Positions 1 through 64,000 of a stretch of 64,000 bases of DNA are shown piece by piece. The translations under genes and the position numbers were made by a program. This stretch comes from Tribonema minus. Taxonomy: Eukaryota; Sar; Xanthophyceae; Tribonematales; Tribonemataceae. The notes beneath the pieces are model-generated. The model was given only the letters and a program-made list of their open reading frames with translations. It did no database searches and was not told the DNA's origin. Every line of letters begins with the position of its first letter. Within the stretch, counting starts at the first letter, position 1. The stretch lies in assembly GCA_017506865.1 (NCBI GenBank), contig JAFCMP010000046.1, forward strand, positions 1,178,001 through 1,242,000. The letters run 5' to 3'.

Positions 1-301
1 CAGTGCTTATATACATACCATAAGAAGGCTATATTTCCGGTTTACAAAAGCGGGTTGTTGTGCGCCATGTAGGTGAGCTGTTTGACACAAATGTGTACTG
101 TCATATACAACCAGCCAGTCCGGGCACTGCTAGTGCAGACATGCGACCGTGCTCAAAATGAAGTTAGAGCAGACAGCAGCGTGGAAATCTCTATATGATT
201 AATGACATACACACGACAGTGCAGTGTGAATGCACAATCAAATGCATGAAGCAGACTTTGAAGCATGAGGACACCAGCAGTGATGCAATGGCGTGAACTA
301 C

Positions 302-2466
302 CTTGTTGGGGCCTTCATTCTGGAGGTGGCACTGCAGGCTGATTGCCACGTTCCGTGACATGCCAACAAAGGCCAGCTTCCCGTTTGCGCCGATCACAGA
401 GTACACAGCTGCTATCTTACTGTTGCCATACTGCTTCAGCCACTCCGTCACACTGAGAAGGCAAGAGCGCGAGCAGAAATCATGAGCATGCATGCGTCAC
501 GTCAAAGAAAATGGATATACAGAGGGGAAAGGGATCTGGATCACTAACCCGTCAAACCATTTTGAGACAACAGCTCAAGCTGATGCATTGACTGACAGAC
601 GTTGATTGTGAAAAGTCTGACCTGCTCGTTACCAATGTCCAGCAATGCCAGCATGCATGCATAATGCTCCGCACACACAGATGGATTGCCAGCCTCTTTC
701 TTGAACAACATTTACTGTGTAAACGAAGCGACCCTGGGAATTACGACAAATCTAATTGTTGCCGATCATCAGTAGGCTTCGACAGGAACCTGACATGTGT
801 AGGTGCAAACAGCCATCACCAGATCCGCCATCGCAAGCACTCATGACAGAGTGCCATGTGCAGTTCTCGGAAGCACCGCATCAATGGGTTATCCGCTGCA
901 TGAAGTCGAGGCCACATGGATGCCCAGTGCTGAGCAGACCTTCCTACAGGACTGCCATGTCGCGCCTGCATCTATGGTCTACACGTGCATGTTGAACGCG
1001 GCCTCCAAGCACACTGAAAGGTGACTTCAATGCACACCATAATGCAGATAACAAACTATGATGTAAGCAACTCCTTAGGCGCAATTTTACCCATAGGGCA
1101 CCACCGCATTGTTTCAGCTTTGTTGCACACTCTATGCGCAATCACCCAGTGCAGTTACCAGCGGCTGCAAGACCTGTCATTGCACTCAACTTGTGATAAT
1201 TTATTCTGTGCTTCTGATTGATGATTTTTGCACATATAGCAAGACACAAGTTTCATACACATTGCTGGTGGTGCTGCAGTTGTGAAAACACACGGCTGAT
1301 TGACCTCAGAAGTGTGCAAGCTCTCTATATAGTCATATCCAAACTTAGGTGGCAAGAATCCAAATTACAAAAGTACGCTGCTGATGCAACCATGACCCAG
1401 AGGTTCGCTGTCACCATAATTTGGATTCACTGGGAGCCACGCAACCACATGTAATCATCCCTATGATACCGCTGAGGTCACATAGCATACACACTACGCA
1501 CCTGTAGGACCTGTTGCCAATGAACTCCTCCCCCCCCGCTGCTGCGCCTTTGCTGGTTGCGCCGTGGTCCTCCTGGTCGCCATAAAGGAAGTCATGCAGC
1601 CCTGCGCAGGAAGCACATCGATAGCATGACCATGTACCATCAGTCCAGCGGGACAGCTGATGAACGGACAGATGATGGTGCTCCAGCACAAGCATGAATA
1701 TATTTGGATGGACTTCAATAGTCTTCAATAGTGACTGCAAGTGCCGCCCGTCTGTCTCATGCCAACCCGTGATCTGCTGATGTGCTATCGTCCAGAAAGA
1801 CAGGCAAAAATGTCTAGTCTTTGCAGAGAAGCGTCACTGTGTAGCTGTGGCACTTCAACTCCACTCGCGGCGCAGGGATGCGAAGAGAAAATCCACCAAA
1901 GATGAACACTGGCAGCTGTTCATGATGATGCTTGAGATTGTGATCAAATTGGTGCTGATTTGAGTGAGGCTTCAGGTCCAAGCAACAGGTCTCTGGAATG
2001 AACAAGACTGCAAAAAAAGATCCTATAGGAGCGAATCAAATGCTACAAACCAGGATCGAAGATCGAGCCTAGCAAAGACCATGCAATTTGTTGCAAGATC
2101 AGCGTGAAGCTAGATCACCAAATTTGTCGGTCTCGACCACCGCAGAAAGCCTAATGCGCAGCTTGCGCAAGGGTGATTTGTATGTTTGACGTGCCGCCAT
2201 TTGGCTCATGCATTAAACTGACCAGCGTGCGCCACCGGCACATTCCTGTCCTCCAGCCGAACGTCCGTCTCAGCGGCGGCATCTGTGCTGTGTCTGAGAG
2301 CCGTGGCCTTGTCGCAGATGCCGCGGTTGGCGCTCCTGGCGCTTGTTGTGTACAGACCGCGACGCTGAAGTGATTGATGCGGAGCCGCAGGCACGAAGCC
2401 TGAGGCGCAGTGGCAGCTGCAGGAGGCGATGGCCAGAACCATCGCGCTAGACGCAGATTGCCGCAT
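302..2466 (-). CDS. Plastid-targeted GIY-YIG-like protein (GRXS16-type N-terminal region), 3' part outside window
   Basis: Three exons join in phase: 2466-2223, 1601-1502 and 452-302; the gene continues past position 1. Exon 1 encodes a signal peptide (MRQSASSAMVLAIASCSC) followed by CASGFVP, a complex-plastid targeting motif. I chose the Met at 2466 over the in-frame Met at 2502 because it sits directly before the hydrophobic core. Exon 3 reads AAVYSVIGANGKLAFVGMSR and then SLQCHL, resembling the GIY-YIG-like domain at the N-terminus of chloroplast monothiol glutaredoxin S16 of plants, where this domain precedes a CGFS glutaredoxin. No CGFS motif is visible because the window ends. The GIY-YIG fold is recognised from short motifs only, so a stand-alone GIY-YIG protein is equally possible. 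The middle exon (LHDFLYGDQEDHGA) matches nothing I know. Introns are about 0.6 and 1.05 kb with donors gtcagt, gtgcgt and gtagtt. Confidence 0.55.
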
Positions 2467-2479
2467 GGTCACAACGCTG

Positions 2480-3530
2480 TGTGTTTCTTGCAACACACAC
2501 ACATTTTTTATTTTTACCTTTTCAGAGCACTGTCATGAGCTCTTCTGGAGTTTTTCCACACAACTCGACGGAACGACCGACTGGACACGGCGGCATGTGA
2601 CGAGGCGTGGACTGGGCCTGCTGAGGCCCCTGCGATGCCCACGCCAGTACTTCTGCCGCCGACAAGCACGGCAAGCACGTCCCCCTCCGGTTTTGCCGGT
2701 GAGACCGTGTCAAGCTTCACGGACCGTGTCAAGCTCGCTAGGCAGGCCGCAAGGCACGCGCGCGGCGGCGATGCACCGGAATAAATCACCGCAACCCTAA
2801 AGACTCTTTCTATCGAGATTTGCTGGAGGCAGCGAGCAAATCACCAGCAGCTTGAACATGGAAAATGCGTTATTCTTATTCGCATGGAGGCAGCTATGCT
2901 ATGGAGCCGACGGCAGGGTGGCTTTGCGGTGACAGCGACCGGAGGCTTCTGATAGAACACGAGTGTGCTCGCAATCATCCAGCCTCGCTGACTAAACGGT
3001 ACAGTTCCACGTGTGTCGTGGTGTGTACGCATGCGGCAAGCTGGCGGCATCGCGCAGGCATGGGCTGGAGGTCGTACGCCGGAGGTGCGAGGCTTATCTC
3101 CAGTGCAGTGGATCGATACGATCTTGCCCACAAAACGTTCGACCTCGATATCCGAACCCCACAACCCCACATCAAACTCGTGTCCAACTCGAACTCGCGA
3201 GGTCTGGTCTACTTCTGGAGCTGAGCACGAACTCATGTGCGGAGTCATTTCTCGGCACGGCAGGCGGTCACTACAGCGGCTGGGCAGCCCGTACAGCAGC
3301 TTCTGGGTATTGATTGCAGGACGCACGTGTTGGGTCTGTGAGCCTTGCTCATCGTCTCCCCACGGCGCGGCAACCTTCGGACGCGCTTAACTTACCATGG
3401 ACCGTCAGCATTTTACGACACAACCCATCACCTGCTCAACTTTGGCTGCAGAAACCACTCATGAGCGGCGCTGTTAGCGCTGAAAGAGTCTAGAAGCAGT
3501 AGTCCCACGGCGCTGTGTAGAGATTGACAC
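2480..3530. other. GC-rich stretch upstream of the GIY-YIG-like gene, no gene assigned
   Basis: This stretch lies just 5' of the minus-strand gene and is richer in GC than the region to its right. Overlapping open frames of 90-160 codons occur on both strands, as expected from base composition. One plus-strand frame ends at about 2781 with GFAGETVSSFTDRVKLARQA and a stop that overlaps AATAAA, which could be a last exon, but no partner exon was found. Promoter elements for the neighbouring gene probably lie here; none is recognisable. Confidence 0.3.
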
Positions 3531-5251
3531 GGTATTACGATGAGGAGTCTTTGAGGCTGCTGGCATCAGACAGCATGTCATGTTGGCAGCAGGCAGTTAG
3601 TTGTAGCTCAAGCATGTTTGAAGCCCCTGCGTACCATGTTGACCTCAGGAGGTGGGCAAATTCAGCCTTGTGCGTGAGCAATGCTGCGTAAAGCTTAGCC
3701 ACTTGAGTAGTGCAACAGAAATGTGTGTGCGGCAAGAAGAAGTTGGTTGCGTATGCACTTTGCCCGTGCAGAGCGTTGCATGATGGATGTTTCGCTGCCT
3801 GCAGGGAGTGCAGGCGGGGGCTGTGATTGGGTTGACTGAGGCAAGCTTCTGTGGCCACAAAATGAATGGCTTCCTGAAGGCTAGTAAATGCACATCTACA
3901 CCTTATGTATGAGTGATGTTGGATGATTGCGCAGGGTACACACACGCCTTTACTTTGTGTTGACACTGCCCATTTTCATGAAAGTCGCACACTGCTGACT
4001 ACATATTCAACCGTTGATATGTTAGTGCATCATGCATATTTCACTGTATTAGACTTGCAGTTGCACTCGCGGTGATCTCACATGTGCACCAATATAAAGG
4101 TCGCAGATTGCCACAGTAACGCTATGCTTGCGGTTGACCATCAAGGGAAAGTGTGATGTGCCTTTCCAGAGAACACAAAGCACTTGCGCACTGCATCGCA
4201 ACTTGTTGCAGCAGCTGCTCCCTGCTGTGCAGGGCTGACGGCTTCATCATTCAACCTCGTTTAATCGAGGCTCAGGTGATTCATGTTGAGGTTAAGTCTG
4301 AGTGCACAGCGTTTGTAACGCAATAGACAGATATGAACTTGTACGCAGTTCATTTTATTTCAGTGAAGTCTTACACTTTATCTTTCATACAAGGTTGCCA
4401 TGTTTTGCATACCGTTGACGCATGATGTAGCAGGCAGGTTCAATTTTGAAAGGTTTCACAGCTGTGTTTGTGCATCTGGTTTAACGAACCGTTTGTGCCG
4501 CAGTCGGCCATGCATGCAGCTTCGGGTGTGCAAGTGAACGCTTGTGTGTGGAACATAGCAATCAAAGTCGAGCGAATGGTGATGAGATGCCTTTCTCCAC
4601 AAGGTCTGTGTGTGCACTTGTACACTGTCGAGCTTAGTCGTGTGATGGTTTGAAACAACTGAAGGTTTGCTGAGAGCGTCACATAGATTACACCAGCCTG
4701 TTGTAGTGTCTGCACCTGTGTTGGCACACTTGCGCGCAACATTTTGCTGCAAGCTGTCACGCTGAGCTACAGGTGTCCGCTGCGCAACAACGTGGAGCTC
4801 AAGTAATTTTTACGGAGCATCGGCTGCGGTTCTCTACTACTGGCAAGTCTCAACAGTTCAAGTGCAAATATTTGATATGTTTCATGGAGGTGCACGGCAT
4901 GACCTATTGATCTACTTGTTGACAATGAGATTTTCCGCAACTGTTTTCAAAATGTCTACCAGAGCTTCTCTGAATCCATTGGATAATTTTGATTCCTTGT
5001 GGCTTAGGGGATGTCAAATATGACCGTAACATGTACATTGTGGATGCATGGCCCGAATAGTACATGCTATGCATACACCTCTTCCCGGCATTAATCACTC
5101 ATGTGCATTGCAGTGTTAAGCGGTGGTGGTTGATTTGCTTTGTAGCTCCAAGTGTCATCTGTGTACAATACTGATCATATGTGTGTACGATACAATTGTA
5201 GTGCTGCGTGCACTCTCTTTATTGAACACATGTCTTGGTGGGCCATGGCAG

Positions 5252-5299
5252 ATTATGCACTGCAGTATATTCGGTATTATGCACTGCAGTACATTCGGT
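5252..5299. repeat. Tandem repeat, 24 bp x 2
   Basis: Two adjacent copies of ATTATGCACTGCAGTA-n-ATTCGGT differing by one base. Confidence 0.85.
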
Positions 5300-5657
5300 A
5301 GGGGTTCCTGTCAGTGGTCGGCTTGTGGCTTGTGCATGTATGCACAACGATGTTGTGTCAGTGCCGTTGTGCCTTCCAGGTCATGCAGGCACGCCCAGCA
5401 CCGATGGGCTGGGCTCACAACTCGCTGCATTGTGGCTTCAAACACCATTCGCAGGTGACAGTGGTGCTCACAATTTACGGAAATGCTCGATACCATAGTC
5501 AATGAATATTCGAAGTGCGTTGTGCGTCCTCGGAGTAGTCCTTGTATGCAGGATCGAGATCAACGCTGTATGGCACACATTGACAGCAGTTATCATGTGG
5601 TGTTGATGTGTTGATGTTGCAGCCAGATTGCTGATGGCTGGCATGGCAGCTGCATGA

Positions 5658-5779
5658 ATATGCACAATGTTGGTACTACACCAGTGATTGAGAGAGTTGC
5701 GCTTGAGCATTGTTTGAAATATGCACAATGTTGGTACTACACCAGTGATTGGTAGAGTTGCGCTTGAGCATCATTTGAA
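5658..5779. repeat. Tandem repeat, 61 bp x 2
   Basis: Two near-identical adjacent copies beginning ATATGCACAATGTTGG, at 5658 and 5719. They lie in gene-poor DNA. Confidence 0.9.
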
Positions 5780-8700
5780 CCAAAAAGGCTTGTGACTGGA
5801 CGGGAGGTTTCCACATATCTGCACCTGCACGCGCAAACTTGCTGCAAGCCGTTTGTGCTGCACAGGAGCTACAAAACCGTACAGCTTCTTCAACCCCAAA
5901 GGGTGGAACATTTGGACATCAGCCCGATGCAATATCCATCTGCGTGTTGCTGGTGAGGCCTCCTTGGCATACGCCTCTGATTGCCACTTGTGTGAACATC
6001 TGTAGTAGATGTGTATATACAGGCCTCGAGTACATGGCATGACATACATTTGAGCTCAACGATCTCTTTGATTCGTTTTTCATATTTTAAGTTATGAGAC
6101 TATGTCTCACCTAGTTTATTTTTTTGGTAAGTGAAGCGTACTATTTGTGAGTGGCAATAGGAAAAAACTTTGTAATCAAACCTGAATGGACCTTGGCCGT
6201 TGAAGTTGGACCTACACTTTCTCTCATGTTCAAGCGCTTGCTTGGTGTGACGCTTACATATAGCCTCTCTGCGTGTGTGGTCACTTCTGAAGAACTCGAT
6301 GTGTCGAGGGAAGGAAACGTGATTTGTATGCTAAACTCCATGTGCCCACTGATGGAGGTGGAAAAAAAGGATATTTTCATGTGCCGAATCAGGGAGATAC
6401 AACCTGATTTTCCAAAAAGTATTCTTTGCAGCAGTTCCATGCAGCTCAGCTCACTGCTCTCGGATGCTTCAGGCTGGTCCAGTATGCACCAGATGAGCGA
6501 ACATCCTGAAGACGTACTTCGGAAGTATCAGTTGCAGTTTGCGTTGAAAAGAACGTACTTTGCATGTGCCATTTGGTTTGTGCAACTCGTTGCACCAGCT
6601 GCGCTGTGCTGTGCAGACCATGGCACACATCTGAGCGCTGCGTCGAGTGCACGCTTGAGGTTCCTGGAGCGGTACATGGAACTGGTCTGGCTGCAGATCA
6701 GGTGCACTTTGCCGATGTATTTGATGGTCACTTGTTGGTCCTGTATGTTACTGCACCATATTTTTTCGTTGATTTTAGGACTGGAAGCCATTAGCTACTG
6801 AGGTGGACCTGTGAGTGTGCGCTCCTTCTCCCGAAGTCATCAACAGTTTTTTTGTGTGTGAAATGATGAGTCCACATGAGCCCTTGCATGCTCTGTTCGG
6901 TGGCCTGTTGGTGCTGCAGCCAGTGCTTGCATTTGGCATGGTCTTTACCGAGTCAGCGTGTCAACAAGTAAACACGATGCTTTCTGTTGCACATGTTGGC
7001 AGCGACACGTTTCTGCATGGCTTCGTCCATGTCTGCACAACCATGTTGTGTCAGTGCTCTGCGCCTTTCAGGACATGGCATAGACCTTGAACAGGGATCT
7101 GAGCCTGTGTACTCTGGCCTCACCCGCTACATATACACAGGTGATGCTGGTTCTAGCTTGATATCAATATCATGATGTTAATCAGATTACTAGCGGCCCA
7201 TACGTGTAGTTTGAAGTACGCCAGGTACCAGACAAGCAGGAACAGGGCCTGCTGCACATACTTGTACGAGCTTCATGAGACTGCGTTGCACTTTGACTTC
7301 TGACTCAGTGTGGAGCAGGTGACAAAGTGCACACTTCAGCAGCTATGCAACATGATGTCATGGCATCAGTTTCAAAGTGGTGTGTGTGTGTGTGCCAGTT
7401 GTGATGAGCTCTACTGACTTGCAGTATCACTCCCACTCAGAAAACATGCCATTGGAGACATCTGCATACCTGCATTGGCGCACGCGCAAACCTTGCTGCA
7501 AGCCTTTTGTGTTGCACACAGGAACTACATCTTGTGCATCACTGCGGGGCCGCAGCCACGAGCCTGATAGGGTATCCGCCTACGTATGCTGGCGAGCGAG
7601 ACTCCATGATCGTAAGCCTTCATGTCAGCATTCATTTTGTCAGTTGCAGCTTCCTTCACAAGTTGCTGGGCGCGCATTTAGTAAGCCATTCACCACGTAA
7701 TTTTTTGACAAGAAATTTTGAAGCACTACACGCTCGATAAGCATACATCCCAGTCCCCACCACGTACACGTAAGTCACTCTCAAAGCTTGACAAACTTCA
7801 AGTCGTACTGTACCATTTCTGATGTTGTGAGTGATAGGAAGGCATGACAGGAACGCACGGTTTGCAGGTATCTCAAGCTGTAAACCAGTCATTCAACCTG
7901 TGGTCTTTGTGGTGCTTGTGTTTCTTGAAGTCCATCAGTTGGCTGCTTATTTTTGGCAGCCTGATGTACACTGCTTCAGCAAGCCAGTTACTGCGCAGTG
8001 TGACTGAGATGCATCACAGAGCCATCTGCCATGCTTTGGGTGCAGCTTGCAGGCAAGGAAGTGCATGCTTGTGTGCGCAACCCTTCTTGCATCAGCCCCA
8101 CTGTGCTGTGCAGGTATGGCAGGTCATGCATACATACCAGGGCTAACTTGCAAGGCTGCACATGGCTGAGCGTGCTGTCACAAAGGTTCGCAATCGTACC
8201 TTTGTGCTCTTGGTATGTGAGGGGAATCTCAGTAGTACTGGCGTCATTTTACTCGTGGACGTCGATGATGCCTTCATCTAATGGCAAATTTGCCCAGTGC
8301 ATCAGGTTCTTGCATTGCCAATGGGTTGGATGACCAATGCGTTTTTAGGTGACTGCAGCATCAGCATCGCGCCTAGTCAATTGATTGTTGGGACAGAAAT
8401 TGTGCGGTATGGAAGTACTTTCAGTGTTCTACAAACCTCCATGTCGCAGGTAGCCCACTACTCTGCCTCAACAATCCAGCACAATGCTCAGAAGATCACG
8501 GCGCATTCAAAAGCATCATGTGCATTTGATTGCAGCCGCAGTAGATTGGTTGTGCCACATGCACGTGCAACGTTTTGTGTCAGCCCTGCTATTCTTTGCA
8601 GGTCTGGCAAATTTCGTAACGCACGGCTGGTGAGGCCTACCCTGCAAGGCTGCACGTTGCTGAGGCTGCCTTCATACAGGTTGGCAACCTTGCCCTTTGT

Positions 8701-8861
8701 GCTCAAAGCTCATCGCATGAAGTATTGATAATGCGGGCATTAATTACTTGTAGGGTCTACTTGGCTGATGTATCCAGTGATGAACTTGCCCAGCAATTAT
8801 AATGGGGTTACTGGAGCATACAATCGCGCGTTTGGGGTGGTTACTTCCATTGAACCTATCG

Positions 8862-8895
8862 TCATGGCTGTCAGGAAGTCATGGCTGTCAGGAAG
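8862..8895. repeat. Tandem repeat, 17 bp x 2
   Basis: Perfect duplication of TCATGGCTGTCAGGAAG. Confidence 0.9.
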
Positions 8896-9299
8896 AGGTT
8901 GGACCAGTGGTCTAGTGTGTTCGTTCTGGTCTACATCATGTGGCGCAACTATGCTGCTAGGCTGTATTGCATATGACATTACTCTTCACTCTTGTAAGGA
9001 CTTCATGACAGACTGCCGTGGTCACAAAGCTACTCCAACTAAGTTTGGTCGTGCGAGTCATGTCATGTCTCACGGCAGCGATGGACATGTTTGCGCTGAG
9101 ACGTTATTGATCAACATGTGCACACGTCTTCAGCAAATAACTATTTGCAGCACTCTTTGCCGGGAGAAATGCAAACAGTAGAAATGCTGGTAGGCGCATG
9201 AGTACATCTGCAAATGCGTGCGCGCGCACAAACCTTGCTGCAAGCCCTTTGCGCTATGCAGGAGCGTTTGCATCAGAGTGGAGCCACAACTCTTCTATG

Positions 9300-12200
9300 C
9301 GGACATTGGTCTCGAGCTAGGCCTTCCGTTGGCTCTGGCGAAGCCTCATTTGTGTAAGCCCTGGGTTGTTGGACACGCGTATTATTGAACAGCTCATGGT
9401 CACAGCCGCAAACTGCGTGAAATATCGTCTATTTTGTCGTGTTACAGCCTTCATCACCCTTCTTTGTGCCATTGACGTTGATTGGCTTCTGTGGTGAGAT
9501 GTCAAGACTGGTTGGAATATTATGATCAGTTGGGTGGGTATGGCACCACTAAAAGACATGAGCACGACCCGCTTTGGCACAGCGAGCATCTTACCTCCGG
9601 GTATCTAGGTTCATACAATGTCTTCGACTTTCACACTGCTCGTGTGACCAAGTTGCATGGAAGTTGAACTGAAACTCATTGAAGCACTCCATGCGTGGCT
9701 TAATGACAATTAGGCTCCAGCATTCTGCGTCAAGTGCACCTCTCACCTACGCAAGGCCGCCATTTGGTTTCATTCATGGCATGATTGAGCTCTTTTCCCG
9801 TCTGTTCACCACCTTCGCCACCTATTGGGACAAACACATAGTCATCATCTTCATCTTCAAAACCTTCTCTGAGTACGACAAATTTTGGTTTCACCAATCT
9901 GCGCACTGATGGAGCACATTTTCAGCTGCATAAAGTGTGCTGGTGCACCTGTGGTATGCAATCTTGTGGTTGGGTGCTCGTGGATAGCCATGTATGCTGT
10001 GCAGGGTCCCACTTGCTTCACAGGACAAGCAACACGCATGGCACCTCGGACAGCATCATCGGTTGTGCAGTGGCGGAGCATCATGGTGCTGCCTCTTCCC
10101 GACAAGCTGGCTGACCGTGCATGATTGGCTACAGGACTATGGCCTTTATCAAGCCTCAAGTGAGCTGCCCCACAAGTGAGCTGCTGCTGACCTACGTAAA
10201 CCCGCTTCAGGCATGCCACTTGAGCATTCATTCAAATTCATTGATTGCCATGGTCTTGGACCTGCAGCTTCAGTGGAAATGTCCAGCGTGTCCTTTTTGG
10301 AAGTGATTTCGTGATATCACCAAGGACACATCGGCACTTTGGTAGCATTACAGATTGGCTTTGGTAGCACTGATTGGCTGTCGCCGCTTGTTGTTTGTCA
10401 GTAGAAGTTAGTTGGCTGTGTGTGTATCTGATACGCAATGGCTGACCCTGATGATTTCGCTGACCTTATATGCTCCCTGAGCACTGTCAAGTTGTTTTGT
10501 GTAGCCTGGGCAGCCATCAATGTTGGTACCTCTTCAGGAAATCATTGCTTCATTATGGGCGCTCATTGAACATTTCTGCAATCGTATCTTTGCTGGTGAC
10601 ATAGCTTCTTCTGAGCATCGTGCCACGGCGCTGACACTGCATCAAGGATCTTCATGAGCCTGAGAACAACAAAGAGTGAATTCAACATTGGCCATCAGCC
10701 TTCTGTACACATCTGCATTGGACAGCAAGACGCTACAATTCTGCTCTGGTCAACTCGCATCTACTTATCTTCTGACTTCAAGCAGCTCATATTGCCCAAA
10801 TTTGGACATTTGGCTGATGGCGCCATTCATTGCTTGTTGAGGAACGTGATGGAAAACAGTTAGGTCATGCGTCACTTGTTGAAGTCATGCAGGTTTGGTG
10901 TATGGATCGGCCGCGGGGCAGGCGCATGCACATTGCTCATGTGCATGCTCTGCTCTGAGAGGTTGCACTCCACGGTGACACTTGGGAGGTGTCATTTGTG
11001 GCTGTATCCACGGATACTGCTTTGCAACCTGGTGTTTTTCAACACCACCCATGTGGGAAGAAATGCCCTGAGGGCTATGCATTTGCGAAGCTGCAATGTG
11101 ACACGTTCGTTTTGCAACCACTTTGACTTGTCTGTGCTGCACTTGTTCGCTGACTGTCCTCCAGCATCAGTCTGACTTGATTTCGTTGAGCACGCCAAAG
11201 CTTTGATGGGCCTTTGATACAGAAGTCAGCATGCGAGATACTGCAGCGCTGACAACGCATGGCTGGCAAGTTTGCAGCTTTGTTGTTGAGTCACAGCTTG
11301 ACTGAGGGGGCTGTTTGATACCATTTGTTTTTCTTGCTGAGAGTGCACAAGAGGCCAACCTATCGTTGGCAAGGTTTTCTTGTTTCGTCATGTGCTGCGT
11401 GACAACTTGTGTTGTCATGATAGAATGAGAATGCAAGCAGCAAACAGTTGCACAAGGGCCGCAGCATTTCGCTTTGCATTGTGCACCTCGCAATTCGCTC
11501 GCACAATAGTTTCCATGTCTAGGGTCAGACAGTCAAACTACATTGGTGCATCTGCAACAGCAGCAAGTAGGTGGCTGATTTGAGAGCGGGCAGCTAATCG
11601 CTCAATCTGGTCCGCAAGCTGCAGTTTGGAGTAGATGCATCCACATCTGTGACATGAGCTATTTAAAAAATGTAGAAACAGCAGCTGCTTTCTTAAGCGC
11701 TAGCTGCAGTTGAAGATATACTTCAAGTATACAGTTCACCATCTGTGACACATGAGCTTGATTTGGTGCAGAGGCAGCGTACATGAGCTTGATTTGATAA
11801 AGATGCAGCGCACCACTTCTGTGTACCCCTGGAGGATATCCACGCTCCTAGGGCACAGCGCAGACTAGGCTGTGTTGATGCAAACTTTTCGATTGCATGG
11901 GCAGCCCGCCTCCCTCGGGCCCTTCATAAATACAAGTCCTTACGTACCTTTCGAGAATGTCAGCAAGGCGAAGAGCTTTCATGACCGCATGCGTTCGGAC
12001 TCTACTTTGCATGCAATGGTGGCTAGACTGCCAGGTGAGCAATTTTCGCGTTGCATCTTAGACCAGTGCAAAGCGCCAAGGTGCGAGTGCGCAGGAGGCA
12101 ATCATGTGATGCATTCATTACATTGACAGCAATCTGCGCCGCAAAATTTTATGTCATGGGGGGCAAAGCCTGTGTTCCAGAGGCAACATGTGTAATTCCC

Positions 12201-12305
12201 ATCACATTTGCTCCGCATCAGCAAAGAAATGCTCTGCCCCCCCATGATTGCTCGGAGAATCGTTGCATTTCTTGCCCGTGTAATCACATTTGTGTTGACA
12301 TCTGC
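9300..12305. other. Gene-poor stretch
   Basis: No exon with recognisable coding character was found on either strand between the degenerate array and the last exon of Tab2. The stretch holds a 31-bp tandem duplication (11750-11812, ACATGAGCTTGATTTG repeated) and a LINE tail listed separately. Confidence 0.4.
11832..11947 (+). mobile_element. 5'-truncated tail of LINE-A
   Basis: This matches the last codons and 3' UTR of the full-length LINE-A (about 35245-35357) at high identity: CTCCTAGGGCACAGCGCAG, the stop codon, then CTTTTCGATTGCAT, a GGCC/GGCC stem and AAATACAAGTCC ending in CGTAC. It is a typical dead-on-arrival insertion, and it shows that the 3' end of LINE-A includes or abuts GTAC. 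Confidence 0.85.
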
Positions 12306-15300
12306 TCAGGGGGTGACTTCCTTGAGCAGCCAGAACCCAGCAACCTGATCAATGTCAGGGTCCTCCTGAACTGCCACAAAATGCAGGCCACCTAGGCTCC
12401 TCTTGCCTGCCTCGAAGTTCTGTCGCAGTGCACACAGGCAAGACACGGCGAAGAAGGTCAGAACGCAATTGCAAAGCTCATATTGCAGAGCAGCAAGTCT
12501 AGGGCGTATTTAAAAAAAATCAGGCCTCACATGCTATGTGGCGATACTGACACGGTTGGGGATATGTAAGGAGAATGCGTGCCGGAAGCATTCTCGAGTC
12601 CAGGGATCATGCCAGCGCGGGGCTCCTATGGCCGTCACACAACCATAGTGTGCGATTTTTGCACTACCCGCCATGAAGTATACAGCCATTGCTTTTTTCA
12701 CCATGTACCGTCCAGAAGCCATGTGAGACTCTGGAAGAAGCCATGGGAGGCAGTGCTCTACACACAGCTAATGTTCGCTGTAGGTGACCATCATGTAAGC
12801 TATGGAGCTTGACGAGTGTAGGTGTGAAGTCACTGTTGAAGGCAACAGTAAAGATGGCGGCGTATATGAACATGGAGAAGCAAGCCTGCCAGAAACGTCA
12901 CAACATAACTGGCAGAACAATGAGGAACAATTGTAGTTTCACTACACTTTTATTGCACAAATGGCCATGCATTGTTCCAAGTACTTCGAAGTGCTTTTCC
13001 CTGATAGGGTTAGGGTTACGTAGAGTTAGGGTCGAGCCAAGCGAGCGCAACATACACAGCATATGAGCGGCTGTACCTGCGCTTCTGCGCGCTGGTCGTC
13101 TGTGACGCGCGCCACGAGGTACTGCGTGCTGATGCCACACTCCATCACGAGCTCACGCCTCTTGAGGTCGGCCTTCATGAAAGCCACCTCCAAACCCGAA
13201 AGCCACGTCGCAAGAGGGAGAGCGCGCCTGAGGAATGCACATGTGGACACGGCGCGCGTTTCGTTAGAGCTTTATGCATATGCAGCATACTTCTCCCTGA
13301 TCCACGTGCTGCGTGAATGCAGCATGGACTTTTCAAAGACATCTCATTACACAGACCAGCATGCCGCTTTCGAGAGGTCAGGATCAGAGGAGCTGGGCAT
13401 GAGTCATACTGGTGACAGTTACAGCCAAATCACCCCCCACACATCAATGATCTTCAGCAAACAGGCAAAGTTCAAAGCATGTGGCAGCACTGCACGGGAC
13501 TCACTTGGTGAACACAGCCAGCCCCTGCACCATGGCATCATCGGGTATCTCAGGATCGATGGGGCAGAGCCGGCCCAGTCCAATGTTGGAGTCATCGATG
13601 GACCCCCCCTTGCGGAACTCGCTCACTGGCAGCGCCACAAACGCATACTTGTCCCCGCGCAGCGCATCTGGCAACCGTGATGGTGTCCTGCGATCATGAA
13701 CACGAAATGAATGCAACATTCACATTCATGAATGATTTGCGATGCGCAAGGCGGTCAAGACGTTAAGACAGCAACGTCATGGATGCGTCAGACTTAAGTG
13801 GTGTTAAAACGTCACACATTTACAGAGCGTTGTGCACAGCAATCGCAGCGACATTGAATGGACACTGCAGACGTGCTCACAAAGGAGCACGCAGGCAAGT
13901 CTGTGCACAATTTAGTGGTGGTGATATATTCACATCTCATCTGGCAAGAGGACAGTAGACGAATGGAACCACTTCAAATGCCAACTATATGATGGCACGT
14001 GAAACAGCCATGTACAGCATGCCAATGCTGCTTGAAACAAAAGCATTGTGTGCCAGCGGTGCACAGTTTGAGCTGTCAGTCAGTCAAGGACAATGTCCCG
14101 GCTTTTAGAGTGGTTCGTAGGAGCATATACGCACACATGCATGTGCTGCTACCAAATCCAGCAGGCAAAGGCTTCCGTCACGCAACAACAAGCGAGCACC
14201 TGGCCTTAAATGTCTGGACAATAAAATGAGCAAACCGTGCACAGTTGAGGCGACTTCCCCTGCACCCACAGCCAGATAGCGAGGTGCGGAGTTCACGTCT
14301 ATCACCAAAGCTGCCACAGGACCAGGCAAAATTCACGCTCTTTTACAACCCTGAGCCTAAATCCCCTCGTCATGCCCTAAACCAAAGGCAACAGTCAGGT
14401 GAACTGCGGGGTTGCAAGTGGGCATGCCACAGCATCCAGTGTTGAAAATTTCCGCTCTGCTTCCGTGTCAAAAAAAGGCCTTTGTGATACTTGCAGAGAT
14501 CCATACATCACGGCATACGCATGTGACCATCAACCACCGTGAGCACCGCTGCCTCACGAGGCATTTGAGCAAAACCAGCATTGTCGGCGACACCTCATAG
14601 CGCACCTGATGTCAAAGAATTTTCCCTAAAACAGATTGGCGTATATTCATATATCATGGCGCACCTGATGTCAAAGAAATTTCCCTGAGTCATGGTTGGC
14701 GTATACCCCTCCATCTCTGGGTAGACATTCCGCTCGCGCGCCTCCAGCCAATTGTACAGGGCGTACGTTGTGCGGCAAGGCCGGACAGTCACGTCCACCT
14801 GTTGAAGTGTTGAAGGTGAAGTTGTGAACTCTGGTGATCAGAACTGCATGTCACGCATGGTTGGTAGAACCGCCCCACAACTGCGCAGAGCTTGTGAGGC
14901 GAACTCAGGCTGTTGGAAGTGGACAGAGAGTGGCACAGCATGGCGAACAAACACACGTAGTGAGGAGTGACTTCCCCAATTCTGCAAATGCATAGGTGAA
15001 GGTATCCAGTTATCAAATGATTCATTTGAGAACATCTTTTTGAAACGATCGAACCATGACGTTGATGGCAGCTGCGTTTCCATGGCACAGTGGTTTGCGT
15101 ACGCTCTTGAACAGTCACTGATTGGTGCATCATTGGGACAAACAGGTGAAACCAACAGTGCACACGCACGCAACATAGGCATGGGCCGCATGCTTACACG
15201 CACAGCAAGAGCAGCTACACACACATTCGTCTTGCAGTGCTGAAGGCGGCCAAGAAGGCATCAGTAGCACCACTATGAAATCATTGGGCATGTTGCAATG

Positions 15301-18300
15301 CAGGCAACAATGGAAAACCTGATGCAGTTGAAGTATCGTAATATCAAAGTTGAACTCACCTCGCTCAGTGCAATGTTGATCATGTTGAACATAGCGTTGC
15401 GGAAGAAACGGATGGTCGATGGCCGCAGTGGTGCCTGCACCAATGACATCACAACGAAGTCATGAGCACACAAGCACCTAGTGGCATACAATGTTGCAGC
15501 CAACTCATGTGAGAAGCATACTTTAGAAAGGAAACATTTTGAGTGGGTACAAGTGTAGCTCTACTTCCAGGCTCAGCATCCAATGAGTGCACACTACTGA
15601 AATATATTGATATACGAAGTATGAGTGCGCACTATTGAAAACCCGCCGTGCGGCGTGTGCCACTGCTTCTGTAACACCTGCACACCGCCTGAATAGACCG
15701 CCTCAATGGGCCAAACGGCCACATAGTGCCATACAATGCCTATGTCATGGCTGAACAATCAAACAGCATCATAACCTCGTCGTGACGGCTTGCGGTAGGC
15801 AGGCGCAGGGCTTATGCCCACAACATGCTGAGCGTCATGGGTGCGGTATGCAGTGGGTGTGCTGCGGAGTTTCAAGCTGCGTCCCACAATACTGCAAAGT
15901 ACATTGTAGTGCTAGGCAATGTTGTTAATCCCGTGCCCCCGGGGGGGGAAGGGAGTTACCGGGAGCAAGGGAGCGACCAGGATCTGAAGGGTGCTCCCGG
16001 CACTCCCGGCTGACCCCAGTTGAAGTAAGCCAAGCCCTAGTTGGAGTTCAGCTACATGAGTGGCACACGCACTCTCTCCTCATTGATAAGCATGCTGCCA
16101 CACCGCCTCAACGCCTCACACTGTCTGACAACACTCAGGCTGTCTCACAACACACGTGTGGCGCCTGTGAAGTTCAACGGGAAGTAATATGACTGTTTTT
16201 CAAAACGTAAAACAATGCAGAGCAGCGCAGCAGGCAGAGGCCACGCTAGCGCAAAACTTGCAGTACTTCACAACTAACTTCAAAGTCCGTAAGCCGGGAG
16301 TGCCGGGAGCGATTCAGATCCTGGCTACTCCCGCGGGAGCACGGGCGCGAGTGCCTCAAAGCGCCGGGATTAACAACACTGGTGCTAGGCGTTGCGGTTC
16401 TGACTGGAGAGTCTTCCTTGCAATGGCAAGGGAAGCTACTTCAATTGAACCGTTGCAGTAGCGTAGCATCCTTCAGGGCGCTGAGACAGATGTGCATCAT
16501 GCGTCAGCGCATGGACATTTGCGACATGCTTTTGCATGCAAGGCAAGGGTTCAACCAGCTTTAACACAAGTACTCCATTGTATGATTGAGGCAACAGTCA
16601 GAACCAGCACGCCCTGCTACATGGCTCAGTACAATTGCCCACAAATTGAGAACCGCTTTCTCACACCAGCGAAACGTAGTAGTGGAATTTAACCCTAACC
16701 CAGCCCTAACCCTGGGCGCGGCCCGTGTACCCACGCGTCATCATTGCTCAGCAAGCTCCGCAAGTTGAAGGTGAGGAACGTGAATGGATGCGTACCGGCC
16801 TCTACGCAGTACGCATCCATTCACGTTCCTCACCTTCAACTTGCGGAGCTTGCTGAGCAATGATGACGCGTGGGTACACGGGCCGCGCTCAAGGTTATGT
16901 TGGGGCTGGGCTAGGATTAGGGCTAGTCATTATCGCCTTTACTCACAGTGAACTGTAGGGCGAATATCAAGCGTCTGCAAGAGCTAGGGGTGGAGTGCTT
17001 TCTCTAGAGAGGTACATCCCAACAGCAACACGTCCTGCATGTCAACCTTTACATACCAGCCAAATCGTTCAGATCAATCCATCGCGAGTATTGTCCCTAG
17101 AGCAATCTCGCTAAAAGAAGCATTACATCACAGCTCAATTGAAATGCAGTTGTGAGCAATGCGGCGCTCGCTCACCTCCTCAATTATCCTCTCCACCGCC
17201 TTGCGCACTTCCCTGGAGTTGACCATGTTGGAGGGTATCCGCTCCACGTGCTTGAAGTTCCCCGTGCTGTCGCACAACAGCAGCTCCCACAGCTTTTTCC
17301 CATCCTTGCCCACCACTGGCCTGGATCATCAGCAAGAGAATGATTCCAGCACTTTATATGTACACTCATTAATGCACTCACTATTATATATCCACAGAAG
17401 ATGCTTCATCTGTGTTCACGATGGCGAGTTGCTGCCCAACAGAATCTTCAATGGAGTGACAGCTTGAAAGGGTAAAATAAGAAGTGCCGCAACGATTACT
17501 ACTATGGCAGGTGGTCAGCAAGAGGGGCGCCCTGTGGCTGCAAGAAGCGTTCCCCTTGCCTATGTTCTGGACTATAGCCAGTCTCTTAGCTTGACGATTG
17601 CGATGGTACAAGTGCTGTGCACTGTGTACATGCTACAGCAACACCACAAACAGCATCGGTTCGCAAATGAAACGAGAGCTGGGTTGCACTTGAAGCACCT
17701 CAATACGCCGCCTGACTCAACTGACCAAACCGAATATTTGAGCAACATGGAGCTCCATGCATCCATATTCATCTGAGAAAGGCAGAGTGTATGCTGACTC
17801 TTGGTTGGTATAACTTGCCACGGCAGTGCAACTTACGCCAAATCCTTTTTGGTGACACAAGAACAGAGAGGTCCACTGGCAAATTTCTTGAGTGAAAGTG
17901 AGGTTGTTGTGTTGTGTAGCCAGCACAAATCCTCAGTGCACAAGTGTGCGCTGACGCAAAGGCACTGTGTCAATCGTGGTGTTTGGTGGTGATCACAGAC
18001 AGTTGCTGCGTCATGTCAGGATGCGTGTGTACCATTTATAAAGCTGTTGTGCTGGCAGAGCATGGTCAATGACCACCAGATTATTCAGGATGAGTCATCC
18101 TGTATGTCACCACCATGTTGACTATGTAATTGCGATGATACGCAGTGGCGCTACCTGGGCACAACCGGTGCGTCTGTATCCCCAACGACAGTTATCTGAA
18201 GTCGAAGAGGACGATGTGATGATTTCATGCACCATGTACGTGAATTGTGGGCTGTGTTGGATGAGGCGGTGACAGCAATTGCAGCTGCCAATCGTGAGCT

Positions 18301-18952
18301 CTCTGATTTCGCTACAAATTTGTGTGCTGAGTCACTGGATTCTCAATACTTCAACTTGATGCTGTAGTCTTGAAATTGTCAGTCAAGTGAACAGCGCCAC
18401 TGAGCGTGGGAGGACAATATTGTAGAAAGCGTACCTGCTATACACGTCCATTTCCCATTGATCGCTTATTGTGGCTCCTGGCTCGATAGTTGTTTCACTG
18501 GCTCCCAGAGGCAGAGGTGCTGCCGTCGCCACGGCCCCTGCATCGCCGCTGTCCTGTGTCTGGTGCAATCGCAATGCTCTTTCCACCAGCTGATGATGTT
18601 GTCGCACGCTGAACACTCTGCTCCCGGCACTCTGCGTGTACAACAAGCATCGTTGTACAACAAAAGCATCAGACTTGCATTTGCACTGCATGGGTTCATA
18701 GGGAGGTTGCACTGTGCAAGCGTGATGGTGCCAGCGATCCAATGGAAGCACGCAGCAGCACCTAGTCGGCTCACAAGGACCGTCTCATAGGCGTCCAAAG
18801 CAGGCTTGCAGGATCATGATTGATGAGCAAATACAGCGCAGGCGGGCGCAGTTCAAGGTTGGTGGACGCACCGTGAAGGTCGCCGGCGCGAATGCGTGGC
18901 CACAGGGCAGCAATGCCGCCGCTGCAGCCGCGAGAAGCCGTCGACAACGCAT
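12306..18952 (-). CDS. TAB2: Tab2/ATAB2-like plastid translation factor (DUF1092)
   Basis: Eight exons: 18952-18872, 18631-18435, 17320-17176, 15434-15360, 14798-14665, 13687-13505, 13227-13077 and 12419-12306; 1080 nt, 359 aa, all phases agree. The N-terminus is MRCRRLL, an Ala/Leu core, then GHAFAPATF, a complex-plastid presequence. The mature protein follows the family order: WEMDVYSRPVV-GKDGKKLWELLLCD, IRFFRNAMFNMI, YALYNWLEARERNVYP, DKYAFVALPVSEF, PLATWLSGLEV, CGISTQYLVA and the C-terminal GLHFVAVQEDPD...GFWLL. Family members bind plastid mRNA: Tab2 activates psaB translation in Chlamydomonas, and ATAB2 is needed for photosystem I and II proteins in Arabidopsis. The length fits the family. 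Introns carry a hAT MITE, a perfect palindrome and a duplicated exon-5 donor. It shares a 134-bp upstream region with the fibrillin gene. Confidence 0.9.
14597..14645 (-). repeat. Duplicate of Tab2 exon 5 end plus splice donor
   Basis: The intron just past exon 5 (14798-14665) contains a diverged copy of the exon's last about 30 bases and its GTGCGCYATG donor: TTCTTTGACATCAG followed by GTGCGCTATGA at 14597-14645, against GTGCGCCATGA at the real junction. The copy lies about 65 bp downstream of the original. Confidence 0.75.
15917..16381. mobile_element. Non-autonomous hAT element (MITE) in a Tab2 intron
   Basis: The 465-bp element has terminal inverted repeats of about 17 bp (CA[A/G]TGTTGTTAATCCCG) and an exact 8-bp target duplication, GTGCTAGG, at 15909-15916 and 16382-16389. 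Ends of the CA...TG type with 8-bp duplications are diagnostic of the hAT superfamily. The arms extend inward for more than 100 bp as imperfect inverted repeats rich in CCGGGAGTGCCGGGAG-like motifs. It has no transposase. Confidence 0.85.
16716..16888. repeat. Perfect 80-bp inverted repeat with 13-bp loop
   Basis: Arms 16716-16795 and 16809-16888 are exact reverse complements. Outside them are imperfectly inverted CCCTAACCC-like (left, from 16691) and GGGCTAGGATTAGGG-like (right, to 16924) sequences. It lies in the Tab2 intron between the third and fourth exons. No target duplication was found, so its class is open; a fold-back chimera in the assembly cannot be excluded. Confidence 0.95.
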
Positions 18953-19086
18953 GTTTTGATATCGATCGAAGGCTGGAGTTCTGGATGGGAGAAAACGCTT
19001 GTTTAGCTCCCCGTGACCTTGTTGAATGCAATCTCAATTCGAGTTTGAGCCCACACCTCAGGCAGCCGACAAGCAGCTACGGAGCG
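18953..19086. promoter_or_regulatory. Compact bidirectional promoter between Tab2 and fibrillin genes
   Basis: Only 134 bp separate the start codons of two divergently transcribed genes for plastid proteins, so 5' UTRs and core promoters of both must lie here or overlap the coding ends. The interval includes the palindromic GATATCGATCGA near the Tab2 side. I see no convincing TATA box. Confidence 0.65.
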
Positions 19087-22000
19087 ATGGCGAAGCAGTT
19101 GAGGGTGCTGGCGCTGGCGCCTCTGTGCGCTCAAGCGTTTGTTGGCGTGCGGCCGGGGGGGTTCACTGTGCAGGTGGTGCACAAGCGTGGGTATGTGAAC
19201 ACAATGGCAGCCAGCACCCAGCCCGACAACAGGCAAGATAACAACGAGTGCAGTGTCCTTGCACCATCATCACATTTGCGAAAGTGCGGTAGCACCTGCC
19301 TTCCGTTCAGTTGAGCCGCAGCAGCAACCGAGCAAGAGCAACAACAGGACTTTTGCCCAACTGTGAAAATCAGGATGATCTCTCCTGATTGTTGCAAACG
19401 CGAGCAAACAGATCGATCGCATCGCCGCAATGCACAGTGTTCCAGCAGCACAGCACCGCCATCGTTGGTGTGCTCGGCACCTGCATCTCCGCTGCAGAGA
19501 GGCGGAGCAGCTGGCTTATATGCGCAGCCCACAGCAGCAGCCCCATATAAGTTGTTCATATAAAGTTCTGCCTCGCGGGGTAGCGAGCGTGCTCTGTGGA
19601 TTTCACGATGATGATGACGCCATCAAGCCGTACTTGAGAGCAGCAGCTTGTCGTTGTTGGGCTTGGCAGGTTGTTCGACTCAATCAGGCGTCCGTGACTG
19701 CGCCTGTTTTCAGCTGCAAACCGCAAGAGCATGCGGTCGATACAAAGCGAATCATCATTCGTTTCCCCTAGAGCCGCTTAATTCATGTATTCTTGTGGGT
19801 CGACCGCCACGATTGCCATGGTGACGCTGTTTCCTCAGCAATTTCGCTATTCATTGGCAAAGCTTCGCTATTTTTCATGCACAACTCACTGCCACAAGCA
19901 ATTACATCTAGCATCAATGCCATGTCAAATGGCAGTTTCAAAGCAGAATACTTGCTGCATTACGGGTGTCCCTGCCAGCCATATGTATTATTATGATTGC
20001 AGCTGCCAAAAAAATTATACACCACATAATGGCTTTTGTTATGAAAGCAGCATGAACTATTGAACACACATCACCAGGCAGTTTGCTGCACGCCATTGCA
20101 CACTACATGCATGATGGCCTTCATTTTCTGATCGTGCTGGAGCCTGTTTCGATTGCAAATCAAGCGTTGAGTGAGAATCTGGTTGAGTTCACCAAATGCG
20201 CAACTCTGCTGCGGACACCAGAGCACTGTGACAGCAGCTCTGCCTGGTCTGCTGAGGTCATGTGCAGTCATCTTTAAGGTCTTCATTATGCGCAATACTT
20301 GATGGCCAAGTAGCATGCCAGGGATAAGCTCATGCTGCAGAGCGGCCAGGCTATGCACATAAACCAAATCAAGCGCAATATAGGGATTATCGAACAAGAA
20401 TGAAATCGCAAGCGCACTGTGCTACAAATCATGCCTTTCACGACACGAAAGTACAATTTGTATTCCTACCACAGGCACCATTTTCACGATCAGGCAAAGT
20501 CTACGATAGGCTATTACAGTCATGTGGAACAGCGAAACTGCAGTATTGCTGTGTCCTTCAAATTCAGTATGTCAGTCATGCGCTCAAGTGCAACACAATG
20601 AAATGTAGATTACATTCACCCGCTCCCCAATAACCACCCATCTTCACATCACGGGATGGCTCAACGTGTTGCTTCAACTTGCACTTTTTTTTCCTGCAGT
20701 GACGCTCACACAGTCGTGGAGGAGGTGGGGGAGAAGCTAAGGGATGCCATTATGGATGCCTCAGACACGGTATGGTCAGCGGTGGAAACGAAGTTGGCAG
20801 AGGTGCGCACCCTTGCTTCGAGACACTTGAAGGACTCTCCAAATTCAAGCATGGTTCTCAGATGCCATTAGAAGTTACGGAAACAATATACCAAATTCAC
20901 GTCAAACTTTATGTAGATGACACTGGTGCAAGTAGTTTAATTCATATTCACATGTTGTAGGCGATGACGAGCGCCAGGTACTGCTATGAACAGACGTGAG
21001 GTGCATTCTCAAGGTAATTTCCTTCCAGTTGCATCATTTCAGTTGCTCATCAAGTTGCGCCATGCGCTTGCTGCCGCAAGGCAAGCGCCCGTGCTGGCCT
21101 GTGGGATTGTATTCCTTCATTACAACACATCTTGGTGACAAACTTTCAATTGTGATACTTCAAGAGATGCCACTAACAGACTGAGACCCACTTTGAACTC
21201 TGGACTAAGCGTTTGGCAGTTGCAGAAAGCTCTAGTACCTCACTCAGGTACCTCAAGCATGCATCGCGCAGGGCAGACATGGGTGTGGCGTTGAGCACAA
21301 GTGAAAGCGCAACTCAAAGTATTTGAGGTTGCGCTTCCGGGCCTGATCAGATTGGGCACAATGTGGCTCACACAACAGCACTGAAACTCTGCCTTGTCAA
21401 CTGTAGTCGCGCAATGTCACCCCATTTGCCAGGAGCGGCTGTGCGTATTTTCACAGCCAGCAGCATAGTTACACCTGTAGATGTGCGCCCGTGTAGTCTT
21501 ATGTTGAGCTCTCTTGCGAAATAGACCGTGCCTCTACAACTTGTTCGAAAGCCAGGCTTGGTGACAAGGTGGCGTGTGCACACACCGCGGCGCCAGTTTC
21601 TAGTCCATTGCGCATGAGTGATCCCAAGTCTGACGGGCGCTATGCCTGTTGCTGCTATAGTATACCGCCTCAGTGCCCATCATGTCGTGGACTCTCTACT
21701 CAAATCCAAGCGCAGAAACAACATGCCACGGCATCAGCACTAGTGTGTATGGCAGGTATATTGAAGGCATTGCCCTACTAGTTGCGTCACAGCAGACTGT
21801 GTCACTCAGATTTCTTGCCAAACCACTATAGTCTTGCAGCCAAGTAGAGCTTGCATCACACAAGCGATCATAGTATGCTCATCATACAACGCAATCACTT
21901 CCTTATGAAGAATCAACCTTAACACGAACGGTCGAATCATGTGACATGGATGGCAACATCATTCCAGGGACTGAACACAAGAGTGGTCACAACACAAGGC

Positions 22001-25000
22001 GCAGTGCGACGTCACTACCTACACTGAGCATGCGCGTACCATCGCATATTCCAAGGAAGCCTTGCAAGGATGGTCTATAGAAGCGTCATACTTACCGTGC
22101 TCATTCTGTGTGCAGCAAAAGGCGGCTGACATACATCCCCTAGAGGACCTTGGCAAAATGCTCATGGAGCTGGAAGACAAGTATTTTGCCACCAGTTCTG
22201 CCGCGTCACCGACATCGAGCTACCTGTCCACCCTGGGAGGCTCCCCAACGCCACCTCCACTCAACATCACCGCAGAGCCGGAGGTGCGCAATTTTGATAA
22301 ACGACAGTTGGTGCCATGCGGCAGCATATACTTCTCAGCAAGCACGTTGGACTGCATTGTGCAACTTTTGAACTTCTGCGCAGATTTCATTTTAGTAGTG
22401 GTAGTGGCTACACCGTGTACACGGCAGATTCAGTCAGTGTCATCCTGGAGCTAAGTTCTCATGCTGAATTTGTGGTGCAGCCTGACAGGCTTTCTTGCGC
22501 CGCTCACACCCGACATTTGCCAAGCTGCAAATTTTACACTTGAAGTGCTTTGAAGAGCTTATTGTCGTGAAGGCAGGATAATTTGCTGGTTCAACCACAA
22601 CGGACAGGTCCTCTGCGTTGATGTGAAATCTCCACATTTTGTTGCCCACCTCCCTTTGCAGCCAATGAGCACAAGCGGCAGACTGTGACTCTCCAGTGCC
22701 CTGCTTTTTCACATTCTACCACTTCCTTGGCGCAGGAGGTGATCACAATGGAGGCCTCAGTTGCAGAAATTGCTGCCGAATTGGATACGGGCGCTGAGGC
22801 TGCTGAGGCCATCGGCGGCACACCAGTGCCGGCGGTGGCAGCTCCTGTGCAAGAAGCCAGGTATGCATTGCAGTTGAAGTTGTTGACGCTCTCCTATGTG
22901 AAGTTGTCGAGCTGGCGGCGACGGCCAGAGTTGGCATACGTGCCAAAGGCTAGTGTGGATATGCACACACATTTTGAGGTTTACTGTCACACCCAGAGAA
23001 CACAAATTGAGGAATTACGCAGGAAGCCATTCAACTCACCGCTTGGTTGTCGTCGTTGTCGTAGGTGCCGGTGCTGGTTTTGCACTTGTCGTCATCAGTG
23101 TGCATCTCATCGTTGTGAATCTGAACCACACCTAGATACCAGACTAAGCACTTTCATCTCGTGAGGCATCTAGATCTGTAATCTGGCACTGCGTTACCAT
23201 TGGGAATGATGTCATGTGGGTTGCTTGATCACGTACATGGCAACAGATCTTGTGCGCTTAGGCGACTTGTTGAAAGGCGCTGTCCCTCGCACTTATATCT
23301 TAGTTTGGGAATGCAATGCAATGCTTACGTAGCTCTCTCTCTCTTTCGATCTCTCTCTCCGTCTCTGTTTGCCCCAGTGCGACAGTGGGCAGTGAGGCCA
23401 AGGCGGTGCCGAGCGCTGCTGTGGCCACACCTGCGGCACCGCCAGCCAAGGCCACACCAGCCAAGCAGGTAATGATACCAACTGCTGTAGGTGCTGCGTC
23501 CTTATGCCAGTATGTACGTCGGCAGAGTTGATGTACCGGACAACCCACGGCGCTACAGCTGCACGTTTGTCAACACGGTAGTTGTGATTAACGCAACATG
23601 TCAGAACACATGCCACTGCGACTTTTGGTCCCAACAAGCCCGTTGCCATGTCGAGCAAGTGTGCTCATGCAACTAACACTACACAAAAGAACACATGAAG
23701 TTTGGTAAATGTGCCTAGAAACACATGACTTGTGTTTGCGTCACCGTGGATGTCTGCCTGCCTGAGAGCGACGTCAGAGCTGCCGTACAACTGAGGTTCC
23801 ATGTAGGCTACTGTAGCTATGCAGTTTTGCGCTATGTTACTACTCCGCCTACGGATGATGTGCATTATTCCGGCGTGTGGTTTGCTGCACAGTCACGCGC
23901 TGCCGTGCTCTGCGTTGTGTCTATGACCATACAACTGGCTGCTGACGATTGTGAGGATAGGGCTGGGGTTTGGGTATGGGATCACACTTAAACCAGAGGA
24001 GCCCTGACTGTGAAGACAGGCAGCTGTGCATCATGTGCCTACAATCGTCGTGAGTGCTTTTCCCATCGTGAGCACCTCAGCACCTGTTGGCGCTACTTGA
24101 TGAGAGTTCCTGGCACTGGCGCTGACATTGTGGGTGCTGGACTAAGATATTCCTGGGTACTTGCTTAAGTAACCAACGCTGCAAGACTCCGCCATTACAC
24201 GAATCACCCATGCAATATGGAGTCTCCCATTGGAAGAGTCCAGCCTTGGCATGCAGCTGCCACCACATACAATCTCCTTCTGATAGGCTACCAGCAACCC
24301 GCTGACACGTGAACTTTCAACGTTGCCTGTGCCCCTGATGGCCGTCCAAGGCTGACACGTAAACTTTCAACGTTGCCTGTGCCCCTGATAGCAGTCCAAG
24401 GCGGGCCTGGACCTGCAGCGGCCGGCCCAGGTGCAGAACGTCATTGAGTCGCTGCAAAAGCGGGCAGTGGCCATGTACAAGGTGAGCACAGCTTTGCCAC
24501 TGACCTCACCTTCACCCCACTTCACCAGCGTCATATTATGTTGTGAACGCGAGGCTGAATGGCGCCTGCCTCAATGAATGAAATGCCTCCGTTTAGTCAA
24601 TGTGCTTTGGTTCATCAGAAACGAATCAAAAGATCATAGAGCTCCAGGTGACAAGGAGTGGTCGCAAGAGCTTTCCACCAATAACCGCGGTCGCCGCTGC
24701 TGCAGTCATTGGCCATGAGTCAATTGTCAGAGAATGTCCATACGGTGCACTGTGCCGGGATGTTGTGCAGCACAAAGTCGCATACATGTATGTCTGGACG
24801 TAATACTTGTTCTTGGCAGCAGCTGTCCCCATGGCTGCAGCAAAGCTGGATTACGCAAGAAAGCCAGCGCATTTGCCACAGAGCATTCTACATGAACAAA
24901 AACTGTGCCATGTATGAACTAATGGCATAATGTGCACGTGCATGGACCACATTCACTCACAAGCGCACGCTGAGCTAAACCGGCCTCTCACACCACGATG

Positions 25001-26630
25001 CATTCCTGTCTTCGCAGGGTGCCGCGCAAGCCGCTTCCGCGGGCTTTGTCAGGGACGAAGACGTCCCCGCAGTAGCCGTTGCCGCTGCGGCTGCGGCGGT
25101 GGCTGACGCTATGCCTGAGATCGCGCCCCCCCGCGCCTCCGAGGCGATGCTGGAGAAGCGTCTTGAAGATCTGCTCAAGACGTCGGATATGAGCCCCGCT
25201 AGAATGTCGGAGCAGGACCAGGCAGCTCTGGTGAGAGCCATGTGCTGTATGCACTGTTATGTACTGTCAGAATCATGTGGATGTTGTCCAGCGACCTGTT
25301 GCGACAACTTTTGTGGTCTGTTCCGGAGAACGCGCTTCTTTGGAAGAAAGTGCGCTGATATGTGGCCCGCTGGAATGTCGGAGCGGTAGCACTGTCATAG
25401 TCATGCGAAAATTGGTTGGCAGTTGTAACCTCTTCTAGAAGATCTGCTCAGGACCTCAGACATGAGCCCTGCTAGAATGTCGGAGCAGGATCAAGCAGCG
25501 CTGGTGACAGCTATGTGCTGTGTGTCATGTTACTGTCAGAACACTGTGGGCACTGTCCGGCATTTGTAATGTCTCTTCTGGAATTTTGGCGCTAGAACCC
25601 CGTGGGCTCTGTCCGGCAGTTGTAGAGTCTCTTCTGGAATACTTGCTCGAGAGCGCGAATATAAGCCCCGCTGCAGTAGAAACTTGCAGCAGGATCTGAG
25701 GATCAAGCTACCGCTGCCTGTACCGCTGCCTGTGGTGTGGTAAATTTGTCACAACTCTGCGGAAATTAGCCAACATTTGTGACCACTTTCCTTGTGTTCT
25801 TGTTGTTAGTTGCTCTCGTTTGGCTTTGTTCTAATGTGCAAAATTCCACAGCAGTAAGTATTGCGGGCTGCTACTTCTGATCGTGCAGTACATCTGCAGC
25901 TTTGCTGCTTCGCGCCTACATTGGAGTTGGGGTCGATTTGCATTCGCCCCTGCTGCTCCCTGCACACGCCGCCATTGCCTGCCAAGCATGACAGGTTTGC
26001 CCCCACCACACTCCTGCGGCGAATGAAAGGCACTGTGTTCCCTCGTCCAAGCCTACGCTGTGTGCCATGCTCAAGTCTATTCATTCAATGTACTCCTGAG
26101 GTACACATACGTCTTACTGTCAGACCACGCTCCACAAAAGCACACGCCTCACAACCCATTTGCACGCAACGCATCAGGTGACGACGCTGGAGGCACTGGA
26201 AGCGAGCACCCCCCCCGGCGCCCACCCCCTGCACTCCCCCCTCCTCACCGGCGACTGGGCTCTGGTCTACTCAAGCTCGGGCTCCGTCTTCAAGGCAGCG
26301 CTCGGCAAGAAGCGCAGCGCGTTCTTCAAGGTCTCGTCCCCCACGCAGAGCGTCGACGCCGCGGCGGGGACAGTGCTCAACAGCGCGCTGCTGCGGCTGC
26401 GCCTCACGCCGCTGCGCCTACGCGCGCGGCAGGCGGGCACGTTCACGCTCGACAAGGGGAGCGGCGCGCCAGGGGCGACCGCGATCGTCAACTTTGCGCG
26501 CGGCGGCTTCGGGCGCTTTGCCAAGCTGTTCCGGCGCGGCACCGCGGCGGTGACGGTCACGTACCTGAGCACTGGGTGGCGCATCTGCCGCTCCGACGGC
26601 GTCGTGCTCGCCTTCAGGAAGGTCCAGTAG
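19087..26630 (+). CDS. Plastid lipid-associated protein (PAP/fibrillin family)
   Basis: Eight exons: 19087-19190, 20700-20802, 22116-22283, 22736-22860, 23378-23468, 24395-24481, 25018-25230 and 26178-26630; 1344 nt, 447 aa, phases agree. The start MAKQLRVLALAPLCAQAFVG is a signal peptide with an A-Q-A-F plastid motif. Residues about 35-297 are an acidic, Ala-rich, low-complexity region with helical segments (VEEVGEKLRDAIMDASDTV, MLEKRLEDLLKTSDM). The last exon holds the PAP domain: LTGDWALVYSSSGS near its start and VTYLSTGWRICRSDG with AFRKVQ at the end, as in fibrillins (LxGxWxLxY; C-terminal RxxRxDxGxxFV). Fibrillins sit in plastoglobules and thylakoids and bind lipophilic molecules. The long N-terminal region is unlike typical fibrillins of 250-350 aa. 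Two exon junctions are duplicated in its introns. Confidence 0.85.
24301..24400 (+). repeat. Tandem 50-bp duplication over the fibrillin exon 6 acceptor
   Basis: Copies 24301-24350 and 24351-24400 (GCTGACACGT-n-AACTTTCAA onward) differ at a few bases. The second contains the acceptor GCAG and the first six bases of exon 6 (TCCAAG); the first carries the equivalent GCCGTCCAAG, where the acceptor is lost. Confidence 0.85.
25160..25700 (+). repeat. Copies of fibrillin exon 7 end plus donor within the next intron
   Basis: The last about 75 bases of exon 7 (GAAGATCTGCTCAAGACGTC ... to the donor GTGAGAGCC at 25231) recur in the intron at 25436-25530 as a good copy that still has a GTGACAGCT donor. 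More eroded copies lie at about 25330-25390 (GGCCCGCTGGAATGTCGGAG) and 25610-25700 (ATAAGCCCCGCTGCAGTAG). Intron sequence after the donor (ATGTGCTGT, TACTGTCAGAA) is copied as well. Confidence 0.85.
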
Positions 26631-27391
26631 ACACAGGAGAGCGCACGTCCAGGAGCGGAGGAAGTTCGGGCGGGCTGGGGCAGAGGGGACAACGGTCTCT
26701 TGGTTTTGTCAACTGCTCCAGTTGAAGTGAGGCACACATTGGCGGGGTTTTTCCTGCGGTTCGCCCCGTTGTTGCGCTTGGTTTTCCCGCTCGCCCCGCA
26801 CGGGGCCCTGCCAGGTCCCGAATAGGGGGCAAAGCCGCGCGTGTGCCTTTCTTGTGCCCCGTTCGCCGGCATTTTGAACCGCCCTCGTTGCTGCATTTTG
26901 TGACCGGCGCACTGTGTGTGCTCAGCCAGTCTCTCCTAGCATCCTCTGCTTGCTAAAGTAACGGCGTGCAGGCACAGCCGCATTTGATTGGGGGGGGGGG
27001 GGGGGGGGGATTGCGTGGTGCATACACGACGGCAGCGGGTTGCTGTTGTGCAGCTGTGCGGGATAGCCGACTCCAAAGACCTACTACTAGATATGTTTAG
27101 GTAACCCCTACTGCTCTGCATGCCAATGGATGTGAACAAGTTTACTTTGGAATGGGCGCCGTTTTCATGCGCCGCATGTGTGATGCATCTGTGCGAAACC
27201 ATGCAGTGTGTGCTGTGGCATCGGATCTGACTCTTGTAAACAAGATATGCTGCAAGCATGATGCGGTGGCCCGCACTTGAAGTAGCACCAAATTCTTCTA
27301 AAAGACTTGGCCTTGCAGGCCTACAGTATTGCGGAGGACTAGGAGAGTATTTTCAAGTACCAGTTGACTGAGTGACTGCATGCCTGCCCTC
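26631..27391. other. Intergenic region with a 20-G run
   Basis: This is the downstream region of the fibrillin gene. A homopolymer of 20 G lies at 26990-27009. No gene is seen. Confidence 0.6.
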
Positions 27392-27423
27392 CACAGGCGG
27401 GACGAGTAGAGTAACTAGAGTAC

Positions 27424-28589
27424 AGACGATCGCCACAGCTGCCACATCTCTACGTGCAGCAACAGGTGACAAGCTGGAACATATACTGCCACCAGCGCTA
27501 ACGCCACTGCAGCAGCAACCACCTACGCAGCAGCCGCCGCTGCGGCCGACAGCAGGTGGTGGCACTGGTGCGGATGCTGCTTGCGTACTTGACGCCAGTG
27601 CTCTGCAGTTGCAGTGTAGCCTGAAGCGCCCCAATCAGAGTGCGCTTGCAGATGCCGTCGCTACCGAGCTTGCAGATAAGGTGGAGGCGGACCTGCAACA
27701 GCTGCCGCAGGGCACGCAACGCACGCAAGCACTTGCTCGATTCCGGTCGCAGCGCCACATGCACTCGATCGGCATGGCATTCCTCAACGAGCCCATGTAC
27801 TCCACAACGGCTTCGTTCGATGGCCTATCCTGGCAGCTGGCCGTCAAACGCGCCATCGGAGTAGAGGAGCAGACGGCAGGCTGCAAGCTGTGCGGGAAGT
27901 CGCCGGGCGGCACCCTGCATGCACGGCTGTGTCAAGCGCCACGCGTCAAGGCGCACGACACCATTGTCCACAATAGCGTCAAGAGGGCCACGCAGCGCCT
28001 CCTGCGGCAATACCTCAAAACGGGACTGGTGGACGAGGACTACACGCCGTTTCTGGGGTCCGCCGGGCCGCCGGGGAGTCGCAGGATGGACATCGTGCTG
28101 CCTGCCGACGCCTTCCCGGTGACCGGCTACGACGACCCGACACGCCACCTACCGCTCATGGTGGACGTTACCTGCTTCGAGGCACAGGTGGCGTCGCGGG
28201 CGGCGAAGACTGCAGCAGACCCCGAGCGATGCTGCCGCGACCAAGAGGCCGCCAAAACTACCCACTATTCTGGTCATTATGATCAGAATTGCTACAAACT
28301 TGCCACATTGGCAATAGGGTCATTTGGCAGCATCGGGGAGCAGGGGCGGAAGCTGCTGGAGGCTGTGGCGACGGAGTATGCCAGCAGGATGTCAGTGCCC
28401 GGAGGAGCGCGCCCTAAAGCTCTCAAGGGCATCGCCCTGGCGCGCTTACGCTCGGCACTGTCGGCAGCGCTCCACATGGCGTACTCTGGCCGTGTCATGA
28501 CACACATGGCAGAATCCAGGGGGGGGGGGCACATGGAGGAGGACGTAGGGGAGGACCCCGAGATGCCATTTGGCGGCGGCGGCGTTTGA
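27424..28589 (+). CDS. LINE-B ORF, C-terminal part (CCHC knuckle and restriction-like endonuclease)
   Basis: The open frame carries a zinc knuckle C-x2-C-x8-H-x3-C (CKLCGKSPGGTLHARLC), then RRMDIVLP and LMVDVTCFEA, which I read as the PD-(D/E)XK core of the restriction-like endonuclease found in R2-type and other early-branching LINEs. It aligns in layout with the C-terminus of LINE-A (knuckle, RILRQ/RLLRQ helix, R-x-D, LDTSV/MVDVT). The reverse transcriptase portion is missing by 5' truncation. A Met upstream at 27372 lies outside the insertion and gives an accidental start. Confidence 0.75.
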
Positions 28590-28701
28590 GTGGTTGTCGT
28601 TGCGACACTTTCAGACTGTCATACGACATGTAGATTCCTTACAGCTAGATGCCAATCATCTGGGCTTTTTCGCGCCCTGAGCGAGAATTAATAAAAAGTA
28701 C
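27424..28701 (+). mobile_element. LINE-B copy 1, 5'-truncated
   Basis: The insertion begins after GAGTAC of the host element and ends with the 3' tail GGGCTTTTTCGCGCCC, then ATTAATAAAAAGTAC. Only the C-terminal part of the LINE protein is present. It is about 99% identical to copy 2 in the shared stretch (roughly ten differences in 0.92 kb), so both insertions are young. Confidence 0.85.
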
Positions 28702-28740
28702 GAGTGCTACTCTACTTTTTTGAAATCGAGTAGTAGAGTA

Positions 28741-28837
28741 GTACTTTTTATTAATTCTCGCTCAGGGCGCGAACAAGCCCAGATGATTGGCATCTAGCTG
28801 TAAGGAATCTACATGTCGTATGACAGTCTGAAAGTGT
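28741..28837 (-). mobile_element. LINE-B 3' fragment, inverted
   Basis: The last 97 bases of LINE-B occur in reverse orientation, tail to tail with copy 1. Together they form a large hairpin (arms about 28608-28701 and 28741-28837) around 39 bp of host-element DNA (CTACTCTACTTTT...GAGTAGTAGAGTA). Confidence 0.9.
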
Positions 28838-28966
28838 AGTACTCTATTGAGAGTGGCATTTTTGTGTAGAGTGGTCGAGTAGCACTCTAGTTGGCAGGCA
28901 CTTTTTGAACCGAGTACGAGTAATTACTCCTTCTGAGCTGCCTTTTGTGTGTAGAGTTCGAGTACT

Positions 28967-29019
28967 GTACTTTTTATTAATTCTCGCTCAGGGCGCGAAA
29001 AAGCCCAGATGATTGGCAT
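28967..29019 (-). mobile_element. LINE-B tail fragment, inverted
   Basis: A 53-bp piece with the complement of ATTAATAAAAAGTAC, the GGGC/GCCC stem and CCAATCATCTGG. It ends at GTAC next to GAGTTCGAGTACT of the host element. Confidence 0.85.
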
Positions 29020-29027
29020 ACTGTACT

Positions 29028-30171
29028 GTACTTTTATTAATTTCGCTTCGCAAGGGGCGCGAAAAGCCTTCTCTTTGGATGTGCACTCAATGCAACATTC
29101 CTTCTCCGAAGAGAGACTCAACCGCAAACAGGCTTCCCCCTCTTCACACTACCACCAACACCCCACAACCAAACCCTACTTAGGGTTGCCCAGCCGTGAG
29201 GCACACTTGTCCCGTCTTGAAAAAGATTTATGCAGGCCTGGGTCGCCTTTGACAGCGCCCAGAACTGAGGACCATGCTGACACGTCTGAATCACGCCTCT
29301 AGGCAAAATGATCACTGGGCACCAGGCACTGGTGCTAAGGGTATCAATGCTGTTGCTACGAAGAGTCCAACCCAACCCCAACAAACCCCACCCAAACCCC
29401 GATCGGTCCCCACTATCATGCTGCACCAAAGTGCCTAAGCTACTGCCTCTACACGACCAGACCCACTTTGAGGCCTCCCGTGTCTCTGCCAAAATGGTCC
29501 TAACCGTGAACAGCTTTGTGCAGGCCTGGGCTACTGGTAGCAGCGCCCAGAACTGAGGACAATGGTCATGGATCACTAAGTGCCAGGCACTGGTGCTGCA
29601 AAGGCTGATGCTGTCACTCCAGCAAGCATATCTACTCAAACCCGCCCTTCTATTTGCTAGTGTTACCCCCCCCGGTGTCCCCGGCCGCACACTGGAACCC
29701 CTGCTGCGAACTCCTTCCTCCTGCTGCTCCTGCTCCTGCTCCTCCGCGCCGCTCCCGCCAAGCAGCTGCCGCCGCCTGCCCCGTCGCCGCGCACAGGCGC
29801 CGCTCTCTAACCACATGCCTTGGACAACACTCCGCAGAGTTGTATGACTAACAATCAAGGGTGCCGCGAGGCCCCAAGATAGTGTCCTTGTGTCGGTTGT
29901 GGGTTGAAGGCGTGCGCCATCGCCGGCGGCAGGGACGGCGGCGGATAGGCTCCGGTCTTCGACGGTGTGGTTGCAGGTGTTGGTGTTCGCGTTGATGATC
30001 TTGCCGCAGCAGGCAGCAGGCTTGACACTCGGTCGCTGCGTCGGCGTAGGCCACCGAGCAGGCGAAGCCGCCACCTGCCTGCGCCGTCGCCGCATCGCTG
30101 ACCCTCCCCACGGACAAGACTCTGAAAGAGTGTGTGTAACAACAATCAAGGGTACCGCTAGGTCCCAACTG
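29028..30171 (-). mobile_element. Element X, long copy (non-coding or unknown LINE-related)
   Basis: The minus strand ends with a LINE-B-like tail (GGCTTTTCGCGCCCC, ATTAATAAAAGTAC). The first 555 bp of this interval recur inverted at 36302-36853. The element contains two internal imperfect repeats around CTCAGTTCTGGGCGCTG. A 343-codon frame is open on the minus strand (30149-29118), but its product shows no known domain and is Trp/Arg/Ser-rich in a way that suggests chance. The outer boundary near 30171 is set where GAGTAC-rich host DNA resumes. CAATCAAGGGT repeats lie at about 29857 and 30141. Confidence 0.6.
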
Positions 30172-30240
30172 TACTCTAGTGTTCACTCTAGTACTCGAGT
30201 ACACTAGAGTATACTCTACATATTAGAGTACATTCCTCAA

Positions 30241-30300
30241 GGGTTAGGGTTAGGGTTAGGGTTAGGGTTAGGGTTAGGGTTAGGGTTAGGGTTAGGGTTA
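30241..30300 (+). repeat. Telomere-type repeat (GGGTTA)10 at the LINE-A 5' end
   Basis: Ten exact hexamers follow directly after the left target duplication (GTACATTCCTCAA, 30228-30240) and precede the ORF by 31 bp. They therefore lie inside the duplicated-target boundaries of LINE-A. Confidence 0.95.
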
Positions 30301-30331
30301 GGGGTAGCCTACCCCCCCCCTGCCAACCACT

Positions 30332-33300
30332 ATGACAGCGTCGGCGACCACTCAAGCTAACAGCACCCACATCACGGCTCCGAGTCGGACACAGCCCCGT
30401 ACTGCGCTGCAGTTGCCACAGCAGCCTGAGCCACTGAGGTGTCCTTTATGCACACTGGCATTTTGGCAGCTTGGTCAGAAAGAGGACAGCAAACAGCGAG
30501 GCAAACTGTCAGCTGCGAGCCGCATGGCACCGGTAGTGGCCCACTTCAACGGTGGTAGCTGCACGAGGTCGATGCTGAACCCTGAGGCGAGCACATCACA
30601 CTGTCAGCAAAATCTGGCGGCAGCATACGCCAAGGGCATCCGGCAGCAGGTTGATCACGACCCATCCGGTGACCGTGCCCCTTCAGGCAGCAGTACCTGC
30701 AACACTGGGGCACACCATGCCAAGCGTGTGCAGGAGATGAGCACCATGTATGGTTGCACGGCAGAAGACTTCCTACGGGCGGTAAGGAAGCTGAGTGCAT
30801 GCACAGGTGCCTGCGGTCTGGTCCATATGTCAGCCAGCGCGGGGCAGAGGCAATGCGCGCTGACCTCGCCATGCCACACGTGTCGACGGAATGGAAGCGC
30901 CCCCACGCGCGCACGCCCGGCAGTACCCCCGGGCCAGTCCGAGGGCGGGGGTGCGGGTAGCGACGGCGCGGCCGCGGCGGCGGGGGCTGCCGCAGCGACA
31001 CCTCCAAAGCCACCGGCGGTGCCGGCTAGTGGCGCTGCCAACTCAAAGTCCAGCAAGAAACGCCCGGCGGCCACGGCAACCGGCGCGCAACGCCGGCGCC
31101 GAACGGCAGCTGCTGCAGCACCGCCTGGCAGCGCCGGCAGCCGCACTCAGTCTAACAGCCTAAGGCTGCAGGACAGCAGCCCCCCCCACGGGACGGCCGT
31201 GGGATGGGCGGACATGGACTTGGACCCGCCGGACGATGCCGCGTCACCGCCCCCCCCGACCACCACCACCAGTGGCAGGCCCTCAAAGCCCCAGTCACGA
31301 GCATCCCTGGCTTGGGACCTCTCGACGCCCTCGGTCGTCCACGCACTTGACCAGACCAATGAGGCGGATCTACTGCTGCTACGGTTCACCACGACTGCCA
31401 ACCCCTTCCGCACTCAGCTGCAGTGCACCCAGTGGGCACGGCTAGTGGAGCACGCCACACGACTACTGGCGGACGCCACAGACAGTGCACGTGAGGCGGC
31501 ACGGGTGCGCCTCCACCATGGTGCCGGGGCGTTTGCTCATCAGGTTTCTCAGACTCTAGTGCAGCGCGGCTACAGGCTGCTGCACCTGCTAGCAGCAATG
31601 GCCTTTGGTAGGCAACCGGAGGGAACCGGTATGCCGCCTGCGGCCCGGCTGGCAGCGTTGCTGTCTGGCGACTTTGCGGAGCTACTGAGAAAGACGCTGT
31701 CAGCAGCAGCGGCGCTGCGGGCCCCCAAACCAAACAACGCAGCTACGGCGTCGGCACAAACGAACTTCGATGCCGACTGGACGGAGGCTGACTCCAGGCA
31801 GCAAACAGCATGCGCTGCCCTCTCAGGCAAGCGACGGGGGGTAGGCCTGGCTGCCGCACGACTAGAGGCGCGTGAAGCATGCGCCCCAGCAGACGAGGTC
31901 ACGGCACAGGTGCTGGCAGCAAAGCACCCTGAAACTGGCACCCGGCCCGGGGTAGTCGATACGCCAATGGAGCAAGTGCGCGGCCTGGTACGCGACGCCC
32001 GGCGGCACTGCTTGCACGGCGCAGGGGTGGCAACGACCGCCGGGCCCGCTGGCAGCGGCAGTCCCGTCTTCGAATCGGGTCAGGCGCATGATCGCAGCGA
32101 TAGGCCTGAGGATGCTGCCAGCGCAGCCGGACGGCGCCTCGAGGTGGAGGCGACAGACATACTGTCGACCTTGTCCGCAGCAGGGGCGGGGAAGGCAGGA
32201 GGGCTGGACGGCCTACGCTATGAACACCTCTTGATGGCCGCTGGGCCTGGTGCACCAGTGAAAGCAGCCACCCGCCCCGTGGGCAGTGCCTCGCCAGGAC
32301 TAGCTGGTGATTCAGAATCGGATGTGATGGAACCGGCATTCGCCCATCACCTGGCCAAGGTGTTCACGACGCTGCTTGTTGAGCCCGAACTGCTGCCGGA
32401 GCAATCGCAACGGCTTCTCCGCGCCGCGGCCCTCTCAGGCATAGGACAGAAGCGGCGTCCGATCGCCTGCTCCAGTGTCTGGCGCAGACTCCTCGGGTCC
32501 ACAGCGGCACGGGGTGTCAAGGGCAAAATATCGGGGCTGCTGGCCTCCATGTCGCAGTTTGGCGTAGGATACCGGTCTGGCGTCGAGCATGTGGCAGCGC
32601 GCGCGCGCGTGTGGCACGAGCTGTATGGCACCACAATCCAGCTGGACTGTGAGAACGCATTTAACAGTGTGGATCGCGCCGCCATTGTGCGGGGACTTAT
32701 GCTCTTCTGTCCGGAGCTGCTCCCGCACTTTGAGTCCGTATACTGTGGTGACACTGCCCCAGAGATGCGAGTGGAGGTGAACGGTGAAGCTCGCATTATC
32801 TGCTCCCACCTAGGGTGCCAGCAAGGGGACCCTCTAGGGCCGCTGTACTTTGCAGTGGCAGCGGCATTCCTACTCTTCTACCCTGATGGAGTGAGTGCGA
32901 CGCCCGGCAGTATGCCGGCCTACGGCCACAGCACAGCGGAACCGCCAGCCCCGCACTGCGCTTTCCTGGATGACCTCAACGTGCTGCAAGCTGCCTACTT
33001 CGACGATGCAGCGGCCGCTGGGGTGGCAGAGGTGATCCGTCGGCTTGCGGCAGGGGGCCTACGCGTTCGACCAGACAAGTCGCTGGCCATTGCCATGCGC
33101 GGCACAGTGTTTGATGAAGCGGCCAGAGCACGCCTGCGCGCCCTTGACATACCGTTTGTGGACGCCACCATGCCAGAATCCAGTCAGGGCTTTACGTCGG
33201 TCGGGGTACCGGTAGGGCACCCAGCCTATGTGCATGCTGCCATGAGCAAGCATCTTGTTGACGCAGGGACATGGCGATTGTCGTGGCAGCTAGCTGGGAT

Positions 33301-35275
33301 GGCGCGGCATCACCTACAGGCAGCACAATTCATTCTGCGCAGGTCACTGACAAAGCGCATGGGCTTCTTAGCTCGGGTCGTTGACACGGCTTTGAGTGAG
33401 ACATGGCTGCACGCATTTGACGGGTTCTGTGCATGGACGCTTGAACGCATGCTGCACCTGCACGGCTGCGCTACCGCGGCAGTCATGAAGTCACACCTGC
33501 TGGCCGCCTGCACTGCTGGTGACAATGAGGTAGCCAGCAGTGGCAGCGTGCTGGTATTGCCGCGCTTGGGCCCGCCAGAACTCACGGACATCGCAGTGCC
33601 ACTGCGGGCGTCACGGTTGCCGGAGCGACGAGGCGGTCTGGGCATGCCGCTTTTGGGGCTACTGGCACCAGCCGCATACACGGCCCAGGCATGCACAACA
33701 CTGCGGCCTGCAATAATTCATGCCACTGTGGCAGCAGGGGCCCTGAGGCTCGGCACTGACGAACACGGCGCAGTCACCTGGTGCGCGCAGCACTCATGCG
33801 CAATACGCGAGGACCAGGGACTGCCGCCAATCATCGAGGCCGTGCGACGCTCTACGCGAGCGCTGACAGCTGATGGCGGCGAAAAATCACGCACAGCTGT
33901 GGCCGAGCAGCTCCCAGCATCGTTGCTACGGTGGGCAGCGGATACAACGGCCGCAGCGTCGACGCTCCCCACTGCGGTGCAAGCGATCTACGCCGCAACT
34001 GCCGTCACGGAGACGGGGACCACTGAGCCAGCCCCACACACCCACGGCATTGTGCCTGGCGCCGAGGCGGCCGCTGCGGCGGCGACCGTACCTGGCCCTC
34101 AAGCCGCTGCCGCGGCTGCCTCTTCCACGCCCGCTAAAACACAAACTAGCGCGGAAGAAAGCAGCTGCAGCGGCGGGCAGGAGGACGACGACGACGACTG
34201 GGAGGCCTATGCTGACGAGATCTGCAGAAAGGTAGTGCCCCGCCGCCGGCGCGGTCACTTCACGCACGGACTACAAGCCGGCCTTTCAAATGTTCTTCGA
34301 CGTCAATACGAGGACTGCCTGGTGGAGGACCTAGAGGCTGCCTCGGCTGGTGCCGTGGGCAAGCCGACGCAGGCTACACTTATTGGTGACTTGCGTGACA
34401 CCAGCCGCCGCCGCCAACAGGCTAGCGCGCGGGTCCTGGCGCAGCTGCGCAGCCAGCGTGCGTCCGGGGCAATGGCGTGGATGAGCGTGCCACCCGCTGC
34501 CAATGACCGCCCGGGTGCGGCGCCCATGTCCAGTATGGCAGCAGCCACGATGATTATGGTTGCGATCTTTATAGACGGGTGGGGCATACAGGGCGAGGTG
34601 TGCCCATGGCGGTGCAGTGACGTGAGCCCCACCTCCACGCATGCGATCAGCTGCCCCAGCCAGCACATACGGGGGCACAACGCGACACACACTGCCCAAA
34701 AGCGGTGCCTACAGCGCATCTTGAGACAGCACCATGTCTCTATTGTCCGCAATGAGGACGCTAGCGTCTTCAAGGTACCGGGGTATCGGGCGGACACAGT
34801 CATTGACCCAGGGTGTCTGCACTTTAGCAGTGCATACCGTAACAAGGGAATAGTGCTAGACACAAGTGTGCGCGCACCCACAGCGAGCTCGTACCTGACA
34901 GGCAAAACAAATGCCTCGAACACGGACGGCTATGCTGCTGGGGTGGGGGAGGACGCGAAGGTCAAGCACCACACCGGCACCTTGACGTCATCTTGGGCTT
35001 TTGTGCCATTCGTGCAGGAGTCGTACGGACGGCTGGGCAAGCAGACAAGCCTTTTTGTTAAGGAGTTGGCAATGCACTCAGCACTGTGCTCAGGGGGGGG
35101 GAAGGCAGATGTGTTACGCAAGGCCGGGTTAGCTAAGCGTCAGATCCACATTGAGCTGAGCATATCGCTGGCGCGGGAGTTGGCGGAGCGCGTCATGGCA
35201 TACACACGTGGAGCGCGAATGCTGGGCTGTGTTGCGGCGCCGGTATCCAAACTCCTAGGGCACAGCGCAGACTAG
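30332..35275 (+). CDS. LINE-A polyprotein: reverse transcriptase with C-terminal restriction-like endonuclease
   Basis: One open frame of 1647 codons. A CPLC zinc motif lies near residue 35, followed by a second Cys/His-rich patch and a Pro/Ala-rich linker with basic stretches. The reverse transcriptase occupies about residues 620-970: GGLDGLRYEHLL, IGQKRRPIACSSVWRRLL, motif A LDCENAFNSVDR, motif B QQGDPLGPLYFA, motif C FLDD in place of the usual YADD/FADD, motif D GLRVRPDKS and motif E VGVPVG. At about 1424-1442 is a C-x3-C-x8-H-x3-C knuckle, then RADTVID and VLDTSVRAP with K-x-H-H, which I take as the restriction-like endonuclease. No apurinic endonuclease domain is seen. This layout places it among R2/NeSL/CRE-like LINEs, which are often site-specific. 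No interruption is visible. Confidence 0.95.
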   Translation: MTASATTQANSTHITAPSRTQPRTALQLPQQPEPLRCPLCTLAFWQLGQKEDSKQRGKLSAASRMAPVVAHFNGGSCTRSMLNPEASTSHCQQNLAAAYAKGIRQQVDHDPSGDRAPSGSSTCNTGAHHAKRVQEMSTMYGCTAEDFLRAVRKLSACTGACGLVHMSASAGQRQCALTSPCHTCRRNGSAPTRARPAVPPGQSEGGGAGSDGAAAAAGAAAATPPKPPAVPASGAANSKSSKKRPAATATGAQRRRRTAAAAAPPGSAGSRTQSNSLRLQDSSPPHGTAVGWADMDLDPPDDAASPPPPTTTTSGRPSKPQSRASLAWDLSTPSVVHALDQTNEADLLLLRFTTTANPFRTQLQCTQWARLVEHATRLLADATDSAREAARVRLHHGAGAFAHQVSQTLVQRGYRLLHLLAAMAFGRQPEGTGMPPAARLAALLSGDFAELLRKTLSAAAALRAPKPNNAATASAQTNFDADWTEADSRQQTACAALSGKRRGVGLAAARLEAREACAPADEVTAQVLAAKHPETGTRPGVVDTPMEQVRGLVRDARRHCLHGAGVATTAGPAGSGSPVFESGQAHDRSDRPEDAASAAGRRLEVEATDILSTLSAAGAGKAGGLDGLRYEHLLMAAGPGAPVKAATRPVGSASPGLAGDSESDVMEPAFAHHLAKVFTTLLVEPELLPEQSQRLLRAAALSGIGQKRRPIACSSVWRRLLGSTAARGVKGKISGLLASMSQFGVGYRSGVEHVAARARVWHELYGTTIQLDCENAFNSVDRAAIVRGLMLFCPELLPHFESVYCGDTAPEMRVEVNGEARIICSHLGCQQGDPLGPLYFAVAAAFLLFYPDGVSATPGSMPAYGHSTAEPPAPHCAFLDDLNVLQAAYFDDAAAAGVAEVIRRLAAGGLRVRPDKSLAIAMRGTVFDEAARARLRALDIPFVDATMPESSQGFTSVGVPVGHPAYVHAAMSKHLVDAGTWRLSWQLAGMARHHLQAAQFILRRSLTKRMGFLARVVDTALSETWLHAFDGFCAWTLERMLHLHGCATAAVMKSHLLAACTAGDNEVASSGSVLVLPRLGPPELTDIAVPLRASRLPERRGGLGMPLLGLLAPAAYTAQACTTLRPAIIHATVAAGALRLGTDEHGAVTWCAQHSCAIREDQGLPPIIEAVRRSTRALTADGGEKSRTAVAEQLPASLLRWAADTTAAASTLPTAVQAIYAATAVTETGTTEPAPHTHGIVPGAEAAAAAATVPGPQAAAAAASSTPAKTQTSAEESSCSGGQEDDDDDWEAYADEICRKVVPRRRRGHFTHGLQAGLSNVLRRQYEDCLVEDLEAASAGAVGKPTQATLIGDLRDTSRRRQQASARVLAQLRSQRASGAMAWMSVPPAANDRPGAAPMSSMAAATMIMVAIFIDGWGIQGEVCPWRCSDVSPTSTHAISCPSQHIRGHNATHTAQKRCLQRILRQHHVSIVRNEDASVFKVPGYRADTVIDPGCLHFSSAYRNKGIVLDTSVRAPTASSYLTGKTNASNTDGYAAGVGEDAKVKHHTGTLTSSWAFVPFVQESYGRLGKQTSLFVKELAMHSALCSGGGKADVLRKAGLAKRQIHIELSISLARELAERVMAYTRGARMLGCVAAPVSKLLGHSAD

Positions 35276-35357
35276 GCTGCTGCGTTGACGCAAGCTTTTC
35301 GATTGCATAGGCAACCCGGCCTCCCTTGGGCCTTTATAAATACAAGTCCATACGTAC

Positions 35358-36280
35358 ATTCCTCAACGAGCCCATGTACTCCACAACGGCTACGTTCGAT
35401 GGCCTATCCTGGCAGCTGGCCGTCAAACGCGCCATCGGAGTAGAGGAGCAGACGGCAGGCTGCAAGCTGTGCGGGAAGTCGCCGGGCGGCACCCTGCATG
35501 CACGGCTGTGTCAAGCGCCACGCGTCAAGGCGCACGACACCATCGTCCACAATAGCGTCAAGAGGGCCACGCAGCGCATCCTGCGGCAATACCTTAAAAC
35601 GGGACTGGTGGACGAGGACTACACGCCGTTTCTGGGGTCCGCCGGGCCGCCGGGGAGTCGCAGGATGGACATCGTGCTGCCTGCCGACGCCTTCCCGGTG
35701 ACCGGCTACGACGACCCGACACGCCACCTACCGCTCATGGTGGACGTTACCTGCTTCGAGGCACAGGTGGCGTCGCGGGCGGCGAAGACTGCAGCAGACC
35801 CCGAGCGATGCTGCCGCGACCAAGAGGCCGCCAAGACTACCCACTATTCTGGTCATTATGATCAGAATTGCTGCAAACTTGCCACGTTGGCAATAGGGTC
35901 ATTTGGCAGCATCGGGGAGCAGGGGCGGAAGCTGCTGGAGGCTGTGGCGACGGAGTATGCCAGCAGGATGTCAGTGCCCGGAGGAGCGCGCCCTAAAGCT
36001 CTCAAGGGCATCGCCCTGGCGCGCTTACGCTCGGCACTGTCGGCAGCGCTCCACATGGCGTACTCTGGCCGTGTCATGACACACATGGCAGAATCCAGGG
36101 GGGGGGGGCACATGGAGGAGGACGTAGGGGAGGACCCTGAGATGCCATTTGGCGGCGGCGGCGTTTGAGTGGTTGTCGTTGCGACACTTTCAGACTGTCA
36201 TACGACATGTAGATTCCTTACAGCTAAATGCCAATCATCTGGGCTTTTTCGCGCCCTGAGCGAGAATCAATAAAAAGTAC
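35358..36280 (+). mobile_element. LINE-B copy 2, 5'-truncated and split by LINE-A
   Basis: It starts at ATTCCTCAACGAG, equivalent to 27778 in copy 1, and ends with the GTAC tail at 36280. Its first nine bases also appear at 30232-30240 because LINE-A duplicated them on insertion. Its own target duplication (30211-30231 with 36281-36301, about 19 of 21 bases) brackets both elements. Its open frame (to 36168) repeats the knuckle and endonuclease of copy 1; a chance Met in the LINE-A tail at 35326 gives it a start. Confidence 0.9.
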
Positions 36281-36301
36281 ATACTCTACAGATTAGAGCA
36301 C

Positions 36302-36853
36302 TTAGTGATCCATGACCATTGTCCTCAGTTCTGGGCGCTGCTAACAGTAGCCCAGGCCTGCACAAAGCTGTTCACGGTTAGGACCATTTTGGCAGAGACA
36401 CGGGAGGCCTTAAAGTGGGTCTGGTCGTGTAGAGGCAGTAGCTTAGGCACTTTGGTGCAGCATGGTAGTGGGGACCAATCAGGGTTTGGGTGGGGGGTGT
36501 TGGGGTTGGGTCGGACTCTTCGTAGCAACAGCATTGATACCTTTAGCACCAGTGCCTGGTGCCCAGTGATCATTTTGCCTAGAGGCGTGATTCAGACGTG
36601 TCAGCATGGTCCTCAGTTCTGGGCGCTGTCAAAGGCGACCCAGGCCTGCATAAATCTTTTCCAAGACGGGACAAGTGTGCCTCACGGCTGAGCAACCCTA
36701 AGTAGGGTTTGGTTTTGGGGTGTTGGTGGTAGTGTGAAGAGGGGGAAGCCTGTTTGCGTTTGAGTCTCTCTTCGGAGAAGGAATGTTGCATTGAGTGCAC
36801 ATCCACAGAGAGGGCTTTTCGCGCCCCTTGCGAAGCGAAATTAATAAAAGTAC
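36302..36853 (+). mobile_element. Element X, short copy
   Basis: It is an inverted, 5'-truncated copy of 29028-29583 at high identity. It ends GGCTTTTCGCGCCCC, then AAATTAATAAAAGTAC. It abuts the right target duplication of LINE-B copy 2. With the long copy it makes LINE-A appear to be flanked by 555-bp inverted repeats, though the two are independent insertions. Confidence 0.8.
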
Positions 36854-37649
36854 ATTATACATGTTTAGAGCATATTCTTGCATTCTTGCAAGCACGTTGT
36901 CCACTGCGCAGACAAATTTTTGCAAAGAAGTCCTGAACGTAATGTACTACAGTAGAGTGGAGGGTGTGCACAAAAAAAACGCGCATCTGCTACCCTGTTC
37001 TCAGCAAATGGTGACAAATTTGCATATGTACAGCTGCTACATAGACTGCTGTGAACGTCATTAGATCGCAAGCCAGTGAAAATTGAAAATTTCAGCATTC
37101 TCAAACTATGCAAGAGATATATGGACAGAACCCATCATCGCTGCATAGGCTCAACACAGTGCCAAACAGCTGCAAACAGCTACACCTGGCAAGAGCGTTG
37201 CTTCCCTTTGGACTAGTCAGTCACGATGCCTTCATAATCCCAAGGCAAGGCACGTTTTGCAGAGGGGGCTTGGACACTGCGACGAGAGTAGAGTTTCACA
37301 GGACTCCTTCTCCAGCTGCTGCCGCTTCTCCACTCTGACGTTATCTAGAGCAATGGCTTGACAACGCCGCCAGCCGGGAACGCACTGCGCCTGTTTCCGC
37401 TGCAAATCACTTGGTTCCTAACAGGTTCCACAGGTTCCCCACGATCGATGCAGCCTTCGGCACAGCCAAAGGTTCTAGACTGAGCGCAGAAGTCGATTCG
37501 GCGTCCGCGTCGTCAGCGCTAGCGCTGGAATTTCTACTGTGCCCTCTGCTGAGCTCATCGTGGTTGCCAACTTCACGCACGCCAACTTGAAGTGCAACAG
37601 TTGAAGTTGGTGCGAGGAGGAGGTGAGACGTAGTGTTGGCTGTGAGACG
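36854..37649. other. Unassigned sequence inside the hAT-bounded region
   Basis: No gene or recognised element. It contains a 19-bp tandem duplication (GTGAGACGTAGTGTTGGC-type, about 37623-37660) just before the GAGTAC-rich right arm of the host element. It could be original internal sequence of that element or another insertion. Confidence 0.4.
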
Positions 37650-37951
37650 TAGTGTTGGCCAGAAGTACTCTGCTGATAGAGTGACAGAGTAGATTACTCC
37701 AGTTGCATACCCAACGAGTAATAATCACTTTTTTTTTACTCTAACTCGACATCAAAGTGTATTTTTGTGATAGAGTACGAGTAGCCAGTCTAATTGCCGC
37801 TGGATTTTTTAGTCAGTAACGAGTGTGCACTCGTTCAGGCTCGGCAAGTTTGTGTAGAGTAGGAATAATCCACTCCTTGATGGTTACTCACTCTACTACT
37901 CTACTCTAGTTAATTTTTTTCACTCGTACTCGTCCCGCCTGTGCTGCCCTC

Positions 37952-39024
37952 TCAGTTCATAGTCATTGCAACCAGCTTTGCAACAAACTTGAGTATATAT
38001 ACAAGATCATGAGCACAGTACTGCGAATGTGTGAGGGGAAGGCTGCGCCTCAAGCACATAACACATGAGGTTGTTCCAGGACTTGGAGCTTGACAACAAA
38101 CATGAGGAAACTACGGTGAGCATCACCACTCAATGTCAGCCGCCGAGGTTGCCCAACGGTGGCATGCGGCATGCATTAGGTGCTATATGATGCCAGCGGA
38201 CAACATCAGCTATGAGAAGTGTGCATTGCAGTCATGCACATGAACCTGCACTTCCAAGCATGTGCGGCATGTGACGCGCAACTTGCCATTCACGCCAGGT
38301 ACCAAGCAGGAGTGTTGGTGGTGCATCAAGCAAGCAGCGCGCAGGAGAAGCAAGCACGCAGCGTCCGTACACTATTTTCTGCGGCGTGATGTGAGCATTC
38401 AAGATGACATTTGCAGTAAACTGCTACAAGCACAGCGTAGCGGTATAATGTTGACGTACCGGTGGTCATCAGCTAATGTCCATGTGAACGCAGTCAGCAT
38501 TTTGAGAGCACGCAGGAGAGGGCATTGCATCACACAAAATATCAAGGATGGTGGAACTGCAATATGCACACAATAAATGTCAGAATGACATTGAGCTCCT
38601 GAGGGCCTGAGGGCCTGTAAAGTCAATTGTGACTGAATATGCCAGCTACGTGCCTCCCTGAAGACACAATTTTCTTTGCAACAGCTGCCTGTCCATAGCA
38701 GCAGCCATTATAACATTGTCTATGTTCAACTTATTTTAACTTAGACAAAAACTCAGACCTACTACTTACTGTAGACTACTTGTGAAACGCGCCTTCACCG
38801 CGTCATGATAAGATTGCAAGTCAAAAGAGTAGCTCAGCCTGCCCTTTCCTGCCAGTACCCTGTCATAGAAGCAAGAGGTGTGTGTGCATGTCTCACAACA
38901 CAACGCCAGCTGTCTGTGCCCTTAGCATGATGCGCGCTGACGTACAGGTGCAGTGTCCATGATTGTGCGAGTGGCCGGATGTGACGACATGTCCTCTTCT
39001 TCTGCCAGTGGTCGCGTGTCCCCC
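37952..39024. other. Intergenic, nothing recognised
   Basis: Short open frames only. This is the downstream flank of the minus-strand orphan gene. Confidence 0.5.
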
Positions 39025-41548
39025 TTAAGCAGCCTCGCAGGGTTCCTGCCGGGCACTCCCACGGCGATCGAGGGCTTTGAACTCCTCTGAGCTGAGGGTG
39101 GATCTGCACTGGAAGTAGTGCAGGTTGATCACGACCTGCATTTGTGCGCTGTTGGAATCCCCAGCCACTGCAGCCTGCACATCATCCTCACTCTCTGCGG
39201 CGAGGCTCATGGTGAAGACGGCTGTGCCAAGTGCCAAGCGGCCCTGCATATACAGTCAAGGGTACACAGTGAGTTGGCTGCCGTAGGTGGTAATGCATTT
39301 CATGAGCTGCACCTCGACATTGAGCTTGCGGCACAACGACATGCTGCCTTGATATGCACCTCAAATCATATTTTATAAATGCATAATGCAATGGCCTCGT
39401 TTGTACCAGCAGCATCTACCACATTAGCCCTGCCGGCCATGCAAGTGCCTTGAGACATAAGCAAAACAATGGGTCAAAATAGCTACTTCAAAGCATATGC
39501 GTTCAGCAGGCCTGAGGTAGGCCGGTTCCTGTACACAAGTCAACATGCAGTTGCACCAACAATTTTATCTTCCTGCCATAAGTAGTAGTAGTAAGTGGCG
39601 CAGTATAAGTCCTCCGCCGAGATATGTTTGAAATAGATGAGCAGGTGGGACATGGTGTCTGCTTGATGTTCAACTGACAAAACAACACACCCCGTGGATG
39701 ACGACACAATGATAATAATGTGCAGCCACTAACGCCTAACAACACACCTCGTGGATGACGACACAATGATAATAACGTGCAGCCACTAACGCCTATCAAA
39801 CCATTGGCCCGTAGAACGAGTGTGTGTCCTGCATACGATAACATGCTATTTGGACCGTGACAGAAGAAAATCAGCATCAGGTTATGTGGTTGTAGGTCAG
39901 CTATCACCGTCAGGCATCGCCATGCTGCATGAGGCTGCCTTTCCAGCCTGCCAAAGCTCAAGCGCTATTGACAGTGCCTCATGCAGGACCTCACCTTGAG
40001 AGCTCGTCGAACGTCGGCCTGCTTGTTGAGGCTGGTGCCATCCTCAGTTGCAAAGAGCGCTGCTGTGGCCCGTGTGCCCCACGCCGCCGTGGTGGCGTAG
40101 AAATTCTGATCCGCTTCGTCCCTCACGTGTGCCACTGCGCCAGCGCTGATCCGTCGGAGTGCCGCAAAAACAGGTGCGAACGAGGCTTTGGGCAGCGCCA
40201 CCCTACAATACCCAACCTTCTCACGCCACCGGCGCCGCTCCTCCAAGGACAGACGCGTGCCATACCGGATTACTAGCGGGCCATGGCTCTTGGGGGTCGG
40301 CAGCGCCCTCAGCACCACCTTGTCGCTCATGAAGTTGGGGACGGTCTAGAGGCTCCGCTGGGGGGGGGGGAGCTGATACATGGACGGGTCCACCAGGCCC
40401 AGCGCTAAACTGCCTGCACAGGTGACAAGGAGTGATGGAAGATTGCAAAACAAGTGCCTGCTAATTGCCAGTTGAATGACAGCAGAGAACAACTCAAGCG
40501 TGGTAACCCTGTACTTATGATACTACAAGCTGGGATGGTGGACCACTGGACCGCTGGTGGTGGTTTTCGGAGGATGCTGCTGTTAATTGGCAAGAACAAT
40601 GCAGTGGTGCTCTGGTCAGTGCCTTCGTGGACGAGCAGCCAAGCATCATAGTGTCTGAGAGTGGTCATTTCTAGGCATCAGATAATTATGTTTCATCACT
40701 GAACATGGACCATGCTGCACATGTTGCATGATAATAGTGGTATGCAATTGAGCTAGCTCCGACTCACCGTAGAAGTGAACATGGTCACCCACCACGTTTT
40801 CGCGATGCCATGGGCGCTTCTGCAGTAGCAGTACATGCCCTCCATCCCTTTAGTCCAGCCGGTCCAACATGGCGTGCTTAGTGTAAGCGACATCGAGCAA
40901 CTTGCCGTACCAGATCATCGTCTCATCTCCGCATACAATGAACCTGGACAAGTACTCTGAAGGCAGCTTCGGACTGTCCCAGGGACGCGGCAGGCAATTG
41001 CTCGGTACCCACAACACCAGAAGAGCGTCAAAGTCGGGAGGGCCATTGAAAGGTGCAGCATCTCCCTCCTCGTATTCCAGCCCATTGTCAAGGAACCACG
41101 GAGACAGAGCCAGCGGCACGGCACCTGCCAAGATCAAAATAAAAACTGTGAACTTCCGAAGAATAAACGCATCCAATCCAATCCACAAAACATGCATGCC
41201 CCATGCATGCCCTAATCTGATGCAGCCTCCATGCGAGCATCGCCATGGACCTGGCTCTGGTTGCACAAGTCTCCTGCATCCAGCATATTTTCAAAGGCTC
41301 GCATGACAACAAGCACATCTTGACGCAAAGGCAACGAAGGCCGCGCAGCCTGACCAGCCTTGCCGCCGACTGCACCTGATGAGCCTGTCGGCGCAGACTT
41401 GTGTCGTGTCGTCGAGAGCAGCGACGGCGCATGCTGAACGGGCAGTAATCATTTGTGTGCGGGTCTCACCTCGTGTGTATGGGTTGTACTCAGGCTCACG
41501 GGGCTCACGAGCACGGTACACACGAGTCTCTTCAGCCTCTTCAGCCAT
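39025..41548 (-). CDS. Orphan spliced gene, unknown function
   Basis: Model of four exons: 41548-41470, 41124-40937, 40345-39995 and 39243-39025; 837 nt, 278 aa, phases agree. I do not recognise the family. The product is soluble and begins MAEEAEETRVYRAREPREPE, with no signal peptide, so it is unlikely to be plastid-targeted. Notable segments are SPWFLDNGLEYEEGDAAPFN, DALLVLWVPSN, TVPNFMSDKVVLRALP, SLEERRRWREKVGYCRVALP and the C-terminal SSEEFKALDRRGSARQEPC. Exon 1 joins exon 2 directly in phase; an attractive open stretch at 41369-41251 (LPLRQDVLVVMRAFENMLDA) does not fit the phase and may be an alternative exon. Upstream of exon 3 the same frame stays open (LALGLVDPSMYQL) until a TAG just before the chosen acceptor, next to an 11-C run, so this boundary is uncertain. 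Confidence 0.5.
39681..39795. repeat. Tandem repeat, 57 bp x 2
   Basis: Two near-identical copies beginning AACAACACACCYCGTGGATG, in the intron between the last two exons of the orphan gene. Confidence 0.9.
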
Positions 41549-43983
41549 GCTGTTTCTTGGTGGGGGCGGCGGCCTTGCTTGCTCTTTGCTTTACGTACTT
41601 CTCAACGCTGAAATGAACGGGGGACCGGGTCGATGATGTTCAGACGCGGAACCCGGTTGCGGCGGAGACAGCGGCAGCGTGAAATTTGGTTGGAAACAGC
41701 AAGTGTAGTAGTTTAGTAGTTTCTGAAAAGGGCGCAAGTGATAGTGCTGTAGACATGCGCCAGTTCCGAAAGTCGTCTGTTGACAGCTGTGAATGGGCAA
41801 TGAACTGCAACAGAGAGTGACATAACATCGGTGCAAGGGGGGTCTTGCGTGAATGCAATGTGTACATGCCCACACGCACGTGCAAATATTTTAATATGAG
41901 GTATGAGAAGTGCAACCCCCTCATCAAGTACAACGTTGAAGCTAACCAATAGCTGCACCTTCTGTAGCAGCCATGGTCACGTATACTATAGTAATACATT
42001 TACGCAAACATAAACTTCGAAGTATGATACTTTGAAGTACAACAGCTATATACCAGCCCGCACTGAACACAGACCTGCTTATCACGGAGGCATATCAGCA
42101 TTTTCCACAGTGAGAGACAACCTTGAAATGAGCCACGGCCGGTACCAGCATATCATCTGGATGCTCACTATGTTCACTTGCCTGCTTGTTCTGAAAGATA
42201 CACGACAGGCAAGGTATTTCCGCCCTGGAGCGGAAGTCAAACAGTTAGGAGGCGTTGCGCTGGTGTGAATGCGCTCCGCTCTGTTGGCAACGCTCCACAT
42301 GGCGTATTGTTTGCGTGTTGTGACTGACGTGGCAGAGTCGGGGGGGGGGGGGGGGCAGATGGATGAGGACTCAGAGGGGGGGGGGAGGCGCCATTTGGCA
42401 ACATCGTTCACTAGTGGCTTGTCAATGCGAACCGAGACACTTTCAAGGTGTTTTAAAGATTCATGTAGATTCTGGTAGCAAGCTGGACATCCACCATCTA
42501 GACTTTTTTGCGCCCTTACCGAGAGTAATCCAAACGTACACAGCATACCTCGAGGTTATCATCTCGTACCACCTTGATGCTCTGATAGGGTTATCACGCT
42601 TGCCAACAGTGTGTCAGCAGGAGCAGTTCAAAGCCATTGGTTCCTACTTCAAGCATGACTGCGTTCCTCTGCAGACCCCCATATAACCCTGACAGTCTGA
42701 TTGAGTGTCACCACCCCAGGCACATAGGTAACTGGTTGTTAACGCGCCTGACCGGGCACTTGCATCTGAAGGACAGCCAACATGCTTTGTTGGGTTCATA
42801 CAAGCTCAAAAGGAGCATATGTGTTGTATACAATTAGGTGCATGACAGACTAGGGCCTGCGCCCCTCTGGAGGATGTTGATAAAGTACAACGTTCACTGA
42901 AGTGCCTGAGCCCCCGCACCACGTTTAAGGTATGTAGAGACATTGCACTCACCACATTCAACATATGCAGATACCATTGCAGGAGAACTGCATTAAGTAA
43001 GCCAGTTACTGAAGGAATGTCAAAGCGAAAGGCTGATAGTTGTGTGTGACATTCTTAAAATGCTTCTAGAAACACAATGCAAGTCCACCGTGCACTTAGA
43101 CTCAAGGAGCAGTTCTGCCTAGCTCCTAGGGAGCTGCGATTTCCATATGCTCGCATCATGCGCTTTTCAACAGCACTTCAATGCCGCCATTGTGCATGCA
43201 TTGCAAACAACAAGCGATTCAACAGTCATGCATGATGTGCACAGGGACAGCATGGGTGTGATGATGTGAATTCACATTTGGGCGCTGTTGAAGCGGCCTC
43301 TCATAATCTCATCCAGGCCAGGAGCGTGTGCGAATTGCTGCTTCTGTGCACTGTGTTGGCATTGCCTGACTGGCCCATCAAAGCATGGACCAAGCTCAGG
43401 CGTAGTGAAGCCTAGGAACAGAGGATATATGTGGCAAGGATTTGCTCGCCAGTGTTTACAATGGTCATGCACCAATTGGTCGCTTGGCAATGGCAAATGC
43501 CATTGTGTTGCTTCCGCAAACTATGTACGGCGCCCTCCCATTTAGTGTGTGTCTGTTCCCTCAAAGTCCCACTCATGTTAGCACGGTGTATAATGCACAG
43601 CGGTTGCGCTGCGGCCGCTGCTGCCGCGCCACAGCCGCTTCTGACGTCAAGCATTACTCAATGAGGTGCCTGGCAAATGCAGAGCTGCAGGCAGGCAGCG
43701 ACCACAGTGGCACGGTGCACGCAGTTTGTGCACGGATGCTCAGCTTCGCTTGAATTACGCAAAGTTACCAGCGCGTACCGTCCCACCTTCCCACGTCCAC
43801 TTCTTGATGAGGTGTTTTGCATTGACAAGGCTTTGCAGCAACCTATGCTTAGCTCCGCACCGCCAAGACAATGCTCGGTCGGCCAATGTGCCCTGGGCTG
43901 CCACAGCCACCACCAGCGGAGCTGCAGCGGCAAATGTAATCTGGTTGAGCAGTGCTGCTGCTGCTACTGCTGCTGCTGCTGCA
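41549..43983. other. Intergenic region with one LINE-B relic
   Basis: It lies between the 5' end of the orphan gene and the 3' end of the coiled-coil gene, both on the minus strand. No gene is seen; a CAG/CTG-rich short tract lies at about 43947-43982 next to the stop codon of the coiled-coil gene. Confidence 0.45.
42215..42539 (+). mobile_element. Old LINE-B 3' fragment
   Basis: It is diverged but collinear with the end of LINE-B: CTCCACATGGCGTAYT, an expanded G run (16 G at 42340-42355 against 9 in LINE-B), GACACTTTCA, CATGTAGATTC, CTTTTTTGCGCCC and a GTAC end. It is much older than the two copies in the nest. Confidence 0.8.
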
Positions 43984-46900
43984 CTATCTAAGCGTCACGC
44001 CGAAGACTGTGGCCACGTGTTGCTCAACGAAGCGCTGCATGTCCAGAAGCAGGCCGCGTAACCAGGAGTCAAAGACGGGGTCCTCTTGCGCCGCTGATTC
44101 CATGCTGGCGTCCGCAGCGCCATCTGCACGGGTGCACGTGAATGAGCGCTGTTGAGCAACTCTTTGGGGTCTCCATGAGCGCTGAGTACAAGTGATCGTC
44201 CATGCGCATTGAGACACTGTCAAGTTTTCACCAGACAGGTGGATTCTGGTAGCAGGCTGGACATGTACCATCTCGGCTTTTGCGCCTCCTAAGCGAGAGA
44301 TGGTAAACGTATAATCACCAAGGTGGGCACGACCCAATCGCTGCTGGCGCGTCCCCTAAGAATGCGCAAATAATCACTAGCACTAGATCATCGGTGAAGT
44401 AACGTCAACATGTGACGCACCTGCGCTGTGTCGCGCCTGCCCCGGCCGCAGCAGCAGCCTGGTGAACTTGGGCAGGACTTCATCTTCAACAAATGTGCGA
44501 ATCTGCCCAGATGACAGCGAGCCATGCGCCTGTACCTCTGGGCTGCCCTCCAACTTTATGCTCACAGTGGGTGACACCTGGCATAAGCGCCAAGAGAGAC
44601 AGGAGTTTGGATTTGAGTTTGATTATTGGTGTGCTGATCAATTGTGCACCTGTGTTTGACTGAAGAGCACTAGTTCAAACCAGCTTGGTTGCATGTCGTT
44701 GATGCACGTACATCGTGTTGATGGCTGCTCGTTGATGCACGTACATCGTGTTGATGGCTGCTGATGTGATCTCCGTGTTCAGCATCCATTGTGAATATAA
44801 CGATAATAGTTACCAACACATCATCCGTCATGGCAAGAGCATCTGAGATGGTGTACCTCACGGTAGATCGGCCAGAAGTGGCCAAGACGAAGGTTTTGCA
44901 TTCAACAATGTCAGGTACCATTTGCACCCACAGCTGTTGGCAACATACCAATTAACGCTTTGAGCTTTCTCTCCTTTGAAGTATCGTGCAGAATAACTCG
45001 CACAATCTCTGAGCACTGTCGTTGTGTGGACAAAGCCCGGACACACTGCCAACAGGCATGCATGACAGTTGACTCACTCACTTACCACACACAGCCTGAT
45101 GGAGTCTTTGAGTGCCATCTCCAGCGCCTGCTCACAGCTGTGCATGGCCCTCTCATGAACTCTCTTTGAAGCGTCCGCTGCCAGCTGTAGTGATCGCCGT
45201 TCTCCCTCCCGCTCCCCCTGAAATACACGCAACAAGTTGAGCCATTGTTAAGCGTGCTTGAAGCCGACGTTCGAGCAAGGCATGCATTGTGCATATGCAT
45301 TGCATGCTGGCAAAAATAAGATAGCACGACGAGAACTACTAGTAGAGTTTGAGGTCATGTACCCCATTAAGCAGGTTGATGCGACATCCATCACGAGCCT
45401 TGGCAATGTCACCATACATGTAAAAATTGTTGCGTGTAATGCGCAAAGCAGTGCTCATCTCGTACATGGAGCATCACAGGCTCACCTGAAGTTTTCCCTT
45501 CAGCTCCGCCATCTCTAACTTAAGTATCTCACACCCGTTTTGCGCCTCAGTTCGGACGCGTTCTGCCTCTGATTCCACTCTATGCAGCTCCCGCCAAACA
45601 CCGGCCAGCTCCATTTGGTGCTCCTGCACAGGCAACATGATAGCGGGCATTGTGAACGAATGGCCATCCAAGGCTGCAAGGCAAGACAGTTTTAGCACAT
45701 TAGCGCAGCATACCGTACTGGCGTCAGAAGTCTGGATCATGTATGTGTTCACAAGTATTGAGAAAAAAGTGACCATTGTGTCAGCAGCATGTCTGCTGCA
45801 GCATAACATAGCATTTGAGGTTTTGTGCAACTCTTGCTGAACGTCACCCTCTCAGCGATTGCGCTCTATCGTCACAAAGGGTGTACCATACGACAGGCAT
45901 TCGTTGTGTTGTGTCAGGCCTCGTCCATCACAATGTACGCATAGGTACCGAGTAAAAACTTTTGCGAACCTGCTGTAACGATTGCTGGCGTTGCACAAGC
46001 TGCAGCTGGTGCTGCTCATGCAGCCTGCTGAGCAATGATGACTGCTCCTGCTGCAGCCTGTGGGCTTGCTCTTCCAGGCATGTGATCTTGCTCTCTGCGC
46101 AGCAGCAAACACCAAGCCAAGAATTCGGTCACTTCACAGAGTCAATTTAATTTGCGATAGTGCTCAACATGCTGTGGTGCATGTGGTAAGTAGGTTCGGT
46201 GTAGCATAAGCCAAGAGTAACAAAATGGCGCACTAGGATGGGCAACAGCTGACATCCTCAGTGTTTCACAAGAGTTTGTAAAGCTGTATCTCAGACCCGT
46301 GGTATCTACAAGCGACTTGATGATTCAGTGATAATGGCCCCTGGTGACCGCAGTTCCCAGCCCATGTTGCAGTTGCAGCTCACTGGCACAAGGTATTGAA
46401 GTAGCTGATTGCGGGCAATGGCATTACTCAACAATGGTGGCACTGCTCAGCACCTAGCGCATGGCGCCACAACTGCCATCTCAGGACGAGACACTGATCG
46501 CTCACAACCACGCACACACACTACTCATGTGCTCACAGTGAACTTCACCTGCAAGTTGCAGCTGCAGAGCCCGACTCTTCTCCTCCCCCTCGAGGCCGCA
46601 CGCCTGATCCTCTCTCCTAGCAGAGCGACTACTAGGGCTAGGGCTTCCGCCAAGCTGAGCATCACCACATGTGCCCGCCGTGCACGCCGCCTCCGCAGCA
46701 CGCAGCGCACTGCACAGCGCCGCAATCTGCGCATCGTACTGCTCCGCACGATTCGCAAACTCGGTGCTGCCGCGAACGGCGCTCGTCACGGCGAGTTCCT
46801 CGAGCTCCATCGTGTTCTGCAGCGCCTTTTCCAGTTCCGCGCGCAGTCCCGCTTCTGTGGAACGCGCTGCTGAGCGCTGCTGCTCTAGCTCTGCCGCCAT

Positions 46901-48658
46901 GGCCTGCTGCGCCGCGTCCGCCGCCGCCAGCGCTGTCCTGGCGTCACGGACTTCTTGCCGGAGGTCGTGCTGCGCCGCGTGCAGCTCTGTCAGCTCGCAC
47001 CTGACGTGGATGGGTGTAGGAGAGGGTGTGTAGGCGCTCTGTGGTCAGTCTGCGTGCGTGCCTGGCATTGGACGTGATTGAGCTGTGCTTGCTGGGAATC
47101 TGATGAGGCCAGGTGAGCTGGATGTCAGAGCGAGAGTGTGTCTCCCGAGGCGCTGCCTCTGCATTGCATTGAGCAACCCAATGATGCAATACCTACCCCG
47201 AGGCGACACCGCCCTGCTTGTGATAGCAGGCAACATGGGCGATGCCGATGTCTCGCAGCACTTGCACGCACAAGCAGCAGCGCCAGCAGCATACCAAACA
47301 CTGTGTGTGGGGCCTTGTGTACCCGCCAACAGCCACCACCTGCGGATGCACAGTAACCGCAAAACTCACATATGCACTGCGTCAAGTTCTTCAAAGCATT
47401 TTGCGACACCTGGTGACCAAGCTCTAATACTGCATGTGGAAGCGGGAGGCTTCAAGCGCCCCTGTCACTATCACACGTGCTCCAAAGCACAACGTTGGTT
47501 GCGCTACAAGCCTCCCTACGTGCACGGCAATCGCGATATCTTAAAGGCAAAACAAAATGTAGCGTCTGACCTGAGTTGCAGCACCTCTTCGCGCAGCGGC
47601 GGCGTCAACTCCGCCTCCGGCTCCTGCGGCACCGCTGCTTCTTCCAGCGCCACAAAGGCATCTCTCACTCCCACACAGCCCCCAGCCCCCTGCTGCTGCT
47701 GCTGCTGCGGCAGCATCGGGTGCTCGAGCTGCTGCACCAGCGCGCGCAGCCGCTTGTTGTCGGCGCGCGCGCGCTTCAGGCCCTCCCTGAGCGCTGCGCA
47801 CTCCGCGCACGCCCCCCCGCGCCCCCCCCGTGGCACAGACGTGAACTGCGACCCCCCCACGAAGCGCGTCTTGGGCGCGTCGTGGTGGCTCAGGGCGTCG
47901 GCTTGATGTTGGTCCCCAATGTTGAAGTTGGCGTCGGCGCGGCAGTTGAAGCTGACGCGCGCGTGCAGGCCGTCGCGCGCAGCGCCGAGGCTCTCTCGCG
48001 CCGCTGCGAAGCCGTTGAAACTGTCGCGCTGCTGCAGCAGCCGAGTGTAGGCGGATGCGCCGTGCACTGTGGAGGGCCGCCGCTGCTGTAACTGCTGCAA
48101 CTGCTGCTTGTCAGACAAGCCCCCCATGAGGTCGTTGGAAATGGTGCTGCTTCGGACCATCGAAGCTCGACCTCCGGGCACTGGATTCAGGCTTGTGGTG
48201 CTGTTGTCCTGTAGGTGAGATCCATGCACCGTTGAGGGTCTTCGCTGCTTGGCAGACGAATCACTCAACAGACCGGCAGGGCATGTGCTGCCGCGAAGCA
48301 GGGGGTGTGGGGCATTGAGCCTGGCACTGTTGGTGCTGACGCTCACTCGAGGAGGCTGGGGGCTAGCACCAACACTGCTCATGAGGCTATCCCGTGCATG
48401 TGGCTCGTTGACGATAGAAGAGCGACGAGATGCTGCAGCGAGGGCATCGGCTGTTGTGCGCCTGTCCCGCACTTGCAGCAGGGGCGATGTGCTGGGTCGC
48501 CTCAGCACCGCATCGCTTGTGTGTGGAAGTGGCATCCTCTGGCAGCTCACTCCTATTCCTGCAACAACTTGGTGAGTGCGATGCTTCCGTCTGCGTGAGC
48601 GGCGCGACGAGTAGGCCACCAAGGGCGGAATATGCAGCCAGCGAGTACGACTTTTCAA
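43984..48658 (-). CDS. Coiled-coil protein, probably cytoskeletal or centriolar
   Basis: Seven exons: 48658-47571, 47000-46549, 46094-45970, 45623-45486, 45217-45086, 44577-44421 and 44123-43984; 2232 nt, 743 aa, phases agree. The N-terminal third is Ser/Arg-rich and disordered, with repeated RRPSTVHG/RRPSTSP boxes that look like basophilic kinase sites. A short poly-Gln tract precedes the middle part, a long coiled coil (LREGLKRARADNKRLRALVQ; LTELHAAQHDLRQEVRDART; CLEEQAHRLQQEQSSLLSRL; ELHRVESEAERVRTEAQNG). The C-terminus has FVEDEVLPKFTRLLL and FDSWLRGLLLDMQRFVEQHV, helices likely to be the conserved tail. I cannot name the family. An alternative start exon at 49146-49009 (MNVSTMKRTLYACSAMRSG) joins in phase at 48538. 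It is divergent from CEP41. Confidence 0.65.
44150..44312 (+). mobile_element. Old LINE-B 3' fragment in an intron
   Basis: Diverged copy of the LINE-B end (GAGACACTGTCAAG, GGTGGATTCTGGTAGCA, CTTTTGCGCCTCCTAAGCGAGAG, CGTAT end). It lies antisense in the last intron of the coiled-coil gene. Confidence 0.7.
44696..44761. repeat. Tandem repeat, 33 bp x 2
   Basis: Perfect copies starting TCGTTGATGCACGTACATCG, in an intron of the coiled-coil gene. Confidence 0.95.
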
Positions 48659-49236
48659 TTCTCCAGCCTTTCACGCCATCAGACGATTAATTATCGACGG
48701 CGTCGATGGGGCTGTTTCTTTCACCAGCTCTCGCCATTGAGTAGATGTTGCGTGTATCATGATCCCGAAACAACACTATAGTGAGCTGGCCGAGCGACAG
48801 GAATTCATTATTTGCTGTATAACGCTGGTGAGTGAGAGCGAGCAGGTGTGCCACTTTTTGAACTGGCAGTGGCAGTTCTGACAGTTACACATTTTTTTGT
48901 TGAAGTTGTGCCTAGACCACTTGCGAGAGGGAGTGAAGGAGCAGCAGCAGCGGCCTGGGATAAAAGCTGGTCAGGAACGCTCGAGCACGACTGAATCTTG
49001 CAACTCACCGGCGGATCACGGCTGTTCTTTGCTATGAGCACAAGGTGAAGCTGCAAGTGCTCAGTTATCTTTCTGTACAACTGTCGCAGGCCACTGCGCA
49101 TGGCGGAGCATGCATAAAGAGTGCGTTTCATAGTGCTGACATTCATTTTCCAGTCGCGCCTTCCGAGTGCGGGACCTCAGCTCGCGACGATTCAAGTGGC
49201 GGTTATACCTCCACATGTAGCAGCAGGCGGTACCTT

Positions 49237-49428
49237 ATGTCTACAAAGTCTGAGGTCTACGCATTGTTCTCAGAGGTCATGCAGCGAATGAATAGGGCAC
49301 AAGCCCAATTTTCGCCGCATCAGTATCATACCTCTCCACCTCGCGCTGCATCCACGCATTCAGCAGTTGAGGAGCCAACAGCGCAGCCGAACAGGAGAGC
49401 TCAGCAGTGGTTCAACCTTGCAGCATAG
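49237..49428 (+). CDS. Possible small ORF (64 aa) between divergent genes
   Basis: MSTKSEVYALFSEVMQRMNR and a Pro/Ala/Gln-rich tail ending QQWFNLAA. The frame is open upstream to a TTTTCCAG acceptor at about 49155, so it might be a last exon. It matches no family I know and overlaps the region expected to hold promoters for the coiled-coil gene and CEP41. Chance is a real alternative. Confidence 0.22.
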   Translation: MSTKSEVYALFSEVMQRMNRAQAQFSPHQYHTSPPRAASTHSAVEEPTAQPNRRAQQWFNLAA

Positions 49429-50123
49429 CTGCGGCCCTAAATGTTGATGTGATCTTCTCACAGCAAGCCTCAAAACACGTGCATGAACACACTCTGGGTG
49501 AAGCAACGCATGAGCCATGTGCGCGAGTAGTATATAAGGCAGCACCTGCCAGTCTTCTGGATGTGGCTACCGCCACACTTGTCCACCCTGCTGCATCAGC
49601 AACGTTACTAACTGTTTCAAAATCCCTCCCCATTTTTCTGACCTTATGCTTTTATTTGAGAATGATTGTTTTTTTGAAGAGTAAGCGAGCTCCAGAGACC
49701 GCCTGCGGTATGCACTCTTGAATTGGTGACTCACTTGCAGCTAATCAACCTTTGTCACCTACAGCTCTACGATCTTTTGATTCGCTTTCATTCTACTGAA
49801 CATAGCCAATGTAACAGGCACACCAGGGCCACTGCGGGAAACTTTCAAGTAGCGCCAGCTTTCAAATCATGCATGAGACACATCATGCACCAACAGAAGC
49901 CATTGAGCATGTCAAAGTATTTGGTATCTGACAACACTGACGGATAATTTCACGCATTGCGCCAAAATGGCAAGAGGCCGTAAAACAGAGCTGTCCAGCA
50001 GAGGCATTTCACTAAACCTCTAGCGTTCTTTCTCTGTTAGCTACACTCGCATGACAATCCTAGTACTTTCTTGGCTCTCACATTTGTGGCTAATGCAGGG
50101 GAGCATCGAGGGGCACCAGCTCT
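49429..50123. other. Upstream region of CEP41
   Basis: No coding signal. The frame of the first CEP41 exon stays open to an acceptor-like TAATGCAG at about 50098, so a further 5' exon here is possible but was not identified. Confidence 0.4.
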
Positions 50124-53100
50124 ATGAAGCCGCTAACAGCCATGGAGAGGAGGATACCAGAGAATCCGCGGTACGCGCATGTGCGCAGCCGCTTGGACAC
50201 GGGCCTCACCGTGGACAAGGTACTTGCCGATGATACAATGACCTTTTTTGCTCTGATCAGTACAGAAGGCCATGTTGAAGCAGGCATTGCGCACGGGTTG
50301 CTCGATCATGTGCAAGTCGGATACGGGTGCGCATAGGGAATTTGGTCGTTTGACACGCTGACACAGCCTGGATTATAACATACTGCTGCTCAATGTAACG
50401 CACATCCCATTCCGGCTGCACTGCACACCTTAAGTGCCAGGAGACTGAATTGCCACCTCCTTTGGTTACCGCAAAATAACCGATGACTGCTTTCATGACA
50501 AGGTTGCTTCAAGTATGAGCTCTGAGTAATTGGCACAATGCATTATTTTGATAGAAGTACCGTTTTGTCCGCAAGTTGGTTAACTATTAGAAGAAAGTGC
50601 AACTGCGTTGCAATGCACGCACAATCATCACACCATTGTCGCCATAGCGTTGTCAACCACATGTGGATGAGCAAGTTTGCCATGAAAAAGGTTTTATGGG
50701 ATTGGTACCATGCTGTATTGCAGGATGCAAAAGCGTCCGGGGTCGCAAACTTCTCAGTATAAGGTATACCTCTGCAGACGTGCCACATAAAGTATGATCT
50801 CCACACTTGTCAACTCTTATACTTGCATGCATTCACACGAGACCCTGTTTATTTTCCTACTTCACCAGGTGAAATACGTGACAGCGAAGGAATTTCTGCG
50901 GAGGCGGGACGAGCCTTACTACAGGGTGACCCCGGGGCAACTGTTTGATCTCCTGAGCGAGTATGAGCAGGATCTTCAAGAGGGGGTGCAGGACATGGCC
51001 TCCAAGCAGGACCCTGACAGGTGTGCTTATGTGATCCAATTGAGTGATGGACTTGTGTCGCACGTGCGTGTGAATTTGTGGGTGTGCGTGCGTGCAGTTG
51101 ACAGGGGGGGTGGCATAGATAAACCTCGTGGTATTCTAAAGATATGCTTGTATAACTATGTGGACAGAGGCGGATTTGAAGAGCTGCAGAAACACTCTAG
51201 CAGTGTCGCATACTAATAACATACAGCACCAGGGAAGTGTGATGCGCCACCTGCAAGTACCAGGGGCTGTGATTTGGGGCTGCACCTCTTTCATGGTTTT
51301 CAGGTGTCGCTGCAGTGCATGCATGCATGAGTGCAAGTCAGAAATGCTTAGCACATGGTCCCAACTTGCCAAGCTTCGCGTCGGCCTCTTGTGTTGTGCG
51401 CATATTGCAGCTGTGCTCATTGCCTTTGTGACAGTGCCCACAACATGTATCACATCACATGACGATCACAGGTTTACTCACCTGATTTCATGATATACTG
51501 CGCGTTGCTTTGCACTGCGCCGCCACAGCCACGGCCCCGTCGTAGTGACGTACACAGAGGAGGCAGAGGCGGCGTATGACCGACCGTACCTCATACTGGA
51601 CTTGAGGACACCAGAGGAGTACACGGTGCACCGTGTGGCGCAGGCGCGCAGCTTCCCAATAGTGATGCTCAACCAGGTCAGCAGTGCTCAACTGGTAGTA
51701 CATTTGCAGTACACTTGAAGTACGCGGTGCACCGCGTGGCGCAGGCGCGCAGCTTCCCCATAGTGATGCTCAACCAGGTGTGCAGTGCTCAACTTGCAGT
51801 ACACTTGTAGTACACTTGAAGTATACGGTGCATGGCGCAGACGCGCAGCTTCCCCATAGTGATGCTCAACCAGGTCAGCAGTGCTCAACATGCAGTACAT
51901 TTGCAGTACACTTTTAGTACACGGTGCACGGTGTGGCGCAGGCACGCAGCTTCCCCATAGTGATGCTCAACCAGGTCAGCAGTGCTCAATGTGCAGTACA
52001 TTTGCAGTACAATTGCAGTCCACAGTGCACCGCGCGGCACAGCTTCCCCAAAGTGATGCTCAACCAGGCGAGCAGTGCTCAACTTGCAGTACGCGTGCAG
52101 TACAAGGTGCACCGCCAAGTACAGGCAGCGATGCTCAGTCAGGTCAGCAGTGCTCAGCTTACAGCAGAAGATGCACCATGCATGGTACAGTTGCGGTACA
52201 CTTGCGGTCATCAACAGTCATTGCAGGGTTTTGTTAGGTCGTTAGTGCACAACGCGGTCATGGCCATGGGTGCACAGACTGGTTCAAATACAGAAGGACG
52301 TGTGCGCAGCGGGTGGGGGGGGGGCATTGCAGGCTCCCCTTTGATATGGCAGTGCTCAGCCAAGGTGCATAATGCGCATGGTCACTTACGGCCGTCAGTT
52401 GCAGCAGCTGCACATGCTGGTGCACAGTCTGCAATGCCTGCTTAAGTTTTTGCATCTGACTGACCTTGTCCTTACTTGAGACTCGTTGGCCACATGTCAG
52501 ACCGCGTTCATTCTCCTTAGTTCTTTGACAGTGTGCAGTGCACTGCGCTTATGTGCGCTCCTTGCTCAATGTTCAATGCTGACAACACCCAGATACACAT
52601 GAATTCACCTAATAACAGCCTTCACAATGCTCTCTTGTTGCAGGACCGCATGACCGCAGAGCTCTTCAAGTTCAAGAACAGGGAGGGCACCCTGATTGTG
52701 CTGTACGAGGATGAAGAGCGGTTAGCATGCCAGGCGGCGCAGACGCTACTGCACCGGGTGAGGTCTCATGTTAGACCACGTGAGAGCTTTCCATACTGAA
52801 CACCCATGCCTCGAACGCTAAAAAGCTTGCACACAGAAGTCTTTTGACTACTGTGGATATGGTGGCACTGTTTGACTCGTGACCGATTGCCGCAGCAGCG
52901 GCGACCACGGTCATTGGTGGAAGGCATTTGCGGATAACCACACCTCGCCACCTAGAGCTCTACGATCTTTAAATTCGTTTCCATTAGTGCGCAGCAATGA
53001 TGAGGGCCTCATATCAGTGCTCAGTTTGATGGCAACGGCCCGCATGCACAAGGACGCAAACCTAGCGTTGAGTTGTACTTGCCGTGGATACCTAAATTAC

Positions 53101-55530
53101 CGCCAACTTGATTCGACTCCACTACTTGGCCAGGCGGCGCAGACGCTGTTGCACAGGGTGAGGTCTCATATCAGTGCTCAGCAATCATGACGGCCTCATA
53201 TCAGTGCTCAGTTTCATGGCCACGGCCCACTTTCAAAGGGCGCAAAGCTATCGTTGAGGTTGGGAGCCTAGGGTGCAGTTTACACCAAAAAAATGTCGAG
53301 CGTCCTGTTGAAAATGTCCATTTATTCCATGCGGGGTGACATTCAATCAGTAGGTATTTTTTTCTATTGATGCGAAGCTGGTTTGACTCCACTTCTTGGC
53401 CGGGCCGCACAGGGTGAGGGTCTGTCATCGGCTCTGGTCGATGGCAATGCTCAGCACTTGTGGGCACGTACGTAGTACGGTTCGCATTACAGGCGGTACA
53501 GGTGCTGCTGCACAGGGTGACACGTTTGATGTCAGTGCTCAGTTTGCTAGCAATGCTCAGCAACCATGAGGCATGACCCTGGTGTTAGGGTTGCAGCTGG
53601 GGATGAGCTTCACGCTTACTTCACACGGCCCCATTGCAATCAGCGTATAATGTATTGCTCACTCTGCTGGAAGCCTTCCAGTAAAAACATTGCATTCTGC
53701 TGCATTCTACAAGTAGCAACACATTGCTGAAGCCATGTCCGAAATTGCAGAGATAATACTACACAGAGGAATGTGGTCTCCGCTGGGCAGCATATGTAAA
53801 CTTTAAATGCTGTGAGCAGGTACGGTGCTGGCTTAGTTGCTCCTGAGGAGGTGATGCCAGCCTCACAGAAATATCTCAATCATTCTCATCTGGAGCCTGT
53901 AAAACACGATTTTATTGGTAGGACAGGGTCAGAGTATCTCGCCCACGTCCACCGTGATCAATTTGTGTATCATGTCAACTTGCAGCTAAAGCTTAGCAAG
54001 AAACAACAACACATCACTGCAATGCTCAATCACCAAGGCGTAATGGTTTTTCGCAGGTCTGAGCTGCTCACGGTGACCTTCATTTGTCATGAAGTTTTCG
54101 CCATTCACAAACATGTGCCACTGTTTCTGCTCTCGTTTCAGGGGTTTGACAACGTGTACGTCTTGAGTGGCGGCCTGCAAGCTTTCACGCATCTGCACCC
54201 CGACTTCATAGAGGGCACGCCGCCAGTGCCGAAATCACAGAAGGGCACTGCGCGCCGATCCAGCACTGGCAGCACTGGCGCGGCCAGCGTTGCAAGCAGG
54301 TGCGTTGATGGTTAATGAGCGCCCAACGGCTGCTTGATGCTGCTCAAGTGCACACAGTCATGTGATTTGCGCAACGCCTTGTATGCGTGTATTCATGAAA
54401 AGGATACTACGCGCGCGCGTTCGCGCCCCCCACCCAGAACCAATGAACAGAGTCGTTGTGAGCCCCATGTATGTATACTTATATGAATTCCTAGCCGCTA
54501 GCATCCACGCTGGCGCGAAGAGCTTGATGGTCAGGCACGACTGCATCTGAGGCGACCGCAACGCGTCTCGTTGTCTCCTGGTGTGGAGTACAGCGTATAT
54601 GTATGCTCGCTGGCTAGGGTTAGCGCCTAGCCCTCAGCGACTGCTGTCAGCCAGTGAGAATCGCTGGAATTAGGGTACGGGGTTCTAATGCAAGTTGAAA
54701 TGTATCGGTTCCTGACCTCCACGTGAAATCACATGCACGCCTTTTAAGCACATTGTGCGCTGCCAAACCACCACTATGGCGGTAGTTTGACGATAATTGA
54801 AGAGCTCGTCTAAAGTGGTGATATGATTGCTTGTGGTGGGGGGGAGCTGCAACTGAAGCTCGGCTCAAGGCTTTTTGCTGGAAAACCATTTCACTTGCAG
54901 GTACTCTATCCGGTAAGGCAGCGCTGCTTCTGTCACAGTTGGCATGCAGTCAATGCATTTTATCATCAATGCAAAGTATTGTGAGGTTGCTGGAGCCTGC
55001 ATGTAAACGTTACCACACCTATGCATTCGGTATACAATGCAATGGGACGGCACTGCCGCTGTGCTCTGGTGTTCTTGTCCACCACTGTGACCAGTTCATG
55101 GTGATACGGGCCTTGCATTACTTATGGCTTATCAAAGAACACAGGTGTCCTGTCGCGTCGCACTCTCACTTCTCATGCAACGCCTCGTGTGCCACGCACA
55201 GTCCACGTTGCGTTGAAACTTGCAGGCGCTACATGAACTCAACACACAATGCGGTCTGCGCTCTATACTTCAACTTGCAGGGTCGCGCCGAGCCGCCTGG
55301 GCAGCATCGCAGGAGCGTCAACCAGGGCACCGCCAAGCAGAGGAAGTGCAACAGTGCGCTCGCTAGCGTCGCACACCACTAGCATGGGCCCCGACATGAT
55401 GCGGCGTGCCTCTTTAGATGCCATGCGGGACTCTCACCGCGGCTCGCTCAAAGGGGGCATGAGCCAGGGGACCACGCTGTCGGTTGCGGAGTCAGTGATC
55501 AGCAGGGCCACATCCCGCCGGGGACGATGA
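50124..55530 (+). CDS. CEP41: CEP41-like centrosomal/ciliary protein with rhodanese domain
   Basis: Six exons: 50124-50219, 50869-51020, 51529-51676, 52644-52757, 54142-54299 and 55281-55530; 918 nt, 305 aa, phases agree. The N-terminal box RRIPENPRYAHVRSRLDTG is the signature of CEP41 (human KRIPQNPRYQHIKSRLDTG). The rhodanese domain, about residues 87-175, reads PYLILDLRTPEEY, ARSFPIVML, GTLIVLYEDEERLACQAA and GFDNVYVLSGGLQAF. As in animal CEP41 the catalytic Cys is absent (YEDEER), so it is a binding rather than a sulfurtransferase domain. CEP41 acts at the centriole and cilium and is needed for tubulin polyglutamylation in vertebrates. The C-terminus is Ser/Arg-rich and disordered. The linker before the rhodanese domain is shorter than in human. 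The ends of exons 3 and 4 are copied repeatedly in the following introns. Confidence 0.9.
51600..52190 (+). repeat. Array of CEP41 exon 3 end plus donor in the intron
   Basis: The real junction (…GTGATGCTCAACCAG, donor GTCAGCAGTG at 51677) is followed by five more copies, ending near 51776, 51874, 51976, 52070 and 52143. Each copy has part of the exon (CACCGYGTGGCGCAGGCGCG, CTTCCCCATAGTGATGCTC), a donor-like GTCAGCAG or GTGTGCAG and about 45 bp of intron (CAGTGCTCAACTTGCAGTAC). The period is about 100 bp early in the array and less later; copies decay with distance. Confidence 0.9.
52725..53545 (+). repeat. Copies of CEP41 exon 4 end plus donor in the intron
   Basis: The exon 4 end (CAGGCGGCGCAGACGCTACT, donor GTGAGGTCTCAT at 52758) recurs at 53132-53170 with GTGAGGTCTCAT intact and, more eroded, at about 53395-53420 (CCGGGCCGCACAGGGTGAGGG) and 53490-53525 (AGGTGCTGCTGCACAGGGTG). 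CAGTGCTCAG-type intron pieces accompany them. Confidence 0.75.
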
Positions 55531-56005
55531 TACTTGAAGTTTAATGTTGAGGTAGACGCTCACTGATGGTTTGAATGGCAAAATTGCGTGCATTGTTATC
55601 ATAATGTGCTGATGTGTGTTGGGCGTTGTTGTCCTATTGTGGGTGTTGCCTGTCTCGCTCACATGAGCGACTGACTTTATCTTTTGAATTCTGCCAAGTC
55701 CTGGAACACGTTCCTGTGGTGCGTTGTTGTACTTGAGCACACAAGGGCATCACAAAGCACCGCACATTGCACCCGCGTGCCGCAGATGACAATATCATAT
55801 GTGATAGAAGTACATAGAAGTACATGTTCATCTGAGCTTTTTCGCGCCCTGAGCGAGAATTAAAACAAAAAGTACATGTACACAGCAAGCGTTGTGCCTG
55901 CATGCACGCTCAGCCAGCACAGTACAAGTCGCGAGATGACATGCATACATATCAGCAGACCAACACAAGGTGATTTAGGTTGTACTATTCTATTTAATTG
56001 TGATG
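55531..56005. other. Short region between the convergent CEP41 and FtsY genes
   Basis: Holds the 3' ends of both genes and one LINE-B tail. Confidence 0.5.
55810..55875 (+). mobile_element. LINE-B tail fragment
   Basis: TTCATCTGAGCTTTTTCGCG, CCCTGAGCGAGAATTAA and an AAAAAGTAC end. It is nearly identical to the young LINE-B tail but is only about 60 bp long, lying just past the FtsY stop codon. Confidence 0.85.
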
Positions 56006-59000
56006 TCATTTCTTGGCCTTCTTTCCAGAGCTCTTGCGGCGCGCCTTGCGCGACACCTGCATCTCTCCCATGCTTATCACAGGTTGAGGCTTGGGCGGCG
56101 CTGGCTTGTTGTCCATCTTCTCTCGTAGCCGTTCCTGCACGATCGCATTGAAAAGAGAATCCATCAAGAGGCCGCAGTGGTTAGGCAATGCCATTGCGTG
56201 TGATCGACAGTGAGCAGTGAGATGCTGTTTGCTACAAGATACTTGAAGCATGTGAAGACTCTGGTAGCAAGCTTGACATCAATCATCTGCGCTTCCTTGC
56301 GCGCCAAGCGGCAACCGACAAAAATTGTACATGGTGGCGTGCTTTTAAAAGGCATGAAGCACGCGTAATATTGTGTCATAATTACATGGCAGCAGTCAAT
56401 GAGGTGCCCCTAGCTGCTCAAAGCACATGCAGTTGCTGTTGTGACGGCTTGTGCGCGCATGTTCAATTGTGAACGAGCGGTTATCCCAATGTTAAGCTGC
56501 GACAGAGGCTTGCCACAATGTCACCCTCAGACTAGTGCACTTCCGGCAAGTGCATGTGCAGGACCCATGACAAGGTAGTGTTCGGTGCTGATGCGTGGCG
56601 TGCAAATGAAGTCTAGGCCACATTTTCTTCCTGCGCTACTTTGTTGAAGTGTATCTTGAAGATCACAAGATCAAATGGTGACCCTTGACAGCATGTTGAC
56701 TGCTCCATGTACCCATACCCATGCCATGTGAGTGCAGAGGAGGAACAAGCTGTGCTTTACAGACTGTGGCGTTTCAAACTTCACAAACTTCAACAGCACG
56801 CACCTGAAGCACAGAGTTGGCGGCAAATCGTTGCCGCAGGCCCTCTGCCGTTTCCGCAGAGTACCCCAGCAGAGCATCCACAAAGAGCTCTGCGTCAAAG
56901 TCCCTGAGGTCAGTGAGGCCCTCCCCAACACCTGCCAGGGACACAAGCACCGCAAACAACGGGCGTGTGTGCGGTATGCTGTAAGCGATTGGCCTCAGAT
57001 ACAATGACCAAGGCGACAGGGCTGCGTACCTCGTGAGCAAGATGGTGATTTTGTTGGGGTGTAGTATGTCGGTGTTATCGTAACGTGCTGTGGTCCAATT
57101 GGCCATATGCGGTAATAAAGCTGTATACTTGGTGAGCGAAAGTAGAGATGTCAATTGTGTCAGTACATGCGTTGTGAGCATTTCATGATCAACTTTAATG
57201 AGTTTTGACGTGAGCGTGCTGTATTGTGTGTTGCTGGGCACTTTCTTTTTCAAAATGGCAGGATGATGACGGGCACTGATGGTATCAGCATACGGATCGC
57301 GATGTATGGGCAAAGCTCAGGTTGCAGGCGCCAAATGCATGCAGTACGATGAGAGTGATCCACACCTGGCGCGGATTTGCCCCGATAATCCACAGTTTCC
57401 GGCCGTACCGCCAGGTGTGGATCACTTTCACCCCCAGGTGTGGATCACTTTCATCGCACTGGCGGTACGGCCGAAAACTGTGGAATGTCAGGGCAAATCC
57501 GCGCCAGGTGTGGATCACTTTCATGGTACTGCATGCACTTAGCGCCTGCAATTTTAGCTTTGCCCATCACGCCACACAAATCGCGATCCGCATGCAGGTA
57601 CCACCAGTGCCCATCGTCATCCTGCCATTTGAAAAAAAAATGCCCTGCAACACACAGTACAACACGCTCTTTTCAAATGAGAAGTACATAAAGTTGATTG
57701 ATGAAATGCTCACAACACAATGTCAAGAGTGCTCATATTGGTGTTCACTTGGCAGAGGGTGTTAGATTTTGTTTTGCGCAAGGGAGGCAGCTAGGGCAGG
57801 GGGGGTTGAAGGGTGGACGTGATTGTCCTGACAAGCTTGATGTGGTTTAAGGGACACCACCAGCCTACATGCAGGCACACCAGGTGTCTACATCAGCGCT
57901 CAGCAATAACGGGCGTATAGATTTTTGTCCTAGAGCACAAAACACTTGTCACAATTTATGTGAACGCCAACGTCCTTGTCATGATCGTACCTGCCGTACA
58001 ATGCTTTCCAGCACTTGTCCCGCTATGTACTGCTCTGTACATGGGATAGTTGCGCACCGAGATGACATTGGTCTATGGTGTTGTCACTCAAAGCCACTCC
58101 AGTCAAAAGACATGCACCTGCAAACTTTCCTTTTTACAAGGGCCACATCTCCCTGAGCTTACTGATCAGCTTCATGGGCACCCAATTTCCACTTGAAGTT
58201 GTCAATGGAACCCACCCCGCACAGAAGCTGCACAAGAGCTCCAGACAAGCGCACCACCACAAATGGGGGCTACATTTTCCTGCGCTTACCAATGAGCTTC
58301 ACGGGCACCAGCACAGAAGCTGCACAGAAGCTCCAGACAAGCGCACCTTAATACCAGGGGTTGTCACGACTCCTCGCTCGGAGTCGTCTCTGACTCCGCT
58401 CCGACTCCGCTCCGGCCGGAGCGGAGTCGGAGTCGTTCGGCATATCTCATTGCTCCGCGGAGTCGGAGTCGGAGTCGTTCGCCGAGCAAGTTGCTCCGGC
58501 CGGAGTCGGAGCGGAGTCAAACAGTTGCTCCGGAGCGAAAGGCCCCGACTCCTGGCTGAGCACGCCCCAAACACGCATATTTGGTACAATGCGGTACAAC
58601 GCAGTGCTGGATTGTGGCTGCAAGTAGCTGAGCTGAGCGACCAACGTAGTGTAAGGTGGTATTGGCTACTAATAGGCAGGGAGCGGAGTCGGACCGGAGT
58701 CGTCGGTCACTCCGCTCCGACTCCACTCCGGCCGGAGCGGAGTCGGAGTCATTTGAGCCGGCTCATTGCTCCCCGGAGTTGGAGTCGGAGTCGTCCAACG
58801 ATTGGTGCCAGCTCCCCGGAGCGGAGTCGGAGTCGTCGGCCCACGAGTGACTGCTCCTCGGAGCGGAGTCGGAGTCGTCCAGGTTTTGAGGAGTCGTGAC
58901 AACCCCTGCTTAATACCAATAGGGGCTGCATTTTCCTGCACTCACCAATGAGCTTCACCGGCACCCCCAGGTCCCTGACAATGGATACCACAAAACCTGC

Positions 59001-62000
59001 TCTCGCTGTGCCGTCAAGCTTGGTGACAGCTAGGCCGCTGACCCCCACCTCACTCTGCAAGGGGGGTATGCAAAGGGTGAATGCGCAGTCAGGCTTAAGC
59101 AAAGTCAGAGCCAAGCACCAGTCCTTTCAATATGAGCAACTTCAACTGCAGACGCTTCGAGTCCACGGGAGCAGTAAGTTGACATTTGAACAATGGATAC
59201 CAGAACTTTCGCAAAACTGAGGCAGGTGCGGGCCAGCTGAGCGGACGCTACTTAGTGGTAGAGATGTTTCAGGACCAGATGAAGAATATTTACACATGCC
59301 CTGCAAATTTAACTATCACCAGACACCAACAAGTTCAAGTTTGTCGCACCAACAAGTTCACGTCTGTCGCGCCATCAACAGGACTCTGGTGCATTGTATG
59401 ACTGCTTCATGTTAACAAGGCCTCTACCACCAGGCAGACGGCAGCACCAACATGCATACATAAGACGTCAGCCAGAACTTGAGATTTGCATGGTAAGTTA
59501 TTGGTGATGTACCAGAGGTTTGCTCACCTTCCAGGTCTTGGCCTGCACAAATGCATTGCGCCCCACCGAGGCATCCACCACCAGCAGCGTCTCATGCGGT
59601 GCCCCCTTAATCTGCGCAACACACACGCAGTGACAGTGTTGAAGTGAGTACACCGCCGCTCTCAATGTTGAACTTCAGTGAAGGCAGGTCAAGCTGTTGA
59701 ATGTGCAAGCGCACATGTGACACAAGAGCACGCGCCGGCTGTTGCTGTTTCAAATGCAGGGTGTGTCATGCCATCACTGCCATTGCACAAGCACTCCTTC
59801 AGCATCAATTCTGCGGCAATAAGAATGTAGCCGCCGCAACGGCACTCTCACGCTTCACTGTAGTGGCAGGTGATGATGTACGCCCCCCCCCAGCCCCCCC
59901 CCCCCCCCCCTTGAATGAGCTGGTATGCCACCCCAATTACCACTCACAACAGAGCCGATGCTGGCCTTGATGGCCTTGAGCTCCTGGTTCAACTTGCGGT
60001 TGTTGCTGAGCCTGCCACTCGTGTCAACCACCACCACATCATACCCCCCCTCCACAGCCCTCTCACACGCCCTCTGAGCCACGCTCTCCGGTCTCTCCTC
60101 GGAATCTAGCGGCTTGACAATGTCCACCTCGGCGCGGTTGGACCACTCTTCTAGCTGCTCCACTGCGGCGGCGCGAAAGGTGTCGGCGGCGCACAGCAGC
60201 ACCTGCACACAAACGGTGCATTGAGATAACAGCGCCGCGCATGTAAGAGCTCAAGGTTGAAGTTGCTAAGGTGTCGGCGGCGCACAGCAGCACCTGCGTG
60301 CAAACGGTGCGTTAAGGTAACAGCACAGCGTATGTGCATCATGTGTGCATGAGGACTCGAGGTTGAAGTTGCCAAGGTGTCGGCGGCGCACAGCAGTACC
60401 TGCGCACAAGCAGTACGTTGAGACAACAGCGCAGCGCATGTGTGTCGCCTGCATGATGAAAGGTCAAGGTTGAAGCTGCTAAGGCGTCGGCAGCGCACAG
60501 CAGCACCTGCGCGCAAGCGGTGCGTCGCGATGACAGCGCATAAGCATCATGTGCGCATGAGGATGCGACGTTGAAGTTGCAAATTGGCGTGGCGCGTGCT
60601 GTGTGCGGATGGCGCATTGTTGCAATGTCGGCACCACCTCAGCGGGCGCTGAGATCGCAGCACATGTGTGTCGTCGGCATGAGGATTTGAGGTTGAAGTT
60701 GCAGGATGCCGTGCCGTGTGCTGTGAGTGAATGGCGAGATGTTGCGGTGCCAATACCACTTCAGCGGAATTGAAGAATGTGTTGAGCAGCTGTCCGCGGC
60801 GTGCAATAGCTTGCACAAGAGGGTGTACATGAGAGGCAATGGGCAGTTGACGTTGAAGTTGTGCAAGTGTTGAAATGCAGGAGAGAGGTGCACGCTTGTC
60901 ATGTCTGCGCCACATTGATGCAACTCAGAGAACAGTTTGCAACAGCCATGATTATGCATTCTAAAAGTTCTATGCTGCACACATTTCCCAGGTGATCATG
61001 ATCGTTTTGCCTGCTGAGTCGGGCTGACATCTCTGGGGTCTTGCTGACGGGTGGGCATGCACTTCAACTGCATATGGATGGTGACATGAGTGCATTTTGA
61101 CACTCAAATAAGTTACACAAGTCTCATGTTAATTCATCCTAAAGAATGATCATTCGCGCAGCTCCACAATAAACACATATTCAACTGCAAGTTGAAGTTC
61201 ACCTTCAGGTCCTGCCCCTTAAGGCGAGCTGCGATCTTGCCAATGGTGGTGGTCTTGCCCATGCCATTGGCACCCATGACAAACAGTACAGAGGGCACGC
61301 CAGAGTCTGCAGGCGCAAATTTGATAGCGCTGGGGTTGTTGGCGCCCTCAAGAGGGCCTACGGCATTGCCGCCGAGCACCTGTGAGCATACATGTGAGCA
61401 ATGCGAGGGAGGTGCGTCAGTTAACAATTAAAGTCCATTACAATGTGAATACTGGGAGTTGAACTTTGATGTGCAAAACGTGCAGTGCACACACACGCGC
61501 GTGATGTGTGACGTTAAGCGAAAATCGGTACCTAAGTGGGATACTTGGTAGTATGAATTGTCATGATTGGCATAATTCAATTGTAATAAAACGTTGCCGC
61601 GCAGCATGCGAGTGGGCGGTGCATCCACATGCAGCACTGCTCGGTCGAGCAAACTGGGCCAGTCTTGCGTTGGTTACCATCTTTTTTAAATCACGTTCAA
61701 TCGACATGCTGCATAGCCATTGCAAGTCTCGAAATGCTCCGCCTATTCTAATTTGGGTAATGTCAACATGTCACGCAGTCATTGTCAGCCTTTCATTGTT
61801 GATCATGTATCCAAACTTGAGTAAAAGCAGCTTGCCACATGGCCGTCATTTGTGTGTGCTGATAACGAACGGCCGTCACTATTTCTTGGGTCTTGGATGC
61901 GCAGAGCTCAGATGATCTCTGAAGTGCACAAAACAGTGCAGACATGCAGGGACCAGAAACATACGCAGTGCCCATGCTTGTGAACCAGCACTGCGGAATC

Positions 62001-64000
62001 CATTCTTGCCATGATTTCTGCTTGGTGAGGCATGCACACGATGCCATGAATTCATTTTCATGTTTTTTACGATTTCATGGCATGAATCAGCATCCTTGAC
62101 CTGCAGTCGTTCACTTGAACAAGCAAAAACGAGAAAGCAAATTTGTTTACCTCGATGAGTGTGCCGCGAAGCACACAGTTCACGTCCTCAGGCTCCAGCT
62201 TGCTCTCAGAGGACCCCGCAATGTCCCTCAACGCGTCAATGATCTGCAGTGTTGTAGCAGAACCTGCATGTGCACAGTCACGCATGTGTCGGTCATACAG
62301 TGTGTGGGTTGCAGCAATGTAGTGTCAATGCAGCGCGCGAATGCAAAGCTAACACTTGCCAACGGCTGGGCGACGGCAGTTACATGGCAGCTGCACGGCA
62401 GTTGTGACAACTAGAACATTGCACTCGTCGAGATCTGTCCGCATATATGACATGAATCATGATCAGTAAATGCTGATTTGCAGCTGTGTGTCACCATACA
62501 GATTTATGCGCATGATAGTTCGAAGACACGCCTTCTGACTGCAGTAACGCTATACTACGTGGTTGCGAACATGATTCTACATTGTTGCGAACATGATTGA
62601 CAACACAGATCAACACTGGCCCTTAGCGTGGAGAATTGCAACACAGATCATTGCATTTACACATTATAAAATAATAATGTAAACTCACCTATGTCAGAAG
62701 TCATCAAGACCTCCTCCAGGCCTGTCAAAGTTTCGTCCAGAGTGTCTCCCCGGCCAAGTGCCTTGCTTAGGTCGCCAAGAAACTTCTCCCTGCAGCAGTG
62801 ATCATAATTCACAAGATGCAATGTATTCAGGGCCCAAGGCGAATGAGTGTCGCCCACCACAACCCTATTCCTAACCTGAACCCTATGTCGCCACTGACCC
62901 CAACCCTAACCCTAGCAGGTGCCTCCGTCTGCTTTGGGGGATTCCGAGTACTATAATCTACCAATTGGCCTTTCGGGTAGTTCAAGTGGATGCATTCACA
63001 TGCCAGAGCAGTTGATGGTCCATTTGCTATGCAAGTGGCACCTGGATTGTGCGTACCATTGCATCAGACAATTGTCAGACAATTGTCGCCATGCACTGCT
63101 CACTGATTAAAAACAGCAATTTGGTGGCTCTTGGTCAGGGCCCTGTCCATCTCTTTTTTGTCTGACAAAATGTCACTTGCAGGAAGCTGCATACATGTAC
63201 GCTTCAAAGTGCAGCATAGTACAGTAAAGCCGTAAAGCGGGTGTTGTCGTCATATCGTCCTTAACCTCAACTTGTGGTAGTCAGACCAGCTGCTCTGCGC
63301 ATACGCAACTACAGCCAGAAAACAAAATCTGAAGTTCATAAAACTGCAACGCAGCAATCAAGTGTTATAACTGCAAAATACTCCATATTGCTGAGCCACA
63401 TGTTTTGCGTCCGCTTGGTCAAGATGACATGTTTCATGCTAGGAGGATGCCAGTAGCAGTGAACAAATGTATTGGTGCTGTCTGAGCTTGCTAGTGGAGC
63501 ACACCTGCACTATAAACTGATCGGTGGCCCCTTGTGTGCTGTGCATGTCAGGACCTGCATCAACTATATCAAGCAGTTGCCTACTTCTATCTGAACATCT
63601 TGCATGATAGTTGCTGTGTTTGTACCTGGTATATACTGATTCTTGTCACCATGATGGCTTGGGAAATGATGCCAAACACATTGTGAACTTTACACAGCAC
63701 AGCGAAAGCCTGCCGCATAGCAGCTGCCTCAGGAGTCATGACAGGTATTCACTGGTTTCGATCAGAGGCGGCTGAGACTCCCTACAAAGAAGTTATGTCA
63801 CAGGAGCTGCCAGTTGCCGTTATCACGTGTTTTATGCATGTATTGTACTTCAAGTTGTGTACTTCAAGTAGTTGTAACAGGTGTACCTGCTCTTTGTCAG
63901 GCCCTGTGTGAACTTTGCAAAGTTCTCCGCATCCGCCTCTCGCCTGACCTTGACATATGCAGCAGTGTCCTGCAGTGCCTCCCCCAGCTTCCCCTCCACA
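56006..64000 (-). CDS. FTSY: Chloroplast SRP receptor FtsY, 5' end outside window
   Basis: Nine exons are visible: from beyond 64000 to 63887, then 62789-62689, 62263-62151, 61379-61203, 60202-59948, 59611-59528, 59054-58946, 56931-56804 and 56134-56006; about 402 codons, phases agree. The N domain reads FAKFTQGLTKSREKFLGDL and LTGLEEVLMTSDIG. The GTPase motifs are GANGMGKTTTIGKIA (G1), DTFRAAA, DTSGRL (G3, Ser in place of the usual Ala), TKLDGTARAG (G4) and LIGVGEGLTDLRDFDAELFV (G5 and end of G domain). cpFtsY docks cpSRP54 at the thylakoid and delivers light-harvesting proteins to Alb3. Unusually, some 65 residues follow the normal FtsY end, with a Pro-rich linker and a basic tail (SRKARRKSSGKKAKK). 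Introns contain a hAT MITE, a large fold-back and two splice-junction arrays. Confidence 0.93.
56215..56330 (+). mobile_element. Old LINE-B 3' fragment in the last FtsY intron
   Basis: GTGAAGACTCTGGTAGCAAG, CATCAATCATCTGCGCTTCC and an AAAAATTGTAC end match the LINE-B tail with substantial divergence. Confidence 0.65.
57168..57715. mobile_element. Large fold-back element in an FtsY intron
   Basis: Imperfect inverted arms of about 245 bp (57168-57413 and 57460-57715) surround a 46-bp spacer. The inner parts (GGCGCGGATTTGCCC, CGGCCGTACCGCCA, GTGGATCAC boxes) are the best conserved; the outer parts (TCATCCTGCCATTT, AACACACA, GAAATGCTCACAAC) are more diverged. The box AGGTGTGGATCACTTTCA occurs three times around the centre. 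I could not find a clear target duplication. Confidence 0.8.
58135..58346 (-). repeat. Copies of FtsY exon 7 end plus donor in the intron
   Basis: The real junction (minus strand GTGAAGCTCATTG, donor GTGAGTGCAGGAAAATG at 58945) is repeated downstream at 58312-58265 (GTGAAGCTCATTG, GTAAGCGCAGGAAAATG) and 58186-58140 (ATGAAGCTGATCA, GTAAGCTCAGGGAGATG). CAGAAGCTGCACA blocks accompany both. A hAT MITE later inserted between the real junction and the copies. Confidence 0.85.
58355..58908. mobile_element. Non-autonomous hAT element (MITE) in an FtsY intron
   Basis: 554 bp; perfect 19-bp terminal inverted repeats CAGGGGTTGTCACGACTCC; exact 8-bp target duplication CTTAATAC at 58347-58354 and 58909-58916. 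The subterminal parts are dense arrays of GGAGTCGGAGTCG/GGAGCGGAGTCGG in both orientations. A unique centre lies at about 58560-58680. No coding capacity. Confidence 0.95.
59882..59911. repeat. C-run next to an FtsY splice donor
   Basis: Runs of 9 C and then 18 C separated by AG, some 40 bp inside the intron past exon 5. They read as poly-G in the transcript. Confidence 0.9.
60195..60590 (-). repeat. Array of FtsY exon 5 acceptor copies in the upstream intron
   Basis: On the minus strand the real acceptor (GCAG, then GTGCTGCTGTGCGCCGCCG at 60202) is preceded by three good copies with acceptors near 60296, 60402 and 60510, each with GCAGGTRCTGCTGTGCGC and CCGACRCCTTAGCA. Each copy is also followed by intron-like AACTTCAACCT. 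The period is about 105-110 bp. Two more distant, weaker relatives lie at about 60600-60780. Confidence 0.9.
62850..62920. repeat. Degenerate telomere-like CCCTAA tract in an FtsY intron
   Basis: AACCCTATTCCTAACCTGAA, CCCTATG and CCAACCCTAACCCTAGC. Similar short tracts lie at 12999-13032 and 16691-16714. Confidence 0.6.

Follow-up and report, generated by a model that had tools for sequence, protein, structure and literature searches.

A LINE insertion (LINE-A) begins with ten perfect telomere-type hexamers, (GGGTTA)10, that lie inside the target-site duplication bracketing the element. The site lacked these ten candidate telomeric repeats before LINE-A arrived, and our tentative reading is that they make up the 5′ portion of a bipartite (chimeric) insertion. 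As to how they were acquired, we lean towards a switch of the reverse transcriptase onto G-rich telomeric RNA, or its copying of a LINE RNA ligated with such RNA.

Architecture and history of the insertion

The features of LINE-A and its neighbours are listed below for the window, by which we mean the whole 64 kb stretch of DNA that was analysed.

11837..11943, + strand: LINE-A2, a 5′-truncated relic of the LINE-A family, with GTAC directly after its 3′ end
27372..28697, + strand: LINE-B1, a longer relative whose C-terminal motifs are of the same type, ending before GTAC
30211..30231, + strand: LINE-B2 duplication, left copy ATACTCTACATATTAGAGTAC; partner ATACTCTACAGATTAGAGCAC at 36281-36301
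30228..30240, + strand: LINE-A target-site duplication, left copy GTACATTCCTCAA, exact, with two occurrences in the window
30241..30300, + strand: (GGGTTA)10, the first bases of the inserted unit, as read in the sequence
30301..30331, + strand: LINE-A leader, 31 bp, with a 6-bp hairpin (GGGGTA-GCC-TACCCC) and a C9 run
30332..35275, + strand: LINE-A ORF, 1647 aa, intact in the ORF listing
35276..35353, + strand: LINE-A 3′ UTR, 78 bp, lacking poly(A), an 86 percent match to the relic at 11837-11943
35354..35366, + strand: LINE-A target-site duplication, right copy, an exact match to the left copy
35357..36276, + strand: LINE-B2, the older 5′-truncated LINE that hosts LINE-A, 98.9 percent identical to LINE-B1 (27778-28701)

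The first-pass annotation had described a target-site duplication, a perfect (GGGTTA)10, a 31-bp gap and an intact 1647-codon ORF, and the sequence confirmed all four. The 13-bp GTACATTCCTCAA is exact at 30228-30240 and 35354-35366, with no third occurrence on either strand of the 64 kb. A tandem repeat finder returned the tract as a period of 6 with 11.3 copies (30240-30307), and a perfect 60-bp hexamer array far exceeds what chance would produce. Downstream of (GGGTTA)10 the sequence reads GGGGTAGCCTACCCCCCCCCTGCCAACCACT, followed by the ATG at 30332, and the reading frame is open back to 30308, adjoining the tract. When GGGTTAGGGTTAGGG was searched with up to two mismatches, three short degenerate spots were recovered beyond this array (13007, 16908 and, on the minus strand, 62898); for those at 13007 and 62898 no duplication partner above control was found, and the window's tandem-repeat table contains no second telomeric array.

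The GGGGTA-GCC-TACCCC hairpin is present in the minimum-energy fold of the leader. A 5′ ribozyme was considered and rejected: the leader is no more stable than its shuffles (z 0.78), and no Rfam family reached its gathering score in the window. Between 30100 and 30900, with E up to 10, four Rfam matches were returned, all below the gathering score and none a ribozyme. The search for tRNA genes found none.

LINE-A landed ten bases within the left edge of LINE-B2, at the GTAC of LINE-B2's duplication. Because LINE-B2 continues across LINE-A, and the LINE-B2 duplication brackets the nest, both sides must formerly have been contiguous. Against about 1990 random GTAC-bearing pairs drawn from the window, the LINE-A duplication (13/13) has an empirical p of 0.002, with about three control pairs equal to it, and that of LINE-B2 (19/21 identical) a p of 0.0015, with about two. 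The tract is missing from the right copy of the LINE-A duplication and is thus either part of the inserted unit or an addition at the 5′ junction, which upholds the earlier proposal that the repeats moved in with the element or were joined during insertion. An older interstitial telomeric tract is ruled out, since the right duplication copy passes directly into LINE-B2 sequence and a pre-existing tract would sit beyond a duplication copy. Assemblies are known to go wrong at telomeric tracts, and a misassembly or chimeric read at 30228-30330 could in principle mimic this arrangement; however, a stretch of 60 bp is easy to span, and the LINE-A duplication, the LINE-B2 sequence and the LINE-B2 duplication are all consistent across the tract, so that we consider an artefact highly improbable.

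At the 5′ junctions, the flank side reads CAA/GGG, where at most one base overlaps (A|GGG); the element side starts with GGGG. The junction runs on as GGGTTAGGGGTAG, perhaps a short native seed, and the array might then have grown after insertion from one or two 5′ telomere-like hexamers, through slippage or because a break at the junction was repaired. Yet the tract is perfect and starts exactly where the duplication ends, and a break at precisely that point would be unlikely; such later growth is accordingly improbable.

The LINE-A protein and its GTAC target

LINE-A carries a reverse transcriptase domain in its single long ORF. Pfam RVT_1 was matched over profile positions 34-192 of 205 (E 1.1e-6) at 29.0 bits, slightly below the curated cut-off of 29.6 bits, and the FLDD box of the reverse transcriptase lies at 878. 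A motif from residue 37 may be a CCHC-type finger. Residues 1424-1512 contain C-terminal CCHC and restriction-like endonuclease motifs (CPWRCSDVSPTSTHAISCPSQHIRGHN, RAD...LDTS), and the last 314 residues align to the C-terminal part of the LINE-B ORF with 23-25 percent identity (BLASTP, 24.7 percent over 312 columns, E 5e-7). No Pfam endonuclease domain was matched in the ORF. From its motifs, LINE-A probably encodes a C-terminal CCHC and restriction-like endonuclease, a trait of the R2/CRE/NeSL/HERO group. AlphaFold2 models of the endonuclease and reverse transcriptase regions had pLDDT values of 31 and 38, respectively, and neither was used.

The whole of LINE-A, its 3′ end, its reverse transcriptase region and LINE-B1 were all used as queries against a collection of viral contigs, and no relatives were recovered; nor did LINE-A recover any from a collection of genome contigs, a weak negative because both collections are viral and prokaryotic. 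A PDB search gave a single match (E 5.8) in low-complexity sequence, and an NCBIfam search gave no matches. The pattern of GTAC plus telomeric repeats was seen in one viral contig, whose ORFs are phage-like in appearance, and this was judged irrelevant. The window also encodes a chloroplast-type FtsY (best PDB matches to chloroplast FtsY; Pfam SRP54) and a PAP_fibrillin domain (Pfam), from which the host is most likely a plastid-bearing eukaryote and, speculatively, a green alga. The telomere motif TTAGGG is found in some green algae (PMC7046594), and is a candidate motif for the LINE-A host.

Similarity comparisons across the window yielded 12 LINE-like 3′ ends, comprising two of LINE-A, five of LINE-B, two of a third family, C, and three distant relatives of B. 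All except one lie directly before GTAC, the remaining one preceding GTAT, while the word itself occurs in the window as often as base composition predicts (248 observed, 248 expected). The 11/12 count is not a clean probability, as members of a family are related to one another and GTAC was in view when boundaries were set for the B copies and for the three distant relatives. Similarity within families spans the GTAC, so only the duplications can reveal whether it is supplied by the target. These were tested for five of the 12 ends (LINE-A1, LINE-A2, B2, B5 and C2). The target supplies the GTAC for LINE-A1, where both duplication copies start with it, and likewise for C2, whose gapped match has a p of 0.0015. 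The B5 duplication has a p of 0.12, and a leading GTAC is not apparent in the left-hand duplication copy of B2. The flanks of LINE-A2 share GTACC, a duplication no better than random GTAC pairs (score 12, p 0.56).

LINE-A therefore looks GTAC-directed rather than telomere-directed. GTAC is absent from TTAGGG arrays, and a GTAC-directed element is not normally expected inside them; in the window both LINE-A copies (2/2) precede GTAC in non-telomeric DNA. The suggestion in the first-pass annotation that the source copy lives in a telomere is weakened by the same count of 3′ ends. It had also been proposed that transcription starts within the telomere. On read-through from an upstream tract, the GTAC-starting duplication of the source would be expected between tract and ORF; there is no GTAC in that interval, and the first one inside LINE-A lies at 30399, within the ORF. 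This absence weakens telomere read-through, but not the idea that the tract is the family's existing 5′ leader. An element whose 5′ end faces the chromosome end would carry CCCTAA in its sense strand, and that of LINE-A reads GGGTTA. Telomere targeting of the kind used by MoTeR elements is ruled out by insertion site and orientation.

Origin of the telomeric repeats

The reading that we tentatively prefer, a chimeric insertion with telomeric RNA, can be set out in three steps. Copying of the LINE RNA would first reach its 5′ end or come close to it. The reverse transcriptase would then switch to a TERRA-like, G-rich telomeric RNA made of UUAGGG repeats and copy about 60 nt of it; alternatively, the template may have been a ligated RNA made of LINE and telomeric RNA. 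The cDNA would finally be joined to the 13-nt left overhang. In a lesser variant, the top strand would be primed on another RNA, for which a C-rich telomeric RNA is needed; RNA of this kind has been reported for fission yeast and plants (PMC6410037).

Several observations are consistent with template switching or ligation. The preference for GTAC makes a telomeric source site unlikely, favouring a chimeric insertion. TERRA is G-rich (PMC6410037), as is the sense strand of the LINE-A tract. R2-type reverse transcriptases jump between templates, and formation of the 5′ junction by such a jump has been proposed (PMC6895275, PMC8857657). For LINE-1, 5′ chimeras within target-site duplications involve several RNAs, those with U6 being in sense orientation in 98.3 percent of cases, and the LINE-1 chimeras with U6 and other RNAs have been explained through template switching or RNA ligation (PMC13174262). 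LINE-A likewise has a foreign sequence between the 5′ duplication copy and the LINE, with one duplication around both, and this sequence is in sense orientation only if the partner is TERRA-like. Against this, the main text of PMC13174262 nowhere contains telomer* or TERRA, and a telomeric partner is not among its chimeras. G-quadruplexes in telomeric RNA might also block copying. A further point against a chimeric origin is that the window holds one tract-bearing copy of LINE-A. The other copy in the window, LINE-A2, has a 5′ junction without telomeric repeats; it is 5′-truncated and so says little on full-length 5′ ends.

The leader bears on a second explanation, in which the source RNA already carried the GGGTTA repeats as the 5′ leader of the LINE-A lineage, intrinsic or ancestrally acquired, with transcription starting inside or upstream of them. 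For an intact LINE, a leader of 31 bp is short. Without the tract nothing more would precede the ORF, so the tract could be a real 5′ UTR, and the 5′ end of MoTeR1 does have telomere-like repeats (PMC7367193). On the other hand, simple read-through predicts a GTAC source duplication between tract and ORF that is not there, the GTAC preference counts against a source within a telomere array, and the sense strand of a MoTeR- or FoTeR-like element should read CCCTAA, the opposite of LINE-A. We consider this inherited leader nearly as probable as the chimeric insertion with telomeric RNA. In favour of that chimeric reading, the short non-repeat leader, together with the frame that is open to 30308, means that LINE-A may be a 5′-incomplete copy.

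A third explanation involves telomerase. Once second-strand cleavage in the GTAC-directed insertion had exposed the left 3′ overhang of the target (5′-GTACATTCCTCAA-3′), telomerase would add host telomere repeats to it; these G-strand repeats would then be linked to the end of the cDNA, perhaps by pairing of GGG with CCC. The geometry of the duplication implies a 13-nt left 3′ overhang, a plausible substrate, and both strand and junction are as expected, the tract beginning exactly where the duplication stops (A|GGG). The earlier argument from strand orientation was borne out here: the orientation is compatible with telomerase at the left flank or with copying of G-rich telomeric RNA, and not with telomerase at the cDNA end. 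Short telomeric insertions at mammalian breaks, some with target duplications, have in some instances been attributed to telomerase (PMC2246262), and TTAGGG repeats lie within three insertions at induced breaks (PMC5110952). The overlap available for priming is a single base, however, and a limited survey of the open-licence literature gave no instance of telomerase acting at the junction of a LINE. Nor does any feature distinguish telomerase from an RNA template switch; the junction overlaps (A|GGG on the flank side, GGG(G) on the element side) fit both alike. We regard extension by telomerase as unlikely.

If the tract belongs to the family, telomere repeats have become the leader of a LINE that is not telomere-directed. 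If, instead, the tract was added at integration, then telomeric RNA or telomerase can be recruited when the LINE 5′ junction forms, a poorly known last step. LINE-A would in that case be a concrete example of mobile elements spreading interstitial telomere repeats; the moving of telomeric repeats by mobile elements has been suggested in general terms in a review (PMC6410037). Should the telomerase reading be true, LINE insertion would be one way in which interstitial telomeric sequences arise.

Comparison with known systems

Endonuclease-independent LINE-1 insertion occurs at mammalian telomeres. We found no precedent in the open-licence literature, surveyed mostly as titles and abstracts, for a telomeric tract in the GGGTTA orientation lying within the target-site duplication of a LINE insertion. 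Related systems share parts of this arrangement. CNL1 of Cryptococcus is an R2-like, telomere-linked LINE that also inserts internally, with target-site duplications of 0-13 bp; the telomeric repeats are external to its copies at chromosome ends, and we found no tract inside the duplication described there (PMC12810828). The short interstitial telomeric sequences formed at double-strand breaks resemble LINE-A in being short arrays at a break, sometimes with a target duplication, but we found no LINE described as part of those insertions (PMC2246262). The poly(T) heads of L1 also place an extra repeat between the 5′ duplication copy and the LINE, which has been explained by unusual priming of the top strand, although that repeat is a homopolymer and confined to L1 (PMC2837659).

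MoTeR1 of Magnaporthe and FoTeR of Fusarium are restriction-like endonuclease LINEs with telomere or telomere-like repeats at their 5′ ends (PMC7367193, PMC12857005). These reside in telomeres with the 5′ end outward (PMC7367193, PMC12857005), so that their sense strand would read CCCTAA, and the 3′ flank of FoTeR is TAACCC (PMC12857005); LINE-A, in contrast, occupies a GTAC site inside another LINE and reads GGGTTA in the sense strand. The LINE-1 chimeras with U6 and other RNAs share with LINE-A a foreign 5′ sequence in sense orientation and a single target-site duplication around both parts (PMC13174262). LINE-A differs from them in its telomeric-repeat partner, in belonging to a probable restriction-like-endonuclease LINE and in being a single case.

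GTAC at LINE-like 3' ends

The motif GTAC lies directly 3' of 11 of the 12 LINE-like ends in the window, a count in which copies within a family are related and the boundaries of LINE-B and its distant relatives were drawn with GTAC in view; the exception, at 44308, has GTAT instead.

3' ends, no strand sign given: 11943, 35353, 28697, 36276, 36849, 42535, 44308, 55871, 56326
3' ends, minus strand: 28745, 28971, 29032

Since the ends that directly precede GTAC represent at least three families, GTAC-directed insertion of these LINE-like elements is suggested. Element C, the third family, terminates in AATTAATAAAA, followed by GTAC, and its copy C2 has a diverged duplication of ~25 nt. The two copies (~560 bp each) share 97 percent identity.

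36298-36849: element C
29583-29032 (-): element C

Telomere-like sequence

Telomere-like stretches of about two units each occur at 13007 and 62898(-), with GTAC 24 and 37 nt upstream, respectively; a search for a duplication partner at these two spots gave none above the control. A 230-bp palindrome is flanked by degenerate repeats, CCCTAA on the left and TTAGGG on the right.

16690-16919: palindrome

Host genes

Exons of two host proteins are present in the window, which suggests a plastid-bearing host.

58749-60250 (-): chloroplast-type FtsY exons
26100-26627 (+): PAP/fibrillin protein exons
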